From assembly GCA_949502235.1 (NCBI GenBank), contig CATBDC010000006.1, positions 1 to 64,000 of the forward strand: a stretch of 64,000 nucleotides of DNA, given 5' to 3'. The position numbers and the translations under genes are program-made. This stretch comes from an uncultured Lachnospiraceae bacterium (lineage in GTDB: Bacteria; Bacillota; Clostridia; Lachnospirales; Lachnospiraceae). The notes below the pieces were generated by a model, which searched no databases, was not told the origin of the DNA, and saw nothing but the letters and a program-made list of their open reading frames with translations. Below, piece by piece: positions 1-64,000 of the stretch; position 1 is the stretch's first letter; each line of letters starts with the position of its first letter.

Positions 1-467
1 GCGCCGGGTATCCGGGCTGCATTTACACGGAGCCAAGCTGGAATAACAGGGGATTTATGGATCGCAATACCGTGCTGTACGGGCATGACCTTCTTGACGG
101 GACTATGTTTACGCAGCTGCATAATTTTGAAGACGAGGCGTTCTTCCAGGCAAACAGGTACGCGTTTATCTATACGCCGGAGGAGGTATACGCATATGAT
201 CTCTTTGCGGCATATGAGTTTACAGATGAACACATCCTTTACACCTACAATCTAGGCAGTGACGCGGGCTATCAGGAATATCTGAACATGATATTCGCAA
301 CCCGCGACATGGGGGCACATTTCCGTGACGGAGTACAGGTAGGAATTCAGAACAAGATTATCACCATGAGTACCTGTATTGCAGAAAAACCAAACAACAG
401 GTATCTCGTACAGGGAGTGCTGATTAATGACCCTGATATCGAAAATGCAGGTACAGAAGGAGAATAG
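1..467 (+). CDS. Class B sortase, 3' part (5' end outside window)
   Basis: Membrane-anchored cysteine transpeptidase that joins sorting-signal proteins to the cell wall or to pilins. The reading frame is open from base 3, upstream of the ATG at 57, and encodes a peptide ending EPSWNNRGFMDRNTVLYGHD, which continues the sortase fold, so the ATG at 57 is internal. The three catalytic residues of the family are visible: His in YGHD (right after LY), Cys in ITMSTC, and Arg in NNRYLVQG. The GHDLLDGTMF segment is typical of SrtB rather than SrtA. The N-terminal membrane anchor lies outside the window. The stop at 465-467 is followed at once by a structured repeat. The substrate is unknown; the small protein at 597 has a sorting-signal-like tail but no clear NPQTN or LPXTG motif. 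Family call sure, role inferred. Confidence 0.88.
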   Translation, partial: AGYPGCIYTEPSWNNRGFMDRNTVLYGHDLLDGTMFTQLHNFEDEAFFQANRYAFIYTPEEVYAYDLFAAYEFTDEHILYTYNLGSDAGYQEYLNMIFATRDMGAHFRDGVQVGIQNKIITMSTCIAEKPNNRYLVQGVLINDPDIENAGTEGE

Positions 468-514
468 GTTACTGTTCACAGGTCTGCGCATTTACTGCGC
501 AGACCGTAAGAAAG
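468..514 (+). repeat. GTTACTGTTCACA hairpin repeat, copy 1
   Basis: It begins directly after the sortase stop codon. GTTACTGTTCACA is followed by a perfect 10-bp stem (GGTCTGCGCA at 481-490 with TGCGCAGACC at 496-505, loop TTTAC), then GTAAGAAAGTGATT. The same layout occurs on the minus strand at 32367-32418 with a different but still perfectly paired stem. There is no T-tract, so it is not a standard terminator. Confidence 0.75.
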
Positions 515-596
515 TGATTAACGAGAATAGCACAGAAAAATGACTCAAAACCTGACGTTAGACAGCGTGAGGAGAGAGGAAAGAGGGAGAGGACAA

Positions 597-728
597 ATGA
601 TGCTGCAGGTGGTTGACCCGGGAAGGGCGGTTCTTGCCGCAGCCATTATGGCGTCAGCGGGAATTGTTTTATTCCTGTACAGGAACAGGAAAACCCTTAA
701 GAAAAGGTTAAGAGGTGTATATGAATAA
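597..728 (+). CDS. Small single-pass membrane protein, 43 residues
   Basis: Unrecognised small protein. The reading frame is open from 540, but the ATG at 597 is chosen because AGAGGGAGAGG sits just upstream; a second ATG follows at once (MMLQ). It reads MMLQVVDPGRAV and then one hydrophobic helix (AAAIMASAGIVLFLYR, about residues 15-29) followed by a basic tail (NRKTLKKRLRG). The helix plus basic tail resembles the C-terminal part of a sortase substrate or pilin, but no sorting pentapeptide is visible, so this is only a resemblance. The stop overlaps the start of the CapD-like gene by 8 bases, indicating translational coupling. Presence of a gene is likely; function unknown. Confidence 0.55.
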   Translation: MMLQVVDPGRAVLAAAIMASAGIVLFLYRNRKTLKKRLRGVYE

Positions 729-2574
729 GGAGACGGGTACGCCGTGGGTATACCGGGCAGCTATGATTGCCTTTCTGGACATGCTGATTGTGCTGGCATC
801 CTATCTGCTGGCGCTGATTCTCCGGTTTGACTTTGAATTTTCCAGTATTCCGCGGATGTACCTGAACGGTTACCTGTGGTCCATGCCCTTCTGGATAGCC
901 GCTACCATTGTGGTATTCTACGCATGCAGGCTGTACCACAGCATCTGGCGGCTGGCCAGCGTGCCGGAGGTGCAGATGTGCATTACGGCATATATCGTGC
1001 TGCTGCCGGTGTACGGCCTGGGGATTGTATTTATGAGCCTGCGGATGCCCAGGTCTTATTATTTTATTGGTTATATTTTAAGCTTCTGTATGACAACAGG
1101 CCTCCGGTTTTCCTACCGGCTGTTCCGCCAGTTTTTAAGTAACCGGGATACCTATGAGGAAGATCAGGATCGGATTATGGTTATCGGCGGGGGAGCAGCA
1201 GGACAGACTCTGATACAGGAGTTAATAAACAGTAGAAGATTGCATACAAAGGTATGCTGTGTGATTGATGACAACCCTAATAAGCATGGCCGCCTGTTAG
1301 AGGGAATTCCTATTGTGGGAGATCGCTACGATATCCTTGACATGGTGGAGAAGTATAGGATAAACCATATCATTTATGCTATACCTGCTAACACAGGAAA
1401 GAACCGGAAGGATATCTTAAATATCTGCAAGGAAACAAACTGCAAGCTACAGACCGTGCCGGGGGTATACCAGCTCGTCAACGGAGAGGTCAGTGTGAGC
1501 AGACTTCGGGATGTAGAGATCACAGACCTTTTGGGGAGAACCCAGGTAAAGGTAAACAATGCAGAAATCTTTGCCGCCCTCCGTGGCCATAAGGTGATGG
1601 TAACGGGAGGGGGAGGCTCCATAGGGAGTGAGTTATGCCGCCAGATAGCCAAGGCAGGGCCTTCGCAGTTAATCATTTTTGATGTATATGAGAATAATGC
1701 TTACGAAATACAACAGGAACTACTCAAGAAACATAATAATTTAGAACTCCATGTGCTGATAGGCTCGGTGCGCAACACCCATCGGATTAACCAAGTGATG
1801 GAGGAGTACCGGCCGGATGTAGTCTACCATGCAGCGGCCCACAAGCATGTGCCGCTGATGGAGGAAAGCCCCAATGAAGCAATTAAAAATAATGTGATGG
1901 GAACCTATAAGACAGCTATGGCTGCTGTGGCAGTGGGAGTAAAGAAGTTCGTCTTGATATCCACAGACAAGGCAGTAAATCCCACCAATATCATGGGGGC
2001 ATCAAAGCGGCTGTGTGAGATGGTGGTGCAGATGATGAACCGGAAAACGGATACGGTCTTTGCCGCCGTCCGGTTCGGGAATGTGCTGGGGAGCAACGGA
2101 AGTGTAATTCCGTTATTCAAGAAACAGATAGCAGAGGGTGGTCCGGTGACCATAACGGATAAGAACATTATCCGGTATTTTATGACCATACCGGAGGCAG
2201 TGTCCCTTGTACTGCAGGCATCCTACTATGCAATGGGTGGAGAGATTTTCGTTCTGGACATGGGGGAGCCAGTAAAGATAGATGACATGGCAAGGAATTT
2301 AATCCGTTTGTCAGGATACACGCCGGAAGTGGATATTCCCATTATATACACAGGATTACGGCCTGGGGAGAAGCTGTATGAGGAGCTTCTAATGGATGAG
2401 GAAGGACTGGCGGGTACAGCTAATGAGATGATACATATTGGCCGTCCTATAGAAATGGATGATGATTGGTTTGTCGAGAGATTAGAAGAGTTAGACGAGG
2501 CAAGTCGCCAAGACTCATCAAGAATAAAAGAGATAGTAGCAGAGATTGTACCCACTTATCATAGAGTATCATAG
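721..2574 (+). CDS. CapD/FlaA1-type membrane nucleotide-sugar 4,6-dehydratase
   Basis: Polysaccharide biosynthesis enzyme of the membrane-bound UDP-HexNAc dehydratase family (PglF/WbpM/CapD). About four membrane helices lie within the first 125 residues. A first nucleotide-binding region follows (MVIGGGAAGQTLIQEL), and the catalytic short-chain dehydrogenase-type domain starts near residue 288 with VTGGGGSIGSE. The usual active-site tyrosine is replaced by methionine in NIMGASKR (about residue 425), which is normal for this family. Length of about 617 residues fits full-length members. The ATG at 721 is preferred over the GTG at 715 because AGAGG (711-715) is then correctly spaced. GC is higher than in the genes after loaP, so it probably belongs to the older locus backbone. 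It likely makes a 4-keto-6-deoxy-HexNAc precursor; the exact sugar cannot be read from the sequence. Confidence 0.9.
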   Translation: MNKETGTPWVYRAAMIAFLDMLIVLASYLLALILRFDFEFSSIPRMYLNGYLWSMPFWIAATIVVFYACRLYHSIWRLASVPEVQMCITAYIVLLPVYGLGIVFMSLRMPRSYYFIGYILSFCMTTGLRFSYRLFRQFLSNRDTYEEDQDRIMVIGGGAAGQTLIQELINSRRLHTKVCCVIDDNPNKHGRLLEGIPIVGDRYDILDMVEKYRINHIIYAIPANTGKNRKDILNICKETNCKLQTVPGVYQLVNGEVSVSRLRDVEITDLLGRTQVKVNNAEIFAALRGHKVMVTGGGGSIGSELCRQIAKAGPSQLIIFDVYENNAYEIQQELLKKHNNLELHVLIGSVRNTHRINQVMEEYRPDVVYHAAAHKHVPLMEESPNEAIKNNVMGTYKTAMAAVAVGVKKFVLISTDKAVNPTNIMGASKRLCEMVVQMMNRKTDTVFAAVRFGNVLGSNGSVIPLFKKQIAEGGPVTITDKNIIRYFMTIPEAVSLVLQASYYAMGGEIFVLDMGEPVKIDDMARNLIRLSGYTPEVDIPIIYTGLRPGEKLYEELLMDEEGLAGTANEMIHIGRPIEMDDDWFVERLEELDEASRQDSSRIKEIVAEIVPTYHRVS

Positions 2575-2769
2575 AAAAATTTCCAGTTAATCAAATCGTC
2601 GCTTCGCCGCGTTTGGGAAACTAGAATGTAATAGCTAGCCATTATATAATCTGCCTGAATGAAGGCAGAATGGCGAAGCATACCCTAATAAATTAGACTA
2701 CTCTGAGGATAGATAAGTATTCCGGGATATGTATAAATTGCAGGATGCTCATTTTGGGGAGGAAAGTAT
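2575..2769 (+). promoter_or_regulatory. Leader region upstream of loaP with nested hairpin
   Basis: 195 bases without a gene. A perfect 7-bp hairpin (TCTGCCT at 2650-2656, loop GAATGA, AGGCAGA at 2663-2669) is enclosed by a second 8-bp pairing (GCTTCGCC at 2601-2608 with GGCGAAGC at 2672-2679). LoaP-family antiterminators are known to act through an RNA hairpin in the 5' leader of their target operons, so this is a candidate recruitment element. TATATAAT at 2643-2650 could be a -10 box but no convincing -35 was found. Confidence 0.4.
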
Positions 2770-3288
2770 ATGTGGTATGTGATACAGGTGCGTACAGGTA
2801 CAGAGGAAATTATTCGACAACAGTGTGAGAAAAATATAGATAAAAATATATTGGAACGTTGCTTTATCCCTTATTTTGAAGAACAACGACATATCCGGGG
2901 AGAATGGATTACTTTAAGAAAGATACTGTTCCCCGGATATCTTTTTGTGATAACGGAGAAATTAGAGGAAGTTTATAAAGGTTTGAAAGGAATTATAGGC
3001 TTTACAAGACTTTTAGGAACTGGACAAGAGATTGTTCCACTTACAGAGAAGGAAATAGGAATTCTTCAAAAATTTGGTGGAAGAGAACAGGTAGTTGTGA
3101 TGTCAGAAGGACTTATTGAAAAAACATATGTGACGGTGACAAGAGGTCCACTTATGGGAATGGAAGGATACATTAAAAAGATTGACAGGCATAAAAGGAA
3201 AGCATGGCTAGAATTGAAACTGTTTGGAAGAGAACAGATGATACAAGTAGGACTTGAGATTGTGTCAAAAACATTGGGGAAAGAATAA
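2770..3288 (+). CDS. loaP: LoaP-type specialised NusG paralogue (transcription antiterminator)
   Basis: Operon-specific antiterminator that travels with RNA polymerase and allows long polysaccharide operons to be read to the end. The N-terminal NGN domain (about residues 1-105) opens with WYVIQVRTGTEE, typical of NusG paralogues, and contains FPGYLFV near residue 54. A C-terminal KOW-like segment follows (VTRGPLMGMEGYIKKIDRHK, about residues 120-140). Length 172 matches LoaP/UpxY-type proteins and is shorter than many housekeeping NusG proteins. GGGGAGG at 2755-2761 is a strong ribosome site. Its position at the head of a cassette of more than 20 genes fits the role known for LoaP in Firmicutes. 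Recognition as a NusG paralogue is firm; the LoaP subgroup is inferred from length and context. Confidence 0.87.
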   Translation: MWYVIQVRTGTEEIIRQQCEKNIDKNILERCFIPYFEEQRHIRGEWITLRKILFPGYLFVITEKLEEVYKGLKGIIGFTRLLGTGQEIVPLTEKEIGILQKFGGREQVVVMSEGLIEKTYVTVTRGPLMGMEGYIKKIDRHKRKAWLELKLFGREQMIQVGLEIVSKTLGKE

Positions 3289-3457
3289 GAGGAAAGTAAA
3301 TTATGTTTAAATTAGAAAAATGTAGATTTAGATTGATTGAATTATAGGTTTGGATTATTAGTCTGGTGATATATGAAGAAGAAACTAAATATGCTTTTAA
3401 GCTTGTGATGGCTTTTGGGTACTATTAGAGAATAGAAAAGGAAATAGAAAGAGAACA

Positions 3458-4726
3458 ATGTTTGACAAGTGTAGGAAATATGAACCATTTAGCACAAAGT
3501 TGTGGCTTGCAAGTCCTAAAATGCATGGAGAGGAACAGAAATGGATAGATGATGCAATTAGGACAAACTGGATGTCTACAGTAGGGGAGAATATAGACGA
3601 AACCGAAAGATTGCTGGCAGAAAAAGTAGGATGTAAATATGCGGTGGCATTATCAGCAGGAACGGCTGCATTACATCTTGCTGCTAAGCTGGCAAAAATA
3701 AAGCCGGGAGATAAAGTGTTCAGTTCTGATATGACATTCGATGCTACTGTGAACCCAATGGTTTACGAAGGAGCAGTTCCGGTCTTTATTGATACAGAGT
3801 ATGATACATGGAATATGGATCCGATAGCTTTAGAGAGAGCATTTGAGCTGTATCCTGAGGTGAGAGTTATTGTGTTAACACACCTTTATGGTACACCAGG
3901 TAAGCTTGATGAGATTAGAAAAATTGCTGATATGCATGATGCTGTGCTTATTGAGGATGCAGCAGAATCCTTAGGAGCAACATATAAAGGAAAGCAAACT
4001 GGAGCATTTGGAGAATTCAGTTGTATCAGTTTTAATGGCAATAAAATTATCACTGGTTCATCAGGTGGAGCTTTGTTGACAGATAATGTTGAAGCAGCGG
4101 GGAAAGTGAGAAAATGGTCTACACAGAGCCGGGAAAATGCTCCATGGTATCAACATGAGGAGTTAGGCTATAACTATCGTATGAGTAATGTGATTGCCGG
4201 AGTAGTCAGAGGTCAGATCCCTTATTTGAAGGAACATATAAGAGAGAAAAAGAAGATTTATGAGAGATATAAGGAAAGGTTAAAAGGACTGCCGGTTTCA
4301 ATGAATCCCTATGACGCGGAGAATAGCGAACCGAATTTTTGGCTTAGCTGCATGATGTTGACATCTGATGCAATGTGCCTCCAGGTACGTTCAGAAACAG
4401 AAGCCCTTTATATTCCGGAACACAGAAAATCTTGTCCTACAGAGATCTTAGAGGCGATAGCAAGCATAAATGCAGAAGGGCGTCCTGTTTGGAAACCAAT
4501 GCACATGCAGCCCATATACCGTATGAATCCTTTTATTAATAGATACGGAGATGCGCGTGCAAAAACAAACGCATACATAAAGAGAGAGAATTATGGAGCA
4601 GATGGAAAACCTTCAGATGTAGGTGCGGATATTTTTAACCGTGGACTGTGCTTGCCATCTGACAATAAGATGACAGAAGAACAACAGGATAAAGTGATTG
4701 AAGTTATAAGGGCGTGTTTCGAATAA
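3458..4726 (+). CDS. DegT/DnrJ/EryC1-type PLP sugar aminotransferase
   Basis: Transfers an amino group to a keto sugar nucleotide. The fold is clear from LSAGTAALHLAAKLA (about residues 67-81), the cofactor-side segment EDAAESLGATYKGKQTGAFG, and the PLP-binding lysine in SFNGNKIITGSSGG (about residue 195). The 422-residue length is slightly above the usual 370-400, with extra sequence in the C-terminal third. The ribosome site is weak and purine-rich (AGAAAGAGAA). A 169-base AT-rich leader with no gene separates it from loaP. It may act on the 4-keto sugar made by the CapD-like enzyme, giving a 4-amino-4,6-dideoxy sugar; this pairing is inferred from context only. Confidence 0.88.
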   Translation: MFDKCRKYEPFSTKLWLASPKMHGEEQKWIDDAIRTNWMSTVGENIDETERLLAEKVGCKYAVALSAGTAALHLAAKLAKIKPGDKVFSSDMTFDATVNPMVYEGAVPVFIDTEYDTWNMDPIALERAFELYPEVRVIVLTHLYGTPGKLDEIRKIADMHDAVLIEDAAESLGATYKGKQTGAFGEFSCISFNGNKIITGSSGGALLTDNVEAAGKVRKWSTQSRENAPWYQHEELGYNYRMSNVIAGVVRGQIPYLKEHIREKKKIYERYKERLKGLPVSMNPYDAENSEPNFWLSCMMLTSDAMCLQVRSETEALYIPEHRKSCPTEILEAIASINAEGRPVWKPMHMQPIYRMNPFINRYGDARAKTNAYIKRENYGADGKPSDVGADIFNRGLCLPSDNKMTEEQQDKVIEVIRACFE

Positions 4727-4787
4727 GAAAGATTTGAATGAGAGGAAATGCGTGGTCACAAAAGATGATTAGCTGGAGATGATTTAA

Positions 4788-6716
4788 GTGATTAAAAAAA
4801 TTGTATTAGTGGATTGCTTTGATACATTGATTCATCGAAGGGAACATCCATATGAAATAGTTAAAAGATGGGCAGTGTGTATGAATAAATTATATCCGAA
4901 AGTTCAAGCAGAACGCATTGAGCGTGATCGTTTTGCATTAATGAAATCTATTAAAATAGATAAGGCTGGGATATACCTAATATACAAGGAGATAGCGGCT
5001 AAATATTTTACAGAAGGTTTGATAAATTCCGTAGACGAGTTTGTAAGAGATTCTAGAAAAATAGAAATTTATTCTGAAATTTCTAGTGCGTATTCTGATA
5101 AAAAATTGCTTAAACATCTAAAAAGCTTAGTTAAAGATGGAACAGAGGTGTGTTGTGTAACGGACTTCCATTTTTCATCAGAGGATATGGAAGAAATATT
5201 AAACAAAGTTGGGATTAATTTTCTTACAAAAATATTTTCATCTGCTGACTATGGGGCAACTAAGCACGAAGGGGGATTGTACAAATATATTTTAGATGAG
5301 TTGGAGATCCCTGCACGAGAATGTGTAATGATCGGAGATAATTACATTTCAGACATTAAAAACGCGAGGAACATCGGAATTAACACTATATATTTGCCTC
5401 ATTTGATTCATCAGTGGAGATTAAAAGCAATCCACAAAATGGGTATTCAAACTCGTGTTCATTCTCTTAGAAATATAGGAAAAGAATATTGGAAAGATAA
5501 TTCGAATTATGAAGAATATTCGATACTATTTTTTACATTTTGCTCAAGATTATATGCTAAAACGTCTAAAACCGGAAGTAAAAAGATAGTGTTTTTAGCT
5601 AGAGAAGGGTATTTCCTTAAAATACTTTTTGATATTTATCAAGAATACTGTATTCCCTTAGATGCCCGCATGGAGACACAATACTTTTTATGTTCCAGAA
5701 GGGCCATTCATAGTGTACAGAAAGATAAATGCAAGACAGATTTTTTTGGGGATATCTCAGTCGGCAATTACTTTAAATCAATCGGGTTTAGCGTAGATGA
5801 GATTAATGAAATCTTGTCTGAAACGGGTATTAATGATGATGCTTGTGTTATATCAGATTTTCCCAATTCGGAAGAGGCAAAAATAATAAATACGAATAAA
5901 AAAATTGTTGATGCTGTTCAAATGAGAATTGCAAGTAATAATAAAGCATTTGAGGAATATGCAAAAAGATTTTTCGAAAGAGAAGAAGTAAATATTGTAG
6001 ATGTGGGATGGATCGGAAGAATGCAGCAGGGTATTTCTATATTTTTTCCTCATCTTAAAACAACCGGGTTTTATCTTGGCATATATCAAAATTTGTTTGA
6101 GGAGCCTTTTGTTGAAAGACAGGGTTTGATTTTTAACAAAGATGTAAAAGGAAACGAATCAGCATTCTTTAACATTTTTAGAGCAAACATTCAGTTTTAT
6201 GAACAGCTTCTTGGAGCACCGCATGGGAGCGCTTGTTTTTACAGTTTGGATAGTGAAGGTAATGTCAAGGTAGTTCAGGAATGGGACGCGAAGGAGGAGT
6301 GGTTGTATAAAACGATTATTAGTGAAGTACAGGATAGGATCAGGATAAAGTTTACCAGTCTATGTACAAGGCTTCTTGATGATATTAATTGTGATGTTTA
6401 TGAATATAACAAAATTAATAAACAACTGGCATTAACCATGTTAAGAAGTACATTAATTCAGTCTGAAAAAAGGCTTGATTTTATGGATAGTTGTGTAGAA
6501 GGATTTTCCCAGAATTTCCAGCAGGCAATGACTGGAATCAACTTTTCGGCAAGGGGTGTAAAGATAAATGCTGTAGAAATTGTCTTTCATCCAGATAGAT
6601 ATGTCCGATACGTTGCAAAGATAGGACATATTTTAAAAAAGAAGAAGTTAGGATTTTTGGGTCTCGTTTTCATGAGATTGTATTACTACTATACCAGACT
6701 TGCTTGCAGGATTTGA
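4788..6716 (+). CDS. Two-part protein with N-terminal HAD hydrolase domain
   Basis: The start is GTG with GGAG nine bases upstream. Residues 1 to about 215 form a HAD-superfamily hydrolase: motif I is VDCFDTLIHR (nucleophile Asp near residue 8), motif II includes CVTDFHFSS (about 121-129), and the acidic motif is IGDNYISDIKNA (about 182-193). The remaining roughly 425 residues are AT-rich in coding sequence and of unrecognised fold; REGYFL and NIVDVGWIGRMQQG stand out. Proteins with this HAD plus long C-terminal layout occur in polysaccharide loci, where a glycosyltransferase or phosphosugar role is suspected, but I cannot assign one. Only the HAD domain is firm. Confidence 0.7.
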   Translation: MIKKIVLVDCFDTLIHRREHPYEIVKRWAVCMNKLYPKVQAERIERDRFALMKSIKIDKAGIYLIYKEIAAKYFTEGLINSVDEFVRDSRKIEIYSEISSAYSDKKLLKHLKSLVKDGTEVCCVTDFHFSSEDMEEILNKVGINFLTKIFSSADYGATKHEGGLYKYILDELEIPARECVMIGDNYISDIKNARNIGINTIYLPHLIHQWRLKAIHKMGIQTRVHSLRNIGKEYWKDNSNYEEYSILFFTFCSRLYAKTSKTGSKKIVFLAREGYFLKILFDIYQEYCIPLDARMETQYFLCSRRAIHSVQKDKCKTDFFGDISVGNYFKSIGFSVDEINEILSETGINDDACVISDFPNSEEAKIINTNKKIVDAVQMRIASNNKAFEEYAKRFFEREEVNIVDVGWIGRMQQGISIFFPHLKTTGFYLGIYQNLFEEPFVERQGLIFNKDVKGNESAFFNIFRANIQFYEQLLGAPHGSACFYSLDSEGNVKVVQEWDAKEEWLYKTIISEVQDRIRIKFTSLCTRLLDDINCDVYEYNKINKQLALTMLRSTLIQSEKRLDFMDSCVEGFSQNFQQAMTGINFSARGVKINAVEIVFHPDRYVRYVAKIGHILKKKKLGFLGLVFMRLYYYYTRLACRI

Positions 6717-6748
6717 TACAAATATTGAAATAGAAGAAGTAGACAAAT

Positions 6749-7402
6749 ATGGAAAAGATTTTAGAACATAAAACATATGGAGTATATGAAAAGTATATAA
6801 AGCGCATTCTTGATTGTATTATCTCGGCGGTAGTATTGCTAATTTTGATGCCGATTATGCTTATCATAGCACTTTTGGTGAGGATTAAGCTCGGAACACC
6901 CGTGCTTTTTTTGCAGGAAAGGCCCGGAAAAGATGAAAAGATTTTTCAGATCTATAAGTTTAGGACGATGACACATACGAAAGATGAAAAGGGTAAATTG
7001 CTGCCAGACGAAGAAAGGCTTACCAGGTTTGGAAAAATATTAAGAAGCACAAGCTTAGATGAACTTCCAGAGCTTTTCAATATCATTAGAGGAGATATGG
7101 CAATAGTCGGTCCTCGTCCCTTATTGACAGAATATCTTCCATATTATAGAGAAAACGAGAGAGAACGCCATGCTGTTCGACCTGGACTGACGGGGGAAGC
7201 TCAGATTCATGGACGAAATTTTTTAATGTGGGATGAACGTATTGCATTAGATGTTCAATATGCAAAAAAAATTACATTTATTGGGGATGTGAAAATAATC
7301 CTTCAAACGATTGTGAAAGTAATCAAACAATCTGACGTGGCAGAGAAAAGAATTCCACCTTTAAATCAGGTAAGAGAAAGGGAGAAGAAAAATGCATTTT
7401 GA
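6749..7402 (+). CDS. Undecaprenyl-phosphate sugar phosphotransferase (priming enzyme)
   Basis: Starts repeat-unit synthesis by moving a sugar-1-phosphate from a nucleotide sugar onto undecaprenyl phosphate at the inner membrane face. It belongs to the small monotopic PGT family (PglC/WcaJ catalytic core): one N-terminal membrane helix (about residues 22-44), then the diagnostic KFRTMTH (about 71-77), STSLDELPELFNIIRGDMAI with the catalytic Asp-Glu pair, VGPRPLL, and RPGLTGEAQIHGR. Length 217 equals the catalytic core alone. The 3' end overlaps the next gene by 11 bases. The donor sugar is not predictable by eye; UDP-HexNAc-type sugars are plausible. Confidence 0.93.
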   Translation: MEKILEHKTYGVYEKYIKRILDCIISAVVLLILMPIMLIIALLVRIKLGTPVLFLQERPGKDEKIFQIYKFRTMTHTKDEKGKLLPDEERLTRFGKILRSTSLDELPELFNIIRGDMAIVGPRPLLTEYLPYYRENERERHAVRPGLTGEAQIHGRNFLMWDERIALDVQYAKKITFIGDVKIILQTIVKVIKQSDVAEKRIPPLNQVREREKKNAF

Positions 7403-8558
7403 AAAAGAAGTAGGAGAGTCTTTAACTTATAAGTTTGCACAGGCAGCCAGAGAGATGAAGGCAGAGGGAAAAGAAATTATTTCTCTGGGTTTAGGTGAAC
7501 CGGATTTTGAGACACCTGACTATGTTCTGAAGGCCACGATGGAAGCAATGAATAATGGTTTTACACACTATTCTGCGACACAAGGTTTGTATGAATTAAG
7601 GAATTATATAGTGGCTAGTTGTAATAAGTCTTATACCTCTGATTATGCAGCTAATGATGTAATTGTTACACCAGGAATCAAATCTGCGGTATATTTTGCG
7701 CTTGCAGCAATCCTTGAACCAAAAGATGAAATTGTCCTTATCTCACCCTATTATGTCAGTTACCCTGCTATGGTTAAGCTTGCAGAGCCATTGGCTAAGA
7801 TCGTAAATGTGACATTAAGCAGGGATCTTACGCTGGATGTGGAGCAGCTGAAGGCAGCATGTAACAAAAATACTAAGGCTATTCTCATAAACACTCCAAA
7901 CAATCCGACAGGAATGGTATTGTCTAAAGAAGAAACTGATTTGGTGGCTGATCTGGCAATTCAAAACGATGCTTATATTATTTCTGATGAGGTCTATGAA
8001 CAGTTGGTTTACAGGGAGCAGAAGCACATCAGTTTTGGCTTATACAACGAAATCAGGGACAGGCTTATTATCTGCAATGGATATAGCAAATCTCATGCAA
8101 TGACAGGGTGGAGGTTGGGCTATGCCATTGGCGCTCATGAGGTGATTATTAGGATGAACAAGCTGCAGCAGCATATCAATACAAACACTTGTACATTTAT
8201 TCAAAAGGGTGCCTGCTCTATCTATCAGAATAAGCCGGTACACATAGCACCATATGTTGAGGAGCTGGAAAAGCGTATCAAATACTTTTCGGAAGAATTA
8301 AATAAACTTGAGTATATCACTGTCGTGAAACCCCAGGCAGGGTTCTTCTGTTTTGCTGATATTTCCGCAACGGGAACAGACTCCAACTCATTTTGTGCCG
8401 ATTTATTGAAAAAGACAGGAATAGCTTCTACTCCGGGAATAGCATTCGGTCCGGAATGGGATTCTTACGTAAGGTTCTCTATTGCAGTACCACTGGCTAC
8501 GTTAGAGAGAGCAATTGGACTTTTAAAGCAGTATCGTTTTGAAGCGCGGGGTGTGTAA
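7392..8558 (+). CDS. Class I/II PLP aminotransferase (aspartate aminotransferase-like)
   Basis: Fold-type I aminotransferase acting on an amino acid rather than on a nucleotide sugar. Visible motifs are GLGEPDFETPDYV near the start, NTPNNPTGMV (about residues 165-174), SDEVYEQLVY (about 198-207), and the PLP lysine in NGYSKSHAMTGWRLGYA (about residue 232). The 388-residue length is typical. It overlaps the sugar transferase by 11 bases, with AAAGGGAG as ribosome site, and is followed after two bases by a 2-hydroxyacid dehydrogenase. The pair could interconvert an amino acid, a 2-oxo acid and a 2-hydroxy acid, which matters because a 2-oxoacid dehydrogenase lies later in the same cassette. Substrate unknown. 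Confidence 0.88.
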   Translation: MHFEKEVGESLTYKFAQAAREMKAEGKEIISLGLGEPDFETPDYVLKATMEAMNNGFTHYSATQGLYELRNYIVASCNKSYTSDYAANDVIVTPGIKSAVYFALAAILEPKDEIVLISPYYVSYPAMVKLAEPLAKIVNVTLSRDLTLDVEQLKAACNKNTKAILINTPNNPTGMVLSKEETDLVADLAIQNDAYIISDEVYEQLVYREQKHISFGLYNEIRDRLIICNGYSKSHAMTGWRLGYAIGAHEVIIRMNKLQQHINTNTCTFIQKGACSIYQNKPVHIAPYVEELEKRIKYFSEELNKLEYITVVKPQAGFFCFADISATGTDSNSFCADLLKKTGIASTPGIAFGPEWDSYVRFSIAVPLATLERAIGLLKQYRFEARGV

Positions 8559-8560
8559 CT

Positions 8561-9559
8561 ATGAAAAAAATATTAATTACAAGAAGACTGCTCCCAGTCG
8601 ATCAGGACTATATTACAACAGGACTTAAAGAACTGGTGGGTAATCAGTTTGAGCTGATTTCTCCGGAAACGTATGATGAGAAAGGAATTTTGGAATTTAT
8701 AGAGGATGCAGATGTTCTTCTTGGACCATATGTGACAGAAAGGATGCTGAAGCAGGGAAAGAATATCAAGCTGATTCAAGTTCCATGGACGGGTATGGAT
8801 ACGTTTGATTTTTCTGTCATGAAAGGCCTGGATGTACCTGTGTGTAATTCACATTCGAATGCTTCTGTTGTAGCGGAACTGTGTGTAACACTACTTGCAG
8901 ATCTTCTGAAAAAGGTCTCCTATCATGATCGGAAGATGCGTAAAGGTAACTGGAATAGAGATAAGACGCCACTTGATTTATCATCAGAAATGATTTCCAG
9001 ACAGACTGTTTGTATTTTAGGATATGGTAATATTGGCAGAAAAGTTGGGAAGCTGTTGTCATTATTTGGAGCAAAGATACTGGCTGTTGCAAGAAATAGT
9101 AATATGTATGAAGGGGCTATAATTACGTATGACAGTCAACATATGATGGATGCTGTCAGTAAGGCAAATGTGGTAATTAATGCTTTACCGCTTACAGATA
9201 GTACAAGAGGGATGATTAATGCAGACTTTATTTCGCAGATGATTGACAGGAGTTATCTTGTGAATATTTCGAGAGCATCAATTCTTGATGAGAATGCTGT
9301 TTATGACGCGTTGCTAGATGGACATTTGGCTGGTTTTGCAAGCGATGTGTGGTGGAATGCACCTAAAAGAGGGGAAACACAGAGCTGGCCATCCATACAT
9401 AACAAATTTGACGAATTGGATCAGGTAATCATGTCTCCGCACAGAGCAGGATTTGTGGAAGGGGAGTTTCCGCATCTTGATGATGTAATTCTCAACCTTG
9501 CACATTTCATCAGGGGTGAGGAACTTATTAATAAAGTAAATATAAAGGATGAGTATTAA
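8561..9559 (+). CDS. D-isomer-specific 2-hydroxyacid dehydrogenase
   Basis: NAD-dependent interconversion of a 2-hydroxy acid and a 2-oxo acid. The NAD-binding Rossmann motif is VCILGYGNIGRKVG (about residues 147-160), and the family signature NISRASILDENAVYDALLDG with GFASDVWW follows at about 235-265. The catalytic His is probably in MSPHRAGFVEG (about residue 297). Length 332 is normal. It lies two bases after the aminotransferase and touches the ATP-grasp gene, so the three are co-translated. Substrate unknown; a role in supplying or removing an unusual 2-oxo acid for decoration of the polysaccharide is inference. Confidence 0.87.
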   Translation: MKKILITRRLLPVDQDYITTGLKELVGNQFELISPETYDEKGILEFIEDADVLLGPYVTERMLKQGKNIKLIQVPWTGMDTFDFSVMKGLDVPVCNSHSNASVVAELCVTLLADLLKKVSYHDRKMRKGNWNRDKTPLDLSSEMISRQTVCILGYGNIGRKVGKLLSLFGAKILAVARNSNMYEGAIITYDSQHMMDAVSKANVVINALPLTDSTRGMINADFISQMIDRSYLVNISRASILDENAVYDALLDGHLAGFASDVWWNAPKRGETQSWPSIHNKFDELDQVIMSPHRAGFVEGEFPHLDDVILNLAHFIRGEELINKVNIKDEY

Positions 9560-10528
9560 GTGATGAGGAATATTTTGATTTTGAGCTGCGGCACGAGAAA
9601 TAAAATAGTCCAATATTTTAAAAAGGCACTGGCTTGCCAGGGAATGATTGTAGCGGCAGACTGCAGTAATTTGGCACCAGCTTTATATGATGCTGATAAA
9701 TATTATATAGTTCCAAGAATAACAGATGAAGAATATTTGGATATAGTTTATGATATCTGCGAAAAAGAGAATATTAATGCAGTCTTAAGCCTGATTGATC
9801 CGGAACTTTCCCTGTTAGCAGAAAATGAAGCTGGATTTAAAAAAAGAGGAGTTACTGTTATCGGGTCCAGTTATGACCTTTGTGAGATGTCTTTGGATAA
9901 GATGAGGATGTATGAGTGGTTAAAGGAGCATGGATACAAATGTGCAAGGAGCTACACGGATAAAGATTTCTTTTATCAGGATATCAGAAAAGGAGAAATT
10001 AGTTTTCCAGTCTTTGTCAAGCCAGTACGAGGGAGCGCTTCTGTAGCAATCAGTAAAGTAGATGATAAAGAAACAATAGAAGTCTTATTTTCCCATGATA
10101 ATAATCTGATCATTCAGGAATTGCTGGACGGTCAGGAAATAGGGGCAGATGTTTATATTGATATGATTAGCGGGGAAATAGTATCTATTTTCACAAAGAA
10201 AAAAATCAAGATGCGCGCTGGGGAAACCGATAAGGCTGTCAGCTTCAAAGACAAATATTTATTTGAACTGATAAGCAGATTTGTTACAGAGGCAGGATAC
10301 AGGGGGCAGATTGATATTGATATCTTTAATGTTAATGGGGAATATTACATATCTGAGGTAAATCCGCGATTTGGCGGCGGATACCCTCATGCATATGAGA
10401 GCGGCTGTGATCACATGAGATTGGTAGTGGAAAATTTGTACGGGAGAAGAAACAAGAAGGATATAGGCAGATATCAAGAAGATGTATATATGATGAAATT
10501 TAGTGAAGTGATGATTTGGGGGAAGTGA
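9560..10528 (+). CDS. ATP-grasp ligase (carbamoyl-phosphate-synthase/PylC-like fold)
   Basis: ATP-dependent carboxylate-amine ligase family. The N-terminal pre-ATP-grasp region occupies about residues 1-110. The ATP-binding lysine segment is FPVFVKPVRGSASVAISKV (about 148-166), followed by IIQELLDGQEIGADVYID, and the metal-binding end is YISEVNPRFGGGYPHAYESG (about 270-289). The start is GTG at 9560 or ATG at 9563; AAGGA at 9545-9549 slightly favours 9560. It directly follows the dehydrogenase stop. In polysaccharide loci such enzymes can form an amide between an amino acid and a sugar or other carboxylate; that would suit a uronic-acid repeat unit but is not shown. Confidence 0.83.
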   Translation: MMRNILILSCGTRNKIVQYFKKALACQGMIVAADCSNLAPALYDADKYYIVPRITDEEYLDIVYDICEKENINAVLSLIDPELSLLAENEAGFKKRGVTVIGSSYDLCEMSLDKMRMYEWLKEHGYKCARSYTDKDFFYQDIRKGEISFPVFVKPVRGSASVAISKVDDKETIEVLFSHDNNLIIQELLDGQEIGADVYIDMISGEIVSIFTKKKIKMRAGETDKAVSFKDKYLFELISRFVTEAGYRGQIDIDIFNVNGEYYISEVNPRFGGGYPHAYESGCDHMRLVVENLYGRRNKKDIGRYQEDVYMMKFSEVMIWGK

Positions 10529-10654
10529 GAAAGCACAAAGATTTGTGTTTTTTCTACAATAATTAGAATACATGAATCTTCTACCTGAAGATGAAAAGCA
10601 CCCACAATTAATAAAGGAATGAGACCAGGATAATAGAAAGGTATACAAAATAAT

Positions 10655-11923
10655 ATGAAGCAGAATGTATGGATATTAAATCATCATGCAACAGGTAGTT
10701 TTTTTCGGAAAGGAGGGAGGCATTACTGGCTCTCAAAATATATGAGGATATATGGATATAATCCTGTCGTGTTTACCTGTAACACTAAACATGGCATAAA
10801 GGAGAGATATCTTGAAACTGATAGAAAGTGGATAGAACGATATGATGAAGAAATACAAGTTCCATACATACTTGTTAATTCCAGCCTATATGAAAGTAAT
10901 GGAATAGATCGCGTAAACAATATGATACTTTTTTACTTAAATGTTAAGAAAGCGGCCGTGGCATATGAAAAGGAACATGGCAAACCGGATATTATTATAG
11001 CATCTTCAGTACATCCATTGACTTTAGTTGCAGGAATTCAACTAGCAAGAAAATATAATGTTAAATGTATATGCGAAATGAGAGATCTGTGGCCCGAAAG
11101 TATTGTGGCGGTTGGCATTTCATCTCGAAATAACCCCTTAGTGAAGCTGTTATATAGATTGGAAAAGTGGACTTGTAAGAATTGTGATGCTTTGATTACT
11201 ACTTTTGAGGGTGGTTATGATTATTTCGTTGAACGCAGGTATGAGAATGTTTTGCCTAAGGAAAAATACTATAGTTTAAATAATGGAATAGATTTAGATG
11301 AGTTTGACGAAAATGTATCGAAGTATAGATTCACAGACAAAGATCTGGATAATGATGAAACCTTCAAGGTTATGTATACGGGTTCATTGAGGCAGGCAAA
11401 TGGGTTGCCTCAATTGCTGGGTTGTGCAAAAGAAGTTTTGAAGTACAAAGATATCCAATTTTTCGTTTATGGTTCAGGAAATTTTGAGAGTGAACTGAAA
11501 AACATTATTAAAAGAGATAACCTTACAAATGTACATTTTAAGGGGAGTGTTGAAAAAAAGTATATTCCATACATATTATCAAAAAGTAATGTAAACATGC
11601 TGAACTACAATACAGCTGTTACTGCTTTGTACAAATATGGAAGTAGCCAGAATAAGCTTTTTGAATACTTGGCAAGTGGGAAACCAATTATTTCAAATGT
11701 GGAAATCGGGTACGACATTATAAAAAGATATGAGTGTGGAGTATCCAAGAATATGTGGGATAGTACAAGCTATGCTGAAGAATTGATAAGGCTTTATAAG
11801 TGCAAGGAAGATGATTACAGGGTTATGTGTTGTAATGCCAGAAGGGCGGCAGAGGATTATGATTTTAGAAGTTCAACAAAGAAGTTGGTTGAAATAATAG
11901 AGACTGTTGGAAATAGGACTTAA
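10655..11923 (+). CDS. Glycosyltransferase, GT4 family (WbuB-like)
   Basis: Retaining GT-B glycosyltransferase that adds a sugar to the lipid-linked repeat unit on the cytoplasmic face. The N-terminal lobe has the HHATGSFFRKGGRHYWLSKY opening seen in WbuB-like enzymes and ICEMRDLWPESIVAVG (about residues 140-155). The C-terminal donor lobe has VMYTGSLRQANGLPQLLG (about 243-260) and the nucleotide-sugar-binding segment NKLFEYLASGKPIISNVE (about 332-349). Length 422 is typical. AAAGG lies upstream of the ATG. The 126-base gap before it holds no clear feature. Donor and acceptor are unknown. Confidence 0.9.
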   Translation: MKQNVWILNHHATGSFFRKGGRHYWLSKYMRIYGYNPVVFTCNTKHGIKERYLETDRKWIERYDEEIQVPYILVNSSLYESNGIDRVNNMILFYLNVKKAAVAYEKEHGKPDIIIASSVHPLTLVAGIQLARKYNVKCICEMRDLWPESIVAVGISSRNNPLVKLLYRLEKWTCKNCDALITTFEGGYDYFVERRYENVLPKEKYYSLNNGIDLDEFDENVSKYRFTDKDLDNDETFKVMYTGSLRQANGLPQLLGCAKEVLKYKDIQFFVYGSGNFESELKNIIKRDNLTNVHFKGSVEKKYIPYILSKSNVNMLNYNTAVTALYKYGSSQNKLFEYLASGKPIISNVEIGYDIIKRYECGVSKNMWDSTSYAEELIRLYKCKEDDYRVMCCNARRAAEDYDFRSSTKKLVEIIETVGNRT

Positions 11924-11936
11924 AAAGAGGGTACAT

Positions 11937-13019
11937 ATGAAAATAGTAACGGTGGTAGGTGCAAGGCCGCAGTTCATAAAGGCTGCTGCCGGGTCACGAC
12001 AAATACGAAAAGATCATACGGAGATTCTTGTCCACACGGGACAGCATTTTGATGAAAACATGTCAGATGTTTTTTTTCGCGAAATGGAAATTCCTGAGCC
12101 TAATTACAATCTCGGTGTTTCTGGTGGAACACATGCTCAGATGACAGCGAAAATGCTTATTGGAATCGAGGAGATACTACAAAAGGAGCAGCCAGATGCG
12201 CTCTTGGTTTATGGAGATACGAATTCAACATTGGCAGCCGGTCTTGCCGCAGTAAAGCTCCATATTCCAGTATTTCATGTTGAAGCAGGGAACAGACTTG
12301 GTACATTAAATAGTCCAGAAGAAGTTAACAGAATAACAACGGACCATATTGCTACTATTAATTTTTGTGCTACAGAGGACGCACTCGGAAAATTAAGGGA
12401 AGAAGGGGTGGAGGAACGATCTTACTTCGTAGGAAATATAATGTACGATTCGTTTCTTCACTTTGTAAATCAGCCACTGAAACATCCTAATATTCTGGAT
12501 TTTGATGGGAAGCCTGTAACTATACCTTCTGAATATTATTATATGACATGTCATCGTCAAGAGAACACGTATTGTGATGAGCCTTTGACGGAGATTCTTT
12601 TGGCTATGAATAGTTTGGATGCACCTACAATCTATGCGGTCCATCCTAGAAATCATGACAGGGCAAAATGTATTTGCGAAAAGAGGGGTTTAAAAAACAT
12701 TATACTTACACAGCCAGTAGGTTACTCAGAATCCGTACATTTAACAACAAATGCAAAGAAAATAGTTACAGATTCAGGGGGGCTTCAGTGCGAAGCCTTT
12801 TATGCAGGAGTTCAATGCGTGTTTGTTCTAGATTTTGTAGTCTGGCCAGAGACAATGGTAGATAACAGAAACCAGTTGGCAAAGGCGGATCAAAGGGATA
12901 TTCTTGAAAAACTGTCTAGAAATCAAACTGTAAATCGAGATTACCAGCCGTTCGGTGACGGACATGCTGCTGAAAAAATATGTGAAATCATTAAGAAATG
13001 GGAAAGGAAAGAGTTATGA
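11937..13019 (+). CDS. UDP-GlcNAc 2-epimerase family protein (WecB/WbpI type)
   Basis: Inverts C2 of a UDP-N-acetyl-amino sugar. MKIVTVVGARPQFIKAA at the N-terminus and HTGQHFDENMSDVFF at about 32-46 are family signatures; VYGDTNSTLAAGLAA, HVEAGNR, and the CHRQENT and VTDSGGLQCEAF segments complete the active site. The ATG at 11937 is chosen over 11907 because AGAGGG lies five bases before it. The stop overlaps the next start as ATGA. Neighbouring UDP-sugar dehydrogenase, Gfo/Idh and DegT genes fit either ManNAcA synthesis (WecB) or the last step of the UDP-ManNAc3NAcA pathway (WbpI). HCRQ/HRQENT variation does not let me decide between them. Confidence 0.88.
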   Translation: MKIVTVVGARPQFIKAAAGSRQIRKDHTEILVHTGQHFDENMSDVFFREMEIPEPNYNLGVSGGTHAQMTAKMLIGIEEILQKEQPDALLVYGDTNSTLAAGLAAVKLHIPVFHVEAGNRLGTLNSPEEVNRITTDHIATINFCATEDALGKLREEGVEERSYFVGNIMYDSFLHFVNQPLKHPNILDFDGKPVTIPSEYYYMTCHRQENTYCDEPLTEILLAMNSLDAPTIYAVHPRNHDRAKCICEKRGLKNIILTQPVGYSESVHLTTNAKKIVTDSGGLQCEAFYAGVQCVFVLDFVVWPETMVDNRNQLAKADQRDILEKLSRNQTVNRDYQPFGDGHAAEKICEIIKKWERKEL

Positions 13020-14098
13020 AGTATGCACTGATTGGATGCGGGCGTATCAGCCCTAATCACATTGGGGCTGCAAAGAATAATCAATTGGACTTTGTAGCTA
13101 TGTGTGACATTCTACCAAAAGCAATGAGGGAGAAGGCTGAAAAGTTCGGATTAGAGAATGTTAAAAAATACACCAATTATAAGGAAATGCTTAACCATGA
13201 GAAACCGGAACTTGTGGCAATTGCCACAGAGTCAGGAAAACATGCATCTATTGCGCTGGACTGCATCGCAGCCGGATGTAATGTGATTATTGAAAAACCT
13301 ATTGCTCTTTCGATTGCGGATGCCGATGCAATTATCAAGGCCGGACATGAGGCAGGTGTAGTTGTATGTGCTAATCATCAAAACAGATTTAATAAGTCTG
13401 TGCAGTATATCAGGAAAGCATTGGAAGAGGGGAGGTTTGGAAAGCTCTTGCATGGTGCGGCACATATACGTTGGAACCGTGGAAAAAGTTATTACGAGCA
13501 GGCTCCTTGGAGAGGAACTTGGGTGCAAGACGGCGGCTGTCTCATGAATCAATGTATTCATAATATTGATCTGCTCCGTTGGATGATGGGTAACGAAGTT
13601 GAAGAGGTGATGGCCTACACGGATCAGCTTGAGCATTTGTATTTAGAAGCTGAGGATCTAGGTATAGCGCTTGTAAAATTTTCAAATGGTTCTTATGGGC
13701 TAATTGAAGGGACAACTAATGTGTATCCGAAGAATTTAGAAGAGACACTATATATCTTCGGAGAAAAAGGAACTGCAAAGGCAGCGGGAACAAGCGATAA
13801 TATTATAGAAGAGTGGAACTTTGCTGATGGTATGGATGATCCGAAACATGTGAAAGCAACATACTCAGAAAATCCACCCAATGTTTATGGTTTTGGACAT
13901 ACACCGTTATATGCAGATGTCATTGATGCAATTAATAATCAGCGGGCTCCTTATGTAACAGCAGAAGATGGGAAGAGAGCATTAGAGCTAGTTCTAGCTA
14001 TTTATAAATCTGCTGCAGAGGGGCATCCAGTCAAACTGCCGCTTGAAAGTTGTTCTACAATGGATTTCAAAGGGAGATTCGATGTGAAAAAGGGATGA
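13016..14098 (+). CDS. Gfo/Idh/MocA NAD(P)-dependent sugar oxidoreductase
   Basis: Oxidises or reduces a sugar ring carbon. The N-terminal Rossmann domain reads YALIGCGRISPNHIGAAKN, the family EKP motif is VIIEKPIALS (about residues 86-95), and the catalytic-site segment includes NQCIHNIDLLRW (about 178-189). Length 360 is typical. The ATG at 13016 overlaps the epimerase stop by four bases and follows AAAGGAAAG. It resembles the oxidoreductases that make 3-keto-UDP-sugars for DegT aminotransferases (WbpB/WlbA role), but a second family member lies at 15487, so which of the two serves WbpE-like amination is open. Confidence 0.87.
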   Translation: MKYALIGCGRISPNHIGAAKNNQLDFVAMCDILPKAMREKAEKFGLENVKKYTNYKEMLNHEKPELVAIATESGKHASIALDCIAAGCNVIIEKPIALSIADADAIIKAGHEAGVVVCANHQNRFNKSVQYIRKALEEGRFGKLLHGAAHIRWNRGKSYYEQAPWRGTWVQDGGCLMNQCIHNIDLLRWMMGNEVEEVMAYTDQLEHLYLEAEDLGIALVKFSNGSYGLIEGTTNVYPKNLEETLYIFGEKGTAKAAGTSDNIIEEWNFADGMDDPKHVKATYSENPPNVYGFGHTPLYADVIDAINNQRAPYVTAEDGKRALELVLAIYKSAAEGHPVKLPLESCSTMDFKGRFDVKKG

Positions 14099-14139
14099 GA
14101 TAAGAGGTCTCGTTACATTTAATAAAGGAGCATAAGAAA

Positions 14140-15468
14140 ATGGAATTTAACAACATCTACCAGGGAGTGATTTCTGGAAAAGAAAAGCTAGCACTGGTTG
14201 GTCTTGGGTATGTCGGTATGCCAATTGCAGTAGAGTTTGCCAAGCACGTTAAGGTTATAGGATTCGATATTAATAAGAATCGTGTCGATGAATATAAGAA
14301 CGGTATTGATTCAACAAATGAGGTGGGTGAAGCTATAAAAGATACAACAGTGGAATTTACGGCGGATGCAGCTAAATTGAAAGAAGCTAGGTTCATTGTT
14401 GTAGCTGTACCAACACCAGTTAACGAAGATAATACACCTGATTTGAGATTTGTGGAAGGAGCTTCACGTACAGTTGGTCAGAACCTTGCTCCGGGAACAA
14501 TAGTTGTATTCGAATCTACGGTCTATCCGGGAGTTACAGAAGATATCTGTATTCCAATCATAGAAAAAGAATCAGGCCTTAAATGCGGTGAAGATTGGAA
14601 AATAGGATATAGTCCAGAACGCATCAATCCAGGAGATCGGGTACATACATTGACATCAATTCGCAAGGTTGTATCTGGTATGGATGAAGAATCTGCGAGA
14701 GAAATTAAAAAAGTATATGATATTATCATTAAAGCAGGAACCTTCCCAGTATCTAGTATCAAAGCTGCTGAAGCGGTGAAGGTTGTTGAGAATAGCCAGC
14801 GTGATATTAATATCGCTTTTATGAATGAGATTGCTATCATCTGCGACAAGCTGAAGATTGATACAGATGAAGTTTTGGCGGGAATGAATACAAAATGGAA
14901 TGCTCTTGGCTTTAAGCCGGGACTGGTAGGTGGTCACTGCATTAGTGTTGATCCATATTATCTTACAAACATAGCAGAGAAACTCGGATACCATAGCCAG
15001 ATAATATTAAATGGTCGTCAAGTAAACGATTCCATGGGTTCTTTTGTGGCGGATGCTGCAATCAAAGAGATGATTGAAGCAGGAATGGCTCCAAAAAAAG
15101 CAACGGTAGTTGTTATGGGGTTAACATTTAAAGAGAACTGTCCGGATACTAGGAATAGTAAAGTTATAGATATTATTGACAGGCTAAATGAATATGATAT
15201 TAATCCAATAGTAACGGATTCCTGGGCAGATCCTGAAGTGGCCAGAAAAGAATATGGCGTGGAATTGACAGTTTGGGATGATGTCCCAAAAGCAGATTGT
15301 GTAATTGTGGCAGTCGGCCACAATGAATATCGTTCCATGTCAACGATGCAGCTAAAAAATCTGTTCAAGGATGAACTTGATGATAAGGAAAAGGTTTTAG
15401 TAGATGTTAAATCTTTGTATCGTATGGATGAGCTTAAAGCTTCTGGAATGAGATTTTGGAGATTGTAA
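14140..15468 (+). CDS. UDP-N-acetylhexosamine 6-dehydrogenase (WbpA/TviB/WecC type)
   Basis: Oxidises C6 of a UDP-HexNAc to the uronic acid with two NAD. The N-terminal NAD motif is LALVGLGYVGMPIAVEFAKH (about residues 17-36). IGYSPERINPGDRVHTL and the catalytic cysteine in LVGGHCISVDPYYL (about residue 267) are diagnostic, and KAAEAVKVVENSQRDINIAF carries the conserved Lys and Asn of the substrate site. Length 442 fits WbpA and TviB. AAAGGAG precedes the ATG. With the following oxidoreductase and DegT aminotransferase it forms the order wbpA-wbpB-wbpE expected for a 2,3-diamino uronic acid. Confidence 0.93.
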   Translation: MEFNNIYQGVISGKEKLALVGLGYVGMPIAVEFAKHVKVIGFDINKNRVDEYKNGIDSTNEVGEAIKDTTVEFTADAAKLKEARFIVVAVPTPVNEDNTPDLRFVEGASRTVGQNLAPGTIVVFESTVYPGVTEDICIPIIEKESGLKCGEDWKIGYSPERINPGDRVHTLTSIRKVVSGMDEESAREIKKVYDIIIKAGTFPVSSIKAAEAVKVVENSQRDINIAFMNEIAIICDKLKIDTDEVLAGMNTKWNALGFKPGLVGGHCISVDPYYLTNIAEKLGYHSQIILNGRQVNDSMGSFVADAAIKEMIEAGMAPKKATVVVMGLTFKENCPDTRNSKVIDIIDRLNEYDINPIVTDSWADPEVARKEYGVELTVWDDVPKADCVIVAVGHNEYRSMSTMQLKNLFKDELDDKEKVLVDVKSLYRMDELKASGMRFWRL

Positions 15469-15486
15469 ACGTTGGAGGGTATGAAG

Positions 15487-16485
15487 ATGTTAAACTTTGC
15501 ACTAATAGGATATGGATATTGGGGACCTAATGTCGCAAAGAATCTATATAAAAACAAACAGATAGAATTTAAGTACATCTGTGATTTGAGGCAGGACAGA
15601 CTTAATCTTGCAAAAGATTCATATGTAAATGAAGTGAACTATACAACAAAGTTTGATGAGGTTATTGCAGATGACAACATTGATGTAGTATGCCTTGCCG
15701 TAGAAACAAGTGCTCATTATGAGTTGGGGAAGAGGGTTATTGAAGCCGGGAAGCATTTGTATGTCGAGAAACCCTTTACGGATAATGTTGCACAAGCATT
15801 TGAATTAAAAAAACTTGCTGCAGAAAAGGGAGTTAAAATACATGTGGATCACATCATGATCTACCATCCTGCTATTGTTAAGATTAAGGAGATTATGGAG
15901 GCAGGAGAGTTGGGAGACACTATTTATATGGATTGTTCTAGAATGAATCTTGGCAAGGTAAAAAATGATGTCAGTGCTATGTGGGATTTGAGTGTTCATG
16001 ATCTTTCGATTATAGATTTTCTATCGAACGGTGCAGAAGTAAAGAACGTAAAAAGTATGGGAAGAGTTATATATAGTAAAAAACCTTCTGTTACATTTAT
16101 TACTGCAGATTATGGCTACTTTATTGCAAATATAAAGGCAAATTGGATATCCCCTATCAAAGAAAGAAAACTAATTATTGCTGGCACAAAGAAAATGCTC
16201 GTATATGATGATGTTGACGTGCTAAATAAGCTAATAGTTTATGATAAAGGATTTGATGTGATTAAAGCAAGCGATCCGATGGAATACTATGAGTTTGTTG
16301 TTAAAACAAGAAGCGGAGATGCAGTAATTCCTCAACTTGATGTAGGCGATGCTTTGTACAATAGTCTGGAACATTTCCGGCAGTGTATTATAAATAAGAA
16401 AGAGTCTCTTTCAGGAGCGGATGCAGCTATTAGGGTATTGACTGTACTAGAAGAAGCGGATAAAAACATGATAATTTCTGAATAG
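15487..16485 (+). CDS. Gfo/Idh/MocA oxidoreductase, WbpB-like by context
   Basis: NAD-dependent oxidoreductase; MLNFALIGYGYWGPNVAKNL is the Rossmann opening and YVEKPFTDNVAQ the EKP motif (about residues 91-102). The conserved His in WDLSVHDLSIIDFL (about residue 172) is in place. The third ATG, at 15487, is taken as start because GGAGGG at 15474-15479 is then seven bases away; the upstream TTG and ATG (15472, 15481) leave no room for a ribosome site. It sits between the UDP-sugar dehydrogenase and a WbpE-like aminotransferase, so oxidation of UDP-GlcNAcA at C3 is the likely reaction. Family firm, reaction inferred. Confidence 0.87.
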   Translation: MLNFALIGYGYWGPNVAKNLYKNKQIEFKYICDLRQDRLNLAKDSYVNEVNYTTKFDEVIADDNIDVVCLAVETSAHYELGKRVIEAGKHLYVEKPFTDNVAQAFELKKLAAEKGVKIHVDHIMIYHPAIVKIKEIMEAGELGDTIYMDCSRMNLGKVKNDVSAMWDLSVHDLSIIDFLSNGAEVKNVKSMGRVIYSKKPSVTFITADYGYFIANIKANWISPIKERKLIIAGTKKMLVYDDVDVLNKLIVYDKGFDVIKASDPMEYYEFVVKTRSGDAVIPQLDVGDALYNSLEHFRQCIINKKESLSGADAAIRVLTVLEEADKNMIISE

Positions 16486-16529
16486 ACCATGTTTTATATT
16501 GGAGTATATATAGAAAAGGAGATATTATA

Positions 16530-17657
16530 ATGGATTTCATTGATTTAGGAAGACAGTATGCGGTTATTAAGGATAAGCTCAATACCAGTATCGGGAATGT
16601 AATTGATTCCCATCGTTTTATTATGGGACCGGAGGTTACTGAACTAGAGAACAGACTGGCAAAGTTTGTTGGAAGAAAGTATTGTCTAACTTGCGCAAGC
16701 GGAACGGATGCACTTCAGATTCCTCTGATGGCCTATGAGCTTTCAAAGACAGATGCTGTATTTGTCCCTTCCTTTACTTTTTTTGCAAGTGCGGAGAGCG
16801 TTAATCTTTCAGGTGCCACTCCTGTCTTTGTGGACATTGATAGTACATTCAATATGAGTATAGAGTCTCTTGAAACGGAGATAAAGAGAGTGCTTAATGA
16901 GGGGAAACTAACACCGAAGGGAATTATGCCGGTCGATCTCTTTGGACGCAGTGCAAACTATGATTTAATTCTTCCAATTGCTAAAAAGTATGGCCTTTTT
17001 GTTTTAGAGGATGCAGCCCAGGGATTTGGAGGCAGTCTTCATGGAAAACGCAATGGAGCATTTGGAGATGTTTCTGCGACATCCTTCTTTCCAGCTAAAC
17101 CGCTTGGCTGCTATGGTGATGGGGGAGCGATTTTCACAGATGACGAGGAGCTTTTCAACAAAATGAAATCAATTCGTGTTCATGGAATGGGTTCTGATCG
17201 TTATGACAATGTACGTCTTGGAATAAATGGAAGAATGGATACAATTCAAGCAGCGGTTCTTCTCGTAAAACTTGATATATTTGAAGATGAACTTCAGACT
17301 CGCCAGACGGTTGCAGGATGGTATACAGATGAATTGAAGGATGTATTTACGGTTCCCAAAACGGATCTGGAATATTTCTCTGCATGGGCACAGTATACTA
17401 TCTGTGCGAAGAATGAAGAAGAACGTACCAAGATTATTAATGAAATGAGAAAAAAGAATATTCCAGTGATGATATATTATCCAATTCCTCTTCATGAACA
17501 GACAGCATATAAGAATCTTGGGTATGGTAATGTTACTCTTCCTTATTGCTCAAAGGTCTCAAAACAGGTGTTCAGTCTGCCAATGCACCCTTATTTAAAG
17601 CGGGAGGAAGTCATACACATTTGCAATACATTGAAACATATCTGTGGTGCGAAATAA
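16530..17657 (+). CDS. DegT-family sugar aminotransferase, WbpE-like by context
   Basis: PLP-dependent amination of a keto sugar nucleotide. FIDLGRQYAVIKDKL at the N-terminus is characteristic of the WbpE/WlbC subgroup; LTCASGTDALQIPLMAYEL, EDAAQGFGGSLHGKRNGAFG and the PLP lysine in ATSFFPAKPLGCYGDGGA (about residue 190) are all present. Length 375 is normal, and AAAAGGAGA precedes the ATG. It follows the WbpA/WbpB-like pair, so UDP-3-keto-GlcNAcA is the expected substrate, giving UDP-GlcNAc(3NH2)A. No WbpD-type acetyltransferase follows; the only hexapeptide sugar acyltransferase in the locus is the lipoyl-domain chimera at 27169. Confidence 0.9.
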   Translation: MDFIDLGRQYAVIKDKLNTSIGNVIDSHRFIMGPEVTELENRLAKFVGRKYCLTCASGTDALQIPLMAYELSKTDAVFVPSFTFFASAESVNLSGATPVFVDIDSTFNMSIESLETEIKRVLNEGKLTPKGIMPVDLFGRSANYDLILPIAKKYGLFVLEDAAQGFGGSLHGKRNGAFGDVSATSFFPAKPLGCYGDGGAIFTDDEELFNKMKSIRVHGMGSDRYDNVRLGINGRMDTIQAAVLLVKLDIFEDELQTRQTVAGWYTDELKDVFTVPKTDLEYFSAWAQYTICAKNEEERTKIINEMRKKNIPVMIYYPIPLHEQTAYKNLGYGNVTLPYCSKVSKQVFSLPMHPYLKREEVIHICNTLKHICGAK

Positions 17658-17703
17658 TGTAATTATTTATTGCAAGTCAAGTATTATAGGTGAACAGTTT
17701 TTT

Positions 17704-19068
17704 ATGATGAAAAAGATAGTTATTACTCCGAAAAGATTTTTAATCTTTCTTCTTGTGTTTACCAGTTTGGTACCAAATATTGGAATAAAAGTATCTACAT
17801 TTGGATTTAATTGGACGCTATACAGGATATCGATGCCTGTCGCAATTCTGATATATTTGCAAATACCCAAAACAGAAGAAAGACTTGTAGAACGTTCAGT
17901 ATATATGAAGTGGATTTTTTTGCTTATTGTATGGTTGATATATGGTATTATTCTTATGAATTTATCACCATATACGGATCCGCATCTTGGATTCATAGAA
18001 GTACTATCAATCTTTAATGGTTTGATATGTATGTATATATTAGTATCTATCATAAGAAATCATAAGGATATTGAGCAAATTGTGACAATTGTATTTTATG
18101 TGTATATTGCGTTGGTTATGATAGGAATGGCGGAAATAATATTAGGAGTACATCTACCAATGTCCTATTTTAATGATGCTACCATAACTCATATAGTAGG
18201 ACGAACAGCTGCAACAGGAGTATTTTATAGCGAAAATGATTTTAGTACTTTTTTGACTTCTTTAGCACCGTTAATGATTTACAGGAAGAAAAAAAGGGTG
18301 TTGGGTTTAGCGGCATTACTGGGAGCTATTTACATAAATACAATTAACGATGCAAATATTTGCGTGATTGCAATGGTATTTGGAGTTGCATATTACTTTG
18401 TGTTTATCAAAAAGTATGGGAAACGCGGACAAGCAGTACTGCGAGGGTTACTGATTGCTATTATTGCAGTTGCGGTAATATTTGTCTGGAGAAACATCGA
18501 TACCTTAAAAAATAGCAGTAGGCTATTAATGGCGATTAGGACGCAACATTTAAATGCAAGGCAATCTTATGGCTCTTTATATGCAAGGTTTATGATATAT
18601 GTCGATTCCTTAAAAGCATCAGTAAATACATATTTTTTGGGAATTGGGCCTGCAGCGTTTACAAACTATTTTAAAGCACATCCATCTATAAGCGGTTTGG
18701 TAAATCCTCATAATCTGTATCTCGAAATCCTTGTTGAATATGGAGGGATTATAGCAGGATTTTTTACTGTAGGATTGTTTAAATTGATTTATCAATTGAG
18801 GAAAAAGATATTGAAATCGGTAGACAGAAATACCAGAAGAAAACTAATAGCCGGGTGTGAGATGTTAGTGCTTTATAGTATATCATGTATAGCTTCAAGT
18901 TCTTTTATAGGTTATTCGTGGCAATGGATTGTAATATCATTAGGGACTATTTTGTTGGGAGTCTCAGAAATAAATCCTATTGAGGAAAAAGCAATGGGCG
19001 ATTATATGTTGGGTATGAATTATAATTCTGACAAGGGAACTTTATTATATGAAAAAGGAAAAAAGTAA
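17704..19068 (+). CDS. O-antigen polymerase/ligase-like membrane protein (Wzy-like)
   Basis: Integral membrane protein of about ten to twelve helices with a large loop carrying many charged and polar residues at about 260-340; this layout and the VNPHNLYLEILVEYGGI motif (about residues 334-350) are typical of the O-antigen ligase/Wzy superfamily. The ATG at 17704 (followed by a second ATG) is preferred over an upstream GTG at 17644; AGGTGA at 17688-17693 can serve it. The last 20 bases overlap the flippase gene. It probably polymerises flipped repeat units outside the membrane. AT-rich like the rest of the cassette. Confidence 0.83.
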   Translation: MMKKIVITPKRFLIFLLVFTSLVPNIGIKVSTFGFNWTLYRISMPVAILIYLQIPKTEERLVERSVYMKWIFLLIVWLIYGIILMNLSPYTDPHLGFIEVLSIFNGLICMYILVSIIRNHKDIEQIVTIVFYVYIALVMIGMAEIILGVHLPMSYFNDATITHIVGRTAATGVFYSENDFSTFLTSLAPLMIYRKKKRVLGLAALLGAIYINTINDANICVIAMVFGVAYYFVFIKKYGKRGQAVLRGLLIAIIAVAVIFVWRNIDTLKNSSRLLMAIRTQHLNARQSYGSLYARFMIYVDSLKASVNTYFLGIGPAAFTNYFKAHPSISGLVNPHNLYLEILVEYGGIIAGFFTVGLFKLIYQLRKKILKSVDRNTRRKLIAGCEMLVLYSISCIASSSFIGYSWQWIVISLGTILLGVSEINPIEEKAMGDYMLGMNYNSDKGTLLYEKGKK

Positions 19069-20491
19069 GGTCCAATTATTTGTACAAGGAAGCATATTTC
19101 TGGTTATAAGCAATATATGTATAAAAGCAATAAATTTTCTGCTTCTTCCGCTTTATACCAAAAATCTTACACCATCAATGTTAGGGGTATCTGATTCTAT
19201 TACTACATTTACTGGAATACTACTTCCATTACTTGTTTTAGGATTAGATTCTGCTTATAGCGCTTTTTATTTTGATGCTGAAGATCATAACAGAGATAAG
19301 AAGGTTTTTGGTACTTTAGGGATATCATTTTTTTTTCTTGGAATAGTGCCAATTATTATGTGCCTTTTTGCCAATCCATTATCAGCGGTGATTTTCAAGT
19401 CAGATCGCTATTGCTTGGAAATGATTGTTGCGCTAATCGGAGTTGCATTAAATTTATGGTCTCTTCCCTTTTCCTTGGAGATGCGTTTAAAGAATAAAAT
19501 GTTCTTTTTTGGCATCGTTTCGATAATATCTTCATTGAGTATGGTTGTTTTAAATATTGTTTTTGTGACAATTATGAAGATAGGGGAATTATCTTTGATA
19601 TTAAGTTCTACTATTGTAGGTGCAGAACATTTTTTGCTATACAGATTCCTTATAAAAGAAAGGCCGAAAAAACAATGGTTTGATGTAACTCTTTTAAAAA
19701 AGATGTTCGTTTTTGCACTTCCACTGATTCCATCGGTTTTGATGTCATGGGTACTTTCATTATCTGACAGATATATATTGCTTTATTATCATGGCGATAC
19801 ATCCGTTGGCTTATACGGAATAGGCGCTAGATTCGTTACTTTTTTGAATGTAGTGATTAATGCGATAACAACTGCATACACAACATTTGCTTTTGGAAGC
19901 AAAGACGATGAAGATGCAAATGAGAAGTATTATTATATTTTTAATGTTGTCTCGGTCTGCCTGCTTTTTATTTCATTTACAGTAGCATTGTTTAGTAAAG
20001 AGATTGTTGCAGTGATGACAGATGATGCATATTACTCTTCTTATATTATAGTAAGAGATATGATGTATGGCCAAGTATTATATGCAATGTCAACAATCGT
20101 ATCTTACGGAATAATTTTTCAAAAGAAAAGTGTGTACTCCTTACTGGCAGTTTCATCGGGTGCGATGATAAACCTTATTCTAAATTTGATTTTCATTCCG
20201 CAATATGGTTTGACTGCTGCTGCACTGACTACATTAATTGGTTATCTTGTTTGTATGGCTGTAACGTATTGTTTTTCTGAAAAGCTTTACCCTTGCAAAT
20301 ATGGAATGGTAAGAGTAGGAATAACATTTTGCGCAACATATATGCTTTCTGTGATTACAATCGAAATGAATACATTCATTAGAATAGGGATATGGGTAGT
20401 TGTGGTTTCTTTTTGCCTAATCATATATAGGGACATAGCTAAACTGATTATCAGATTTGTTATAAATTATATTGGAAAAAAGGAAATCTAA
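19049..20491 (+). CDS. Polysaccharide flippase (Wzx/MOP superfamily)
   Basis: Transporter that flips undecaprenyl-linked repeat units across the membrane. The 480-residue length and roughly twelve to fourteen predicted helices fit Wzx; the N-terminal FLVISNICIKAINFLLLPLY and KNLTPSMLGVSDSITTF segments are typical of the family. The reading frame starts 20 bases inside the end of the polymerase gene, and AAGGGA lies about eleven bases upstream, so translation is probably coupled. The specific repeat unit is unknown. Confidence 0.88.
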   Translation: MKKEKSKVQLFVQGSIFLVISNICIKAINFLLLPLYTKNLTPSMLGVSDSITTFTGILLPLLVLGLDSAYSAFYFDAEDHNRDKKVFGTLGISFFFLGIVPIIMCLFANPLSAVIFKSDRYCLEMIVALIGVALNLWSLPFSLEMRLKNKMFFFGIVSIISSLSMVVLNIVFVTIMKIGELSLILSSTIVGAEHFLLYRFLIKERPKKQWFDVTLLKKMFVFALPLIPSVLMSWVLSLSDRYILLYYHGDTSVGLYGIGARFVTFLNVVINAITTAYTTFAFGSKDDEDANEKYYYIFNVVSVCLLFISFTVALFSKEIVAVMTDDAYYSSYIIVRDMMYGQVLYAMSTIVSYGIIFQKKSVYSLLAVSSGAMINLILNLIFIPQYGLTAAALTTLIGYLVCMAVTYCFSEKLYPCKYGMVRVGITFCATYMLSVITIEMNTFIRIGIWVVVVSFCLIIYRDIAKLIIRFVINYIGKKEI

Positions 20492-20505
20492 AAGGAGTTT
20501 CATAT

Positions 20506-21621
20506 ATGCAAATAAGGAAGAACAAAAATTTAAGAATACTACATGGCATGAGCGACATTGCAGGTCAGGGAAGTTATTCTGCGCAAGGATTAAGGAGTAT
20601 AGGTGCAGATGCCACAATGGCAGTATGGAGAAGGAATCCATTCGGTTATTTGGAAGATATAGATTTGAAAATAAAAAAGGAAAAGTTGAAGCAGCCGCTT
20701 TATGCATTTTTCGCTTTGTGCAAAATGTTTGCCTTTGCAATTAAGTCCGTATTTCAATACAGTGTATTTCATTTTCATTTTGGAAACTCACTTCTCCCAT
20801 TTGGGCTTGATTTATTTTGGCTTCACCTAATGAACAAAAGAATAATAATGGAATATCATGGAAACGATATCCGGTATTTTTATAACCGGGAAAAGCCTCA
20901 ATATTATCCATATGAAAAGCTTGTTGTACGAGCAAAACGGGTAAAAAGAATAAATGATCGCATAATGAAATATGCTGATGCAGTAATCACTCATGATGAA
21001 GAACTTAGGAAGCATATACCTCATACAAATCTATATATTACACCATTAAGGATTAATACTAATAAGTTATATCCGATTTATCCCGACACGGAAAAGGAAA
21101 AAGTTACAATTATCCATGCTCCGAGTGATTATGTAGGGAAGGGTTCTAAATATGTGATTGCAAGTATTGAAGAGCTAAAAAGAAATTATAATATAGAATT
21201 TATTCTAGTTGAAAAAAAAACACAGGATGAAGCATTTGAAATATACAGAAAGGCAGATATTATTATTGATCAGCTTTTTGCGCAAACATATGGTGTCTTT
21301 GCTATTGAAGCTATGGCTTTAGGGAAACCAGTAATTGCATATATATCTGATGAAATTAGAAAGACATTTCCTGCGAGTATGCCAATAGTGAGTGCTACAA
21401 TCGATAACTTGACGGAAATACTTAAGGAACTGATTGTAAACGGAAAACTTAGACAAGAGCTTGGTAAGGCTGGGAGAAAATATGTAGAAGATTATCACGA
21501 CTATCGAAAGGTCGCACAGGTACAGCTTGATATATACAAAAAGAGAATTGCTCCTATGAGCACTTTGGAGTCATTCGAATATACAAAACAAAAAGTGTCA
21601 GGTGCAGAATGTGTACAATAG
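20506..21621 (+). CDS. Glycosyltransferase, GT4 family
   Basis: GT-B glycosyltransferase. The N-terminal acceptor lobe has RILHGMSDIAGQGSYSAQGL and MEYHGNDIRYFYNREK; the donor lobe carries the ADIIIDQLFAQTYGVFAIEA segment with the conserved Glu and MALGKPVIAY (about residues 265-274). Length 371 is normal. AAAAGGAG lies eleven bases before the ATG. Another frame overlapping the start (20472-20744) is a shadow. Position after the flippase gene suggests a repeat-unit transferase. Specificity unknown. Confidence 0.86.
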   Translation: MQIRKNKNLRILHGMSDIAGQGSYSAQGLRSIGADATMAVWRRNPFGYLEDIDLKIKKEKLKQPLYAFFALCKMFAFAIKSVFQYSVFHFHFGNSLLPFGLDLFWLHLMNKRIIMEYHGNDIRYFYNREKPQYYPYEKLVVRAKRVKRINDRIMKYADAVITHDEELRKHIPHTNLYITPLRINTNKLYPIYPDTEKEKVTIIHAPSDYVGKGSKYVIASIEELKRNYNIEFILVEKKTQDEAFEIYRKADIIIDQLFAQTYGVFAIEAMALGKPVIAYISDEIRKTFPASMPIVSATIDNLTEILKELIVNGKLRQELGKAGRKYVEDYHDYRKVAQVQLDIYKKRIAPMSTLESFEYTKQKVSGAECVQ

Positions 21622-21699
21622 GAGATAATGATTAATTTTGGAATAAGGTATGACATGTTTATAAACAATAAATGGAAAAGTTTTAATTGAGGTTACTAT

Positions 21700-22812
21700 A
21701 TGATTAAAAGACTTTTATATCTAACATATATCCCATTAGAAGTTACGCCAACTAGTGGTTCATCTGTTCGTCCATTGAAGATGAAAGATGCATTTGAAAG
21801 GCTGGATGTCGAGGTTAAATCTTTTGGAGGTAGAAATAACAACATATCACTTCGTAAGCAGACTGTGTCAGAGATTAAGATGTTATTTAAAACATGGAAG
21901 CCGGATGCTTGTTATATTGAGCCTCCTTCGGGGCCAATATTCTATTGGGGTGATATTGGTTTAATTAAATATCTTCACAGAATGAGGATTCCGATTTCTA
22001 TTTTCTATCGGGACGCATATTGGAAATATCCGGAATACGATGAAGAGATGGTTTTGTCATTAAAGGATCACATAAAACGTTTTATTATAAAGCAAATGCA
22101 GGTTCATCAGTGGAGTGTTTTTCGGAAGAATATTGATATGATTTATTTTCCTTCAATGAAGATGGCTAATGAATTTGAGTGTCCGAAAAAAGATGAACTT
22201 CCACCAGGTAGCTTTATTCCAGATGTAGTGGAAAAAAACGAGCCCTCTAATCCATTACAATTTATTTTTATAGGCGGTGCAGCACGAAATTATGGCACTT
22301 TTTTGACTTTAGAAGCTTTTGAAAGGCTAAATAAAACCCAAGTTCGGGCAAAATTAATATATGTCTGTCCTCAATGGCAGTGGAACAGACTTGGAATTGA
22401 TAAATACAAGTACAGCGAATGGTTAGAGGTCATCTTTACATCAGGAGATAGTAATTTGAAACCGCTGTATGAAAAGACGGATGTGGCATTACTTACAGCA
22501 CCTAGGACATTTTATAGAGACTTTGCAGTACCGATTAAGATATTTGAATATATTTCATACTTGAAGCCTATATTAGTAACTGATTGTACAGAGACAGCAA
22601 GGATTATAGCAGAAAACCATGTTGGATGGGTCGCAAAAGATGATGTGCAGAGTATCCAAAAAAAATTGGAGGAGCTTTGCAGTCATCCAGAGGAAATAAA
22701 AAGAGTTCGGGCTTATATGACAGAAGTAAGAAAAAATAATTTATGGACTTGCAGAGCAGAGAAGGTCATAAATGACTTTGAAAAAACAATCTCTTCTAAT
22801 TATATGGATTAA
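21700..22812 (+). CDS. Putative glycosyltransferase, GT-B fold
   Basis: Probable glycosyltransferase of the polysaccharide locus. It starts with KRLLYLTYIPLEVTPTSGSS, a nucleotide-sugar-transferase-like first strand and loop, and has QFIFIGGAARNYGTFLTLEA (about residues 186-205), the hinge and donor-lobe start of GT-B enzymes, then VPIKIFEYISYLKPILVTDC with the conserved Glu. Length 370 fits GT4. TTGAGGT precedes the ATG. It is more divergent than the other two transferases, so the family call is moderate and the sugar unknown. Confidence 0.75.
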   Translation: MIKRLLYLTYIPLEVTPTSGSSVRPLKMKDAFERLDVEVKSFGGRNNNISLRKQTVSEIKMLFKTWKPDACYIEPPSGPIFYWGDIGLIKYLHRMRIPISIFYRDAYWKYPEYDEEMVLSLKDHIKRFIIKQMQVHQWSVFRKNIDMIYFPSMKMANEFECPKKDELPPGSFIPDVVEKNEPSNPLQFIFIGGAARNYGTFLTLEAFERLNKTQVRAKLIYVCPQWQWNRLGIDKYKYSEWLEVIFTSGDSNLKPLYEKTDVALLTAPRTFYRDFAVPIKIFEYISYLKPILVTDCTETARIIAENHVGWVAKDDVQSIQKKLEELCSHPEEIKRVRAYMTEVRKNNLWTCRAEKVINDFEKTISSNYMD

Positions 22813-22873
22813 TGGATAAAACAGTAGTTTCAAAAAATCCCATATATATTGTTGCTCTTTGAAAGGGGGATAT

Positions 22874-23884
22874 ATGCATCTTGTAATCATTGAATCAACT
22901 TCGAGTAATGTTTATTACAATCTGGCTTTAGAGGAATATCTTACGACAAAGTACTGTTCACAGGATGAGATTATTTTATTCCTTTGGAATAACGAAAAGT
23001 CTATTGTACTCGGACGTAATCAGTGTGCGAATATGGAGTGTGATATTGGATATGCACTGAAAAACGGTATAAACATCAGTAGACGAATTTCCGGAGGTGG
23101 GGCTGTATATCATGATAAGGGAAACCTTAATTATACATTCATTGCTCCGAATGATATTTACTCAAAAGAATTATTTTCATCAATTGTACTGAACTGTTTG
23201 TTAAGTTTAAACTTGAATGCTAGCCTGTCTGGAAGAAATGATGTTGAGATTGATGGCAGAAAGATCTCAGGGATGGCGTACTATCAGGGAAATATAAATT
23301 CATTTCTTCATGGATGTATATTGGTTTGTGTTGACCTTGGTGAATTGGAGCGCATACTCACTGTCAGTTCAGAAAAGATTGAATCTAAAGGAATAAAATC
23401 AGTAAAGGCTAGAGTTGCTAATTTACAGGATTTTGATTCAAAAATCCATCATAACCAGATAAAAAGTGGATTGATAAAGGAATTCAAGCAGAGATTATTA
23501 AGAGAAAAAAAAGATTCCGTGAGTTTTCTTAAATCGGAAGAAATTGTTGTACCAGATTGTTTGGTCAGCCGCTACAAATCAGATGAATGGATATTTGGAA
23601 AAAATATTCAGGCAGTGTTTAGACTGCACAGAAAGTTTTCATGGGGTGAATGCAATCTCCACCTCTGTGTTATTGGAGAAATAATAGTTGATGCTATTTG
23701 TTATTCAGATTCCCTCGAAACAAAAATCTTTTTGAAGATATCGGAATCGTTGAGCGGGTGTAAGTTTATAAAACATGAGATGAGAGAAAGACTCGAAAAC
23801 ATAATGCCCAATTTTAATGGAAATGTAGATATTATAAACGATATATGTAGAATGATTGTGGAGGAATTGAATGCTTATGAATAA
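22874..23884 (+). CDS. lplA: Lipoate-protein ligase A
   Basis: Attaches lipoate, through lipoyl-AMP, to a lysine of a lipoyl domain. The family motifs are all visible: RRISGGGAVYHDKGNLNYTF (about residues 68-87), the catalytic lysine in DGRKISGMAYYQG (about residue 128), and the HGCILV segment. The C-terminal region of about 90 residues found in larger LplA proteins is present. The ATG at 22874 is chosen because AAAGGGGG lies just upstream. It opens a five-gene unit (lplA, E3, E1 beta, E1 alpha, chimeric E2) placed after glycosyltransferases. The obvious substrate is the lipoyl domain of the chimera at 27169, which makes this a dedicated ligase rather than a housekeeping one; that is inference from context. 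Confidence 0.92.
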   Translation: MHLVIIESTSSNVYYNLALEEYLTTKYCSQDEIILFLWNNEKSIVLGRNQCANMECDIGYALKNGINISRRISGGGAVYHDKGNLNYTFIAPNDIYSKELFSSIVLNCLLSLNLNASLSGRNDVEIDGRKISGMAYYQGNINSFLHGCILVCVDLGELERILTVSSEKIESKGIKSVKARVANLQDFDSKIHHNQIKSGLIKEFKQRLLREKKDSVSFLKSEEIVVPDCLVSRYKSDEWIFGKNIQAVFRLHRKFSWGECNLHLCVIGEIIVDAICYSDSLETKIFLKISESLSGCKFIKHEMRERLENIMPNFNGNVDIINDICRMIVEELNAYE

Positions 23885-25331
23885 AGGCTATTATGATCTT
23901 GTCATAATCGGCGGGGGAATAGGTGGATATAGTGCCGCATTGAGAGCGAGAGAATACGGAAAAACTGTAGCAATAATAGAAGAAGAAAAATTAGGCGGAA
24001 CATGTCTTAATAAGGGGTGTATTCCGACAAAGGCATTTTTACATATTGCTAAAGATTTAAAAAATCAAAAAATAAACTCTTATAAATATACAAAGACAAA
24101 TGAAAAGTCATCTTTAGGCGATAGTATAGCTAATTCAATACAGGATAAGGTTTCGACTATTATTAAAGGGCTCAAGTATATGATTGATAAGGCGGGAATC
24201 GATGTTTTTTATGGGAAGGCTATTGCAAAAGGTAATAATACAGTTGGCGTGATTAATATAGATGAAGATGAGCAAAATTTTAGAGATGTTCCAGATATAG
24301 TATATCAAAATTTAATAATTGCAACAGGAGCACTTCCTTTTATACCGCGTGATATTAAATTGAGTAAAAATATCTTTACTACTGATGAGGCTTTCAAAGC
24401 ATCTAACATAGAGTTTGAAAAGATAGCAATTGTTGGCGGAGGGGTTATTGGAGTAGAGTTTGCATCTATTTATTCAGATTTAGGAAAAAATGTTACTGTA
24501 ATTGAGGCCTTAGATAATTTGGTTTCTGGATTTTCAAAGGAATTGTCGGGTTTTGTAAGAACACATCTACAAAAAAAGGGGGTATCAGTAAGAACTTCAA
24601 CATGTGTTATTCAAATATCAGATGAAGATGATGAAGTATATCTGATGCTAAAAAACAGTGGCGATATAATGGATGAAATGCTTACTGATAAGGCATTAAT
24701 ATGTACAGGAAGAAAAGCTAATATTGAGCAGACATTTACTGAATTGCTTGGGCTTGATATTCATGACAGTGGAGCAATAAAAGTCAATGAGGATTTTGAA
24801 ACATCAAAACAGGGAGTGTATGCAGTAGGCGATGTGAGCAGCAAAATCCAGCTTGCATATACTGCTTCAAAGTCAGGCGAAAAAGTCGTTGATAATCTAT
24901 ATAAGGGAAAGTCTGATGGAAGTGGAGTAATTCCCAAGTGTATTTATATGGATATAGAAATAGCCCAGGCAGGCCATGTGATTGATGATGAAGAGGATGA
25001 AACATATATTGCAGAAAAGATTTCATTAAAGCTAAATGGAAGGGCAGTACTTGAAGGACAAACATTGGGTTTTATACGAATGACTGCAGAAAAAAATACA
25101 GGAATTATGACAGGTGTTGAAATAGCGGCACCCAATGCAGTTGATAACATTCAGCTATGTAAAACATATATTGATGCAAGGAAAACAGTAGATGAAATAT
25201 CTGATATAGTTTTTCCCCATCCATCCTATATTGAAGTAATTAAGGATGCAGCAAAAGCTGTAAATAAAAAATTAAAACGCAGTAAACATCAGGAGAAGGA
25301 GCAGAACAGTGAAATATTTAATGAGCCTTAG
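23871..25331 (+). CDS. lpdA: Dihydrolipoamide dehydrogenase (E3)
   Basis: Flavoenzyme that reoxidises dihydrolipoyl groups with NAD. The FAD motif DLVIIGGGIGGYSAALRA is at the N-terminus, the redox disulfide is in GGTCLNKGCIPTKAFLH (about residues 41-57), the NAD motif is IAIVGGGVIGVEFASIYSDLG (about 186-206), and the C-terminal interface carries the catalytic His-Glu pair in FPHPSYIEVIKDAAK. Length 486 is slightly longer than usual because of a charged tail (LKRSKHQEKEQNSE). It has no lipoyl domain of its own. GGAGG precedes the ATG, and the gene overlaps lplA by 14 bases. Its presence implies lipoyl turnover by this locus. Confidence 0.94.
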   Translation: MLMNKGYYDLVIIGGGIGGYSAALRAREYGKTVAIIEEEKLGGTCLNKGCIPTKAFLHIAKDLKNQKINSYKYTKTNEKSSLGDSIANSIQDKVSTIIKGLKYMIDKAGIDVFYGKAIAKGNNTVGVINIDEDEQNFRDVPDIVYQNLIIATGALPFIPRDIKLSKNIFTTDEAFKASNIEFEKIAIVGGGVIGVEFASIYSDLGKNVTVIEALDNLVSGFSKELSGFVRTHLQKKGVSVRTSTCVIQISDEDDEVYLMLKNSGDIMDEMLTDKALICTGRKANIEQTFTELLGLDIHDSGAIKVNEDFETSKQGVYAVGDVSSKIQLAYTASKSGEKVVDNLYKGKSDGSGVIPKCIYMDIEIAQAGHVIDDEEDETYIAEKISLKLNGRAVLEGQTLGFIRMTAEKNTGIMTGVEIAAPNAVDNIQLCKTYIDARKTVDEISDIVFPHPSYIEVIKDAAKAVNKKLKRSKHQEKEQNSEIFNEP

Positions 25332-26265
25332 ACAAGGTTTAGAAAAAATGATTGAAACTCATAATGGGTATTTAATAGGAGAAGATATTCAAGAACCATA
25401 TGGCGGCGCTTTTAAGGTTACCAAAGGAATGTCAAGTAAATATCCTGATAATATAATCGGTACACCTATGTGTGAACAAGGCTTTACTGGGCTTGGTGTT
25501 GGAATGGCGCTGCATGGGGAGTACGTTTCTGTAGAAATAATGTTTGGAGACTTTATCACTCTTATTGCGGATCAAATGATAAACCATGCGGCAAAATTTG
25601 CTGATATGTACCAACAGAGAATGCACTTAGTTGTCAGATGTCCATCGGGGGGCTACAGGGGATATGGGGCCACCCACTCTCAGTCATTGGAAAAGATATT
25701 TATGGGTATTCCAGGTATACAGGTTATAGCGCCATCTATTGCAACAGATCCGGGAGATTTGTTCAACAGGGCAATAGAGAGCGGAGTTCCTACATTATTT
25801 GTGGAGAATAAATTAGATTATCCGAAGGAATTGCTACCTGATAGAGGTGAATTCTGGATTAAGAACATAACATCAGATAACTTTCCTGTAGTGTCACTAT
25901 GTCCGGAAGGGGAAAAACCAGATATTACATTGATTACCTATGGCGGTATGGTTCCTTTATCTGTTGAAGTAATGAAATATTTTTTGTATGAAGAGGAGAT
26001 AAATGTTGAGATTCTTGTGCTTTCGGAATTATCGAATTTGGAGGGTAAAATGAATTATGTTCAAACACATAAAGCTGTCGTACTTGAAGAAGGGGTTGCT
26101 GAATTTGGATGGGGCTCGGAGGTTAGTTATGAATTGTCTAAGTTAGGTGTTCACAGTACCAGAATAGGTGCAAGAAGGCGTTCTATTCCTTCCGCTAAAA
26201 AAGCTGAGGAAATGGTGCTTCCGATGTTTGATGACGTTATTGCTACTATAGAAAGGGATATGTAA
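25309..26265 (+). CDS. 2-oxoacid dehydrogenase E1 beta subunit
   Basis: Beta half of a thiamine-diphosphate E1 that decarboxylates a 2-oxo acid and acylates a lipoyl group. IGEDIQEPYGGAFKVTKGM (about residues 23-41), NIIGTPMCEQGFTGLGVGMA, the Glu that activates the cofactor in EIMFGDFI, and RCPSGGYRGYGATHSQSLE (about 108-126) are conserved in PDH and acetoin dehydrogenase beta subunits. The start is GTG at 25309, after AAGGAG, inside the 3' end of the E3 gene. Length 318 is normal. The order beta before alpha is reversed from common pdhAB operons. The substrate 2-oxo acid cannot be told from sequence by eye. Confidence 0.9.
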   Translation: MKYLMSLRQGLEKMIETHNGYLIGEDIQEPYGGAFKVTKGMSSKYPDNIIGTPMCEQGFTGLGVGMALHGEYVSVEIMFGDFITLIADQMINHAAKFADMYQQRMHLVVRCPSGGYRGYGATHSQSLEKIFMGIPGIQVIAPSIATDPGDLFNRAIESGVPTLFVENKLDYPKELLPDRGEFWIKNITSDNFPVVSLCPEGEKPDITLITYGGMVPLSVEVMKYFLYEEEINVEILVLSELSNLEGKMNYVQTHKAVVLEEGVAEFGWGSEVSYELSKLGVHSTRIGARRRSIPSAKKAEEMVLPMFDDVIATIERDM

Positions 26266-27158
26266 TGAATGTAGAAAAAATATACAAAGAATGTTATAGA
26301 ATACGTTCCTTTGAAAAAAAAGTAGAGCAGGAGTTTTCTAATGGTAAACTTAGAGGGACTACTCATGGCTGCATAGGACAAGAGATAATTCCAGTTCTGG
26401 CGATGGAATTCATAAACAAAGAGACAGATTATGTTGTTGGCACACACAGATGTCATGGACAAGTTCTTGCATATACGGGTGATACATACCGCCTTGCATG
26501 TGAGATGATGGGAAGGAAAGATGGATTTGTTAAAGGAATTGGCGGAAGTCAGCACATTAAGGTTGATAAATATCTTACAAATGGAATCACAGGAGGTATG
26601 GTGACAGTTGGAACTGGAATTGCGCTTGGTATTAAAAAAACTGCTGAAGATGCAATAGTTACTTCATTTTTTGGAGACGGTGGATTTAATGAGGGTTATG
26701 TTCAGGAATCACTGAATTTGGCAGCATCTTTAGAACTTCCAATATTATATATATGCGAGAACAATCATTATGCAATGTCAACTCCAACAGTAAAGTATTC
26801 GGCACCAGATTTTGGTACAAGAGTAACATCTCTAGGGATGTACTATATAATGTCGGATACAGCGGAGCCTCAGAAACTATGTAACGATATGGAAGAAGCA
26901 TTCTCGTATGTTAGAAAGTTCAGAAAACCCTGCGTCATCGATGTGCATACTGCAAGACTGTGCGGACATTCAAAATCTGATAGTATGGAGTACATGTCAA
27001 ATGAAGAGAAACAAAAGAATATCGAGAATGACCCTATTGCGTGGCTGGAACGGAATATTCAGAACTCTGCGAGGTTAAGCATACAACAACAGATAGCAAA
27101 AGAAATAAATGATGCTTTTGACAAAGCGTACATATGTGAAGAAATCTTAGAATTTTAG
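26265..27158 (+). CDS. 2-oxoacid dehydrogenase E1 alpha subunit
   Basis: Thiamine-diphosphate-binding half of E1. The ThDP motif begins at FFGDGGFNEGYVQESLNL and ends at ICENNHYAMS (about residues 137-171), and the N-terminal part carries THGCIGQEIIPV and GTHRCHGQ with the conserved active-site His. It lacks a long phosphorylation-loop insertion. Length 297 is at the short end for acetoin/pyruvate dehydrogenase alpha subunits (about 320). Its ATG shares one base with the stop of the beta gene. With the beta subunit it should form an alpha2beta2 E1 that loads the lipoyl arm of the neighbouring chimera. Confidence 0.9.
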   Translation: MNVEKIYKECYRIRSFEKKVEQEFSNGKLRGTTHGCIGQEIIPVLAMEFINKETDYVVGTHRCHGQVLAYTGDTYRLACEMMGRKDGFVKGIGGSQHIKVDKYLTNGITGGMVTVGTGIALGIKKTAEDAIVTSFFGDGGFNEGYVQESLNLAASLELPILYICENNHYAMSTPTVKYSAPDFGTRVTSLGMYYIMSDTAEPQKLCNDMEEAFSYVRKFRKPCVIDVHTARLCGHSKSDSMEYMSNEEKQKNIENDPIAWLERNIQNSARLSIQQQIAKEINDAFDKAYICEEILEF

Positions 27159-27168
27159 GAGGATAAAA

Positions 27169-28281
27169 ATGGCTTACACAAAAATTTATTTGCCAATCAT
27201 TGATGTGAATGAAGAAGAGGCTGTAATTACAGAGCGACTATTTAAAGATGGCAATAAAGTTGAGAGTGGAGATGCTGTGCTTGTCGTTGAAAATACAAAA
27301 GCAACAAAAGATGTTATAGCAGATCAGAGTGGATATATACTTTTTCAGTGCAAGGAGTTTGACACTATGAAGAATGGAGATTGCGTTGCACTGATTTTTG
27401 ATACGGTTGAGGAGTTGGAGAATTTTAAGAGTCAGAGCTTTTCTAGTAACAACGAAAATAAGAAGGCAAACAATTTCTCTGTAAATGCAACAAAAAAAGC
27501 GATTGCTTTAGCTGAAAAATTAGGCGTTGATATTTCAGAAATTGTTTCTTCAAATAGTGGAAAACTTATAAAAGAAAAAGATGTTGAATTGTTTGCATCT
27601 GCGATAACTAGCGGCAAATTGAAAAAAGAAAGGCCTTTGTTTTCCCTGAAGAGAGAACGCATAGTGATCATTGGTGCTGGAAATGGCGCAGAAGTGGTTA
27701 TAGATATTTTGCTGGATTATCAGGATGTGGAAATTGTTGGGTTGGTTGATGATAATGTTAAGGTATTTAAGAATTATAACATACCTATACTTGATTGTGG
27801 AATAATGGATTTTCCAGACAAGTATGGTGAGGAATTCTACGATACAGCAATCATATCAATAGGTTCAAATCTTAAATCAATGAAATTTCGCCGGAGTGTT
27901 TTTGAAGAATACAAGGCAAAAGGGGTTAAGTTTACTAATGCAATAGCGAAATCTGCTGAAATAAGAAGAGGAGTACAGATTGGAGAGGGCAATATTATTG
28001 GTGCGGGGTGCTATGTTGGGACTCTGACGAGGATAGGGGATAATAACTCTATTAGTTATGGAGCTAATATTGGTCATCACAATGTCATCGGCAGTCATAA
28101 TCTTATTGCACCAGGTGTGTTCACGTCTGGGTCAGATTTAATAGGAGACAGCTGTACTATTCCGGCGGGCGTTTCAATTATTAACACTGTATCGATTGGC
28201 AATAATGTTATTGTTCCTATTGGCTATGCTGTTAGTCAATCAATCGAGGCTGGAAAGATCATAAAAAAAAATGAAAATTAA
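27169..28281 (+). CDS. Chimeric E2: lipoyl domain, E1/E3-binding domain, NeuD/PglD-type sugar acyltransferase
   Basis: Three domains are visible. Residues 3-78 are a lipoyl domain with the attachment lysine in VVENTKATKDVIADQSGYI (K44), matching the usual ETDKA hairpin. Residues 103-142 are a peripheral-subunit-binding domain (ATKKAIALAEKLGVDISEI, then GKLIKEKDVELF) of the kind that docks E1 and E3. From residue 164, where an E2 acyltransferase domain should begin, there is instead a Rossmann-like PglD/NeuD N-domain (RIVIIGAGNGAEVVIDILL) and a left-handed beta-helix of hexapeptide repeats (GVQIGEGNIIGAGCYVG; GANIGHHNVIGSHNLIAPG) with the likely catalytic His at 303-304. The expected CoA-acyltransferase HxxxD motif is absent. 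The inferred reaction is transfer of an acyl group from the lipoyl thioester to an amino sugar. It is the last intact cassette gene, with AGGAGG before the ATG. Domain calls firm; acyl donor use inferred. Confidence 0.9.
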   Translation: MAYTKIYLPIIDVNEEEAVITERLFKDGNKVESGDAVLVVENTKATKDVIADQSGYILFQCKEFDTMKNGDCVALIFDTVEELENFKSQSFSSNNENKKANNFSVNATKKAIALAEKLGVDISEIVSSNSGKLIKEKDVELFASAITSGKLKKERPLFSLKRERIVIIGAGNGAEVVIDILLDYQDVEIVGLVDDNVKVFKNYNIPILDCGIMDFPDKYGEEFYDTAIISIGSNLKSMKFRRSVFEEYKAKGVKFTNAIAKSAEIRRGVQIGEGNIIGAGCYVGTLTRIGDNNSISYGANIGHHNVIGSHNLIAPGVFTSGSDLIGDSCTIPAGVSIINTVSIGNNVIVPIGYAVSQSIEAGKIIKKNEN

Positions 28282-28319
28282 CAAATGATTTTATGCGTTG
28301 TGAAAAGGGAGCTGACAAA

Positions 28320-28963
28320 ATGCAACACAAGTATAACAAACAGGAAGGCAAAATAAACAAACGAAATTCTGGAGTGGAATTACTGAAAAACTGTGGATTG
28401 CTATATATTTCGTTATGGCATATTTGCAATTATATTTAGAGAAGTTTTCAAAGAATATAAAGCAGAATATGTTCCTTTTAGCTATCGGATTTGCAGGCTT
28501 TATAGGAATAGAAGTTGTCGCAATTATTTTTTTGGGGTACATAAATAACGCTTATTTGAATGATAAGATATTACATTGGGTAACGAGCTGCTACCCTAAT
28601 CCGTTTCTAATTGCGATTTCTATAGCCCTTTTTAACTGTATGCGTAATTTTGATTTTAGCAACAAAGTAATTAATTACCTTTCAGGTATGTCTTTGTTGA
28701 TTTATATTATTCATGACAATCTTATATTGCGCTTATATTTTAGGCCGGCAATGTGGAATTTCGTATACCAGAAGTACGGCTATAGCCAACTTTTGCTTTG
28801 GGTTTTTGCACTGACTGCCGCAGTTTTTCTTTTTAGCTTAATTTGTTCAGTGCTGTATGATAAGACTATTCGTTGGGTTATACATTCAATTAGCAATCAT
28901 CTTTATTTTATTTTTAGAAAGTGGTATTTGAAAGCTGAAAAATTTGCGCTTAAATTCTATTAA
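28320..28963 (+). pseudogene. Acyltransferase 3 (OafA/WecH-like), internally deleted
   Basis: The ATG at 28320, after AAAGGGAG, opens a frame encoding an acyltransferase-3 N-terminus (RNSGVELLKNCGLLYISLWH) that stops at 28440. An overlapping frame from about 28415 encodes the C-terminal membrane part (LQLYLEKFSKNI, then LSGMSLLIYIIHDNLILRLYF) to 28963. About 140-150 residues of the usual 340 are missing between them, so the gene is broken by a deletion and frame change. Intact relatives acetylate surface polysaccharides. The remnant suggests a former O-acetylation function at this locus. Confidence 0.78.
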
Positions 28964-29143
28964 GGTTGATATAAAGCTCTATTTTGCATTGGTCAATGCA
29001 GTAACAGATAAAAAGGTTAAGAGCATCTTAGTGGCAGAGATGTTTGACGCCTGGAAGCAGTCTCAGTGGACATCGGATGTTACTGCTGTATTCAAGTTAC
29101 ATATCATGCGGCGTTGAGTGAGATTGTAGATTTGCTGCTCTAA
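28964..29143 (+). other. Gene-debris segment without recognisable gene
   Basis: 180 bases between two pseudogenes. One frame reads for about 50 codons (ALVNAVTDKKVKSILVAEMF, then DAWKQSQW) without a ribosome site and stops at 29117; another short frame (YHAALSEIVDLLL) stops just before 29144. I recognise neither. The segment most likely consists of remnants left by deletions at the cassette edge. Confidence 0.5.
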
Positions 29144-29790
29144 ATGGAAGAGCTTTATCGTTGTTTCCGGCCGTGGCTATCAGATGTCAACCTGGCATAT
29201 TCCGAACATGCCAGAAGATATCTCGCCGACTGCGGTCTGCCAAAAGAGAGGACCTATGTCACAGGCTCACCCATGGCCGAGGTTCTTAAGAATAACCTGC
29301 AGTCAGTCCTTAAGTCAGACATCCACAGCAGACTGTCCGCAGAGACGGGGACAGCAATTGAGAAAGGAAAATATATTCTTCTGTCCGCACACAGGGAAGA
29401 GAATATAGATACAGAGAAAAATTTTGTTTCTTTATTTACCGCTGTCAATGCCATGGCTGTTTACAGGTAAATGCCTATGCTGTAGTGTCAGATTCCGGAA
29501 CACTGCCAGAGGAAAGCAGTTATTTTACATCCGTGAGCCTCCCCTTTCCTGCTGTATGTATCCGCACTAGTACGGAACGCCCGGAGGTGTTAGAGAAGGC
29601 CTGCTTCGTGTTATCCGGCATCGGTACAGAAGGGCTTTTGCAGGCTGTCGAGCTTGCGGTGGCATTGAATGAAAACGGTGATTACGGTATTCCGGTACCA
29701 GATTATATTAATACAAATGTAAGTACAAAGGTCGTAAAGATTATCCAGAGCTATACGGGAATTGTTGACAGATTCGTATGGCGAAAGTAG
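29144..29790 (+). pseudogene. UDP-GlcNAc 2-epimerase family (CapG/WbjD-like), truncated and internally deleted
   Basis: Two fragments in different frames belong to one epimerase. 29180-29459 encodes SDVNLAYSEHARRYLADCGL, YVTGSPMAEVL and ILLSAHREENID. 29470-29790 encodes LQVNAYAVVSDSGTLPEESS and the C-terminus. The N-terminal third is missing, and about 50 residues plus the frame are lost at the junction near 29460. GC is clearly higher than in the preceding cassette and matches the CapD-like gene at 721, so this is probably a relic of an older capsule locus that also used CapD-type chemistry. Confidence 0.82.
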
Positions 29791-29805
29791 AAAAATAAAA
29801 AGATA

Positions 29806-29833
29806 AAGGCTGCTAAGAGAGGCAGTCTTTTTT
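29806..29833 (+). terminator. Rho-independent terminator of the polysaccharide locus
   Basis: Stem AAGGCTGC (29806-29813) with GCAGTCTT (29822-29829), one G-T pair, eight-base loop, followed by a T-run. It closes the plus-strand locus. Confidence 0.8.
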
Positions 29834-29885
29834 GAATGTAAAGATTTATCAAAGTTAATTAGCTTTACATGGTGGTACAGGAGAT

Positions 29886-30119
29886 ATGGAACATTTTCAG
29901 AGATTAGAAGATTTAAGGCTTGATCACAACTTAACACAGGAAGAGGTTGCCGGGCTCCTGCATTGCCAGAGAGAGGTCTACAGAAGGTATGAGAAAGGGA
30001 TTCGGAAAATACCGGTGGACTGCATCGTTACGCTGGCCAGGTATTACAGGTGCAGTTCGGATTACATCCTGGGCCTGACGAACCAGATAGAGCCATATGT
30101 AGATTCGGGGACAGGGTAA
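29886..30119 (+). CDS. Small XRE-family HTH regulator
   Basis: 77-residue DNA-binding protein consisting of one Cro/CI-type helix-turn-helix: LRLDHNLTQEEVAGLLHCQR (about residues 9-28), REVYRRYEKGIRKIPVDCIV and YYRCSSDYILGLTN. AGGAG precedes the ATG. The last codons (SGTG, stop) are read from a GGGGACAGGGTAA repeat, so the original C-terminus was probably replaced or extended by repeat insertion. Its target is unknown; it may be a solitary regulator of the polysaccharide locus or of the convergent IbrAB-like pair. Confidence 0.85.
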   Translation: MEHFQRLEDLRLDHNLTQEEVAGLLHCQREVYRRYEKGIRKIPVDCIVTLARYYRCSSDYILGLTNQIEPYVDSGTG

Positions 30120-30161
30120 ATCGAATCTGGGACGGAGTAAAATGAAAAAGTGCCTGTCCCC
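30107..30161. repeat. GGGGACRGGGT intergenic repeat, copy 1
   Basis: GGGGACAGGGTAAAT, GGGACGGAGTAAAATG and CCTGTCCCC form a self-complementary unit, flanked by GATTCG and CGAATC. It supplies the stop codon of the XRE gene. Related copies lie at 45415-45500 and 53236-53326. Confidence 0.75.
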
Positions 30162-30313
30162 AACCTAGGTTGAGGAGCATTAAATAAAGCCACAGCATTT
30201 TTCATATTATAATTTTCTTCTCGTCTCAAAGAGTGAACTGCCCCCTGATTTAACACTACAACCATAATCTCCAAACTTGAAAGCCCCTTTCTCATTTTAC
30301 ACCGTCCCCAATC

Positions 30314-30838
30314 CTACTCCTCCGGAACCACCGGCTTCCAGGCTTTCCCGAAGTTAATATCCTTAAACAGTGCTGCCAGCCCTGTTATCTGCTTAAGCCT
30401 TAATATCTCATCCTTATCCATTCCCAGATGCTTTGATATCCATGCATCAGACCGCCCCAGTTCATGCAGCTCCTTCACAATATTGCTCATTAAATCAATG
30501 TCATGGCTTCCTCTGGCGCGGTTGTGCCGGATAGTGCTTGCCATCCTCTGGTCCAGAGACCTGTTTATGACAGAAACAGGAAGCATGCCGTCCTCCCTTT
30601 CATAAATGTCGGGATAATCAAGCATGATACGGTAGCGGTGAAAGCCGTCTACGATAATATAACTATCGTCCTCCTTATCATAGTAGCATACGATAGGCAT
30701 GGTATAGCCGTCAGCCTTGATGCTGTCGTAGAGAAGGCGCATCTCCGGCGGCGCCACGGTGTTCGGATTATAGGTATTCGGCTTGATCTTTTCTATTGGT
30801 ACTGAAATAATATTGTAGACAGGACTTTTACGGCTCAT
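30314..30838 (-). CDS. IbrB-like ParB/Srx-domain protein
   Basis: ParB N-terminal-domain protein without a partition-type C-terminal half. Visible motifs are IKPNTYNPNTVAPPEMRLL, the active-site-like IIVDGFHRYRIM (about residues 62-73) and IRHNRARGSHD (about 102-112). A helix-turn-helix-like segment follows (SKHLGMDKDEILRLKQITGL). It overlaps the PAPS-reductase-like gene by 11 bases, with GAGGAG as ribosome site. In Escherichia coli the equivalent pair is IbrA/IbrB, known as a regulator of immunoglobulin-binding surface proteins. The biochemical role is unknown; a partition function is unlikely because no ParA is present. Confidence 0.82.
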   Translation of the reverse strand: MSRKSPVYNIISVPIEKIKPNTYNPNTVAPPEMRLLYDSIKADGYTMPIVCYYDKEDDSYIIVDGFHRYRIMLDYPDIYEREDGMLPVSVINRSLDQRMASTIRHNRARGSHDIDLMSNIVKELHELGRSDAWISKHLGMDKDEILRLKQITGLAALFKDINFGKAWKPVVPEE

Positions 30839-32159
30839 AATTCATCTCCTCAATGCTTTTGTACTTTCTCTTAATGCTGTCGATGCGTTTTTGCTGTTCT
30901 CTTGTCATTCCAAATCCCATAAAGCGGCAGATGTGGTCATTTTTTAAAATACAGTAGCACATGCGCTTCCAGCTGGGAATATCCTTAGAGGTTTTAATAT
31001 CATCCGTGTTATCGGGGATATTTTCTAAAAAAATAATCCGTGATTTTTTGTTTAGCGTATAGTTTGATACGCCATTTCGTTTAATTTTATATCCGTGCTC
31101 TATAAGCTCCTGGATAGTCTCCTCGTCAAGTCCGCCGCCGGTCTTATGCCAGAATTCAATGGAGGTATTGAATTTTTTTGCATAATTGTTGCGGAGCCTT
31201 GCGGGGAGTGTATCTAAGAGGAACATGGTGTAGGATTTCCACGTATGTCCCGGCGGGAGGGTAATATTGCGGTAACCCATCGCCTTTGTTTTTCCGTATA
31301 TAGCCGCAAAATTCGCGCCGCGGACACGGCCCACAAGCTTTACCCATATCTCCGGATCTATTACCCGGTAAAGGTTCAGGGAATCCTTGGAATAGTCATT
31401 AAATGGGGAGGCTACGCGCATCTGGGAAACCGTAAGGCCTGCTTTATAATAAAGGTCATACAGATGATTATAATCATACTGGAACAGATAATTAGCATGC
31501 CACACATCTTCAGTAGACCAGTCGTATAAGGGAGAGGCGCACCAGACATCCTTAAACTGCTTACTGATCCAACATTCATCCTGATAGCCGTATTTCTTAT
31601 TTAAAAAGCCGCTGTACCTCTGGAGGGATTCATCAGCGCGCATGCCGAGAAGGCATACGGTCTTTTTTCTTCCGTGGGAGAGACGATACCATCTGCCGAA
31701 CTGCTTTGCCAGATCCTCCTGATGCATCCGGTAACGGTAGGTAAACATGGGATTGTGCTCCAGATTGATAACATAATCCTTATCCGGCATCTTCCGTACC
31801 CAGTGCTCCTTTTTCTTGTCATCCCAGGGATACCAGTACATCTGATAGCTGCTTAAGGCGGTTCTTGTGGCCATAGGAAGGCATACCCAGTAGGGCTCCA
31901 CTTCAAACTGGAGACGCTCAAAGGTCCGCTCTACATATTCGCTGGTCAGGGTATACTGTGCCTCAAAATCCTGGTGGAACAGGCCGATTCTTTTCCACGG
32001 ATAATACTTTCTCTGATAATCCAGAGTCATATTCAGCAGAAGTCCGCTGTCCTTTCCGCCGGAAAATGAGACATAAATATTGTCGAATTCCTCGAAAATA
32101 AGCTTCATCCGTTTCAGAAATGCCTCATACACAGTTTCATCCATATATTCACGTTTCAA
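30828..32159 (-). CDS. IbrA-like phosphoadenosine phosphosulfate reductase family protein (DUF3440)
   Basis: PP-loop ATP-binding protein with IYVSFSGGKDSGLLLNMT near the N-terminus, the family nucleotide motif. Further family segments are CLLGMRADESLQRYSGF and CASPLYDWSTEDVWHAN, the latter as in sulfonucleotide reductases and DUF3440 proteins. The frame is open to 32207, but the TTG at 32159 is taken as start because AGGAGG lies five bases upstream. Length is about 443. It is co-translated with the ParB-like protein. The sulfate-assimilation role is doubtful because the DUF3440 half and the ParB partner are characteristic of the IbrAB pair, which has no defined reaction. Confidence 0.83.
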   Translation of the reverse strand: MKREYMDETVYEAFLKRMKLIFEEFDNIYVSFSGGKDSGLLLNMTLDYQRKYYPWKRIGLFHQDFEAQYTLTSEYVERTFERLQFEVEPYWVCLPMATRTALSSYQMYWYPWDDKKKEHWVRKMPDKDYVINLEHNPMFTYRYRMHQEDLAKQFGRWYRLSHGRKKTVCLLGMRADESLQRYSGFLNKKYGYQDECWISKQFKDVWCASPLYDWSTEDVWHANYLFQYDYNHLYDLYYKAGLTVSQMRVASPFNDYSKDSLNLYRVIDPEIWVKLVGRVRGANFAAIYGKTKAMGYRNITLPPGHTWKSYTMFLLDTLPARLRNNYAKKFNTSIEFWHKTGGGLDEETIQELIEHGYKIKRNGVSNYTLNKKSRIIFLENIPDNTDDIKTSKDIPSWKRMCYCILKNDHICRFMGFGMTREQQKRIDSIKRKYKSIEEMNYEP

Positions 32160-32285
32160 GTAAACACCTCCTGTCAGTACGTGTGAATAATTTCCAATAT
32201 TTTCCATATAATATGTAATTTATCATATAAAACAAGGAAATACAATGAATCTATGACTTTTTTCGAGAAAAATCGACAATAACGG

Positions 32286-32418
32286 GTTACTGTTCACTCC
32301 GTTCACAGCAACCTTCGCAAATCCATTTAAAATTCGCTTCGCGAATGGGATTTGCTCACGCCTGAATCATTTTCTTACGGACTTTGCAGTGAATGCAAAG
32401 TCCTGTGTGAACAGTAAC
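32286..32418. mobile_element. 133-bp MITE-like element with terminal inverted repeats
   Basis: Ends are a perfect 12-bp inverted pair (GTTACTGTTCAC at 32286-32297, GTGAACAGTAAC at 32407-32418). Inside are a hairpin with GCAAATCCAT/ATGGGATTTGC arms (32317-32326, 32345-32355) and a perfect 10-bp hairpin (GGACTTTGCA at 32379-32388, TGCAAAGTCC at 32394-32403). It carries no gene. The right half, read on the minus strand, matches the repeat at 468-514, and the left end (32290-32310) is identical in 21 bases to 47728-47748 inverted. The rest of the 32160-32497 gap holds only the terminator at 32445. Confidence 0.75.
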
Positions 32419-32444
32419 AATAACGGTTCACTACTTTACAATAT

Positions 32445-32480
32445 AAAAGGATGCCTCCATATGCGGAGACATCCTTTTAT
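32445..32480 (-). terminator. Terminator of the ABC transporter operon
   Basis: Long stem AAAAGGATG (32445-32453) with CATCCTTTT (32470-32478), inner CTCC/GGAG pairs, and A/T tracts on both sides. It lies just after the minus-strand permease stop and could work in both directions. Confidence 0.82.
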
Positions 32481-32497
32481 GTGTAACAATTTTTTTA

Positions 32498-33355
32498 TTA
32501 ACCCTTTACACCTCCGGAAGCAAGACCGCTTACCAGGTTTTTTTCAATAAACATGAACAGGATTACAACCGGAACAATAGCGAAGAGAGATGCGGCAAAC
32601 AGATACTGCCACTCTATCATATTGTAGCCGTTGAAGACATTAATACCTACAGTCAGAGGCTGTTTCTCTGCAGTGGAAATCAGGCAGAGCGCAACCGTGT
32701 ACTCATTCCATGCGTTAATAAAGATGAAGATTAAGGTGGTTACGATTCCGGGTGCAGCCACAGGGAGCAGAACCTTAATCATGCCCTGAATCCTGTTACA
32801 ACCGTCAATGGTCGCCGCCTGCTCCATCTCAGGGGAAATACCCATAAAGGTTCCGCGCAGCAGCCATATGGTAAAGGCCTGGTTAAAAGCAGCGTTGATA
32901 AAGATAAGGCCCACAATGCTGTCTGTCAGGCTTAAAAGGGACATAACCTTATAAATACCAATGAGAAGAACTACAGGTGCAAACATCTGGGAAACAATGA
33001 CAAATCCCAGAAATACAGTCTGCCCTTTGAACTTCATTCTTGCCAGGGCGTATGCGGCAGGAATACCGCAGAGCATGGCAATAATCGTAGAACCGCCGGC
33101 AATTATAAGTGAATTAAGCATATAGTTGGCCATAGGCGCTCTCTGCCAGATATCAATGAAGTTTGACCAGAGAGAGGTTATGGGAAGTATTGTACCGTCA
33201 ATGGAGAAAATCTCGGCCCTGCTCTTTAAAGCAGTACAGAACATGGCAAAATACGGGTACAATGTAATCATACAGACCACAATTACTACAACATAAAGCA
33301 GGATCCGAAGAATTATTTTTTTAGGTGAAGTGCTCTTTTTTGCCATATTATTCAT
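32498..33355 (-). CDS. Carbohydrate ABC transporter permease (MalG/MsmG type)
   Basis: Second membrane subunit of a CUT1-family sugar importer. There are six predicted helices, beginning with ILLYVVVIVVCMITLYPYFA; the ATPase-contacting EAA loop is EQAATIDGCNRIQGMIKVLL (about residues 185-204), followed by LPVAAPGIVTT. Length 285 is typical. It overlaps the MalF-type permease gene by eight bases. The operon has no ATPase gene, so it probably uses a shared MsmK-type ATPase encoded elsewhere. Confidence 0.92.
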   Translation of the reverse strand: MNNMAKKSTSPKKIILRILLYVVVIVVCMITLYPYFAMFCTALKSRAEIFSIDGTILPITSLWSNFIDIWQRAPMANYMLNSLIIAGGSTIIAMLCGIPAAYALARMKFKGQTVFLGFVIVSQMFAPVVLLIGIYKVMSLLSLTDSIVGLIFINAAFNQAFTIWLLRGTFMGISPEMEQAATIDGCNRIQGMIKVLLPVAAPGIVTTLIFIFINAWNEYTVALCLISTAEKQPLTVGINVFNGYNMIEWQYLFAASLFAIVPVVILFMFIEKNLVSGLASGGVKG

Positions 33356-34229
33356 CTCCTTTCCGCAAAGTATATACCATGTATACGCTTGCGCATATAA
33401 GCAGAATTGTAAAGCCGATTACAGAAACCGCGGCGGCCTGCCCCTGCTTTCCATTGTAGAAAGCGAGCTTATATAAGTAGGTAACCAGGGTGTCTGTATG
33501 GTTTGCGGGGTCTCCCTTGGTGATCGTCCAGATGATAGGGAAGGAGTTGAAAACATAGATGATATTCAACACCGTACTTACTGTCAGGGACGAACGGACC
33601 AGAGGCATGGTAATCTGGAAGAGCTGCTGCCAGTAGCTTGCACCGTCTACGGTAGCCGCCTCATAGTAGGTTCCGTCAATACTCTGCAGCCCGGAGAGAA
33701 CGCAGAATGTAACAAATGGAATTGTAACAAAAATACCGCAGGCGATCTCCCACATGAAATAGGCTTCTGCTGTCGGCGTCCAGTTGATGGACTGTTCTAT
33801 AATTCCAAGACGGAGCAACAGGGTATTAAGGGTACCATAATCGGTGTCAATAATGAATTTCCATGCGCTGGCCTGAATAACCAGTGTGGTTGCCCATGGG
33901 AAGACCATAATGGCCCGGGCGATTTTCCTCCCTCGGAATTCATTGTTAAGTATAAGAGCCAGTATAAAACCGAGTACGGTAGACAGGACCACTACTGCAA
34001 CGGTCCAGACAATCGTGTTTTTAAGTACAAGCTTAAAAGCGGAGCTTTTAATGACTTTAGTAAAATTGGCAAAGCCAGCAAAGTCCCTGATGATTCCTGC
34101 TTTGCTGACATCGCTTAAGGACATTCTGAAGACAAATATAATCGGAACCAGAATAAATATTGCCATCAGGATAATGCTTGGCATAATCCAGATATAGGGT
34201 TCTACCTTGCGAAATGTTTTATTTTTCAC
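33348..34229 (-). CDS. Carbohydrate ABC transporter permease (MalF/UgpA type)
   Basis: First membrane subunit of the importer. VEPYIWIMPSIILMAIFILV is the typical first helix, and the EAA loop is EAATVDGASYWQQLFQITMP (about residues 197-216) followed by LVRSS. Length 293 is normal. The gene follows the binding-protein gene after a hairpin-containing gap of 101 bases, and its stop overlaps the MalG-type start. Substrate unknown. Confidence 0.92.
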   Translation of the reverse strand: MKNKTFRKVEPYIWIMPSIILMAIFILVPIIFVFRMSLSDVSKAGIIRDFAGFANFTKVIKSSAFKLVLKNTIVWTVAVVVLSTVLGFILALILNNEFRGRKIARAIMVFPWATTLVIQASAWKFIIDTDYGTLNTLLLRLGIIEQSINWTPTAEAYFMWEIACGIFVTIPFVTFCVLSGLQSIDGTYYEAATVDGASYWQQLFQITMPLVRSSLTVSTVLNIIYVFNSFPIIWTITKGDPANHTDTLVTYLYKLAFYNGKQGQAAAVSVIGFTILLICASVYMVYTLRKGDE

Positions 34230-34282
34230 GGGAACACCTCCCTTTTGTTTTCTCGTACATAGTTAAAATGAATAAAATAAAA

Positions 34283-34311
34283 GTGGGACAGGCCTAACCA
34301 GCCCGGCCCAC
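34283..34311 (-). terminator. Attenuator-like hairpin between binding protein and permease genes
   Basis: Read on the minus strand: GTGGGCCGGGC, loop TGGTTAG, GCCTGTCCCAC, then TTTTATTTT. One mismatch and one wobble pair. The position after the binding-protein gene fits partial termination or 3'-end protection, giving more binding protein than permease. Confidence 0.7.
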
Positions 34312-34330
34312 TACAGATTTATATAAGTTC

Positions 34331-35614
34331 TTATTCTGCGATTTCAGCCTGAAGCTCATCTAACAGCTCTTTTACATTACCGCCGAGAAGCGCCTGCTGT
34401 TCTACATTGATAACGCCCTGCTTTACATCATCCCATTCAGTCTTAGCTGTAGGATAGAATTTACAGCTCCCTACGATATCAACCCAGCTTGCCATGCTTT
34501 CATCTTCCTTTGCGAGAATCTCTCCGCCGGTAGATGTAGCAGGAAGGAAGCCTTCCATGAGAACCCACTCAGAATAGCGCGCATCCTCGTAGAAGAAATC
34601 AAAGAATGTCTTGATAGCTTCCATCTCAGCATCAGAGTAATCATTGTCAAAGCACATAAAACGATCCATAACGCCTGCGGATACGGAATCAACGCCTCCG
34701 TTTGTAGGAATAGGAGCTACTGCGTAGTTAACAGAATAGCCGCCGTCAGCAATATATGTAGGAATACTGTTAGGTCCGATCATCATGGCAACCTGCCCTG
34801 CACCGAACATATCCTGAAGATCGTAACGGGTATCATTTGCCGGGTCGCTGTTTGTGTAGCCTTCTTTTACCAGGTTTATAGCGTATTCAATAGCTTCCAC
34901 GTTCTTGTCGCTGTTCAGCACCCAGTTGCCGTCATCATCTACAAAGCCGCCGCCGTTATTCCAGGTGTAGTAAGCAAAAGCCGCCTGGCCTTCATCTGTG
35001 GTCATGTCAATGCCCCACGGATAAATCTTGGAATCGTGAGCCTTAATTGCTTTACATGCCTCGGTCAGCTCATCCCAGGTAGTAGGCACCTCTACACCGG
35101 CATCTTTTAAGATGTCTGCATTGTAGTAAAGAGCACGTGCAGAAGCAAGATCCGGGATTGCCCAGATAGTGCCGTCCACGTCAGACTGCTCTAAGAATGC
35201 AGGATACATCTTGTCATAGGTCTCCTTGGAAACAAAGTCCTCTGCCGGAAGCAAAAGCCCGTCAGCCTGATAGTTGGCGAATACATCGATATTCAGGATA
35301 TCAGGTGCGTCATTGTTGGAAATACGTGTGTTAACGACTGTGTAAATATCATTCCAGGATACAACCTCCACATTGAGGTCAATGTCTGAGTACTCTGCCG
35401 TAAAGTCCTTAACAAAGCCTTCCCACCAGGAGCCCGTATTCTGGCCGTACTGTGCCGCAATAACATTGAGTTCTACCTTTCCATCGGAGCCGCCGTCATC
35501 CTTGGCCTCCTCCTTCCCGTCAGATGAGGTATCACCACCGCCGCCGCTGCTGCTGCAGGCAGCTAGTCCGCATACCATGACAAGAGTAAGAAATAGTGCT
35601 GCAAATTTCTTCAT
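34331..35614 (-). CDS. Sugar-binding lipoprotein of ABC importer (family 1)
   Basis: Extracellular solute-binding protein. The lipoprotein signal peptide is MKKFAALFLTLVMVCGLAAC with the lipobox cysteine at residue 20, then a Gly/Ser/Asp-rich linker to about residue 45. The mature part has EGFVKDFTAEYSDIDLNVEV, WAIPDLASARALYYNADIL and GQVAMMIGPNSIPTY, as in family 1 oligosaccharide or glycerol-phosphate binding proteins. Length 427 is typical. AAAAGGAGG precedes the ATG. The gap 35615-35790 upstream should hold the operon promoter; it is AT-rich, and I could not identify boxes with confidence. Confidence 0.92.
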   Translation of the reverse strand: MKKFAALFLTLVMVCGLAACSSSGGGGDTSSDGKEEAKDDGGSDGKVELNVIAAQYGQNTGSWWEGFVKDFTAEYSDIDLNVEVVSWNDIYTVVNTRISNNDAPDILNIDVFANYQADGLLLPAEDFVSKETYDKMYPAFLEQSDVDGTIWAIPDLASARALYYNADILKDAGVEVPTTWDELTEACKAIKAHDSKIYPWGIDMTTDEGQAAFAYYTWNNGGGFVDDDGNWVLNSDKNVEAIEYAINLVKEGYTNSDPANDTRYDLQDMFGAGQVAMMIGPNSIPTYIADGGYSVNYAVAPIPTNGGVDSVSAGVMDRFMCFDNDYSDAEMEAIKTFFDFFYEDARYSEWVLMEGFLPATSTGGEILAKEDESMASWVDIVGSCKFYPTAKTEWDDVKQGVINVEQQALLGGNVKELLDELQAEIAE

Positions 35615-35790
35615 AACTTAATTCCTCCTTTTACTGTTTGTCTCTGTTTACCAGAGTGTACTATAAAAGGAGTATAACATTTAATAATAGTTTCGTCAAT
35701 ATTTACATTTGAAAATCGAAAAAATATTATGTATTGTGCAAAAAGACTAAAATGAGCGCAAAAAACTAATGATTTTTACTGTTTATCTGT

Positions 35791-36690
35791 TTATTTTACC
35801 AAATTTAGTACAAATAATACTCCGCACAGGGTGTCCATTCCGGAGGAGTGTCCGATTTCAGAAAAAGCATTTTTGATTTGTTCTGCTTCCGGAATTGCTG
35901 CCAGGCCATTCACTGCCAGGCTGAATTGTTCTTCCAGTGCGCAAATAAGGAAAGCTGCGCTGATATCAATGGTATCGGAAAGATGTGACGCAATTTCTGA
36001 TTTTAATTTTTTTTCAAAGGGGCCGTTCTTTTTCCCGAGAAGGCAAAGCCCTGCCAGCGCTCCGCATAGAAAATCGTCCCCGCTGGGGGTAAGTCCGATT
36101 CCGAGGCCTAAAAGACCGGAGAGCGTACTCCCGGATTTTTCAAATTCTTTATTATGATACAGCCTGGCGCTGTCTTCAATGCGTCTTTTTGCGGCAAGGA
36201 GCATGAGAGAAAGCTCTTTTTCGGAGGAACAGTTAAATATAGATGAAAAACCGCCGGTATCCCCATGAAAAAGGGCATCTTCGATATTTCTGGCAAGACG
36301 TGCCTTCTGACGGGAGGCGTCCCCATCAGAAAGTGAAGCAAAAACAGAGGGAAGCTTTAAATCATAATGAACAGCATCAGAGTATGTAAATAGAAAGGGC
36401 TGGGGAGAGGAGCATATTTCTATGGATTCTCCTGAAATTCTTACAAGCTCTCCCTTTTCTATGGGGAGCGTATTCATGCTGTCAGAGGGGAGCTCTGTAA
36501 TCAGGCTTAAAGGAGACAGAGGAGTGCCGTCTGCCTGCAGGGCAAGAAGCCGCCCGTTTACGGACAGATTGATTGTTTTGCGGTATACGGAATGTACGGT
36601 TCCCAGGCAGGCAGATGCTTTTGTCTTTTCCCAGGCGTTTTTTAACAAACTGCCGGCATAATCCGACATTTTTCGGATAGAAACATACAT
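35791..36690 (-). CDS. allH: AllH-like DUF2877 protein (oxamate carbamoyltransferase component)
   Basis: DUF2877-family protein. The signature LGLGIGLTPSGDDFLCGALAGL (in two parts, about residues 190-211) is clear, as is the DTIDISAAFLICALEEQFSL segment. In Escherichia coli the DUF2877 protein AllH (YlbF) works with AllF (FdrA) and AllG (YlbE) as oxamic transcarbamylase, which releases carbamoyl phosphate and oxamate from oxalurate. Here allF and allG are fused some 20 kb away at 56465, and AllH stands alone, divergent from the first allantoinase gene with a shared 324-base promoter region. AAAGGAG precedes the ATG at 36690. Family firm; role by known association. Confidence 0.82.
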   Translation of the reverse strand: MYVSIRKMSDYAGSLLKNAWEKTKASACLGTVHSVYRKTINLSVNGRLLALQADGTPLSPLSLITELPSDSMNTLPIEKGELVRISGESIEICSSPQPFLFTYSDAVHYDLKLPSVFASLSDGDASRQKARLARNIEDALFHGDTGGFSSIFNCSSEKELSLMLLAAKRRIEDSARLYHNKEFEKSGSTLSGLLGLGIGLTPSGDDFLCGALAGLCLLGKKNGPFEKKLKSEIASHLSDTIDISAAFLICALEEQFSLAVNGLAAIPEAEQIKNAFSEIGHSSGMDTLCGVLFVLNLVK

Positions 36691-37014
36691 AAAATAGAAA
36701 CTCCTTTCGATAAATTATTAACAATATATATAAAAATATAAGAAACGCGGCTGATAATTTGGCGAAAATATACGATAAATATAGTATCAGATTCAGGCGA
36801 AAAGTGCAAATGAAAGAAATTAAAAAGTGGTTGATAAAATTTTAAATATTTATGTACAAATTTTAATACGGATTATCTATTTTGCACAAAAACAAAGGTG
36901 AAAATTTGATGATTTAGGCTATTGTGATTTGATGCATAATGGATTAAAATACAAGTAGGATGTTAAAAAAGGGTTGACCAGTTGTTTTTAAATTTTTTAA
37001 AGGAGGTACATTGG
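36691..37014. promoter_or_regulatory. Divergent promoter region between allH and the first allantoinase gene
   Basis: 324 bases, very AT-rich, no gene. It must drive allH leftward and the allantoinase-permease operon rightward. A GGCGAAAA direct repeat near 36762 and 36799 is visible. TGTACAAATTTTAATACG at about 36852 resembles TGTACAAATAATACG near 42926 upstream of the symporter gene. No strong sigma-A boxes could be fixed. Confidence 0.4.
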
Positions 37015-38418
37015 ATGTACGATTTAGTGATTCGAAATGGAAAACTAGTAACTCCGGACCGCATTTATGAGGCTGATATTGCCATCTCTGACGGCAAGTA
37101 TGCCGCATTTTTTGCGCTGGGAACCGAGGCAGAAGCAAAAGAGACAATCGATGCAGCCGGGAACTATGTATTCCCGGGAATTATTGACTGTCATGCTCAT
37201 CTGAATGAGCCGGGCTTCGAGTACAGGGAGGATTTTGAGACAGGCTCCCGTGCCGCGGCTGTGGCAGGCTGCACAACGCTGATTGACATGCCCCTTAACA
37301 ATGACCCGTCTCTTATGAATAAGGAGATCTTTGACCTTAAGATGGGAAAGATCAGCAAACATTCTGTTGTTGATTATGCTCTTTGGGGCGGACTCGTGGG
37401 AGACTATGATGACAAGCCAGGTTCTGTAAAGAACAACATGAAGGATTTAGTTGATCTGCATAACTGCGGTGTCGCAGCTTTCAAGGGCTTTACCTGCCCG
37501 AATGGGGATCTGTTCCCTACCGTCAATATGGGAAATGTGCGAAAAGCTCTGGAAATCTTAAAACCCTACGGTGCGCTGTGCGGTTTCCACTGTGAGGAGT
37601 TTGGCCAGGTTCTGGAGAGAGAGAAGGAAGCAAAGGCAAAGGAAGGCCAGACAAATGAGCAGAAAATCCGTGATTTTCTTGATTCCCACGATGTCTGGAC
37701 GGAATATGTTGCAACAAAGAATGTGATTGATATGGCAAGAGCTACGGGCGGACGTGTGCATATCTGCCATGTAAGCCATCCCATGGTGGCACAGGTTGTC
37801 AAGGACGCGATTCATGAAGGACTTCCGATTACGGCAGAGACCTGTCCTCATTATCTTGGATTTACGGAGGATTTTGTATTTGAAAAAGGCGCTCCGGCAA
37901 AATGTACTCCGCCGATGCGCACAAAGGAGGACATGGAGAAGCTTTGGGACTATGTGCTTGACGGAACTCTGTCCTGTGTAGGAAGCGATCACTCTCCGGC
38001 AGCAGATGAGGAGAAGGATAATGCAACAAAGGATATCTGGCATGCATGGGGCGGCCTGAATGCGATTCAGTTCTTCCTTCCTATGATGTTTGACATGGTA
38101 GTAAATAAGAAGGGATTAAGCCCCACACTGATCGCGAAGGTTATGGACTACAATCCGGCTAAGATATTCGGCCTGTATGGACGCAAAGGTGCTTTTGAGC
38201 TTGGCTTTGACGGAGATATCGTTATTGTGGATCCAGAGAAGGCATGGAAGGTTGACCAGACGAAGCTTCTTACCAAGGGACATGTATCCTGCTTTGACGG
38301 ACAGGAAGGAAAGGGTGCTCCTACCTGTACCATCATCAGGGGAAAGGTTGTTGCTGCTGACGGAATGTACAAAGAAGAAGCGGTGGGATACGGCGAATAT
38401 ATCACACCGGTAAAATAA
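37015..38418 (+). CDS. allB: Allantoinase-type cyclic amidohydrolase, copy 1
   Basis: Opens the hydantoin ring of allantoin to give allantoate. Binuclear-metal site: DCHAHLNEPGFEYREDFE (about residues 57-74), the carbamylated lysine in VAAFKGFTC (about residue 153), His in GFHCEEFG and HICHVSHP, and Asp in VGSDHSPAA (about 320). IDMPLNN after the first metal motif favours allantoinase over dihydropyrimidinase. The ATG at 37015 follows AAAGGAGGT. Length 467 fits AllB. The NCS1 permease follows. A paralogue lies at 40493, so one of the two may act on another hydantoin-type substrate. Confidence 0.85.
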   Translation: MYDLVIRNGKLVTPDRIYEADIAISDGKYAAFFALGTEAEAKETIDAAGNYVFPGIIDCHAHLNEPGFEYREDFETGSRAAAVAGCTTLIDMPLNNDPSLMNKEIFDLKMGKISKHSVVDYALWGGLVGDYDDKPGSVKNNMKDLVDLHNCGVAAFKGFTCPNGDLFPTVNMGNVRKALEILKPYGALCGFHCEEFGQVLEREKEAKAKEGQTNEQKIRDFLDSHDVWTEYVATKNVIDMARATGGRVHICHVSHPMVAQVVKDAIHEGLPITAETCPHYLGFTEDFVFEKGAPAKCTPPMRTKEDMEKLWDYVLDGTLSCVGSDHSPAADEEKDNATKDIWHAWGGLNAIQFFLPMMFDMVVNKKGLSPTLIAKVMDYNPAKIFGLYGRKGAFELGFDGDIVIVDPEKAWKVDQTKLLTKGHVSCFDGQEGKGAPTCTIIRGKVVAADGMYKEEAVGYGEYITPVK

Positions 38419-38449
38419 CCCGGATGGGAAAGAAAAAAGGAGAGAGAAT

Positions 38450-39814
38450 ATGAGTGATGTAAATAACGAAAAGAAACAGGCCAGCTCTATAGCCCCAATT
38501 AAAAAGGAAGATCGAATCATGAGCTGGGGCTCTAATACCATGCTGTGGCTCGGCGGATGTATTTCCATCGGTACATTATCCATGGGTTCAGCCCAGCTTG
38601 AGAACGGACTTAATTTACTGCAGCTGTTCCTTGCGGTATTGATCGGTTCTACAATTCTGGTTATTGGTATTGCGTGCAACGACCAGTTTTCCTATGTGAC
38701 AGGCGCGCCTTACGCGGTACAGCTTAAGATGTCCTTTGGTACAAAGGGAAGCATTGTTCCTGTATTTATAAGAGGACTTCCGGCTATCGTGTGGTATGGT
38801 TATCAGACATGGCTGGGCGGTACGGCGATTAATAATATCTTCCGTGCATTCGGACTGGATATTCAGTATGGCTATGTAATTTTCTTTATTTTGTTCCAGC
38901 TGGTTCAGATTTACCTTTCTACAAAGGGCTTCCAGGGAGCAAAATGGGTCGGTAACATAGGCGGCGTGGTTATTACTATTGCTATGCTTTATCTGTTATA
39001 CCTCTGCCTGACGACACAGTGGGACGCGATTTCTGCAAATCTTCTTGGCATAGAGGGAACATGGGGAATGCCGTTTGTGGCAGCGATTATCGCATTTTTC
39101 GGTAACAGTACCACAGTTATGCTTAATGCCGGCGATTATTCCCGTGAAGTAAAAGACGGCTATTCAAGCGGTGTGCGCGGAATATCCTACTTCCTTGCTA
39201 TGGTTCCTGCAACAGTACTTCTCGGTATGATCGGCGCTATGGCATGCTCAGCAACAGGCGTTGCAAACCCGATCAATGCATTTTATGAGATGGTTGACAG
39301 CAAGCTTGTTCTTGTTGTAACTCTCTGCTTCATTATTATGGCACAGTTATCAACAAACCTTGCGTCCAACGTAATTCCGCCGGCATATGCATTTATGGAT
39401 GTATTTAAGATGAAGCACAGGACAGCAGTTATTATTGTCGGTATCCTTGCGGTATGTACGTGTCCGTGGGTTCTGACAAATGACAGCTCTGCGGCAGGGC
39501 TTGCTCTGTTTACCAAGATTTATACGGCATTTTTCGGACCAATTTTTGCGGTACTGATTACGGATTATTTCATTCTTCACAGAAGAAAAATTTCCGATTC
39601 TCTGTTAAAGGATCTGTATAATGAAGAAGGCGAGCACAAGGGCGTGAACTGGGCAGCGATTATCGCCATTGCAGTAGGCGCGGTTATCGGATTATTTAAT
39701 GTTGATATTTCCTTCTTCACAGCTACGATTCCAACGGCCCTTATTTTCTACTTTGGCATGAAGATGATGCCGTCATGCGCGAGCTTCAGAAAGGGCACGA
39801 CATTAGATAAATAA
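38450..39814 (+). CDS. NCS1-family nucleobase/allantoin permease
   Basis: Proton- or sodium-coupled importer of the cytosine/uracil/allantoin family, about twelve helices. Family features include IMSWGSNTMLWLGGCISIGT in the first helix, TGAPYAVQLKMSFGTKGSIV (about residues 84-103) and FFGNSTTVMLNAGDYSREV (about 210-228). Length 454 is in the CodB/PucI range. Position between two allantoinase-type genes indicates allantoin as substrate, which is inference from context. AAAGGAGAG precedes the ATG, and the stop overlaps the next start as TAATG. Confidence 0.88.
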   Translation: MSDVNNEKKQASSIAPIKKEDRIMSWGSNTMLWLGGCISIGTLSMGSAQLENGLNLLQLFLAVLIGSTILVIGIACNDQFSYVTGAPYAVQLKMSFGTKGSIVPVFIRGLPAIVWYGYQTWLGGTAINNIFRAFGLDIQYGYVIFFILFQLVQIYLSTKGFQGAKWVGNIGGVVITIAMLYLLYLCLTTQWDAISANLLGIEGTWGMPFVAAIIAFFGNSTTVMLNAGDYSREVKDGYSSGVRGISYFLAMVPATVLLGMIGAMACSATGVANPINAFYEMVDSKLVLVVTLCFIIMAQLSTNLASNVIPPAYAFMDVFKMKHRTAVIIVGILAVCTCPWVLTNDSSAAGLALFTKIYTAFFGPIFAVLITDYFILHRRKISDSLLKDLYNEEGEHKGVNWAAIIAIAVGAVIGLFNVDISFFTATIPTALIFYFGMKMMPSCASFRKGTTLDK

Positions 39815-40488
39815 TGGATGAAAAAAAGTCTGTAGAAGAGTATATGGCGGAGCTTGGGGATATTGTGATGCTGGAAAGGTCGCTGTGCGGGCAGGAGAAA
39901 ACAGCAAAGGCATATGGGGATTATACATATATTCCCCAGGAGCCGCCGCAGTACAAGAACAGGGCCTCCCTGGGAATGATTACACTCTCGGCCACATGGG
40001 TGCTGTTCGATGTTTTTGCATTTTTTATGAATTATAGAGGAATCGGCATAGGAGCTTCCATATTTACGGCGGCCCTGATTATTTTCTTCATTGTGCTGCA
40101 GACAAGGGGGAAGAAAGCTTACAGAAAGCTTTGGAAGGAATATGAAGAATACAGCCATGCGTACGAGCTGGTGAAGCTTCTTGAGGAGCCGGGGCGGCGC
40201 ACAAGAAGAGTACTTGAAGGCCTTTATGAAAAGAGCGGGATCTACGAAAGATACCGGAATCTGAATACCGTATGTGCCATACAGGGGTATCTTAAGTCAG
40301 GCAGGGCCTTGGAGATTTACGGGCCGGAGAGTGTCTACAGGCTGTATGATAAGGAGGCGCGGGAGGGCAATGTTCCCGATGTAAGCCTGGAAATCGAAAG
40401 TGATATTCAAAGTGTGGAGCAGATTCCGGCATACTGCAGAGAAATAGAAGTACTTTTGAATAAAATTCAAAAAAATGAAGGAAACTGA
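39814..40488 (+). CDS. Uncharacterised membrane protein with two helices
   Basis: 224 residues, not recognised. Two adjacent membrane helices lie at about residues 53-90 (ITLSATWVLFDVFAFFMNY and IGIGASIFTAALIIFFIVLQ), followed by a cytoplasmic, charged, helix-rich C-terminal domain (KLWKEYEEYSHAYELVKLLE). The start shares a base with the permease stop (TAATG), so it is translationally coupled to the allantoin-permease gene, and its 3' end overlaps the leader of the second amidohydrolase. It could be a permease accessory or sensor. Function unknown. Confidence 0.7.
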   Translation: MDEKKSVEEYMAELGDIVMLERSLCGQEKTAKAYGDYTYIPQEPPQYKNRASLGMITLSATWVLFDVFAFFMNYRGIGIGASIFTAALIIFFIVLQTRGKKAYRKLWKEYEEYSHAYELVKLLEEPGRRTRRVLEGLYEKSGIYERYRNLNTVCAIQGYLKSGRALEIYGPESVYRLYDKEAREGNVPDVSLEIESDIQSVEQIPAYCREIEVLLNKIQKNEGN

Positions 40489-40492
40489 AATT

Positions 40493-41869
40493 ATGTATGA
40501 TGTATTGGTGAAAAACGGTAAAATCGTTACTGCTGATTCTGTCATAGAAGGAAATGTTGCCATAAAAGACGGTAGAATTGCCGCAGTTCTCGCAGCCGGT
40601 ATGGAGCCGGAGGCAGCAGAAGTGGTTGACGCGGCAGGGAAGTATGTATTCCCGGGAGCAATTGATACACATGCCCATCTGAATGATCCGGGCTTTGAAT
40701 GGCGTGAGGATTATGAGCATGGAACAGCGGCGGCAGCTCTTGGCGGTTATACGACTGTGATTGACATGCCTCTTCAAAATGACCCGTGTATGACAAATGC
40801 GGAAGCATTTGATTTTAAAGAAAACAAGGTTTCTTCTAACGCATATGTGGACTATTGCTTCTGGGGCGGCCTTACAAGCTATAATTTTAATGATTTGAAG
40901 GATTTGGACGAAAAGGGCTGCGTATCCTTTAAATCCTTTATCGGCCCGGTATCTCCGGACTATGAGTCGCTTAACTATGGCCAGGCAATGGAGGCAATGG
41001 AGATTATTAAGGAATTTGACGGGCGTGCGGGCTTCCACTGTGAGGATTATGCGATTATCAAAAACCAGGAGAAGAGGATGAAGGAGGCCGGGCGCAATGA
41101 CTGGAAGGCGTTCTTAGAGTCCCGCCCGGTTGTGGCAGAGATTGTTGCTGTGGACGCGATTATTGAGATTGCAAAGGCGACAGGCTGTAAAGCTCACATC
41201 TGCCATGTATCCCACCCGGCAGTTGCGAAGAAGATTAAGGCAGCGCAGGATGAGGGATATGATATTACGGCAGAGACCTGTACTCATTATTTGACCTTTA
41301 GTAATGAGGATGTGATTGAAAAGGGTCCTCTTTATAAATGCGCGCCGGTTCTTCAGCCTAAGGAAGCGGTCGAGGAGATGTGGGAGTATGTGAAGGCAGG
41401 GGTATTCAGCGGAATCGCTTCCGATCATTCGCCATGCTCCTATGACGAAAAGTACAATGAGATTCTCGGGAATAAGATTGAGACTGTATTCGATGTGTGG
41501 GGCGGCTGCTCCGGCATCCAGAGCGGTTTCCAGGCTGCCTTCAGCGAGGGCGTTGTAAAGAGGGGCGTGTGTCCCACTGTACTTGCAGACGCAATGTCCG
41601 TAAAGCCGGCGAAGGCTTTTGGAATCTACGGAAAGAAGGGGGATATTAAGCCTGGCTTTGATGCAGATCTGTTGATTGTTGATCCGGAGAAGGAATGGGA
41701 GATCACAGAAGAATCCCTCTTGTATGTGAATAAGATTTCTGCCTTTGTCGGTCTTAAGGGAAAAGGCCTTCCGGTGATGACGCTTGTACGCGGTAATGTG
41801 ATCGCAAAAGACGGCAGGATTGTTGCCAAAAAGGGTACGGGAGAGCTGGTTAAAAAGCTCGGAGAGTAA
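40493..41869 (+). CDS. Allantoinase-type cyclic amidohydrolase, copy 2
   Basis: Paralogue of the protein at 37015 with every metal ligand kept: DTHAHLNDPGFEWREDYE, lysine in CVSFKSFIG, His in GFHCEDYA and HICHVSHP, Asp in IASDHSPCS. IDMPLQN again points to the allantoinase branch. The ATG at 40493 is chosen over the one at 40475 because AAGGA lies ten bases upstream and the protein then begins MYDVLVKNGK like its paralogue. Length 458. It may be a second allantoinase, perhaps with different stereochemical or substrate preference, or a hydantoinase. A strong terminator follows. Confidence 0.83.
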   Translation: MYDVLVKNGKIVTADSVIEGNVAIKDGRIAAVLAAGMEPEAAEVVDAAGKYVFPGAIDTHAHLNDPGFEWREDYEHGTAAAALGGYTTVIDMPLQNDPCMTNAEAFDFKENKVSSNAYVDYCFWGGLTSYNFNDLKDLDEKGCVSFKSFIGPVSPDYESLNYGQAMEAMEIIKEFDGRAGFHCEDYAIIKNQEKRMKEAGRNDWKAFLESRPVVAEIVAVDAIIEIAKATGCKAHICHVSHPAVAKKIKAAQDEGYDITAETCTHYLTFSNEDVIEKGPLYKCAPVLQPKEAVEEMWEYVKAGVFSGIASDHSPCSYDEKYNEILGNKIETVFDVWGGCSGIQSGFQAAFSEGVVKRGVCPTVLADAMSVKPAKAFGIYGKKGDIKPGFDADLLIVDPEKEWEITEESLLYVNKISAFVGLKGKGLPVMTLVRGNVIAKDGRIVAKKGTGELVKKLGE

Positions 41870-41876
41870 AGGAATG

Positions 41877-41910
41877 AGCTGGAGAGTGTGTATTGCTCTC
41901 TGGCTTTTTT
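41877..41910 (+). terminator. Terminator of the allantoinase-permease operon
   Basis: Ten-base stem AGCTGGAGAG (41877-41886) with CTCTCTGGCT (41896-41905), two G-T pairs, nine-base loop, then a six-T run. Confidence 0.85.
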
Positions 41911-41991
41911 GTTTCTAAACGGGACGCCATACTCTGCAGCGGCAGACGTTTAGGGAGGCAGAGAAAGGTGAATAGCTAAAGGAGATGAATC

Positions 41992-42912
41992 ATGGACAAT
42001 TATGACATTCCTACAAATGTAAAATGGACAAATGAAAATTCGAGAGGTTCTATCTCTTATCTGATTGACGTATATCAGGATCCACAGAATCTGGCGCTTA
42101 CAGGTTTTATTAAAATGCACGCCCATCCGGAAATTCAGTTCTGCTATGTAACAAAAGGCGAGGTGGAATTTATTGTAGAGAATCTGCGGTATACGGCGGC
42201 AAAAGGCGAGATTGTATATATTAATTCCAACTGTATTCATATGTCCCGGGCCTTAAAGCCGGGGAGCACCTATGCGTGCTTTAACATTAAGCCGGAATAT
42301 CTGATCCCATTTTTAAGCAGCATAGACGGGCACCGTTATATTTACCATTTCCTTCATGATCCCAATTTTTCCTCTCTGCATATCAGGGAAAAGGCGGGAT
42401 GGCAGGAAAAGGTGATCGGACTTCTCAAAAATATTTACCAGCTGTACCAGGAGGAGCCCTTTGCATTCGAGCTTCAGATTGTTTCCTGCCTTGTACAGCT
42501 CTGGTATGAGATGATTCACGGAAATGAGGAACGGATTCTTGAAAAAAATTCAGAGGAGACCCCGGCGCAGAAAAGGATAAAAAAGGCTCTTAAGTACATT
42601 GATGAGCATTATCAGGAAACCATAGAGCTTAAAGATATCGCAGATGAGCTGGGGGTGAGTGCCGGGGAGGTGAGCCGTCTTTTTAAGAAAATGCTGAATG
42701 AGACATGCTTTGAATATATAGGAAATTTCCGTATCATGAGGAGTATGGATCTGCTGAATTATACGGACATGTCTATCAGCGAGATCGCCCTTAAGACTGG
42801 CTTTAACAGCTTTAGCTATTACACAAAATATTTCAAAAGTAAGGTGGGATGTTCCCCTTCTTCGTATAGAAATCATATAAAAGAGCACAAATCCAAAGAG
42901 CTGTTTCGCTAA
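41992..42912 (+). CDS. AraC-family regulator with N-terminal cupin sensor
   Basis: Transcription factor. The N-terminal cupin ligand-binding domain has MHAHPEIQFCYVTKGEVEFI (about residues 42-61). The C-terminal double helix-turn-helix is typical of AraC/XylS: IELKDIADELGVSAGEVSRL (about 215-234), then MSISEIALKTGFNSFSYYTK and FKSKVGCSPSSYRN. Length 306 is normal. AAAGGAGATG precedes the ATG. It lies between the allantoinase operon and the symporter-MalY pair and could control either side; no binding site is proven. Confidence 0.9.
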   Translation: MDNYDIPTNVKWTNENSRGSISYLIDVYQDPQNLALTGFIKMHAHPEIQFCYVTKGEVEFIVENLRYTAAKGEIVYINSNCIHMSRALKPGSTYACFNIKPEYLIPFLSSIDGHRYIYHFLHDPNFSSLHIREKAGWQEKVIGLLKNIYQLYQEEPFAFELQIVSCLVQLWYEMIHGNEERILEKNSEETPAQKRIKKALKYIDEHYQETIELKDIADELGVSAGEVSRLFKKMLNETCFEYIGNFRIMRSMDLLNYTDMSISEIALKTGFNSFSYYTKYFKSKVGCSPSSYRNHIKEHKSKELFR

Positions 42913-43027
42913 AGGATGTTAAAATTGTACAAATAATACGCAGAAATGTAATAGAAAAATACAAATACAGCAAATATAATAACTGCATTGAAAGCTTTCA
43001 AAATGTAAATCGAAAGGTGATACGTTT

Positions 43028-44239
43028 ATGAAGAAAAAATTATCATTAAGCACCCAGGTTATTATTGCAGTTATACTTGCTGTTATCGCAGGGCTTTTGC
43101 TGGGGGAAAGAATGACGGTGCTGGCCCCTGTGGGAAACATTTTCCTAAGTCTCATTAAAACGCTGGTTATTCCGCTTGTATTCTGCTCCATATGCGGCGC
43201 CGTGTGCAACATGCAGGATATGTCAAAGCTTAGAAGTGTGGGCGGAAAGGTGCTGGCATTGTTTGTAGTGACAACCAGTGTGGCGGCGGCAGTCGGAATC
43301 GTTGTATCGGAAGTTATGCATATCGGCGTAGGGCTTGACTACTCTGCAGAGCTTGCGGAGGATGTGGGAGAGGTGCCGGGAGTTCTGGAGGTTATTCTCA
43401 ACATGTTTCCAAGCAACATTGTAAGCTCCATGGCGGAAGGAAATAACCTTCAGGTGATTATATTTGCAGTTTTTTTGGGATGTGCCATCATTGTTACAGG
43501 GAGAGAGGCGGAGAGCTTCAAGAAGGGAATCAACAGCCTGACAGCCGTACTGTATTCTCTGACAGGGATTGTAATGAAATTTTCCCCTGTAGGAATCTTC
43601 TGTCTTTTGGGAAATGCCATCGGAGAGCATGGGGCAGAGGTGTTCAGCGCAATCGGCTCGTATATTCTGGCAGTATATATTTCCTGCTTTATAGTGCTTG
43701 CTGTTGATGTTGTACTGGCAAAGGTATTCGGAAAGGTAGGAGTAAAGGAGTTTTTAAAGGCGGCGTGGCCGGTCGCTATCACTGCATTTACCACGAGAAG
43801 CAGTGCGGGAACGCTGCCGGTGACAATGGAGAAAACCTTGGATGACCTAAAGGTGTCAGAGGAAATTGCAGGCTTTACCCTTCCTCTTGGAGCAACCATT
43901 AACATGAACGGTGCGGCTCTTAATATGACGGCTTTTGGAATATTGGCCGCAAATGCCTGCGGGGTTCATCTTTCCCTTTCCCAGTATGCCATTGCCATAT
44001 TTATCTGCACAATTTCCGGAATCGGAGTTCCAGGGGTGCCTAGCGGAGGCCTTGTTTTAAACCTTCTGCTTCTGTCAACGCTGGGGCTTCCGGCAGGTCT
44101 CTTAGGCCTTATTACAGGAATTGATAATCTTACGGACATGATATGCACTGCCACAAATGTTGTGGGCGACATGGTTTCTTCTGTAATAGTGGATCATTCG
44201 GAAAAGAAGAAAGCGGAAGGGAGAACAGAAAATGTATAA
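43028..44239 (+). CDS. Dicarboxylate/amino-acid:cation symporter (DAACS family)
   Basis: Glutamate-transporter-fold symporter with about eight helices and two re-entrant hairpins. Signature segments are TAFTTRSSAGTLPVTMEKTL (serine-rich hairpin motif, about residues 250-269), TLPLGATINMNGAALNMTAF (about 282-301) and ISGIGVPGVPSGGLVL (about 330-345). Length 403 fits SstT and GltP relatives. AAAGGTGA precedes the ATG, and the gene overlaps the MalY/PatB-type gene by eight bases, suggesting uptake of that enzyme's amino-acid substrate. Substrate (Glu, Asp, Ser or cystine) not determined. Confidence 0.9.
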   Translation: MKKKLSLSTQVIIAVILAVIAGLLLGERMTVLAPVGNIFLSLIKTLVIPLVFCSICGAVCNMQDMSKLRSVGGKVLALFVVTTSVAAAVGIVVSEVMHIGVGLDYSAELAEDVGEVPGVLEVILNMFPSNIVSSMAEGNNLQVIIFAVFLGCAIIVTGREAESFKKGINSLTAVLYSLTGIVMKFSPVGIFCLLGNAIGEHGAEVFSAIGSYILAVYISCFIVLAVDVVLAKVFGKVGVKEFLKAAWPVAITAFTTRSSAGTLPVTMEKTLDDLKVSEEIAGFTLPLGATINMNGAALNMTAFGILAANACGVHLSLSQYAIAIFICTISGIGVPGVPSGGLVLNLLLLSTLGLPAGLLGLITGIDNLTDMICTATNVVGDMVSSVIVDHSEKKKAEGRTENV

Positions 44240-45401
44240 TTTTGATAAAGTAAGGAAGCGCATCGGCACATATTCATTTAAATGGGATCAGTATCAGGAT
44301 GAGGAGATTCTGGCTCTTAGCACGGCGGATATGGATTTTGATTCGCCAAAGGAAATTCAGGAGGCCTTAATCGAGAGGGCCAAGGAGGGTATTTACGCCT
44401 ATGAGGATAAGTCTGAAGGCTATTATCAGGCAATTGAAGGCTGGTATGAAAGAAGATTTAACTGGAAGATAGAGCGGGAATGGCTTTCAAATACGCCGGG
44501 AGTCTGGACAGCCATGCATCTGTGCGTGGAGGCATTTACAGAGCCGGGGGATGCAATTCTGGTTCACTCGCCCCATTTTTCACCGATTCCGAACATCATA
44601 AAGGGATGCCATAGAAGAATGGTGACAAATACAATGCCATATGACGAAGCTGCCGGAAAATATGTGATTGATTTTATATCTATGGAAAGGGTAATTGTGG
44701 AAGAGCAGGTAAAAGCATTTATCATGATCAATCCGCAGAATCCTACAGGACGGGTTTTTACGAAGGAGGAGCTTACAAAAATCGGAGAGCTCTGTGCCAG
44801 ATATAATGTGCCGGTTATTTCAGATGAGGTGCACGGACATGTGGTCTATGACGGGTGCAGGCATCTTCCGGCCTGTATGGTATCAGAAGAATTAAAGCGT
44901 CTGACGGCTATTATTACAGCGCCCAGCAAGTCCTTTAATCTGCAGGGAATGACCTATGCGGTTGTGATTATACCGGATGAAGGGCTGCGGGAGAAATTCG
45001 AGGCAGAGCGCAGCGGATATAATATGGAATTCGCGGTTAATGTGTTCAGCCTGGCAGCAGTGGAGGCGGCATACAGCAAATGCGATGGGTGGCTTAATGC
45101 CCTGAATGAATACCTGCTTGGCAACCTGAATTTCCTTACCGAATATATAGAAAAAAATATTCCGGATATTAAGGTGATCCGTCCTGAAGGGTCTTATATG
45201 GTGTGGCTTGACTTCAGAAAATTTGGGAAAACACCGGAGGAATTAAGGCAGCTCTTATTAGGGGCACATATCGGTTTTACATATGGAGACAGCTTTGGAC
45301 CGGAAGGGGAAGGGTATGAGCGGATTAATATCGGCTGTCCGCGAAGTACACTGGAAAAATGCTTGGAGAGACTTAAAGGGATGGTGGATTCGATAGCGTA
45401 G
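44232..45401 (+). CDS. MalY/PatB-type PLP enzyme (C-S lyase or aminotransferase)
   Basis: Fold-type I PLP protein of the cystathionine beta-lyase PatB/MalY branch. MYNFDKVRKRIGTYSFKWD with LSTADMDFDSPKEIQEAL is the typical opening. Active-site segments are MINPQNPTGRVF (about residues 162-173), SDEVHGHVVYDG (about 197-208) and the PLP lysine in APSKSFNLQGMTYA (about 236). Length 389 is normal. Members cleave C-S bonds of cystathionine or related amino acids, and some are aminotransferases. It is co-translated with a DAACS symporter. A repeat block begins 14 bases after its stop. Confidence 0.87.
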   Translation: MYNFDKVRKRIGTYSFKWDQYQDEEILALSTADMDFDSPKEIQEALIERAKEGIYAYEDKSEGYYQAIEGWYERRFNWKIEREWLSNTPGVWTAMHLCVEAFTEPGDAILVHSPHFSPIPNIIKGCHRRMVTNTMPYDEAAGKYVIDFISMERVIVEEQVKAFIMINPQNPTGRVFTKEELTKIGELCARYNVPVISDEVHGHVVYDGCRHLPACMVSEELKRLTAIITAPSKSFNLQGMTYAVVIIPDEGLREKFEAERSGYNMEFAVNVFSLAAVEAAYSKCDGWLNALNEYLLGNLNFLTEYIEKNIPDIKVIRPEGSYMVWLDFRKFGKTPEELRQLLLGAHIGFTYGDSFGPEGEGYERINIGCPRSTLEKCLERLKGMVDSIA

Positions 45402-45414
45402 CGGCTTGCCAGTC

Positions 45415-45500
45415 GGGGACGGGGTAATTTTAAAAAGTGCCTGTCCCCGTAAACTTTTTTGTTTCTGGGGACGGGGTATTTCTAGAAAAACTCCGTCCCC
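45415..45500. repeat. GGGGACRGGGT intergenic repeat, copy 2 (two units)
   Basis: Two self-complementary units lie between convergent genes: GGGGACGGGGTAATTTT to CTGTCCCC (45415-45448) and GGGGACGGGGTATTTCTAG to CTCCGTCCCC (45467-45500). They are hairpin-forming and may serve as a bidirectional terminator. Confidence 0.78.
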
Positions 45501-45511
45501 AACGCAACACG

Positions 45512-47572
45512 TTAAATCTTCATAGCTGTTTCATAAGCGCCCCAGATTACGCTCCGCAGGTTCCCCACCTGACGGCAGTCGCCCACCAGATAGATATTTT
45601 TCTTCTTTTTATCTACATCTAAAGGACTGGCAATATATCCGGCCGAGGAGATTGCGCTGTCGCATGCAATCGTAATGTCTTTGCCTCTCTTGTCCGTACA
45701 GATAACGGCATCGTCTTTTACTTCCTTAAGGACAGTTTCCAGATATACCGGGACCTTATGCAGTGCAAACCATTCCCGCAGATAGGAGCTGTTTGCCAGG
45801 CAGACGCCTTTTTGGGACACAAGGTCGTCCTGCATCTCGATGATAATGGGTTCTTTTCCTAAAAGTGCCAGCTCGTATGCAATCTCGCTTCCAGTCAGGC
45901 CGCCGCCAATTACGGCAACCTTCTGCCCGACCCCGGCGCCGTTTAAATATTCGCAGGCTTCTATCATCTTCTCATGGCCCGGGACGCTTTTCAGTATGCG
46001 CGGTACGGAGCCGGTTGCGATAATGACAGGTTCATCCCCGAACCGGGACAGATCCTTTATCTCTTCGTTGAGGCGCACTTCAATTTCAAGAACCTCCATC
46101 TGACGGCGGTACCAGGTAAGAAGGTCGCGCAGCTTTCCCTTATAAGACTCTGCGCTGGCAGGAATAAAGGTTCCTCCTAAAACATCGCTTTTTTCATAGA
46201 TGACCGGCATATGCCCTCGTTTTTTTAGTACCCTTGCGGCCTCCATGCCGCCGATTCCGCCGCCGATAATATGTACGGTTTTCGGGGTTTTGGCTGGCTT
46301 TATCCAGTGGCGGTTCCACTGCATGGTTTCCGCGTTGACTGCACAGCGTGCCAGATGCAGGCTGTCGTTTAAATCCTGATCGTTTGGAACTCCTTTATAA
46401 TGGCACATGTTGAAGCAGCCGTTGTGGCAGAGGATGCATGGACGGATGTCCTCCTCCTTTCCCTTCATCAGCTTGGTTACCCACTGCTGGTCAGCCAGGA
46501 ATGGTCTTGCGAAGCCCGCGCCGTCTAATTTTCCGGCTGCGACAGAGTCCGCGGCAGTATATGGATCCAGGCGGCCCGCGCATACAACCGGAATATCTAC
46601 AAATTGCTTAATATGCTCTACATCGGCAAGGTTGCAGTTCTCCGGCATATATACCGGAGGATGTGCCCAGTACCATGCGTCATAAGTTCCGTTGTCGCAG
46701 TTGAGCATATCATAGCCGGCATCCTGCAGATATTTTACCGCCCGTTCAGATTCCTCCATGTCCCGTCCGGCTTCCGTATATTCCTCACCGGGAAGGGCGC
46801 CCTGGCGGAAGCCTTTAGTTTTAGACAATACGCTGTAGCGCAGCGAAACAGGAAAATCGTCCCCGCATGCCCACTTGATAGCCTTTACAATCTCTGCAGC
46901 AAAACGATAGCGGTTTTCGAAAGAGCCGCCGTACTGGTCGGTACGATGATTTACATATTTAAGAGTGAACTGGTCAAGAAGATATCCTTCATGAACCGCA
47001 TGGATCTCAACGCCGTCCACCCCCGCATCCTTTAAAAGCTTCGCTGTTTTTGCAAAGGCCTCAACGAATTCGTGTATCTCTTCCACAGTCATTTCCCTGG
47101 AAGGCACCTTATCTGACCAGCGGTTAGGGGAGGGGCTGGCGGAAGCCGTAATCTTATCCAGATCCATAAAGGGCTTAGAGGCTTTTCTAAGGGCCGGATT
47201 GGTGTAAAGCTTTTCCATCATTTCGCTGATGGTAAAGGAGCGGCCAAAGCCTGCAGTAAGCTGAATAAAAAGCTTAGCCCCTGTCTTATGAAATTCGGGC
47301 ATCCACTTCTTCAGATCCTGGTACATTTTCTTTTCCTTGTGCAGCCATTGCCCGAACATGGGATTGTATACCGGCTGGCAGCCTGGAAGTACAAGGCCTG
47401 CATTGTTCTTTGCCACTTCCATGATAAAGTGTGCGCCGGCCCTGTCGAAATGGTGCTTCTCCATCCATCCAAATAAATCCGTACCCCCCATAGAAGTAAG
47501 GACAATACGATTCTTAATTTCGCAGTTTCCGATTTTCCACGGAGTAAACAGCGGTTTCAATTTTTCATTCAT
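45512..47572 (-). CDS. 2-enoate-reductase-type FMN/FAD/iron-sulfur oxidoreductase (OYE family)
   Basis: Multi-domain flavoenzyme of the old-yellow-enzyme/2-enoate reductase group. An FMN barrel fills about residues 1-370 (NRIVLTSMG, then DGVEIHAVHEGYLLDQFTLK and DQYGGSFENRYRF). The [4Fe-4S] cysteines are in CILCHNGCFNMC (about 377-388) plus ARCAVN. A C-terminal FAD/NAD domain follows (VHIIGGGIGGMEAARVLKKR and VAVIGGGLTGSEIAYELALL). Length 686 matches 2-enoate reductase and bile-acid BaiCD-type enzymes. No other bai genes are present. It is divergent from the CooC-like operon, which suggests shared control; its substrate, probably an unsaturated acid or ketone, is unknown. Confidence 0.9.
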   Translation of the reverse strand: MNEKLKPLFTPWKIGNCEIKNRIVLTSMGGTDLFGWMEKHHFDRAGAHFIMEVAKNNAGLVLPGCQPVYNPMFGQWLHKEKKMYQDLKKWMPEFHKTGAKLFIQLTAGFGRSFTISEMMEKLYTNPALRKASKPFMDLDKITASASPSPNRWSDKVPSREMTVEEIHEFVEAFAKTAKLLKDAGVDGVEIHAVHEGYLLDQFTLKYVNHRTDQYGGSFENRYRFAAEIVKAIKWACGDDFPVSLRYSVLSKTKGFRQGALPGEEYTEAGRDMEESERAVKYLQDAGYDMLNCDNGTYDAWYWAHPPVYMPENCNLADVEHIKQFVDIPVVCAGRLDPYTAADSVAAGKLDGAGFARPFLADQQWVTKLMKGKEEDIRPCILCHNGCFNMCHYKGVPNDQDLNDSLHLARCAVNAETMQWNRHWIKPAKTPKTVHIIGGGIGGMEAARVLKKRGHMPVIYEKSDVLGGTFIPASAESYKGKLRDLLTWYRRQMEVLEIEVRLNEEIKDLSRFGDEPVIIATGSVPRILKSVPGHEKMIEACEYLNGAGVGQKVAVIGGGLTGSEIAYELALLGKEPIIIEMQDDLVSQKGVCLANSSYLREWFALHKVPVYLETVLKEVKDDAVICTDKRGKDITIACDSAISSAGYIASPLDVDKKKKNIYLVGDCRQVGNLRSVIWGAYETAMKI

Positions 47573-47725
47573 AATCAGATCATCTCCTCTCTTTCATACC
47601 TGTCTGACACATATAATAATGGGTTCATTATAACAATTTTTTGGTTAAACTGCAACAAAAAAACTGAAAATTCGACAATATTTTATTGCAAACATACAAT
47701 ACTCATGATAAAATGATAAAATAAA

Positions 47726-47752
47726 GCTGCTGTGAACGGAGTGAACAGCAGC
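47726..47752. repeat. Hairpin repeat related to the 32286 element
   Basis: GCTGCTGT and ACAGCAGC form a perfect 8-bp stem around GAACGGAGTGA. Bases 47728-47748 are the exact reverse complement of 32290-32310. It lies in the promoter region between the 2-enoate-reductase-type gene and the CooC-like operon. Confidence 0.7.
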
Positions 47753-47790
47753 AAAATAAGAACAAGGAAAAAGAAAGGAGGGCGGAACCA

Positions 47791-48552
47791 TTGCAAGAGA
47801 CAACAATTATTGCTGCCACAGGCAAGGGCGGCGTAGGTAAAACATCCATCTGTGCGGCTATGGTACGCCTGCTGGTGGAGAAACATCCGGAAGCGCGGAT
47901 TCTGGCTATTGATGCGGATCCTGCGGTGGGACTCGCTGCCGGTCTGGGTGTGAAGGTGGATTCTACTCTGGATGACATCCGCAGGCGTATTGTGGAAAGT
48001 GTTGAACAGGGGGAGACTAAGGAGGCAGTAGAGCTTTTGGGGGAAGCACGTTTTCAGATTTTTGACACCATGAAGGAACAGGAGGGTTTCTCCTTCCTCG
48101 CAATCGGGCGTCCGGAGAGCGCAGGATGCTACTGTAAGGTAAATGCTTATTTAAGAGAGGTCATTTCCATGCTGGCGAAGGATTTTGACTATGTAGTGAT
48201 TGACGGCGAAGCGGGGATTGAGCAGATTAACCGCAGGGTGATGGAGAGGGTGACCCATCTGCTGCTTGTTACGGATCCAAGCCGAAAGGGAGTGGAGGTC
48301 GTACGTACAATCCGAAAGGTGGCAGAGGAGCTTGTTATGTATAAGTCCTGCGGCGTCATTGTGAACAGGGTTATGAATCCTTCGGTGATGGAGCTTGTTG
48401 ACGTATCTCCCATGGAGGTGCTGGCCGGTATTCCCGCAGATGAGGCCCATGCGGCAAATGAGGTGCGGGGCTTAAGTGTGTTTGAGCTTAACCAGGATGC
48501 TGCCCTGCTAAAAGGCGCGGAGGAAGCCTTAAAGAAATGGGAAATTTTATAG
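47791..48552 (+). CDS. CooC-like nickel-insertion-type ATPase
   Basis: MinD/CooC-family P-loop ATPase. The nucleotide motif is ATGKGGVGKTSICAAMVRLL (about residues 8-27), with LAIDADPAVGLAAGLG (about 47-62) and DYVVIDGEAGIEQINRRVME. This matches the accessory ATPases (CooC/AcsF) that help insert nickel into CO dehydrogenase and acetyl-CoA synthase. Conserved cysteines sit in ESAGCYCKVNAYLR. The start is TTG at 47791, after AAAGGAGGG. Length 253 is typical. It heads an operon with HgdB-like proteins and a CdhC-like protein, but no CO dehydrogenase gene is present in the window. Confidence 0.87.
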   Translation: MQETTIIAATGKGGVGKTSICAAMVRLLVEKHPEARILAIDADPAVGLAAGLGVKVDSTLDDIRRRIVESVEQGETKEAVELLGEARFQIFDTMKEQEGFSFLAIGRPESAGCYCKVNAYLREVISMLAKDFDYVVIDGEAGIEQINRRVMERVTHLLLVTDPSRKGVEVVRTIRKVAEELVMYKSCGVIVNRVMNPSVMELVDVSPMEVLAGIPADEAHAANEVRGLSVFELNQDAALLKGAEEALKKWEIL

Positions 48553-48595
48553 ACAAAAGAGATAAAAATAAAGAACAGAAAGAGAGGTGTGATAT

Positions 48596-49798
48596 TTGAA
48601 AGATCTGAAGCATTTGATATATTTTGAAGGCCTGCTGGAGAATGCGAATAATCCCCTGATAAGAGAGGCCAGAGAAGAGGGAAAGCTGGCAGTCGGGTTC
48701 ACCTGCTTTCATATGCCGGAGGTCCTTCTGAATCTGGATAACTGCTTTTCCGTGCGTCTGCGGGCGCCGAATACAGGCTCTATGGACATTGCTACCTATT
48801 ACATGTCCAACTATACCTGCGAGTTCTGCCGCGCGCTTTTAGAGCGTTCCTTTGAGGGAGGCTTTAATTTTCTGGATGCGCTGGCCGGGGTGGACGCCTG
48901 TGCGGAGATGAACCGCTGTATGGAAAATATTGAGATTCAGAAGCTGATTCCAGGCGAGAAGTTTTTTGTGACGCATGCGGATATTCCTTATAAGGTGGAG
49001 GATTTCACGATCACTCATTATGTACGGCAGATTAAAAACAGGGTGCTGGACAGGCTTCATGAGGTGTACGGGACAGATATTTCCGATGGCGCTATCCGGG
49101 AGGCGGTTAAGCTGCATAACGAGGTCTGCCGCATTATTACCGAGATAGGAGAGTTCAGAAAGCTTCCTAACCCGCCCATTACGGGATATGAATTTCATGT
49201 ACTTAATATGGTGACCTTCTGCTGTCCGAAATATCTGATTCTGGATAAGCTTTATGAGACCTTGGAGGAGATTAAGACGCGGAAGCCTGACAAGGAGCCG
49301 TGGTATCGTGCCAGGGTTGCCCTTGTGGGAAGCGAGGTGGACGACCTGGGTCTTACGAAGCTGATTGAGGATACGGGAGCCTTTATTGTGGCTGACAGGT
49401 TCTGCTTTGGTTCTACGCCAGGGCGGGAGGAGATACTTTTAAACGAGGAGGAGGACGCTCTTACTCAGGTGTGCCGGCATTATCTGGAGGTGTCCGAGTG
49501 CCCGCGCTTTATGAGTAACGAGAAAATCAACCAGCGCCGGGAGACGGTGGATGCCCTGGCACGGGAGTACGGCGCGGAAGGAATTATATTTGAGCAGATT
49601 AAATTTTGCGATTTCTGGGCCTTTGAGAGGGCTCTTGCCAGCCATATCCAGGAGAAGGAGTACGGACATCCGGTGCTTTCCATTGACCGGCCCTATAATG
49701 CAAGGTCCTCCGGACAGCTGCGCACGAGGATGCAGGCATTTGTAGAATCATTAGAGATTAAGCGTATCCAAAAGGGAGGAGGCAGCCAGGAGTGTTAA
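48596..49798 (+). CDS. HgdB/BcrC-type iron-sulfur subunit, short (400 residues)
   Basis: Member of the 2-hydroxyacyl-CoA dehydratase D-component/benzoyl-CoA reductase/double-cubane-cluster protein superfamily. Cys residues placed to bind a cluster are in NYTCEFCRALLERSFEGG, GVDACAEMNRCMENI and EQIKFCDFWAFER; the superfamily repeat GYEFHVLNM and RVALVGSEVDDLGLTKLIED are also present. The start is TTG at 48596 with AGAGGTG upstream. It overlaps the larger paralogue by seven bases. Such proteins accept high-energy electrons from an ATP-driven activase. No CoA-transferase or acyl-CoA gene is nearby, so a dehydratase role is not supported. Confidence 0.83.
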   Translation: MKDLKHLIYFEGLLENANNPLIREAREEGKLAVGFTCFHMPEVLLNLDNCFSVRLRAPNTGSMDIATYYMSNYTCEFCRALLERSFEGGFNFLDALAGVDACAEMNRCMENIEIQKLIPGEKFFVTHADIPYKVEDFTITHYVRQIKNRVLDRLHEVYGTDISDGAIREAVKLHNEVCRIITEIGEFRKLPNPPITGYEFHVLNMVTFCCPKYLILDKLYETLEEIKTRKPDKEPWYRARVALVGSEVDDLGLTKLIEDTGAFIVADRFCFGSTPGREEILLNEEEDALTQVCRHYLEVSECPRFMSNEKINQRRETVDALAREYGAEGIIFEQIKFCDFWAFERALASHIQEKEYGHPVLSIDRPYNARSSGQLRTRMQAFVESLEIKRIQKGGGSQEC

Positions 49799-51531
49799 AG
49801 AAAAATTTAAAATGGGCAAAGAAAAATGTTCCTCAGGATCTGAAGATATGGAGGGAGCTGCTTTCTGAAGTAGATATAAAGGATGTAGGCAGGAAGCTTA
49901 AGAAGGATTTCAAGGCAGCAAAAGAACGGATTACCGATGAGGCAAAGACGGTGGCAGCTATGTCGGGGGAAGAGCGGATAGATCTTCTTCTTCACGGCGA
50001 GAAGCATCTGGGACGGCTGTACCAGTCGGGAAAGATTGCATTTACCCGAAGGGAATGGCGGGGCGTAGAGAGCACGGCGAGAGATTTCGCCGGATGGCTG
50101 AAGGTCTGGGGCGCAATGATGGGGATGGTGATGAAGGATCCGGTTTCCATCGCCGAGGGATTATTTGAGTACCGGTGGCTTAGCTCCTATCTGGCGCTTC
50201 CGGCCTTTGCGGACAGAAATAATCTGGGGCTCCGGGGGCCGCATGTGACCATGGCCCACGAGCTGTTTCTGCCTGTGTTCCGCTATGGCGCGGATACGAT
50301 TGCCACGATTCTTATGGCGGACGAGCGTCTGGGAGGAAATGAGAAGATTCAGAAAAAGCTGCTGCTTTTTGACGAGATGACTATGAGCCAGATGATGGCA
50401 GGATTTCCGAACCTTGAGGGTGTTCCTTACCAGCTGATGCCGGTATTTATGGTGTCAGAGATTGACCAGTTAGTCTGTATCCCTTATATTGATGCCGTGG
50501 AGAGCTTCGGGCTTCCTTCGGATACCTGTCCGGTGCCGACCTCCGAGTGCGGCGCGGCCATTATGGATGCACTGCCCCACTGCGGACTGGGCTTTATCTC
50601 TACCTCGACCCCCTGTGACGGCTCGGATATGGCCACATCCTATCAGGACCGCCGCTTTAAGATGCCGACTTACCCTCTTACCCTGCCTGTGCGCTATGAC
50701 GATGAGGATACGGTGGATTGTGGTGCAGAGGATATGAAGCGCTGTATCCGCTGGGTTGAAGAGCTTACAGGAGAGACGTGGGACTGGGATCACTATTTTA
50801 AGGTTATCCGCCGTTTCAATGAAGAGACGAATTATGAGCTGAATAAATGGGAGGTTAATAAGACTCCTTACCCGCAGGTAATCGGTTCTGCTTATGAATT
50901 GTTCCGCAAGTGGAGCTATGAGATGGACGGGGGACTGAATCCCCGTACTATGAAGACCTTCAGACGGGTCGACAGGATGATGATGAAGGCCTATGAAAAG
51001 AAGATGAATCCTTACCGGGCGCCTATCCGCCACCGGGCTATTGTCTGGAGCTGTCCTGCTCATTATTATGCGAACTTTTCTAACTGGCTTCAGAACTGCT
51101 GGGGAATCGGCGTGCTGGTAGAGATGGAGAGCTTAAACTTTACCAAGATGCTTGATACCTATGACAAGGAGGAGGCCATCCGGGATCTGGCCCGTCTGTA
51201 TGAACGGATGGTTATGCGCAAGCACACCAACGGCGGCCATGTCCATGTACTGGAGGAGCTGTGGAAGCAGGTGGAAGAGTTTAATGTGGAGATTGTTATC
51301 ATGTACCAGCATGTATGCTGCAAGACCATGAGCGGCCTGCAGGGACTTTTTGATGAGCAGGCGAGAGAGCGGGGAATCCACCTGATCTGGGTGGAGCATG
51401 ACCTGATGGATCCGCGTACCGTATCCCGGCGGGATATGCGCAGCAAGATTAATAACTATATGATGAATGTATTCCAGGAGGAACCGCTGGATCCGTCCCT
51501 GGTAGAATTTGAAGATGATGTGACATGGTAA
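49792..51531 (+). CDS. HgdB/BcrC-type iron-sulfur subunit, long (579 residues)
   Basis: Larger member of the same superfamily, about 150-180 residues longer than typical D-components. The N-terminal 100 residues are charged and helical. Further on, SDTCPVPTSECGAAIMDALP (about residues 243-262) and STSTPCDGSDMATSYQDRRF carry candidate cluster cysteines, and WSCPAHYYANFSNWLQNCWG and MYQHVCCKTMSGLQGLFDEQ carry others. The start is GTG at 49792 after AGGAGG and AGGA. It ends 30 bases before the activase gene. The short and long proteins probably form a heterodimer. Superfamily clear, substrate unknown. Confidence 0.82.
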   Translation: MLKKNLKWAKKNVPQDLKIWRELLSEVDIKDVGRKLKKDFKAAKERITDEAKTVAAMSGEERIDLLLHGEKHLGRLYQSGKIAFTRREWRGVESTARDFAGWLKVWGAMMGMVMKDPVSIAEGLFEYRWLSSYLALPAFADRNNLGLRGPHVTMAHELFLPVFRYGADTIATILMADERLGGNEKIQKKLLLFDEMTMSQMMAGFPNLEGVPYQLMPVFMVSEIDQLVCIPYIDAVESFGLPSDTCPVPTSECGAAIMDALPHCGLGFISTSTPCDGSDMATSYQDRRFKMPTYPLTLPVRYDDEDTVDCGAEDMKRCIRWVEELTGETWDWDHYFKVIRRFNEETNYELNKWEVNKTPYPQVIGSAYELFRKWSYEMDGGLNPRTMKTFRRVDRMMMKAYEKKMNPYRAPIRHRAIVWSCPAHYYANFSNWLQNCWGIGVLVEMESLNFTKMLDTYDKEEAIRDLARLYERMVMRKHTNGGHVHVLEELWKQVEEFNVEIVIMYQHVCCKTMSGLQGLFDEQARERGIHLIWVEHDLMDPRTVSRRDMRSKINNYMMNVFQEEPLDPSLVEFEDDVTW

Positions 51532-51561
51532 AAATATGTCGTTACTGGAAAGGAGTAAGAT

Positions 51562-52359
51562 ATGAAGTATTTCGGAGGATGTGACGTGGGTTCCACCTAT
51601 ACCAAGGCGGTAATTATAGATGAGAACGGAAAGCTTGCCGCCCACACCACAATGCGCAGCAAAATCAATTCGGAGGTTTCGGCGAAAATGTCTATGGAGG
51701 AGGTAGTAGGACAGGTGCCGGAATTAAGGACGCCCCAGGATCTGGCTTACTTAATCGGAACCGGATACGGACGCAATAAGGTGCCTTTCGCAGATGAGAA
51801 TATTTCCGAGATTTCCTGCCATGCTATGGGCGTTCATGTGACGGATCCTGCGGTAAAGGCAATTATTGATATCGGCGGCCAGGATGTAAAGGGAATCAAC
51901 ATTGATACGGACGGCACGGTAAAGAATTTTGCCATGAATGATAAATGCGCCGCTGGTACGGGACGGTTCTTTGAGGCAATGGCCCGGAGCTTTGAGATGT
52001 CTCTTACAGATTTTTCTAATCTGTCCCTGACGGCGAAAAACGTGATTCCGATTACGGCCCAGTGTACAGTGTTTGCAGAGAGTGAGGTCATTACTCTGGT
52101 GGGCGAGGGAAAGCCCATGGATGAGATTGCCGCGGGTATTCAGATGGCGGTTGCGAAGCGCTGCTTTGTTATGGCAAAGAAGGCGGGGGCTACTACCGCG
52201 ATTACCCTGACGGGGGGCTGTGCGAAAAATGCGGGCCTTAAAAATGCGATTGAACATGTACTGAAGCTTAAGGTTATTGATCTGCCCATTGATCCGCAGC
52301 TTATGGGAGCCTTAGGTGCGGCAGAGTATGCAAGGAAGAAGGGGCTGGCGAAGTCATGA
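51562..52359 (+). CDS. Acyl-CoA dehydratase activase-type ATPase (HgdC/BadF family)
   Basis: ASKHA-fold ATPase that couples ATP hydrolysis to transfer of low-potential electrons. GCDVGSTYTKAVIIDENG is phosphate loop 1, INPLIST-like DIGGQDVKGINID follows at about residues 105-117, and the [4Fe-4S] cysteines that bridge the dimer are in KCAAGTGRFFEAM (about 131) and AQCTVFAESEV (about 171). TLTGGCAKNAGLKNAIE closes the nucleotide site. Length 265 equals HgdC. GGAAAGGAGT precedes the ATG. It is translationally coupled by ATGA to the small protein that follows and must serve the two HgdB-like proteins upstream. Confidence 0.9.
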   Translation: MKYFGGCDVGSTYTKAVIIDENGKLAAHTTMRSKINSEVSAKMSMEEVVGQVPELRTPQDLAYLIGTGYGRNKVPFADENISEISCHAMGVHVTDPAVKAIIDIGGQDVKGINIDTDGTVKNFAMNDKCAAGTGRFFEAMARSFEMSLTDFSNLSLTAKNVIPITAQCTVFAESEVITLVGEGKPMDEIAAGIQMAVAKRCFVMAKKAGATTAITLTGGCAKNAGLKNAIEHVLKLKVIDLPIDPQLMGALGAAEYARKKGLAKS

Positions 52360-52520
52360 AAAAACTGCTGAAGATTTTATTTAAGATTATTTGTGTCACA
52401 TTTAGCATACTGTTTACGATTTATATGCTGAATCTGGACATGAAGCTCGTGGGCTTTATTTACACCTGGCTCAATAAGTTCCACGATAAAAAGGATTCCT
52501 TAAGGGATATACAATTCTGA
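52356..52520 (+). CDS. 54-residue single-pass membrane protein in the activase operon
   Basis: A short reading frame whose ATG overlaps the activase stop (ATGA, 52356-52359) and whose TGA overlaps the next start (TGATG, 52518-52522), so it is coupled on both sides. It begins MKKLLKILFKIICVTFSILF, continues through one hydrophobic helix to about residue 26, and ends with an amphipathic charged tail (YTWLNKFHDKKDSLRDIQF). No family is recognised. The exact packing and good codons argue for a real gene. It could anchor the cytoplasmic complex at the membrane. Confidence 0.72.
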   Translation: MKKLLKILFKIICVTFSILFTIYMLNLDMKLVGFIYTWLNKFHDKKDSLRDIQF

Positions 52521-53248
52521 TGAGGCTGTATGATTCAGTCATTGCAGATACAAAGGAGCAGCTAAGCATGCTTACTCCCAGAGCCTGGGCCTACGATGAA
52601 AGCAGGGCATGGCCGGATGCGGGGGTAAGCGAGCTGGTGCTTATGCGGGACGCCGCCTACGAGCTGGGAGGCAGCGGCTGTCCCGCTGTAAATTTTACCT
52701 GTGTGACAACAGAGGATATTCTGACGGAAAATCAGGTGGTTCTGTACGGCCCGGATCTTAGAGAATTAAAGAAGGATGCCCCCTATGCAAGGATTGCCAT
52801 TCTTAAAACAACCCAGTTAGGGGAGGATGATGAGGAGGCATATAAGGCTGTCCGGGATATAGAATTTGTCAAATACCATGTATTTCCGAAGGGTTATATG
52901 TTCCGCATTTCTTCCGGAGATTTCCGGGAACAGGTGCGGGTGAGTAAAAGCGCACTTCGAAGAGGAATCTCTTTCAGGAACGTGGGCTTTGATTTTATAC
53001 GGCAGTATCTGAAAAATCCGAACGTTCTTAAGGTAAAGCTTATTTTTGTCACGGATCCTAAGGCTCCTTACCAGATGCTTACGGCTGACGCGAAAAAGGC
53101 ATCAGATATTACCAGGACGCTGACACATATTCTGGACGGGATGCCGACAGATTGCAGCAGCTGTAACCTAAAGCCCATATGCGATGAGGTGGAGGGGATG
53201 CGCAAACTGCATTTCGAAAGAAACGGAAGAGGTATGGGGACAGGGTAG
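52520..53248 (+). CDS. Acetyl-CoA synthase/CdhC middle-domain-like protein with CxxC motif
   Basis: 242-residue protein that aligns by eye with the central domain of acetyl-CoA synthase (CdhC): the ELGGSGCPAVNF segment, VVLYGPDLREL (compare the VIGPDID block), KGYMFRISSGDFREQVRVSK (compare the HxxQRDxxWxRISKEA block), FRNVGFDFIRQYLKN and VKLIFVTDPKAP. It ends with a cysteine cluster, DCSSCNLKPICDEVEG (about residues 213-228), comparable to the first A-cluster cysteines, but the C-terminal GCGCFE-type nickel-site region of real acetyl-CoA synthase is missing. Together with a CooC-like ATPase this suggests a nickel or iron-sulfur partner of the HgdB-like pair. The last codons are read from a repeat. 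Similarity moderate, function unknown. Confidence 0.65.
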   Translation: MRLYDSVIADTKEQLSMLTPRAWAYDESRAWPDAGVSELVLMRDAAYELGGSGCPAVNFTCVTTEDILTENQVVLYGPDLRELKKDAPYARIAILKTTQLGEDDEEAYKAVRDIEFVKYHVFPKGYMFRISSGDFREQVRVSKSALRRGISFRNVGFDFIRQYLKNPNVLKVKLIFVTDPKAPYQMLTADAKKASDITRTLTHILDGMPTDCSSCNLKPICDEVEGMRKLHFERNGRGMGTG

Positions 53249-53326
53249 ATCCCAATCGGGGACGGAGTAAAATGAATTTTACTCCGTCCCCGATTGGGAT
53301 CTACCCTGTCCCTGTCTCTGTCCCCG
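53236..53326. repeat. GGGGACRGGGT repeat, copy 3, with 37-bp perfect inverted repeat
   Basis: Arms 53237-53273 and 53276-53312 are perfectly complementary over 37 bases with a two-base loop. The unit contains GGGACAGGGTAG, GGGGACGGAGTAAAAT and their complements. It provides the stop codon of the CdhC-like gene and lies between convergent genes, so it can form a very strong bidirectional hairpin. Confidence 0.88.
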
Positions 53327-53330
53327 AAGC

Positions 53331-54206
53331 TTATGCCAGCTTTAAATCTAAAAATTTAACTGTGGCCTCGAGAAGCCTTGCTGTTACGGGGCTGTTTTCA
53401 TCCCGGTCGAAATCGTGCATATTATGGGACACAACAAATCTCTGTGCCCGGTATCTGCCGCACAGCTCCAGAAATTCGGAATAGGGCACATCTGTATCTC
53501 CGGTGCTGTGTGCGCAGAAAAGGGGACAGGGCAGCTTTTCGCAGGTGCGTAAGGTATAATCAAGATAGAAAAACTTCTGCCGCCCCGCATAGATAAGGTC
53601 CACCCAGCACCCTTGCTGCCTTGCATATACATAGACGCTGTAGTGGGTATCCAGATCGCCGTCTGCGTGGATGCCGGAGGGGGTATTTCTAAGAGCTGTA
53701 TCGCCTACGGCGGGAAGTGTGTTGTAATATTTGCTGGGCGTCATAAACCATCCATCGCATAGGAAGCCGTATCCATAATAGGATAGAATACCGGAGGGAG
53801 CCTCCTTGCATTTACCGCTGGCTGCGGCAAGCAGGCACAGGTATGCCCCGGCGGAGCGCCCCCACAGAAAGTAAGGGACTTTTCCTTCCGTATCTTCTGT
53901 CCTGATATCTTCTATATAAAAGGAAGTATTTTCCAAATAATGATTGACAGAGGCACATACATCCTCAAGGATAAGATCCAGCCTTGCAGATGGAGCAAGG
54001 GGATAATCGAAGGCGATAATCCGATAGCCGGCCTTTGTCAGAGTTTCTTTGTGAAGGGCAGGCAAATCTGTCCTTATGCCGTATAATAGTCCGCCTCCGT
54101 GGAAATATAAAATACAGGCTTTTAAAGTTATGTCTGGATCATAGTATACGGTGGCGTTCTTTTCATAGATTTCACTAGTAATATGTATTTGTTTTTCGCA
54201 AAGCAT
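53331..54206 (-). CDS. Alpha/beta hydrolase, esterase/lipase family
   Basis: Serine hydrolase of the hormone-sensitive-lipase-like group. The oxyanion-hole motif is LYFHGGGLLYG (about residues 32-42), the nucleophile is in WGRSAGAYLCLLAA (Ser about 116), and the acid and base are probably Asp in HSTGDTDVPYSE and His in SHNMHDFDRDEN near the C-terminus. Length 291 is normal, with no signal peptide, so it is cytoplasmic. AAGGAGGG precedes the ATG. It is convergent with the CdhC-like gene, and no partner gene indicates its substrate. Confidence 0.87.
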   Translation of the reverse strand: MLCEKQIHITSEIYEKNATVYYDPDITLKACILYFHGGGLLYGIRTDLPALHKETLTKAGYRIIAFDYPLAPSARLDLILEDVCASVNHYLENTSFYIEDIRTEDTEGKVPYFLWGRSAGAYLCLLAAASGKCKEAPSGILSYYGYGFLCDGWFMTPSKYYNTLPAVGDTALRNTPSGIHADGDLDTHYSVYVYARQQGCWVDLIYAGRQKFFYLDYTLRTCEKLPCPLFCAHSTGDTDVPYSEFLELCGRYRAQRFVVSHNMHDFDRDENSPVTARLLEATVKFLDLKLA

Positions 54207-54381
54207 GGGATACCCTCCTTGTACAATATTTAAAATGTGGTTGAAAGCTATAATGCATTTTGAAATATATTGTCTAAAATTTAACAGAAAAAAACTGCGT
54301 TAAATAGATTTCAAACAATATCAGTATACCACAAATACAGGTGGAATCAATAGAGAAAATGTCCCAGACAGTACTACAGAA

Positions 54382-54411
54382 TAGACAAAATATAGGGTGC
54401 GAATTTGTCTA
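54382..54411. promoter_or_regulatory. Candidate operator upstream of allE
   Basis: Inverted repeat TAGACAAA (54382-54389) and TTTGTCTA (54404-54411), half-sites 22 bases centre to centre, placed ten bases upstream of the -35 box. A further TTGTCTAAAAT half-site lies at 54270-54280. The regulator is unknown. The motif was not seen upstream of the allantoinase operon. Confidence 0.45.
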
Positions 54412-54420
54412 AAATGTCAA

Positions 54421-54449
54421 TTGAAAATTTTAACAAAAGTTGGCATAAT
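54421..54449 (+). promoter_or_regulatory. Sigma-A-type promoter of the allantoin operon
   Basis: -35 TTGAAA (54421-54426) and -10 CATAAT (54444-54449) with a 17-base spacer, about 75 bases before the allE start. The remainder of the 54207-54527 gap is AT-rich and holds no gene. Confidence 0.65.
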
Positions 54450-54527
54450 ATAAATATAAAAACTGGTTGATCACAGTAACATTATCATTCATTTTTTAAC
54501 AATCTTAAGAAAGAGAGGATTTTTGCA

Positions 54528-55322
54528 ATGAGCTATTTAAACAATCAAATCGGATACCGCGATGATTTACTTTCCACCCGTTCTGTCATCAAGAAAGAGA
54601 ACTGGGTTCTTCTTGAGCCAGACGGACTTGTAAAGAACGCCATTCCAGGTTACGTAAACTGTGACGTAACAATCCTTGGTTCCCCGGCTATGGGAGCATC
54701 CTTTGCAGATTATCTTGTGACCGCGCATGCAGGCGGAAAGAAGGATGGCATCGGAGGAGACGGCATTGAGACATTCCTTTATGTAATCGAAGGTGAGGTT
54801 ACAGTGAAGAATGCTGATGAAGAGGCAGCCCTTACACAGGGCGGATATATCTACTCTCCGGAGGATAAGCCGGTTTCCTTTGAAAATAAAGGAGAAAAGG
54901 ATACGAAGATTTACCTTTACAGACGCAGGTATGAGAAGGTAGAAGGCTTAAGCGCCCACACAGTTGTCGGCAATGCAAATGAGTTAGAGTGGCTGTCCTA
55001 CGAGGGAATGGAAAACTGCTATATTCAGAATTTCCTTCCTACAGATGATTTTGGATTTGACATGAACATGCATATTCTGAAATTCCACATTGGCGCTTCC
55101 CATGGTTACATTGAGACACATGTACAGGAGCACGGAATGTTATTCTTATCTGGCAAGGCAATGTACAGACTGGATAATGAGTGGGTGCCTGTAAAGAAGG
55201 GCGACTATGTATTCATGGATGCATACTGCCCCCAGGCATGCTACGCAGTAGGTGACGAGGGACGTGAGGAGGTTACGACTTACATCTACTCCAAAGACTG
55301 TAACAGAGATGTTGCATTATAG
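54528..55322 (+). CDS. allE: (S)-ureidoglycine aminohydrolase
   Basis: Manganese cupin that converts ureidoglycine to ureidoglycolate and ammonia. It opens with SYLNNQIGYRDDLLSTRSVI as in YlbA/AllE proteins. Two cupin domains are seen: the first with GDGIETFLYVIEGEVTVKNA (about residues 82-101), the second with EHGMLFLSGKAMYRLDNEW, including His in ETHVQEHGM (about 196-204) as metal ligands. Length 264 equals AllE. It is first in the operon after a clear promoter, with AGAGAGGA as ribosome site. Confidence 0.92.
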   Translation: MSYLNNQIGYRDDLLSTRSVIKKENWVLLEPDGLVKNAIPGYVNCDVTILGSPAMGASFADYLVTAHAGGKKDGIGGDGIETFLYVIEGEVTVKNADEEAALTQGGYIYSPEDKPVSFENKGEKDTKIYLYRRRYEKVEGLSAHTVVGNANELEWLSYEGMENCYIQNFLPTDDFGFDMNMHILKFHIGASHGYIETHVQEHGMLFLSGKAMYRLDNEWVPVKKGDYVFMDAYCPQACYAVGDEGREEVTTYIYSKDCNRDVAL

Positions 55323-55382
55323 TCATTGTAATAAGAACTGCCGCAAAGGAGCGGGAAATAATAAAAGGATGGTGGGGACACA

Positions 55383-56435
55383 ATGAAACTTTCAAGAGAC
55401 GAATTAAAGGGTTTAATGAAAAATAAAATGATGCAGGCAGGTTTAAGAGAGGATCATGCTGAGCAGACAGCAGAGATTCTTACCTGGTCACATGAGAGAG
55501 GATATGCTTCACACGGTGCAGTACGTGTGGAATACTACAGTGAAAGAATTGCCAAAGGCGGTATCACGCATGAGCCGAATATTACATGGACACAGACAGG
55601 CCCATGCTCAGGCATCATGGACGGAGACAACGGCATCGGCTACTGGGTAGCTACAAAGGCTACAGAGAAGGCCATCGAGATGGCAAAGGAGAATGGCGTT
55701 GCAGTTGTAGGTATGGCAAACATTTCTCACACAGGCTCTATTGGATATTATACAGAAATGTGTGCAAAGGAAGGACTTGCTGCCATCACCTTCTGTCAGT
55801 CTGACCCAATGGCAGTGCCATACGGCGGAACAGAGCCGTATTATGGAACAAATCCAATCTCATTTGCAGCGCCTACAGCGGACGACCGTATGGTTGTATT
55901 TGACATGGCTACGACCGTTCAGGCTTGGGGAAAAATTCTTGACAAACGTTCCCAGGGAGCGGAAATCCCGTCCGACTGGGCAGTAGATGAAAACGGAGAG
56001 GCTGTTACGGATCCTCATAAGGTAAATGCTCTTACACCTATTGCAGGCGCTAAAGGATATGGACTTATGATGATGGTAGACGTATTCTCGGGCGTACTTC
56101 TCGGCGTTCCGTTCGGAAAGCATGTAAGCTCTATGTATCATGACTGCTCAAAGGGACGTGAGCTTGGACAGATGATTATTGTTATGGATCCGGAGAGATT
56201 CTGCGGCGCCGAGCAGTTCAAGAAGAATATGTCCCAGACTTGTGACGAGCTTGGGGCCATGAAGGCGGCTCCGGGATACGGTAAGGTATATTATCCGGGT
56301 GAAAGAGCTGTCATGAGAAGAGATAAGGCATATGCATCCGGCGGAATTGAAGTTGTTGACGAGCTGGTAGAATACCTTAAGGGCGATGCAGTCCACTTTG
56401 ACAGATATGACCATAAAAACAGATTCGCAGACTAA
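55383..56435 (+). CDS. allD: Ureidoglycolate dehydrogenase (AllD-like)
   Basis: NAD-dependent dehydrogenase of the malate/ureidoglycolate family that oxidises ureidoglycolate to oxalurate. Family features are ERGYASHGAVRVEYYSERI (about residues 38-56, catalytic His), IMDGDNGIGYWVATKATEKA and NISHTGSIGYYTEMCAKEG (about 118-136), then GTNPISFAAPT and AKGYGLMMMVDVFSGVL. Length 350 fits AllD. The neighbours allE and allF-G fix its place in the pathway; by family alone it could also be an L-lactate, malate or sulfolactate dehydrogenase. Confidence 0.9.
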   Translation: MKLSRDELKGLMKNKMMQAGLREDHAEQTAEILTWSHERGYASHGAVRVEYYSERIAKGGITHEPNITWTQTGPCSGIMDGDNGIGYWVATKATEKAIEMAKENGVAVVGMANISHTGSIGYYTEMCAKEGLAAITFCQSDPMAVPYGGTEPYYGTNPISFAAPTADDRMVVFDMATTVQAWGKILDKRSQGAEIPSDWAVDENGEAVTDPHKVNALTPIAGAKGYGLMMMVDVFSGVLLGVPFGKHVSSMYHDCSKGRELGQMIIVMDPERFCGAEQFKKNMSQTCDELGAMKAAPGYGKVYYPGERAVMRRDKAYASGGIEVVDELVEYLKGDAVHFDRYDHKNRFAD

Positions 56436-56464
56436 ATACCTGTAAATTAAGAAAGGAAAAAAAC

Positions 56465-59400
56465 ATGTTAAAAACAGTTGTAAAAAAAGGAAGTTATCAG
56501 GATTCCGTAGTGCTTATGCTTCTTACCAATGAGATTTCTTCAGTAGAAGGAGTAAACAAGATTCAGGTCATGATGGCTACTCCTGCAAATAAGGATATTT
56601 TTAAGACAAGCGGACTTGATACAGAGGAGCTGATGGCAGCTACGGCAAACGACATGGTAGTTGTAGCAGACATTGAAGAGGACGGCGTGCTGGATGTAGT
56701 TCTTGCGAAGGTAGAGGAATTTTTAAAGAAGCAGTCTACGGCAGCAGAAGGGAAGAAAGGCGCTGAGAGTGTAAAATCATGGGATAAAGCGCTTAAGAAA
56801 GCTCCGGAAGCAAACCTTGCAGTTATTTCTATCCCGGGAGCATATGCGGCCCTTGAGGCTGACCGCGCTCTTGACGAGGGACTGAATGTATTTATGTTCT
56901 CTGACAATGTAACCGTTGAAGATGAGAAGGCATTAAAGGAGAAAGCACACGCAAAAGGACTGGCAGTTATGGGTCCTGACTGCGGTACAGGCATTATCCA
57001 GGGCGTTCCGATTGCATTTACCAACAAGGTTACAAAAGGTTCTATCGGTATTATCGGCGCGTCAGGAACCGGTATTCAGGAGCTTACAACTATTATTGAC
57101 AGATTAGGCGAGGGCGTTACAAATGCCATCGGTATCGGCGGACGCGACTTAAATGCAAAGATCGGCGGAATCACCATGATGGATATGATTGACGTCATGG
57201 AGGATGACGATACGGTTAAGGTGCTCGTGATTGTTTCCAAGCCGCCGGCAAAGGAAGTACGGGATATGATCTCCGCAAGGCTTTCTAACTTCAGCAAGCC
57301 GGTTGTTACCTTATTCGTGGGCGAGAAGCCGGAATACCATGAGGAAAACTTCTATCACTGCTATACATTAGACGAGGCTGCACGCAAGGCAGTAAGCCTT
57401 GTAAGAGGCACAGAGGTTCCGGAAGCTTCCATTGATATTGACGAGTCCAAGTTCTACAAGGCAGAGGACGGCAAGACTATCAAGGCTTACTATTCAGGCG
57501 GAACTCTTGCAAATGAGGCTGCCATGCTGATTAAGGACGCCATGAACTGCAAAGTTCCTCCGGAGGATATTGAAGGCTACATGCTGCAGTTAGACGGTAA
57601 CATTGTTGTTGACCTTGGCGACGACGCTTATACACAGGGCAAGCCTCATCCGATGATTGATCCTGCAAAGCGTATCGAGTGTATGCAGGAGGCAGTAGAT
57701 GATCCGACTACAGGAGCAGTTCTCCTGGACATTATGCTTGGCTACGGCTCACACGCAGATATGGCGGGAGCGCTTCTCCCATCGATTGTTGCCCTTAAGG
57801 AAAAGGCAGAGGCACAGGGAAGAAAGGTATTCTTTGTCGCTACAGTCTGCGGTACAAGAAGCGATTACCAGGGCTATGACGAAGCAGTAAATAAATTAAA
57901 AGACGCAGGCGTTATTGTATGTGAGAACAACAAGCTTGCATGCCGCACCGCAATCCGCGCAATCGGCAGGGACTTTGATGAGCCGGCAAAGGAGATTCGG
58001 GCAAAAGAGGTTGCAGAGGTAGAGAAACATGCACCTTCCGACAAGCTCCGCGCACTGCTTTCAGAGAAACCGAATATCATCAATATCGGCCTTAAGAGCT
58101 TTGCAGAGGTTGTAGAACAGTTCGGATGCGAGGTGGTACAGTATGACTGGCAGCCGCCTGCAGGAGGAAATGTTGAGCTGATTAAGACACTGAACTTCTT
58201 AAGAAATTATGAGGGAATCGACCAGCTGAACCGCGAGGTTATTGAGAAGGTTGTAGCAAGCCAGCCGGTACTTAAGGACAACGTACGCGCAAAGGAAGTG
58301 ATTCCGGAGTTTGCAGAGAACGGCGGAAAGGTGATTCTTCACGCAGGTCCTCCGGTAGCTTATGAGAATATGCCTGACCCGATGCAGGGCTCCTGCGTAG
58401 GCGCAGTGATGTTCGAGGAGTGGGCTTCTACAGAGGAAGAGGCAAGAAAGATGTTAGAGGGCGGAGAGATTAAGTTCATTCCGTGCCACCACTGCAATGC
58501 AGTAGGACCTATGGGCGGCATCACATCCCCGAACATGGCGGTATTCGTAGTAGAGAACGAGACAGGCGGCAATAAGGCGTACTGCACCATGAATGAGGGT
58601 ATCGGAAAGGTTCTCCGTTTCGGCGCATATGACGAAGAGGTTGTAAACCGCTTACGCTGGATGAGAGACGTGCTGGGTCCCACACTTGGAAGGGCGCTGC
58701 GCTCTATGGAAAATGGTCTTGCTATCAATCCGCTTATTGCAAAGGCAGTTGCCATGGGAGATGAATTCCATCAGAGAAATATTGCGGCATCCCTTGCGTT
58801 CTTAAAGGAGGTTGCACCGATTATTACAGCGATGGATATGGATGAAAAGGACCGCTATGATGTGATCAAGTTCCTGGCGGATACAGACCAGTTCTTCTTA
58901 AATATCATGATGGCTACAGGCAAGGCTGTGATGGATGATGCGAGAAAGGGAACAGACGGAACAATCGTTACTGCTATGTGCCGCAACGGCTACGAGTTCG
59001 GTATCCGTATCGCAGGTATGGGAGACGAGTGGTTTACAGGCCCGGTAAATACACCGCAGGGACTCTACTTCACAGGCTATGATGCCGAGGACGCATGCCC
59101 GGATATGGGAGACAGCGCTATCACAGAGACCTTTGGTGTAGGCGGTATGGCCATGATTGCAGCTCCGGCTGTTACAAGGTTCGTAGGAGCAGGCGGCTAT
59201 GAGGATGCCCTGCGCACCAGCAACGAGATGACAGAGATCTGTATCGACAGGAATCCGAACTTTACGGTTCCTACCTGGAACTTCCAGGGAATCTGTCTTG
59301 GTATTGACGCAAGGCTTGTTGTAGAAAAAGGAATTACCCCGGTAATTAACACGGGTATTGCAAATAAGGTAGCCGGAAGAGGCCAGATTGGCGCAGGTAC

Positions 59401-59473
59401 TGTACATCCGCCGATTGAATGCTTTGAGAAGGCTGTAAGGGCTTACGCTAAGAAGCTTGGCTTCGAGTCTTAA
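56465..59473 (+). CDS. Fused AllF-AllG (FdrA-YlbE) oxamate carbamoyltransferase subunits
   Basis: One 1002-residue protein covering two proteins that are separate in Escherichia coli. Residues 1 to about 520 are FdrA/AllF, with CoA-ligase-like nucleotide folds: TVVKKGSYQDSVVLMLLTNE, GPDCGTGIIQGVPIAFTNKV, IIGASGTGIQELTTIIDRLG and VCGTRSDYQGYDEAVNKLKD. Residues from about 530 are YlbE/AllG (KPNIINIGLKSFAEVVEQFG, then FIPCHHCNAVGPMGGITSPN and GQIGAGTVHPPIECFEKAVR). No stop or frame change separates them. AllFGH is known as oxamic transcarbamylase: oxalurate plus phosphate gives oxamate plus carbamoyl phosphate. The third component, AllH, is at 35791. AAAGGA precedes the ATG. Confidence 0.9.
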   Translation: MLKTVVKKGSYQDSVVLMLLTNEISSVEGVNKIQVMMATPANKDIFKTSGLDTEELMAATANDMVVVADIEEDGVLDVVLAKVEEFLKKQSTAAEGKKGAESVKSWDKALKKAPEANLAVISIPGAYAALEADRALDEGLNVFMFSDNVTVEDEKALKEKAHAKGLAVMGPDCGTGIIQGVPIAFTNKVTKGSIGIIGASGTGIQELTTIIDRLGEGVTNAIGIGGRDLNAKIGGITMMDMIDVMEDDDTVKVLVIVSKPPAKEVRDMISARLSNFSKPVVTLFVGEKPEYHEENFYHCYTLDEAARKAVSLVRGTEVPEASIDIDESKFYKAEDGKTIKAYYSGGTLANEAAMLIKDAMNCKVPPEDIEGYMLQLDGNIVVDLGDDAYTQGKPHPMIDPAKRIECMQEAVDDPTTGAVLLDIMLGYGSHADMAGALLPSIVALKEKAEAQGRKVFFVATVCGTRSDYQGYDEAVNKLKDAGVIVCENNKLACRTAIRAIGRDFDEPAKEIRAKEVAEVEKHAPSDKLRALLSEKPNIINIGLKSFAEVVEQFGCEVVQYDWQPPAGGNVELIKTLNFLRNYEGIDQLNREVIEKVVASQPVLKDNVRAKEVIPEFAENGGKVILHAGPPVAYENMPDPMQGSCVGAVMFEEWASTEEEARKMLEGGEIKFIPCHHCNAVGPMGGITSPNMAVFVVENETGGNKAYCTMNEGIGKVLRFGAYDEEVVNRLRWMRDVLGPTLGRALRSMENGLAINPLIAKAVAMGDEFHQRNIAASLAFLKEVAPIITAMDMDEKDRYDVIKFLADTDQFFLNIMMATGKAVMDDARKGTDGTIVTAMCRNGYEFGIRIAGMGDEWFTGPVNTPQGLYFTGYDAEDACPDMGDSAITETFGVGGMAMIAAPAVTRFVGAGGYEDALRTSNEMTEICIDRNPNFTVPTWNFQGICLGIDARLVVEKGITPVINTGIANKVAGRGQIGAGTVHPPIECFEKAVRAYAKKLGFES

Positions 59474-59495
59474 AAGCAGAAATAGGAGATTATAT

Positions 59496-60434
59496 ATGGA
59501 AAAGAAAAAGGTAGTCATTGCTCTGGGCGGAAACGCCCTGGGCAAGGATATTGAAGAGCAGAAGGAAGCAGTTGCAAAGACAGCAAAGGTGATTGTAGAT
59601 CTTGCAGAGCAGGGACTTGACATTATCGTTACACACGGAAACGGCCCTCAGGTAGGCATGATCCAGAACGCAATGGATAACCTGATTGTGATGCAGCAGA
59701 ATTACAAGCAGGTGCCGCTTCCCACAAGCGTAGCCATGAGCCAGGGGTACATAGGCATTGACCTGCAGAACGCCATCAAATATGAGCTGTTAAGCCGTAA
59801 CATTGATGGAAAAGTATCTACCATCCTGTCACAGGTAGAGGTAGATAAGGATGATCCGGCTTTCGAGAATCCCACAAAGCCAATCGGAAGATTCCTTACT
59901 AAGGAAGAGGCAGATGAGAACGAGAGAAACGGCATCCGCTGTATGGAAGACGCAGGCAGAGGCTACCGTATCGTAGTAGCGTCCCCGATGCCAAAGAGAA
60001 TCCGGGAGCTCCAGACCATTAAGACCCTGATAGACGCGGGCCACATCGTAATCACCTGCGGAGGAGGCGGAATTCCGGTAGTCAGCGACGAAGAAGGCCG
60101 TCTCGTAGGCGTAAACGCAGTGATCGACAAGGATAACGCCAGCAGCCTTCTGGCATCCCAGCTGGGCGCAGATCATTTAGTGATTCTGACAGCAGTAGAA
60201 AAGGTTGCCATCAACTGGGGCAAAGAAAATCAGGAGTGGCTTTCTGACCTCACCGTAGAACAGGCAAAAGAATATATCGCACAGGAGCAGTTTGCGAAAG
60301 GCTCCATGCTTCCGAAAGTAGAAGCAGCTATCCGCTTCGCCGAGTCTGGGGAAGGCCGCCACGCCCTCATCACCCTCCTCGACAAAGCAGCCGCCGGAAT
60401 CGCAGGCGAAACCGGCACCGTAATACATTCATAA
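59496..60434 (+). CDS. allK: Carbamate kinase
   Basis: Uses carbamoyl phosphate and ADP to make ATP, CO2 and ammonia, the energy-yielding end of allantoin fermentation. It opens with VVIALGGNALGKDIEEQKEA and contains ITHGNGPQVGMIQNAMDNL-type sequence (about residues 44-63), TCGGGGIPVV (about 187-196), VDAVIDKD-like GVNAVIDKDNASSLLASQLG and FAKGSMLPKVEAAIRFAESG. Length 312 is normal. The ATG at 59496 follows TAGGAGA; an upstream in-frame ATG at 59457 lies inside allF-G. Position after the fused transcarbamylase gives the AllK assignment over an arginine-deiminase ArcC. Confidence 0.93.
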   Translation: MEKKKVVIALGGNALGKDIEEQKEAVAKTAKVIVDLAEQGLDIIVTHGNGPQVGMIQNAMDNLIVMQQNYKQVPLPTSVAMSQGYIGIDLQNAIKYELLSRNIDGKVSTILSQVEVDKDDPAFENPTKPIGRFLTKEEADENERNGIRCMEDAGRGYRIVVASPMPKRIRELQTIKTLIDAGHIVITCGGGGIPVVSDEEGRLVGVNAVIDKDNASSLLASQLGADHLVILTAVEKVAINWGKENQEWLSDLTVEQAKEYIAQEQFAKGSMLPKVEAAIRFAESGEGRHALITLLDKAAAGIAGETGTVIHS

Positions 60435-60444
60435 GTCATGTGGG

Positions 60445-60470
60445 GCTGCCGGACTAAAAATTCTGGCAGC
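60445..60470 (+). terminator. Hairpin after allK, weak terminator or processing site
   Basis: GCTGCCGGA (60445-60453) pairs with TCTGGCAGC (60462-60470) with one G-T pair and an eight-base loop. No T-run follows, so read-through into the transporter gene is likely. Confidence 0.5.
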
Positions 60471-60506
60471 TTCATGAAAGAATAAATATGCAATAAATAA
60501 TTTTGA

Positions 60507-60701
60507 CAAACAGGCGTTTCGGGGCTGATATTTCTCTAAGCAAACAATCAGGGGCGCTTTTTGCGGAGGAGAAATCCACTGCCTACGGAGACTTAGGGAT
60601 GAAGGCTTTCCTGAATCCCTTAGCCGCAGTCGGCAGTTAGTTCGCCGCAGCTTTGCCCCGTTTGCGTGAGAAATATCAGCCCCGAAACGCCGTCCTGTTT
60701 G
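60507..60701. mobile_element. 195-bp palindromic, MITE-like element
   Basis: Arms of about 40 bases (60507-60545 and 60660-60701) are complementary apart from two short indels: CAAACAGG, CGTTTCGGGGCTGATATTTC and GCAAAC each reappear inverted. The interior nests further pairs, including ACTGCC/GGCAGT and AGGGAT/ATCCCT. It fills most of the gap between the carbamate kinase and permease genes and contains no gene. It could be a MITE or a large structured RNA. Confidence 0.75.
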
Positions 60702-60742
60702 ACGAGATTGTTTACTTCATATGACTTTTTAGGAGATGGACC

Positions 60743-62356
60743 ATGAACATACCAATTAATCTATTTATGTGGATAATGGCTTTTCTTCCCATTATCGCAT
60801 TGTTAATTTTAATGATAAAATTTAACTGGGGAGCCACAGAGGCGGCTCCGGTGGGCCTTATCATCACCATTGTTACAGGTCTTGCATTTTTTAAGGCAGA
60901 CGTTAGGCTTTTAGCCGCAGAAAGCGCTAAGGGCGTCTGGAATGCCCTCATCATTCTGATTATTGTCTGGACGGCAATCCTGATGTATCAGGTGGGCGAC
61001 GAAGCAAAGGCATTTCTTGTTATCCGTAACGGTATGCGCAAGCTTCTTCCCAACGAGCTTCTTTTAGTGCTTGCAATGGGCTGGATATTTGAAAGTTTCC
61101 TGCAGGGAATCACAGGCTTCGGCGTACCGGTTGCCGTAGGAGCGCCCCTGCTCATCGGTATCGGCGTAAAGCCCATGTGGGCGGTCATTATCCCCCTACT
61201 TGGGCAGGCTTGGGGAAATACTTTCGGAACCCTTGGCGCTGCCTGGGATTCTCTGGCCATGTCCGCGGGACTTTCCGCAGGCAGCAAGGAATATCTTGTG
61301 ACAGCACTCTGGACGGCTGCCTTTATCTGGTTTTGGAATGCCATCGGAGGCTTTGCCACCTGCTGGTTTTATGGAAAGGGAAAGGCCCTTAAGAAGGGAC
61401 TTCCCGCAGTCGTGCTAATGGCAGTCATACAGGGCGGAGGCGAGCTGCTTTTAAGTCAGGTAAATACTACGATATGCTGCTTTGTGCCGGCCTGTGTTTC
61501 CCTTATTGTCATTCTTCTTCTTGGAAGAACGAAAATGTACAACCAAGAGTGGAGCGTAGAAGACAGCCCGATTATGAACCGTGAATTTGCAGGGCAGGAA
61601 AAGGGAGGAGAGGCGCCGGCAGACATGAGCCTTATTCAGGCATTCGTACCATATTTTCTGCTTTCAGCCCTTACCCTTATCGTTCTTCTGGTAAAGCCGG
61701 TAAATGAGACTCTTGGAAAAATTTCCTTTGGCCTTTCTTTTCCGGAGACTTCAACAGGGTACGGCTATGTGAATAAAGCGGTAGAGAGTTTTTCACCTTT
61801 TGCTCCCTTTACACATGCAAGTATGTTCCTGTTTATATCAGCGATTATCGGGCTTCTTTATTATAAAAAACACGGCTGGATAGGAGACGGCGGTGTAAAA
61901 AGAATATTTGTGAAATCTGTTTCCATGACTATGCCGTCGGGAATTGCAGTTATCGGTCTGGTAATTATGTCAAAGATTATGGACGGAACCGGACAGACCG
62001 TTGTTCTTGCTAATGGAATCGCAAAGGTCCTTGGCAAGATATATGTTATCCTGGCACCATTTGTAGGACTTCTCGGAACCTTTATGACAGGAAGTAATAT
62101 GAGCTCTAATATTCTGTTCGGAGGCTTCCAGATGACAACGGCAAACCTTCTGGAGGTTAATTCCTCAGCAATACTAGGGGCGCAGTCTGCAGGAGGGGCT
62201 ATCGGAAGCGCGGTAAGTCCAAGCAAGATTATTTTAGGAACCACAACGGCAAGTATCCTCGGAAAAGAGGGTGAGGTTCTTAAGAGGATTATTGCCCTTA
62301 CAGTACCCACAACGATTGTCATCGGCGCGATTCTTTTCGTGCTGGTAGGCATGTAG
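60743..62356 (+). CDS. Lactate-permease-family transporter (LctP/LldP type)
   Basis: Integral membrane transporter with about twelve to fourteen helices. LctP family segments are FESFLQGITGFGVPVAVGAP (about residues 115-134), GQAWGNTFGTLGAAWDSLA (about 153-171), FVGLLGTFMTGSNMSSNILF and GAQSAGGAIGSAVSPSKIIL (about 483-502). Length 537 is normal. AGGAGATG precedes the ATG. Known members carry lactate or glycolate. Here it is embedded in an allantoin operon whose end product, oxamate, is a close structural analogue of pyruvate and lactate, so oxamate export is a reasonable proposal; ureidoglycolate or oxalurate transport is an alternative. Confidence 0.88.
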   Translation: MNIPINLFMWIMAFLPIIALLILMIKFNWGATEAAPVGLIITIVTGLAFFKADVRLLAAESAKGVWNALIILIIVWTAILMYQVGDEAKAFLVIRNGMRKLLPNELLLVLAMGWIFESFLQGITGFGVPVAVGAPLLIGIGVKPMWAVIIPLLGQAWGNTFGTLGAAWDSLAMSAGLSAGSKEYLVTALWTAAFIWFWNAIGGFATCWFYGKGKALKKGLPAVVLMAVIQGGGELLLSQVNTTICCFVPACVSLIVILLLGRTKMYNQEWSVEDSPIMNREFAGQEKGGEAPADMSLIQAFVPYFLLSALTLIVLLVKPVNETLGKISFGLSFPETSTGYGYVNKAVESFSPFAPFTHASMFLFISAIIGLLYYKKHGWIGDGGVKRIFVKSVSMTMPSGIAVIGLVIMSKIMDGTGQTVVLANGIAKVLGKIYVILAPFVGLLGTFMTGSNMSSNILFGGFQMTTANLLEVNSSAILGAQSAGGAIGSAVSPSKIILGTTTASILGKEGEVLKRIIALTVPTTIVIGAILFVLVGM

Positions 62357-62381
62357 TGCTTAAAGGATAGGAGAGCTGATA

Positions 62382-62579
62382 ATGGAAAAGAAGAGTTTTT
62401 TTAAAACAAAGGAAGGCGGACTTACCATTGCATTTGTTGTGATTATGCTTGCGTTTTTTATCATTCTGGCAGGACTTAATAGCCTGAATGATACCGTCTG
62501 TCTGGCAGGGTTTGTTATTATGGTGGGTGCTATGCTGTATTCACCGATAAAAACATTTATACTAAAGCCAAAAAAATAA
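62382..62579 (+). CDS. Small membrane protein with two helices, allantoin operon
   Basis: 65 residues, not recognised. A short cytoplasmic N-terminus (MEKKSFFKTKEGG) is followed by helix one (LTIAFVVIMLAFFIILAGL, about residues 14-32), a short turn, helix two (VCLAGFVIMVGAMLYSPIKT, about 39-58) and a basic end (LKPKK). AGGAG precedes the ATG, 25 bases after the permease stop and 22 before allC. It is probably an accessory subunit of the permease. The good ribosome site and operon position support a real gene. Confidence 0.78.
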   Translation: MEKKSFFKTKEGGLTIAFVVIMLAFFIILAGLNSLNDTVCLAGFVIMVGAMLYSPIKTFILKPKK

Positions 62580-62601
62580 AAATGAAAGGAGAGATTTTAT
62601 T

Positions 62602-63843
62602 ATGGCGATTGAAGCAATTACAGGGAGAATAGCGAAGGATTTGGAGACTCTCAAGCAGTTTACGGCGACACCGGGAGACGGATGCACAAGACTGCCCTTT
62701 ACTCCTGAGGCAAGAGGAGCAGTGAACTACTTAAAGCAGATTATGGAAGAGGCAGGCCTTGAGGTAAGAGAGGACGCTGCCGGAAATGTAATCGGCGTTA
62801 TGAAGGGAACAGATCCGGATGCTCCTTGTGTAATGATGGGCTCACATTTTGATTCCGTTGTTAACGGCGGAGACTTTGACGGCATTGCAGGCGCTGTATG
62901 TGCTATTGAGGTTGCAAGGCAGTTAAAGGAAGAGGGGATTACCCCGAAGAGAGATTTCGTTGCGGTAGGCTTCTGTGATGAGGAAGGCATGCGTTTTGGA
63001 ACAGGATATTTTGGATCCGGAGCAATGCTTGGAAACAGAGACGTGGAGTACTGTAAAAAATTTGCAGATACCAACGGCGTAACGATTTATGACGCAATGA
63101 AGGAATACGGACTTGATCCGGAGAAAATTGAGGAAGCAAAATGGGATGTATCAAAAATCGGAAAATTCCTTGAGCTGCACATCGAACAGGGACCGGTTCT
63201 TGACGCAGAGAACATTGAGCTTGGCCTTGTAGACTGTATCGTTGGTATCCAGCGTTACATGGTAACTGTTCACGGGAGAGCCGACCATGCGGGAACAACG
63301 CCTATGGATATGCGTATGGATGCAGTGGATGCTGCTACAAAGGTCATTTCCAAGATTCCGGACTGGGCCCGTGAGAAGGCTGACGGAACAGTTGCGACAA
63401 CAGGCTTTATCCGCACAACACCGGGCGGAATGAATATTGTTGCCGAGAAGGTAGAATTTACGGTTGACATCCGTTCCAAAAATAATGATAATATTAATGA
63501 TATCGCCAACAGAATCCGTGCGGCTCTTGACAGAGAGGTTGCAGAGATGGGCGGAAGCTATGAGATTGATACAAAGCTTGTGATTACGCCGGTATGGCTG
63601 TCCGAAGAGATGCTTGATTCCATGGAGGAAAGCTGCAAGGCAAGAGGCTACAGCTATAAGAGGCTTCCAAGCGGCGCAGGTCATGACGCCCTCGAAATCG
63701 GCCAGGTGATTCCGACAGTTATGCTCTTTGTTCCAAGTAAAGAAGGAAGAAGCCATTGCCCGGTTGAATTTACAAAATACAGTGATTTCGCAAAAGCATC
63801 CGTAATTATGACAGAGCTTGCAAAGGAGCTTGTGGCAGAATAA
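62602..63843 (+). CDS. allC: Allantoate amidohydrolase
   Basis: Metal-dependent M20-type amidase/carbamoylase that converts allantoate to ureidoglycine, CO2 and ammonia. Metal ligands are seen in GSHFDSVVNGGDFDGIAGAV (His and Asp, about residues 81-99), CDEEGMRFGTGYFGSGAM (Glu-Glu, about 126) and HIEQGPVLD (His, about 193). GRADHAGTTPMDMRMDA is the dimer-domain substrate motif, and a C-terminal His is in EGRSHCPVEF. Length 413 matches AllC. AAAGGAGAG precedes the ATG. Related N-carbamoyl-amino-acid hydrolases share these motifs, but the operon supports AllC. Confidence 0.92.
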   Translation: MAIEAITGRIAKDLETLKQFTATPGDGCTRLPFTPEARGAVNYLKQIMEEAGLEVREDAAGNVIGVMKGTDPDAPCVMMGSHFDSVVNGGDFDGIAGAVCAIEVARQLKEEGITPKRDFVAVGFCDEEGMRFGTGYFGSGAMLGNRDVEYCKKFADTNGVTIYDAMKEYGLDPEKIEEAKWDVSKIGKFLELHIEQGPVLDAENIELGLVDCIVGIQRYMVTVHGRADHAGTTPMDMRMDAVDAATKVISKIPDWAREKADGTVATTGFIRTTPGGMNIVAEKVEFTVDIRSKNNDNINDIANRIRAALDREVAEMGGSYEIDTKLVITPVWLSEEMLDSMEESCKARGYSYKRLPSGAGHDALEIGQVIPTVMLFVPSKEGRSHCPVEFTKYSDFAKASVIMTELAKELVAE

Positions 63844-63876
63844 AAAGACAGCATGCACTAAGAAACGGAGAGATAT

Positions 63877-64000
63877 ATGACAGCATTAAATCCAGTACAC
63901 AAAAAAGATAATCTTCGCTTGTTAAGAAGGGCACTTAGGCTTACACAAAAAGAGTTTATTGCACGTTTTCTTTCTGCACCGGACGGTACGCCGTCTATGA
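63877..64000 (+). CDS. XRE-family regulator, 5' part (3' end outside window)
   Basis: The ATG at 63877 follows CGGAGAG. The 41 visible residues read DNLRLLRRALRLTQKEFIAR, the first helices of a Cro/CI-type helix-turn-helix, then FLSAPDGTPSM. It lies 33 bases after allC and may be an operon-linked regulator of allantoin use. The remainder is not in the window, so length and any sensor domain are unknown. Confidence 0.7.
   Translation, partial: MTALNPVHKKDNLRLLRRALRLTQKEFIARFLSAPDGTPSM

What the first reader, a model, noticed from the sequence alone, without database searches (positions are those of the whole stretch)
22874..28281. A dedicated 2-oxoacid dehydrogenase complex built into a polysaccharide cassette
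Seen: five overlapping or near-adjacent genes encode lipoate ligase, E3, E1 beta, E1 alpha, and an E2-like protein that carries a lipoyl domain and E1/E3-binding domain but ends in a NeuD/PglD sugar acyltransferase. Known: E1 loads an acyl group from a 2-oxo acid on a lipoyl arm, the normal E2 domain passes it to CoA, and E3 reoxidises the arm. Inferred: here the acyl group is passed straight from the lipoyl arm to an amino sugar, so sugar N- or O-acylation is powered by oxidative decarboxylation instead of acyl-CoA. Every part needed is present, including a ligase to lipoylate the carrier, and it lies in the same AT-rich cassette as sugar-nucleotide genes. I know of no described pathway of this type.
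Basis: partly seen in the sequence, partly recalled or inferred. Interest (0 to 1): 0.93.

Follow-up and report, generated by a model that had tools for sequence, protein, structure and literature searches.

The report
Pyruvate-dehydrogenase-like machine acylating sugars
A Lachnospiraceae bacterium carries five adjacent genes for a pyruvate-dehydrogenase-like machine whose usual coenzyme-A-loading core is replaced by a sugar-acyltransferase domain, so it likely moves an acyl group made from a 2-oxo acid straight onto a building block of its surface polysaccharide, without coenzyme A.

Summary
Window 22874-28281 encodes LplA, E3, E1-beta, E1-alpha and a 370-aa lipoyl (K44), E3-binding-like and NeuD/PglD-acyltransferase fusion. 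It recurs in 81 listed full-length database relatives; K44 and catalytic His303 are present in 82 of 82 with the window. Three other Lachnospiraceae loci carry all five genes. No ordinary E2 core (PF00198) was found in the window's genome or those three. In the window's genome no GcvH, no second LplA and otherwise only biotin-type carriers were found, so the fusion is the only visible outlet. The G-x-Pro turn linked to CoA in PglD-type enzymes is absent in 82 of 82 fusions, present in 30 of 36 short relatives. A second, Pelagibacteraceae architecture joins the lipoyl module to a different sugar N-acyltransferase beside E1 genes, but keeps that turn in 52 of 53. Best reading: an E2 whose CoA-transferring core was swapped for a sugar N-acyltransferase, likely fed directly by the lipoyl arm. 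Direct transfer, 2-oxo acid and sugar are inferred.

The parts
22874..23884 (+). lipoate-protein ligase (LplA); ATG at 22874 behind an AAGGGGG ribosome-binding-like site; only LplA found in this genome
23871..25331 (+). E3, dihydrolipoyl-dehydrogenase-like, with CxxxxC and HPxxxE motifs
25309..26265 (+). E1-beta (2-oxoacid dehydrogenase E1, pyruvate-type nearest)
26265..27158 (+). E1-alpha with intact thiamine-diphosphate motif GDG-X26-NN; Thr in the RGTTH motif where human PDH has Phe
27169..28281 (+). fusion protein: lipoyl + E3-binding-like + NeuD/PglD sugar acyltransferase (370 aa)
27169..27423 (+). lipoyl domain, residues 1-85 (boundaries approximate, from the model)
   Evidence: Pfam Biotin_lipoyl; Foldseek match to PDH lipoyl domain 3crk_C; model
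27298..27300 (+). codon of K44, predicted lipoylation site (ENTKA); lysine in 82 of 82
27487..27612 (+). E3-binding-like (peripheral-subunit-binding) domain, about residues 107-148
   Evidence: (below cut-off)
27652..28272 (+). NeuD/PglD-type left-handed beta-helix sugar acyltransferase domain, residues 162-368
28075..28077 (+). codon of H303, aligned with the His mutated in PerB H141N/H141A; His in 82 of 82
715..2574 (+). UDP-GlcNAc 4,6-dehydratase-like protein with a membrane-type N-terminus (PglF/CapD type by recall); possible supplier of the acceptor sugar
   Evidence: under all cut-offs
3458..4726 (+). DegT sugar aminotransferase, C4-amino route candidate; best solved relatives 1o61 and 4ztc (PglE by recall)
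14140..15468 (+). nucleotide-sugar dehydrogenase (TviB/WbpA-like)
15472..16485 (+). Gfo/Idh oxidoreductase, candidate 3-dehydrogenase of the C3-amino route
16530..17657 (+). DegT aminotransferase close to WbpE, C3-amino route candidate; its counterpart in L017 (49.6% identical) ends immediately before LplA

Best explanation
The five genes encode E1, E3, a lipoate ligase and an E2-like protein whose CoA-transferring core is replaced by a PglD-type sugar acyltransferase, and the complex likely takes an acyl group from a 2-oxo acid on the lipoyl arm and hands it directly to the amino group of a nucleotide sugar. Step 1 (inferred from the gene pair): LplA lipoylates K44. Step 2 (inferred from intact E1 motifs): E1 decarboxylates a 2-oxo acid and leaves the acyl thioester on the arm. 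Step 3 (inferred): the arm swings into the beta-helix trimer in place of the CoA pantetheine, and His303 assists attack by a sugar amine. Step 4 (inferred): E3, docked on the E3-binding-like domain, reoxidises the arm with NAD+. Shown by sequence: the domain order, its conservation, the linkage to E1 genes, that no ordinary E2 core was found in this genome, and the loss of a CoA-associated turn. Likely acceptors are UDP-4-amino- or UDP-3-amino-sugars; the 2-oxo acid is not identified.
Against: No biochemistry exists here. In type 2, 52 of 53 proteins keep the G-x-P CoA turn, so a lipoyl fusion need not mean loss of CoA. The 36 short comparison proteins were found by similarity to the fusion, are few, and include at least one apparent fragment of the fusion family (P0072). 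Of the Asp pair that contacts uridine in Pcryo_0637, the first is kept in 80 of 82 fusions but the second in only 60 (Ser in 18), so the nucleotide may vary. The E3-binding domain is not above Pfam's cut-off in any of 5 segments tested, and its profile missed an OGDH E2. The genome is not complete. An ordinary NeuD lies elsewhere in the genome (contig C42), so the cassette's sugars could also be acetylated in trans. LplA occurs in 17 of 61 genomes of relatives (own included), so it is not exclusive to this system.
Confidence: 0.72

Rival explanations
1. The beta-helix domain still uses acyl-CoA; the fused lipoyl/E1/E3 part makes that acyl-CoA on the spot by a transfer to CoA at the same or another site, so the fusion is a channelling device rather than a CoA-free route.
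For: Relatives PerB, PglB, PglD and Pcryo_0637 are crystallised with CoA or acetyl-CoA. Type 2 fusions keep the CoA-associated G-x-P turn in 52 of 53.
Against: The G-x-P turn is missing in 82 of 82 type 1 fusions. No PF00198 domain, the usual acyl-lipoyl to CoA transferase, was found in the window's genome or in those of L016, L017 and L018.
Confidence: 0.14
2. Acyl transfer runs directly from the lipoyl arm, but to a hydroxyl group or to a lipid-linked or polymeric glycan rather than to the amine of a nucleotide sugar.
For: Beta-helix acyltransferases include O-acyltransferases; one source names NeuD-family rows sialic acid O-acetyltransferases.
Against: The closest solved folds are the N-acetyltransferases PerB, PglB, VioB and PglD. 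An Asp at the place of the uridine-contacting pair of Pcryo_0637 is kept (D194 80 of 82, D195 60 of 82; correspondence judged by eye), and amino-sugar aminotransferases sit in the cassette.
Confidence: 0.09
3. The lipoyl and E1/E3 modules do something other than acyl donation, for example redox sensing, or are a decaying insertion beside an ordinary sugar acetyltransferase.
For: No activity data. The cassette's downstream edge holds gene remnants.
Against: All five frames are intact. K44 and H303 are invariant in 82 sequences down to 25% identity, and two different acyltransferase domains carry a similar N-terminal module.
Confidence: 0.05

Closest known systems
2-oxoacid dehydrogenase complexes (pyruvate/acetoin type: E1-alpha/beta, E2, E3, LplA)
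   Same: E1, E3, lipoyl domain, E3-binding-like domain and lipoate ligase in one gene cluster; motifs intact
   Different: the E2 catalytic core (PF00198) is missing and replaced by a beta-helix sugar acyltransferase
PglD/NeuD/PerB/VioB sugar N-acetyltransferases
   Same: fold, PglD_N + hexapeptide domains, catalytic His, most of the uridine-contacting Asp pair
   Different: fused to lipoyl and E3-binding-like domains; score 125.7 under the family cut-off 160.8; lacks the CoA-associated G-x-P turn
LpxA/LpxD and WfpG: beta-helix sugar acyltransferases with a protein-bound thioester donor (acyl carrier protein)
   Same: precedent for a donor tethered to a carrier protein (LpxA/LpxD use recalled); entries titled 'Chasing Acyl Carrier Protein' (LpxD) appear among fold matches; WfpG, a PglD homolog, is predicted to use a putative O-PS-specific ACP (passages of PMC6519341)
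   Different: the donor arm there is phosphopantetheine on ACP loaded by fatty-acid-type synthesis, here lipoate loaded by oxidative decarboxylation (inferred)
NapB/NapD-type E1/E2-like pairs that pass a two-carbon unit to an acyl carrier protein in peptide antibiotics (recalled; no paper seen here)
   Same: an E1/lipoyl system feeding a biosynthetic acceptor other than CoA
   Different: acceptor is a carrier protein, not a sugar; E2 replaced differently

Membership tests
2-oxoacid dehydrogenase complex | E1 with thiamine diphosphate motif | tested here: met
   Pfam E1_dh 168.8 bits; GDG-X26-NN; under NCBIfam PDH cut-offs
2-oxoacid dehydrogenase complex | E3 dihydrolipoyl dehydrogenase | tested here: met
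   TIGR01350 359.3 bits, under its 408.8 cut-off; redox Cys pair and HPxxxE present
2-oxoacid dehydrogenase complex | lipoyl domain with acceptor lysine | tested here: met
   Biotin_lipoyl above cut-off; K44 in 82 of 82
2-oxoacid dehydrogenase complex | peripheral-subunit (E3)-binding domain | tested here: inconclusive
   E3_binding listed for 2 of 5 segments, 16.6 and 13.3 bits vs 23.7; family profile finds a PDH E2 segment at 20.9 bits but misses an OGDH E2
2-oxoacid dehydrogenase complex | E2 catalytic core PF00198 that transfers acyl to CoA | tested here: not met
   not in the fusion, not found in G000 or in the genomes of L016-L018
2-oxoacid dehydrogenase complex | lysine actually lipoylated and acylated by E1 | not testable with these tools
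   needs purified proteins and mass spectrometry
NeuD/PglD sugar N-acetyltransferase | PglD_N + hexapeptide beta-helix fold | tested here: met
NeuD/PglD sugar N-acetyltransferase | catalytic histidine | tested here: met
   H303 aligns with PerB H141; 82 of 82
NeuD/PglD sugar N-acetyltransferase | NCBIfam TIGR03570 cut-off | tested here: not met
   125.7 vs 160.8; the standalone NeuD on contig C42 of the same genome scores 209
NeuD/PglD sugar N-acetyltransferase | C-terminal turn with the CoA-associated proline | tested here: not met
   0 of 82 fusions, 30 of 36 short relatives; role of the proline from PMC8040287 section 8
NeuD/PglD sugar N-acetyltransferase | acetyl-CoA is the donor | not testable with these tools
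   needs assay
lipoate-protein ligase LplA | TIGR00545 equivalog cut-off | tested here: met
   296.6 vs 280
biotin carrier protein (alternative for the carrier domain) | (E)AMKM biotinylation motif (recalled) | tested here: not met
   window has ENTKA; residue before K44 is T/S in 73 of 82, M in 1; the genome's two other carriers have EAMK

The most novel reading that the evidence does not exclude
Oxidative decarboxylation of 2-oxo acids directly drives glycan acylation: the lipoyl arm of a dehydrogenase complex is the acyl donor of sugar acyltransferases, without acyl-CoA, and nature has joined this lipoyl/E3-binding module to at least two different beta-helix acyltransferase domains (Lachnospiraceae and Pelagibacteraceae types). 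It could let cells install acyl groups for which no CoA thioester exists.
Probability: 0.6. Interest if true: 0.93.

Novelty: new variant of a known kind. Interest (0 to 1): 0.88.

Why it matters
Textbook 2-oxoacid dehydrogenase complexes end by making acyl-CoA. If the arm instead feeds a sugar acyltransferase, these complexes have a second, biosynthetic type of end-product and sugar acylation has a new energy source. It would predict unusual N-acyl groups in Lachnospiraceae and perhaps marine polysaccharides, set by the 2-oxo acid that E1 accepts. It would also explain why a genome in which no ordinary E2 and no GcvH were found keeps E1, E3 and LplA, and it gives a compact, testable five-protein system. 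It also warns annotators that such E1 genes (named 'TPP-dependent pyruvate/acetoin dehydrogenase alpha subunit' by one source) and fusions ('PglD-related sugar-binding protein') do not indicate an ordinary pyruvate dehydrogenase.

Tried and rejected
Chance adjacency of unrelated genes: rejected by 81 listed relatives and three more five-gene loci.

Biotin rather than lipoate on K44: judged less likely, see membership test.

An ordinary E2 elsewhere in the genome served by these E1/E3/LplA: none found in G000, nor a GcvH. GcvH was not searched in the genomes of L016-L018. Pelagibacteraceae G815 does hold two PF00198 matches, so there the argument does not apply.

A plasmid-borne version: 0 of 24 matching plasmid records covers 80% of the fusion. 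Wider genome draws gave little. The full-length fusion was in 1 of 392 order genomes (the window's own; 22 matched at 1e-30, the other 21 from model position 137 on only). It was in 1 of 398 phylum genomes (again the window's own), and in 1 of 79 and 1 of 48 of the genera of L016 and L017 (those loci's own genomes). It was in 2 of 6 genomes of the window's genus, own included. Type 2 was full length in 1 of 385 genomes of its class (L039's own; 5 others matched from model position 163 on). The genome-contig scan ran on one short pattern and gave 30 loci. Three are full-length type 1 and one is type 2; the other 26 match only from residue 128 or later and were not analysed further.

E1 substrate: both E1 subunits are nearest to pyruvate E1 (E1-alpha: human 133 bits vs branched-chain 61; E1-beta: 100 vs 90). 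In 118 of 120 listed E1-alpha relatives the RGTTH-type motif was found, and all 118 have Thr where human PDH has Phe. That this Phe lines the substrate pocket is recalled, so a non-acetyl substrate is only a hint. No 2-oxo acid could be assigned.

Acceptor: two amino-sugar routes lie in the cassette (PglF/PglE-like C4; WbpA/B/E-like C3). Fold relatives favour C4 (recalled substrates). The aminotransferase adjoining LplA in L017 and the Gfo/Idh gene adjoining LplA in L016 favour C3. Not resolved.

Contig-length proxy: type 2 rows gave 0 of 52, but the E1-alpha list was made with the type 1 protein, so this says little.

Paper searches for a prior description: (open-access PubMed Central only; titles and abstract beginnings seen; 17 of 20 and 20 of 116 papers listed). 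None of the listings showed one. Searches were for PglD structure.

Full report

A conserved family. The protein search lists 120 of 403 hits; 81 of those listed are full-length fusions at 25-75% identity. In an alignment of these plus the window (82), E41, K44 and H303 are invariant, and the residue before K44 is Thr or Ser in 73. H303 aligns with the PerB His replaced in entries 4eaa (H141N) and 4eab (H141A).

Linkage to E1/E3/LplA. Of 30 loci returned from the collection of 84,980 species genomes, three are full-length type 1 (L016 Butyrivibrio sp. YAB3001, L017 and L018 Lachnospiraceae). All three encode LplA, E3, E1-beta, E1-alpha and the fusion; in L018 LplA and E3 stand about 5 kb downstream behind aminoethylphosphonate genes. 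L018 is the same contig as the hit in G005, a genome of the window's genus, so the window is from Lachnospiraceae. In the protein database 37 of 81 fusions share the length of their longest contig with one of the 120 listed E1-alpha relatives, against 1 of 38 other rows of the same list (one row, P0069, left out). This is a proxy for being on one contig, and only 120 of 1072 E1-alpha hits are listed.

No other outlet found. In the window's genome (95.66% complete, 101 contigs) the searches found no PF00198, the E2 core that moves acyl from lipoate to CoA (control found in 10 of 14 genomes). They found no GcvH (control 13 of 14) and one LplA, this one. They found three Biotin_lipoyl proteins, the other two with the biotin motif EAMK. 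PF00198 was also not found in the genomes of L016, L017 and L018; GcvH was not searched there. So unless genes lie in gaps, E1, E3 and LplA here can only serve the fusion. LplA itself is found in 17 of 61 genomes of relatives, so it is not a marker of the system.

A changed donor site. In Pcryo_0637, a CoA-dependent relative, the Asn212-Pro213 peptide in the last turn is cis with CoA bound and known to be trans without it (section 8 of PMC8040287 read; further passages). The corresponding G-x-P motif near the C-terminus occurs in 0 of 82 fusions and in 30 of 36 short relatives of the same list; a narrower pattern gave 22 of 36. Other differences, counted on 71 fusions and 36 short relatives, are Leu312 (69 of 71) where 22 of 36 have His, and Pro350 (59 of 71) where 31 of 36 have Gly. 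By contrast an Asp at the place of the uridine-contacting pair is kept: D194 in 80 of 82, D195 in 60 of 82. The same genome has an ordinary NeuD next to a similar aminotransferase on contig C42, with its G-V-P-A turn. I read this as a domain that kept the sugar side and changed the thioester side. That is inference, and the short proteins are a small, biased control.

A second architecture. L039 (uncultured Pelagibacteraceae) has E1-alpha, E1-beta and a 354-aa protein with lipoyl and E3-binding-like domains, followed by a different beta-helix domain 44-45% identical to the N-acetyltransferase Pcryo_0619 (Foldseek on a model of pLDDT 80.3). A sugar aminotransferase follows it directly, and an N-acetyl sugar amidotransferase gene lies further on. 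Of 55 rows taken from the search, 53 are full length (335 residues or more); 53 of 53 have the lysine motif and 52 of 53 keep the G-x-P turn. The genomic context of type 2 rests on this one locus. It shows that a lipoyl/E3-binding-like module has been joined to two unlike sugar acyltransferases, but also that CoA use there is not excluded.

Sugar context. The 28-kb cassette holds a UDP-GlcNAc 4,6-dehydratase-like gene, two DegT aminotransferases (nearest solved relatives 1o61/4ztc, PglE by recall, and WbpE among the nearest named ones), a TviB/WbpA-like dehydrogenase, two Gfo/Idh enzymes, a 2-epimerase, an initiating-transferase-like gene, a Wzy_C protein and a flippase-like protein. None of the 18 genes called upstream of the five is a second beta-helix acyltransferase (crude pattern scan). 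The fusion is therefore the cassette's own candidate for acylating an amino sugar; C4 or C3 is open.

Mechanism and known relatives. E1 chemistry, lipoyl acylation and E3 recycling follow from the established 2-oxoacid dehydrogenase mechanism. Beta-helix acyltransferases that accept a thioester on a carrier protein are known (LpxA, LpxD; recalled), and a PglD homolog in Flavobacterium psychrophilum is predicted to use a putative cluster-encoded carrier protein (passages of PMC6519341). NapB/NapD-like systems that pass an E1-derived unit to a carrier protein are recalled only. By the membership test the system is neither a 2-oxoacid dehydrogenase complex (E2 core not met) nor a standard NeuD (below cut-off, CoA turn not met). 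It works like the front half of the first joined to the back half of the second.

Novelty. Eight searches of open-access full text listed no paper describing it; subscription journals were not covered. Verdict: real, conserved, very likely a lipoyl-fed sugar acyltransferase complex; direct CoA-free transfer awaits one reconstitution experiment.

Noticed in passing
window 28282-29790: Downstream edge of the cassette holds what look like remnants: a partial membrane acyltransferase (28415-28963, Acyl_transf_3 just under cut-off) and a UDP-GlcNAc 2-epimerase fragment (29144-29470) with a further stretch in another frame (29485-29790, not profiled), suggesting a decayed cassette boundary.
   Followed up: partly
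window 7392-10528: Class I aminotransferase, D-2-hydroxyacid dehydrogenase and PylC-like ATP-grasp ligase in a row; could make and attach an amino or hydroxy acid to a sugar amine, or supply the 2-oxo acid for E1.
   Followed up: partly
L018:11122-15389: Aminoethylphosphonate pathway (PhnW, PEP mutase, phosphonopyruvate decarboxylase over their NCBIfam cut-offs) between the fusion and LplA/E3, with a LicD gene upstream of E1-beta.
   Followed up: partly
window 2770-3288 and L084 (G000:C42) 2393-4210: NusG-like gene near the head of the window cassette; similar-looking genes head the C42 cluster (by eye, not profiled).
   Followed up: no
window 30314-32207: Minus-strand pair: DUF3440/PAPS-reductase-like protein and a protein that looks ParB-like by eye (not profiled), just outside the AT-rich cassette.
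   Followed up: no
L084 (G000:C42) 4207-6282: A second LegC/PglE-like aminotransferase with an ordinary standalone NeuD/PglD right behind it in the same genome, a natural CoA-type comparison for the fusion.
   Followed up: yes
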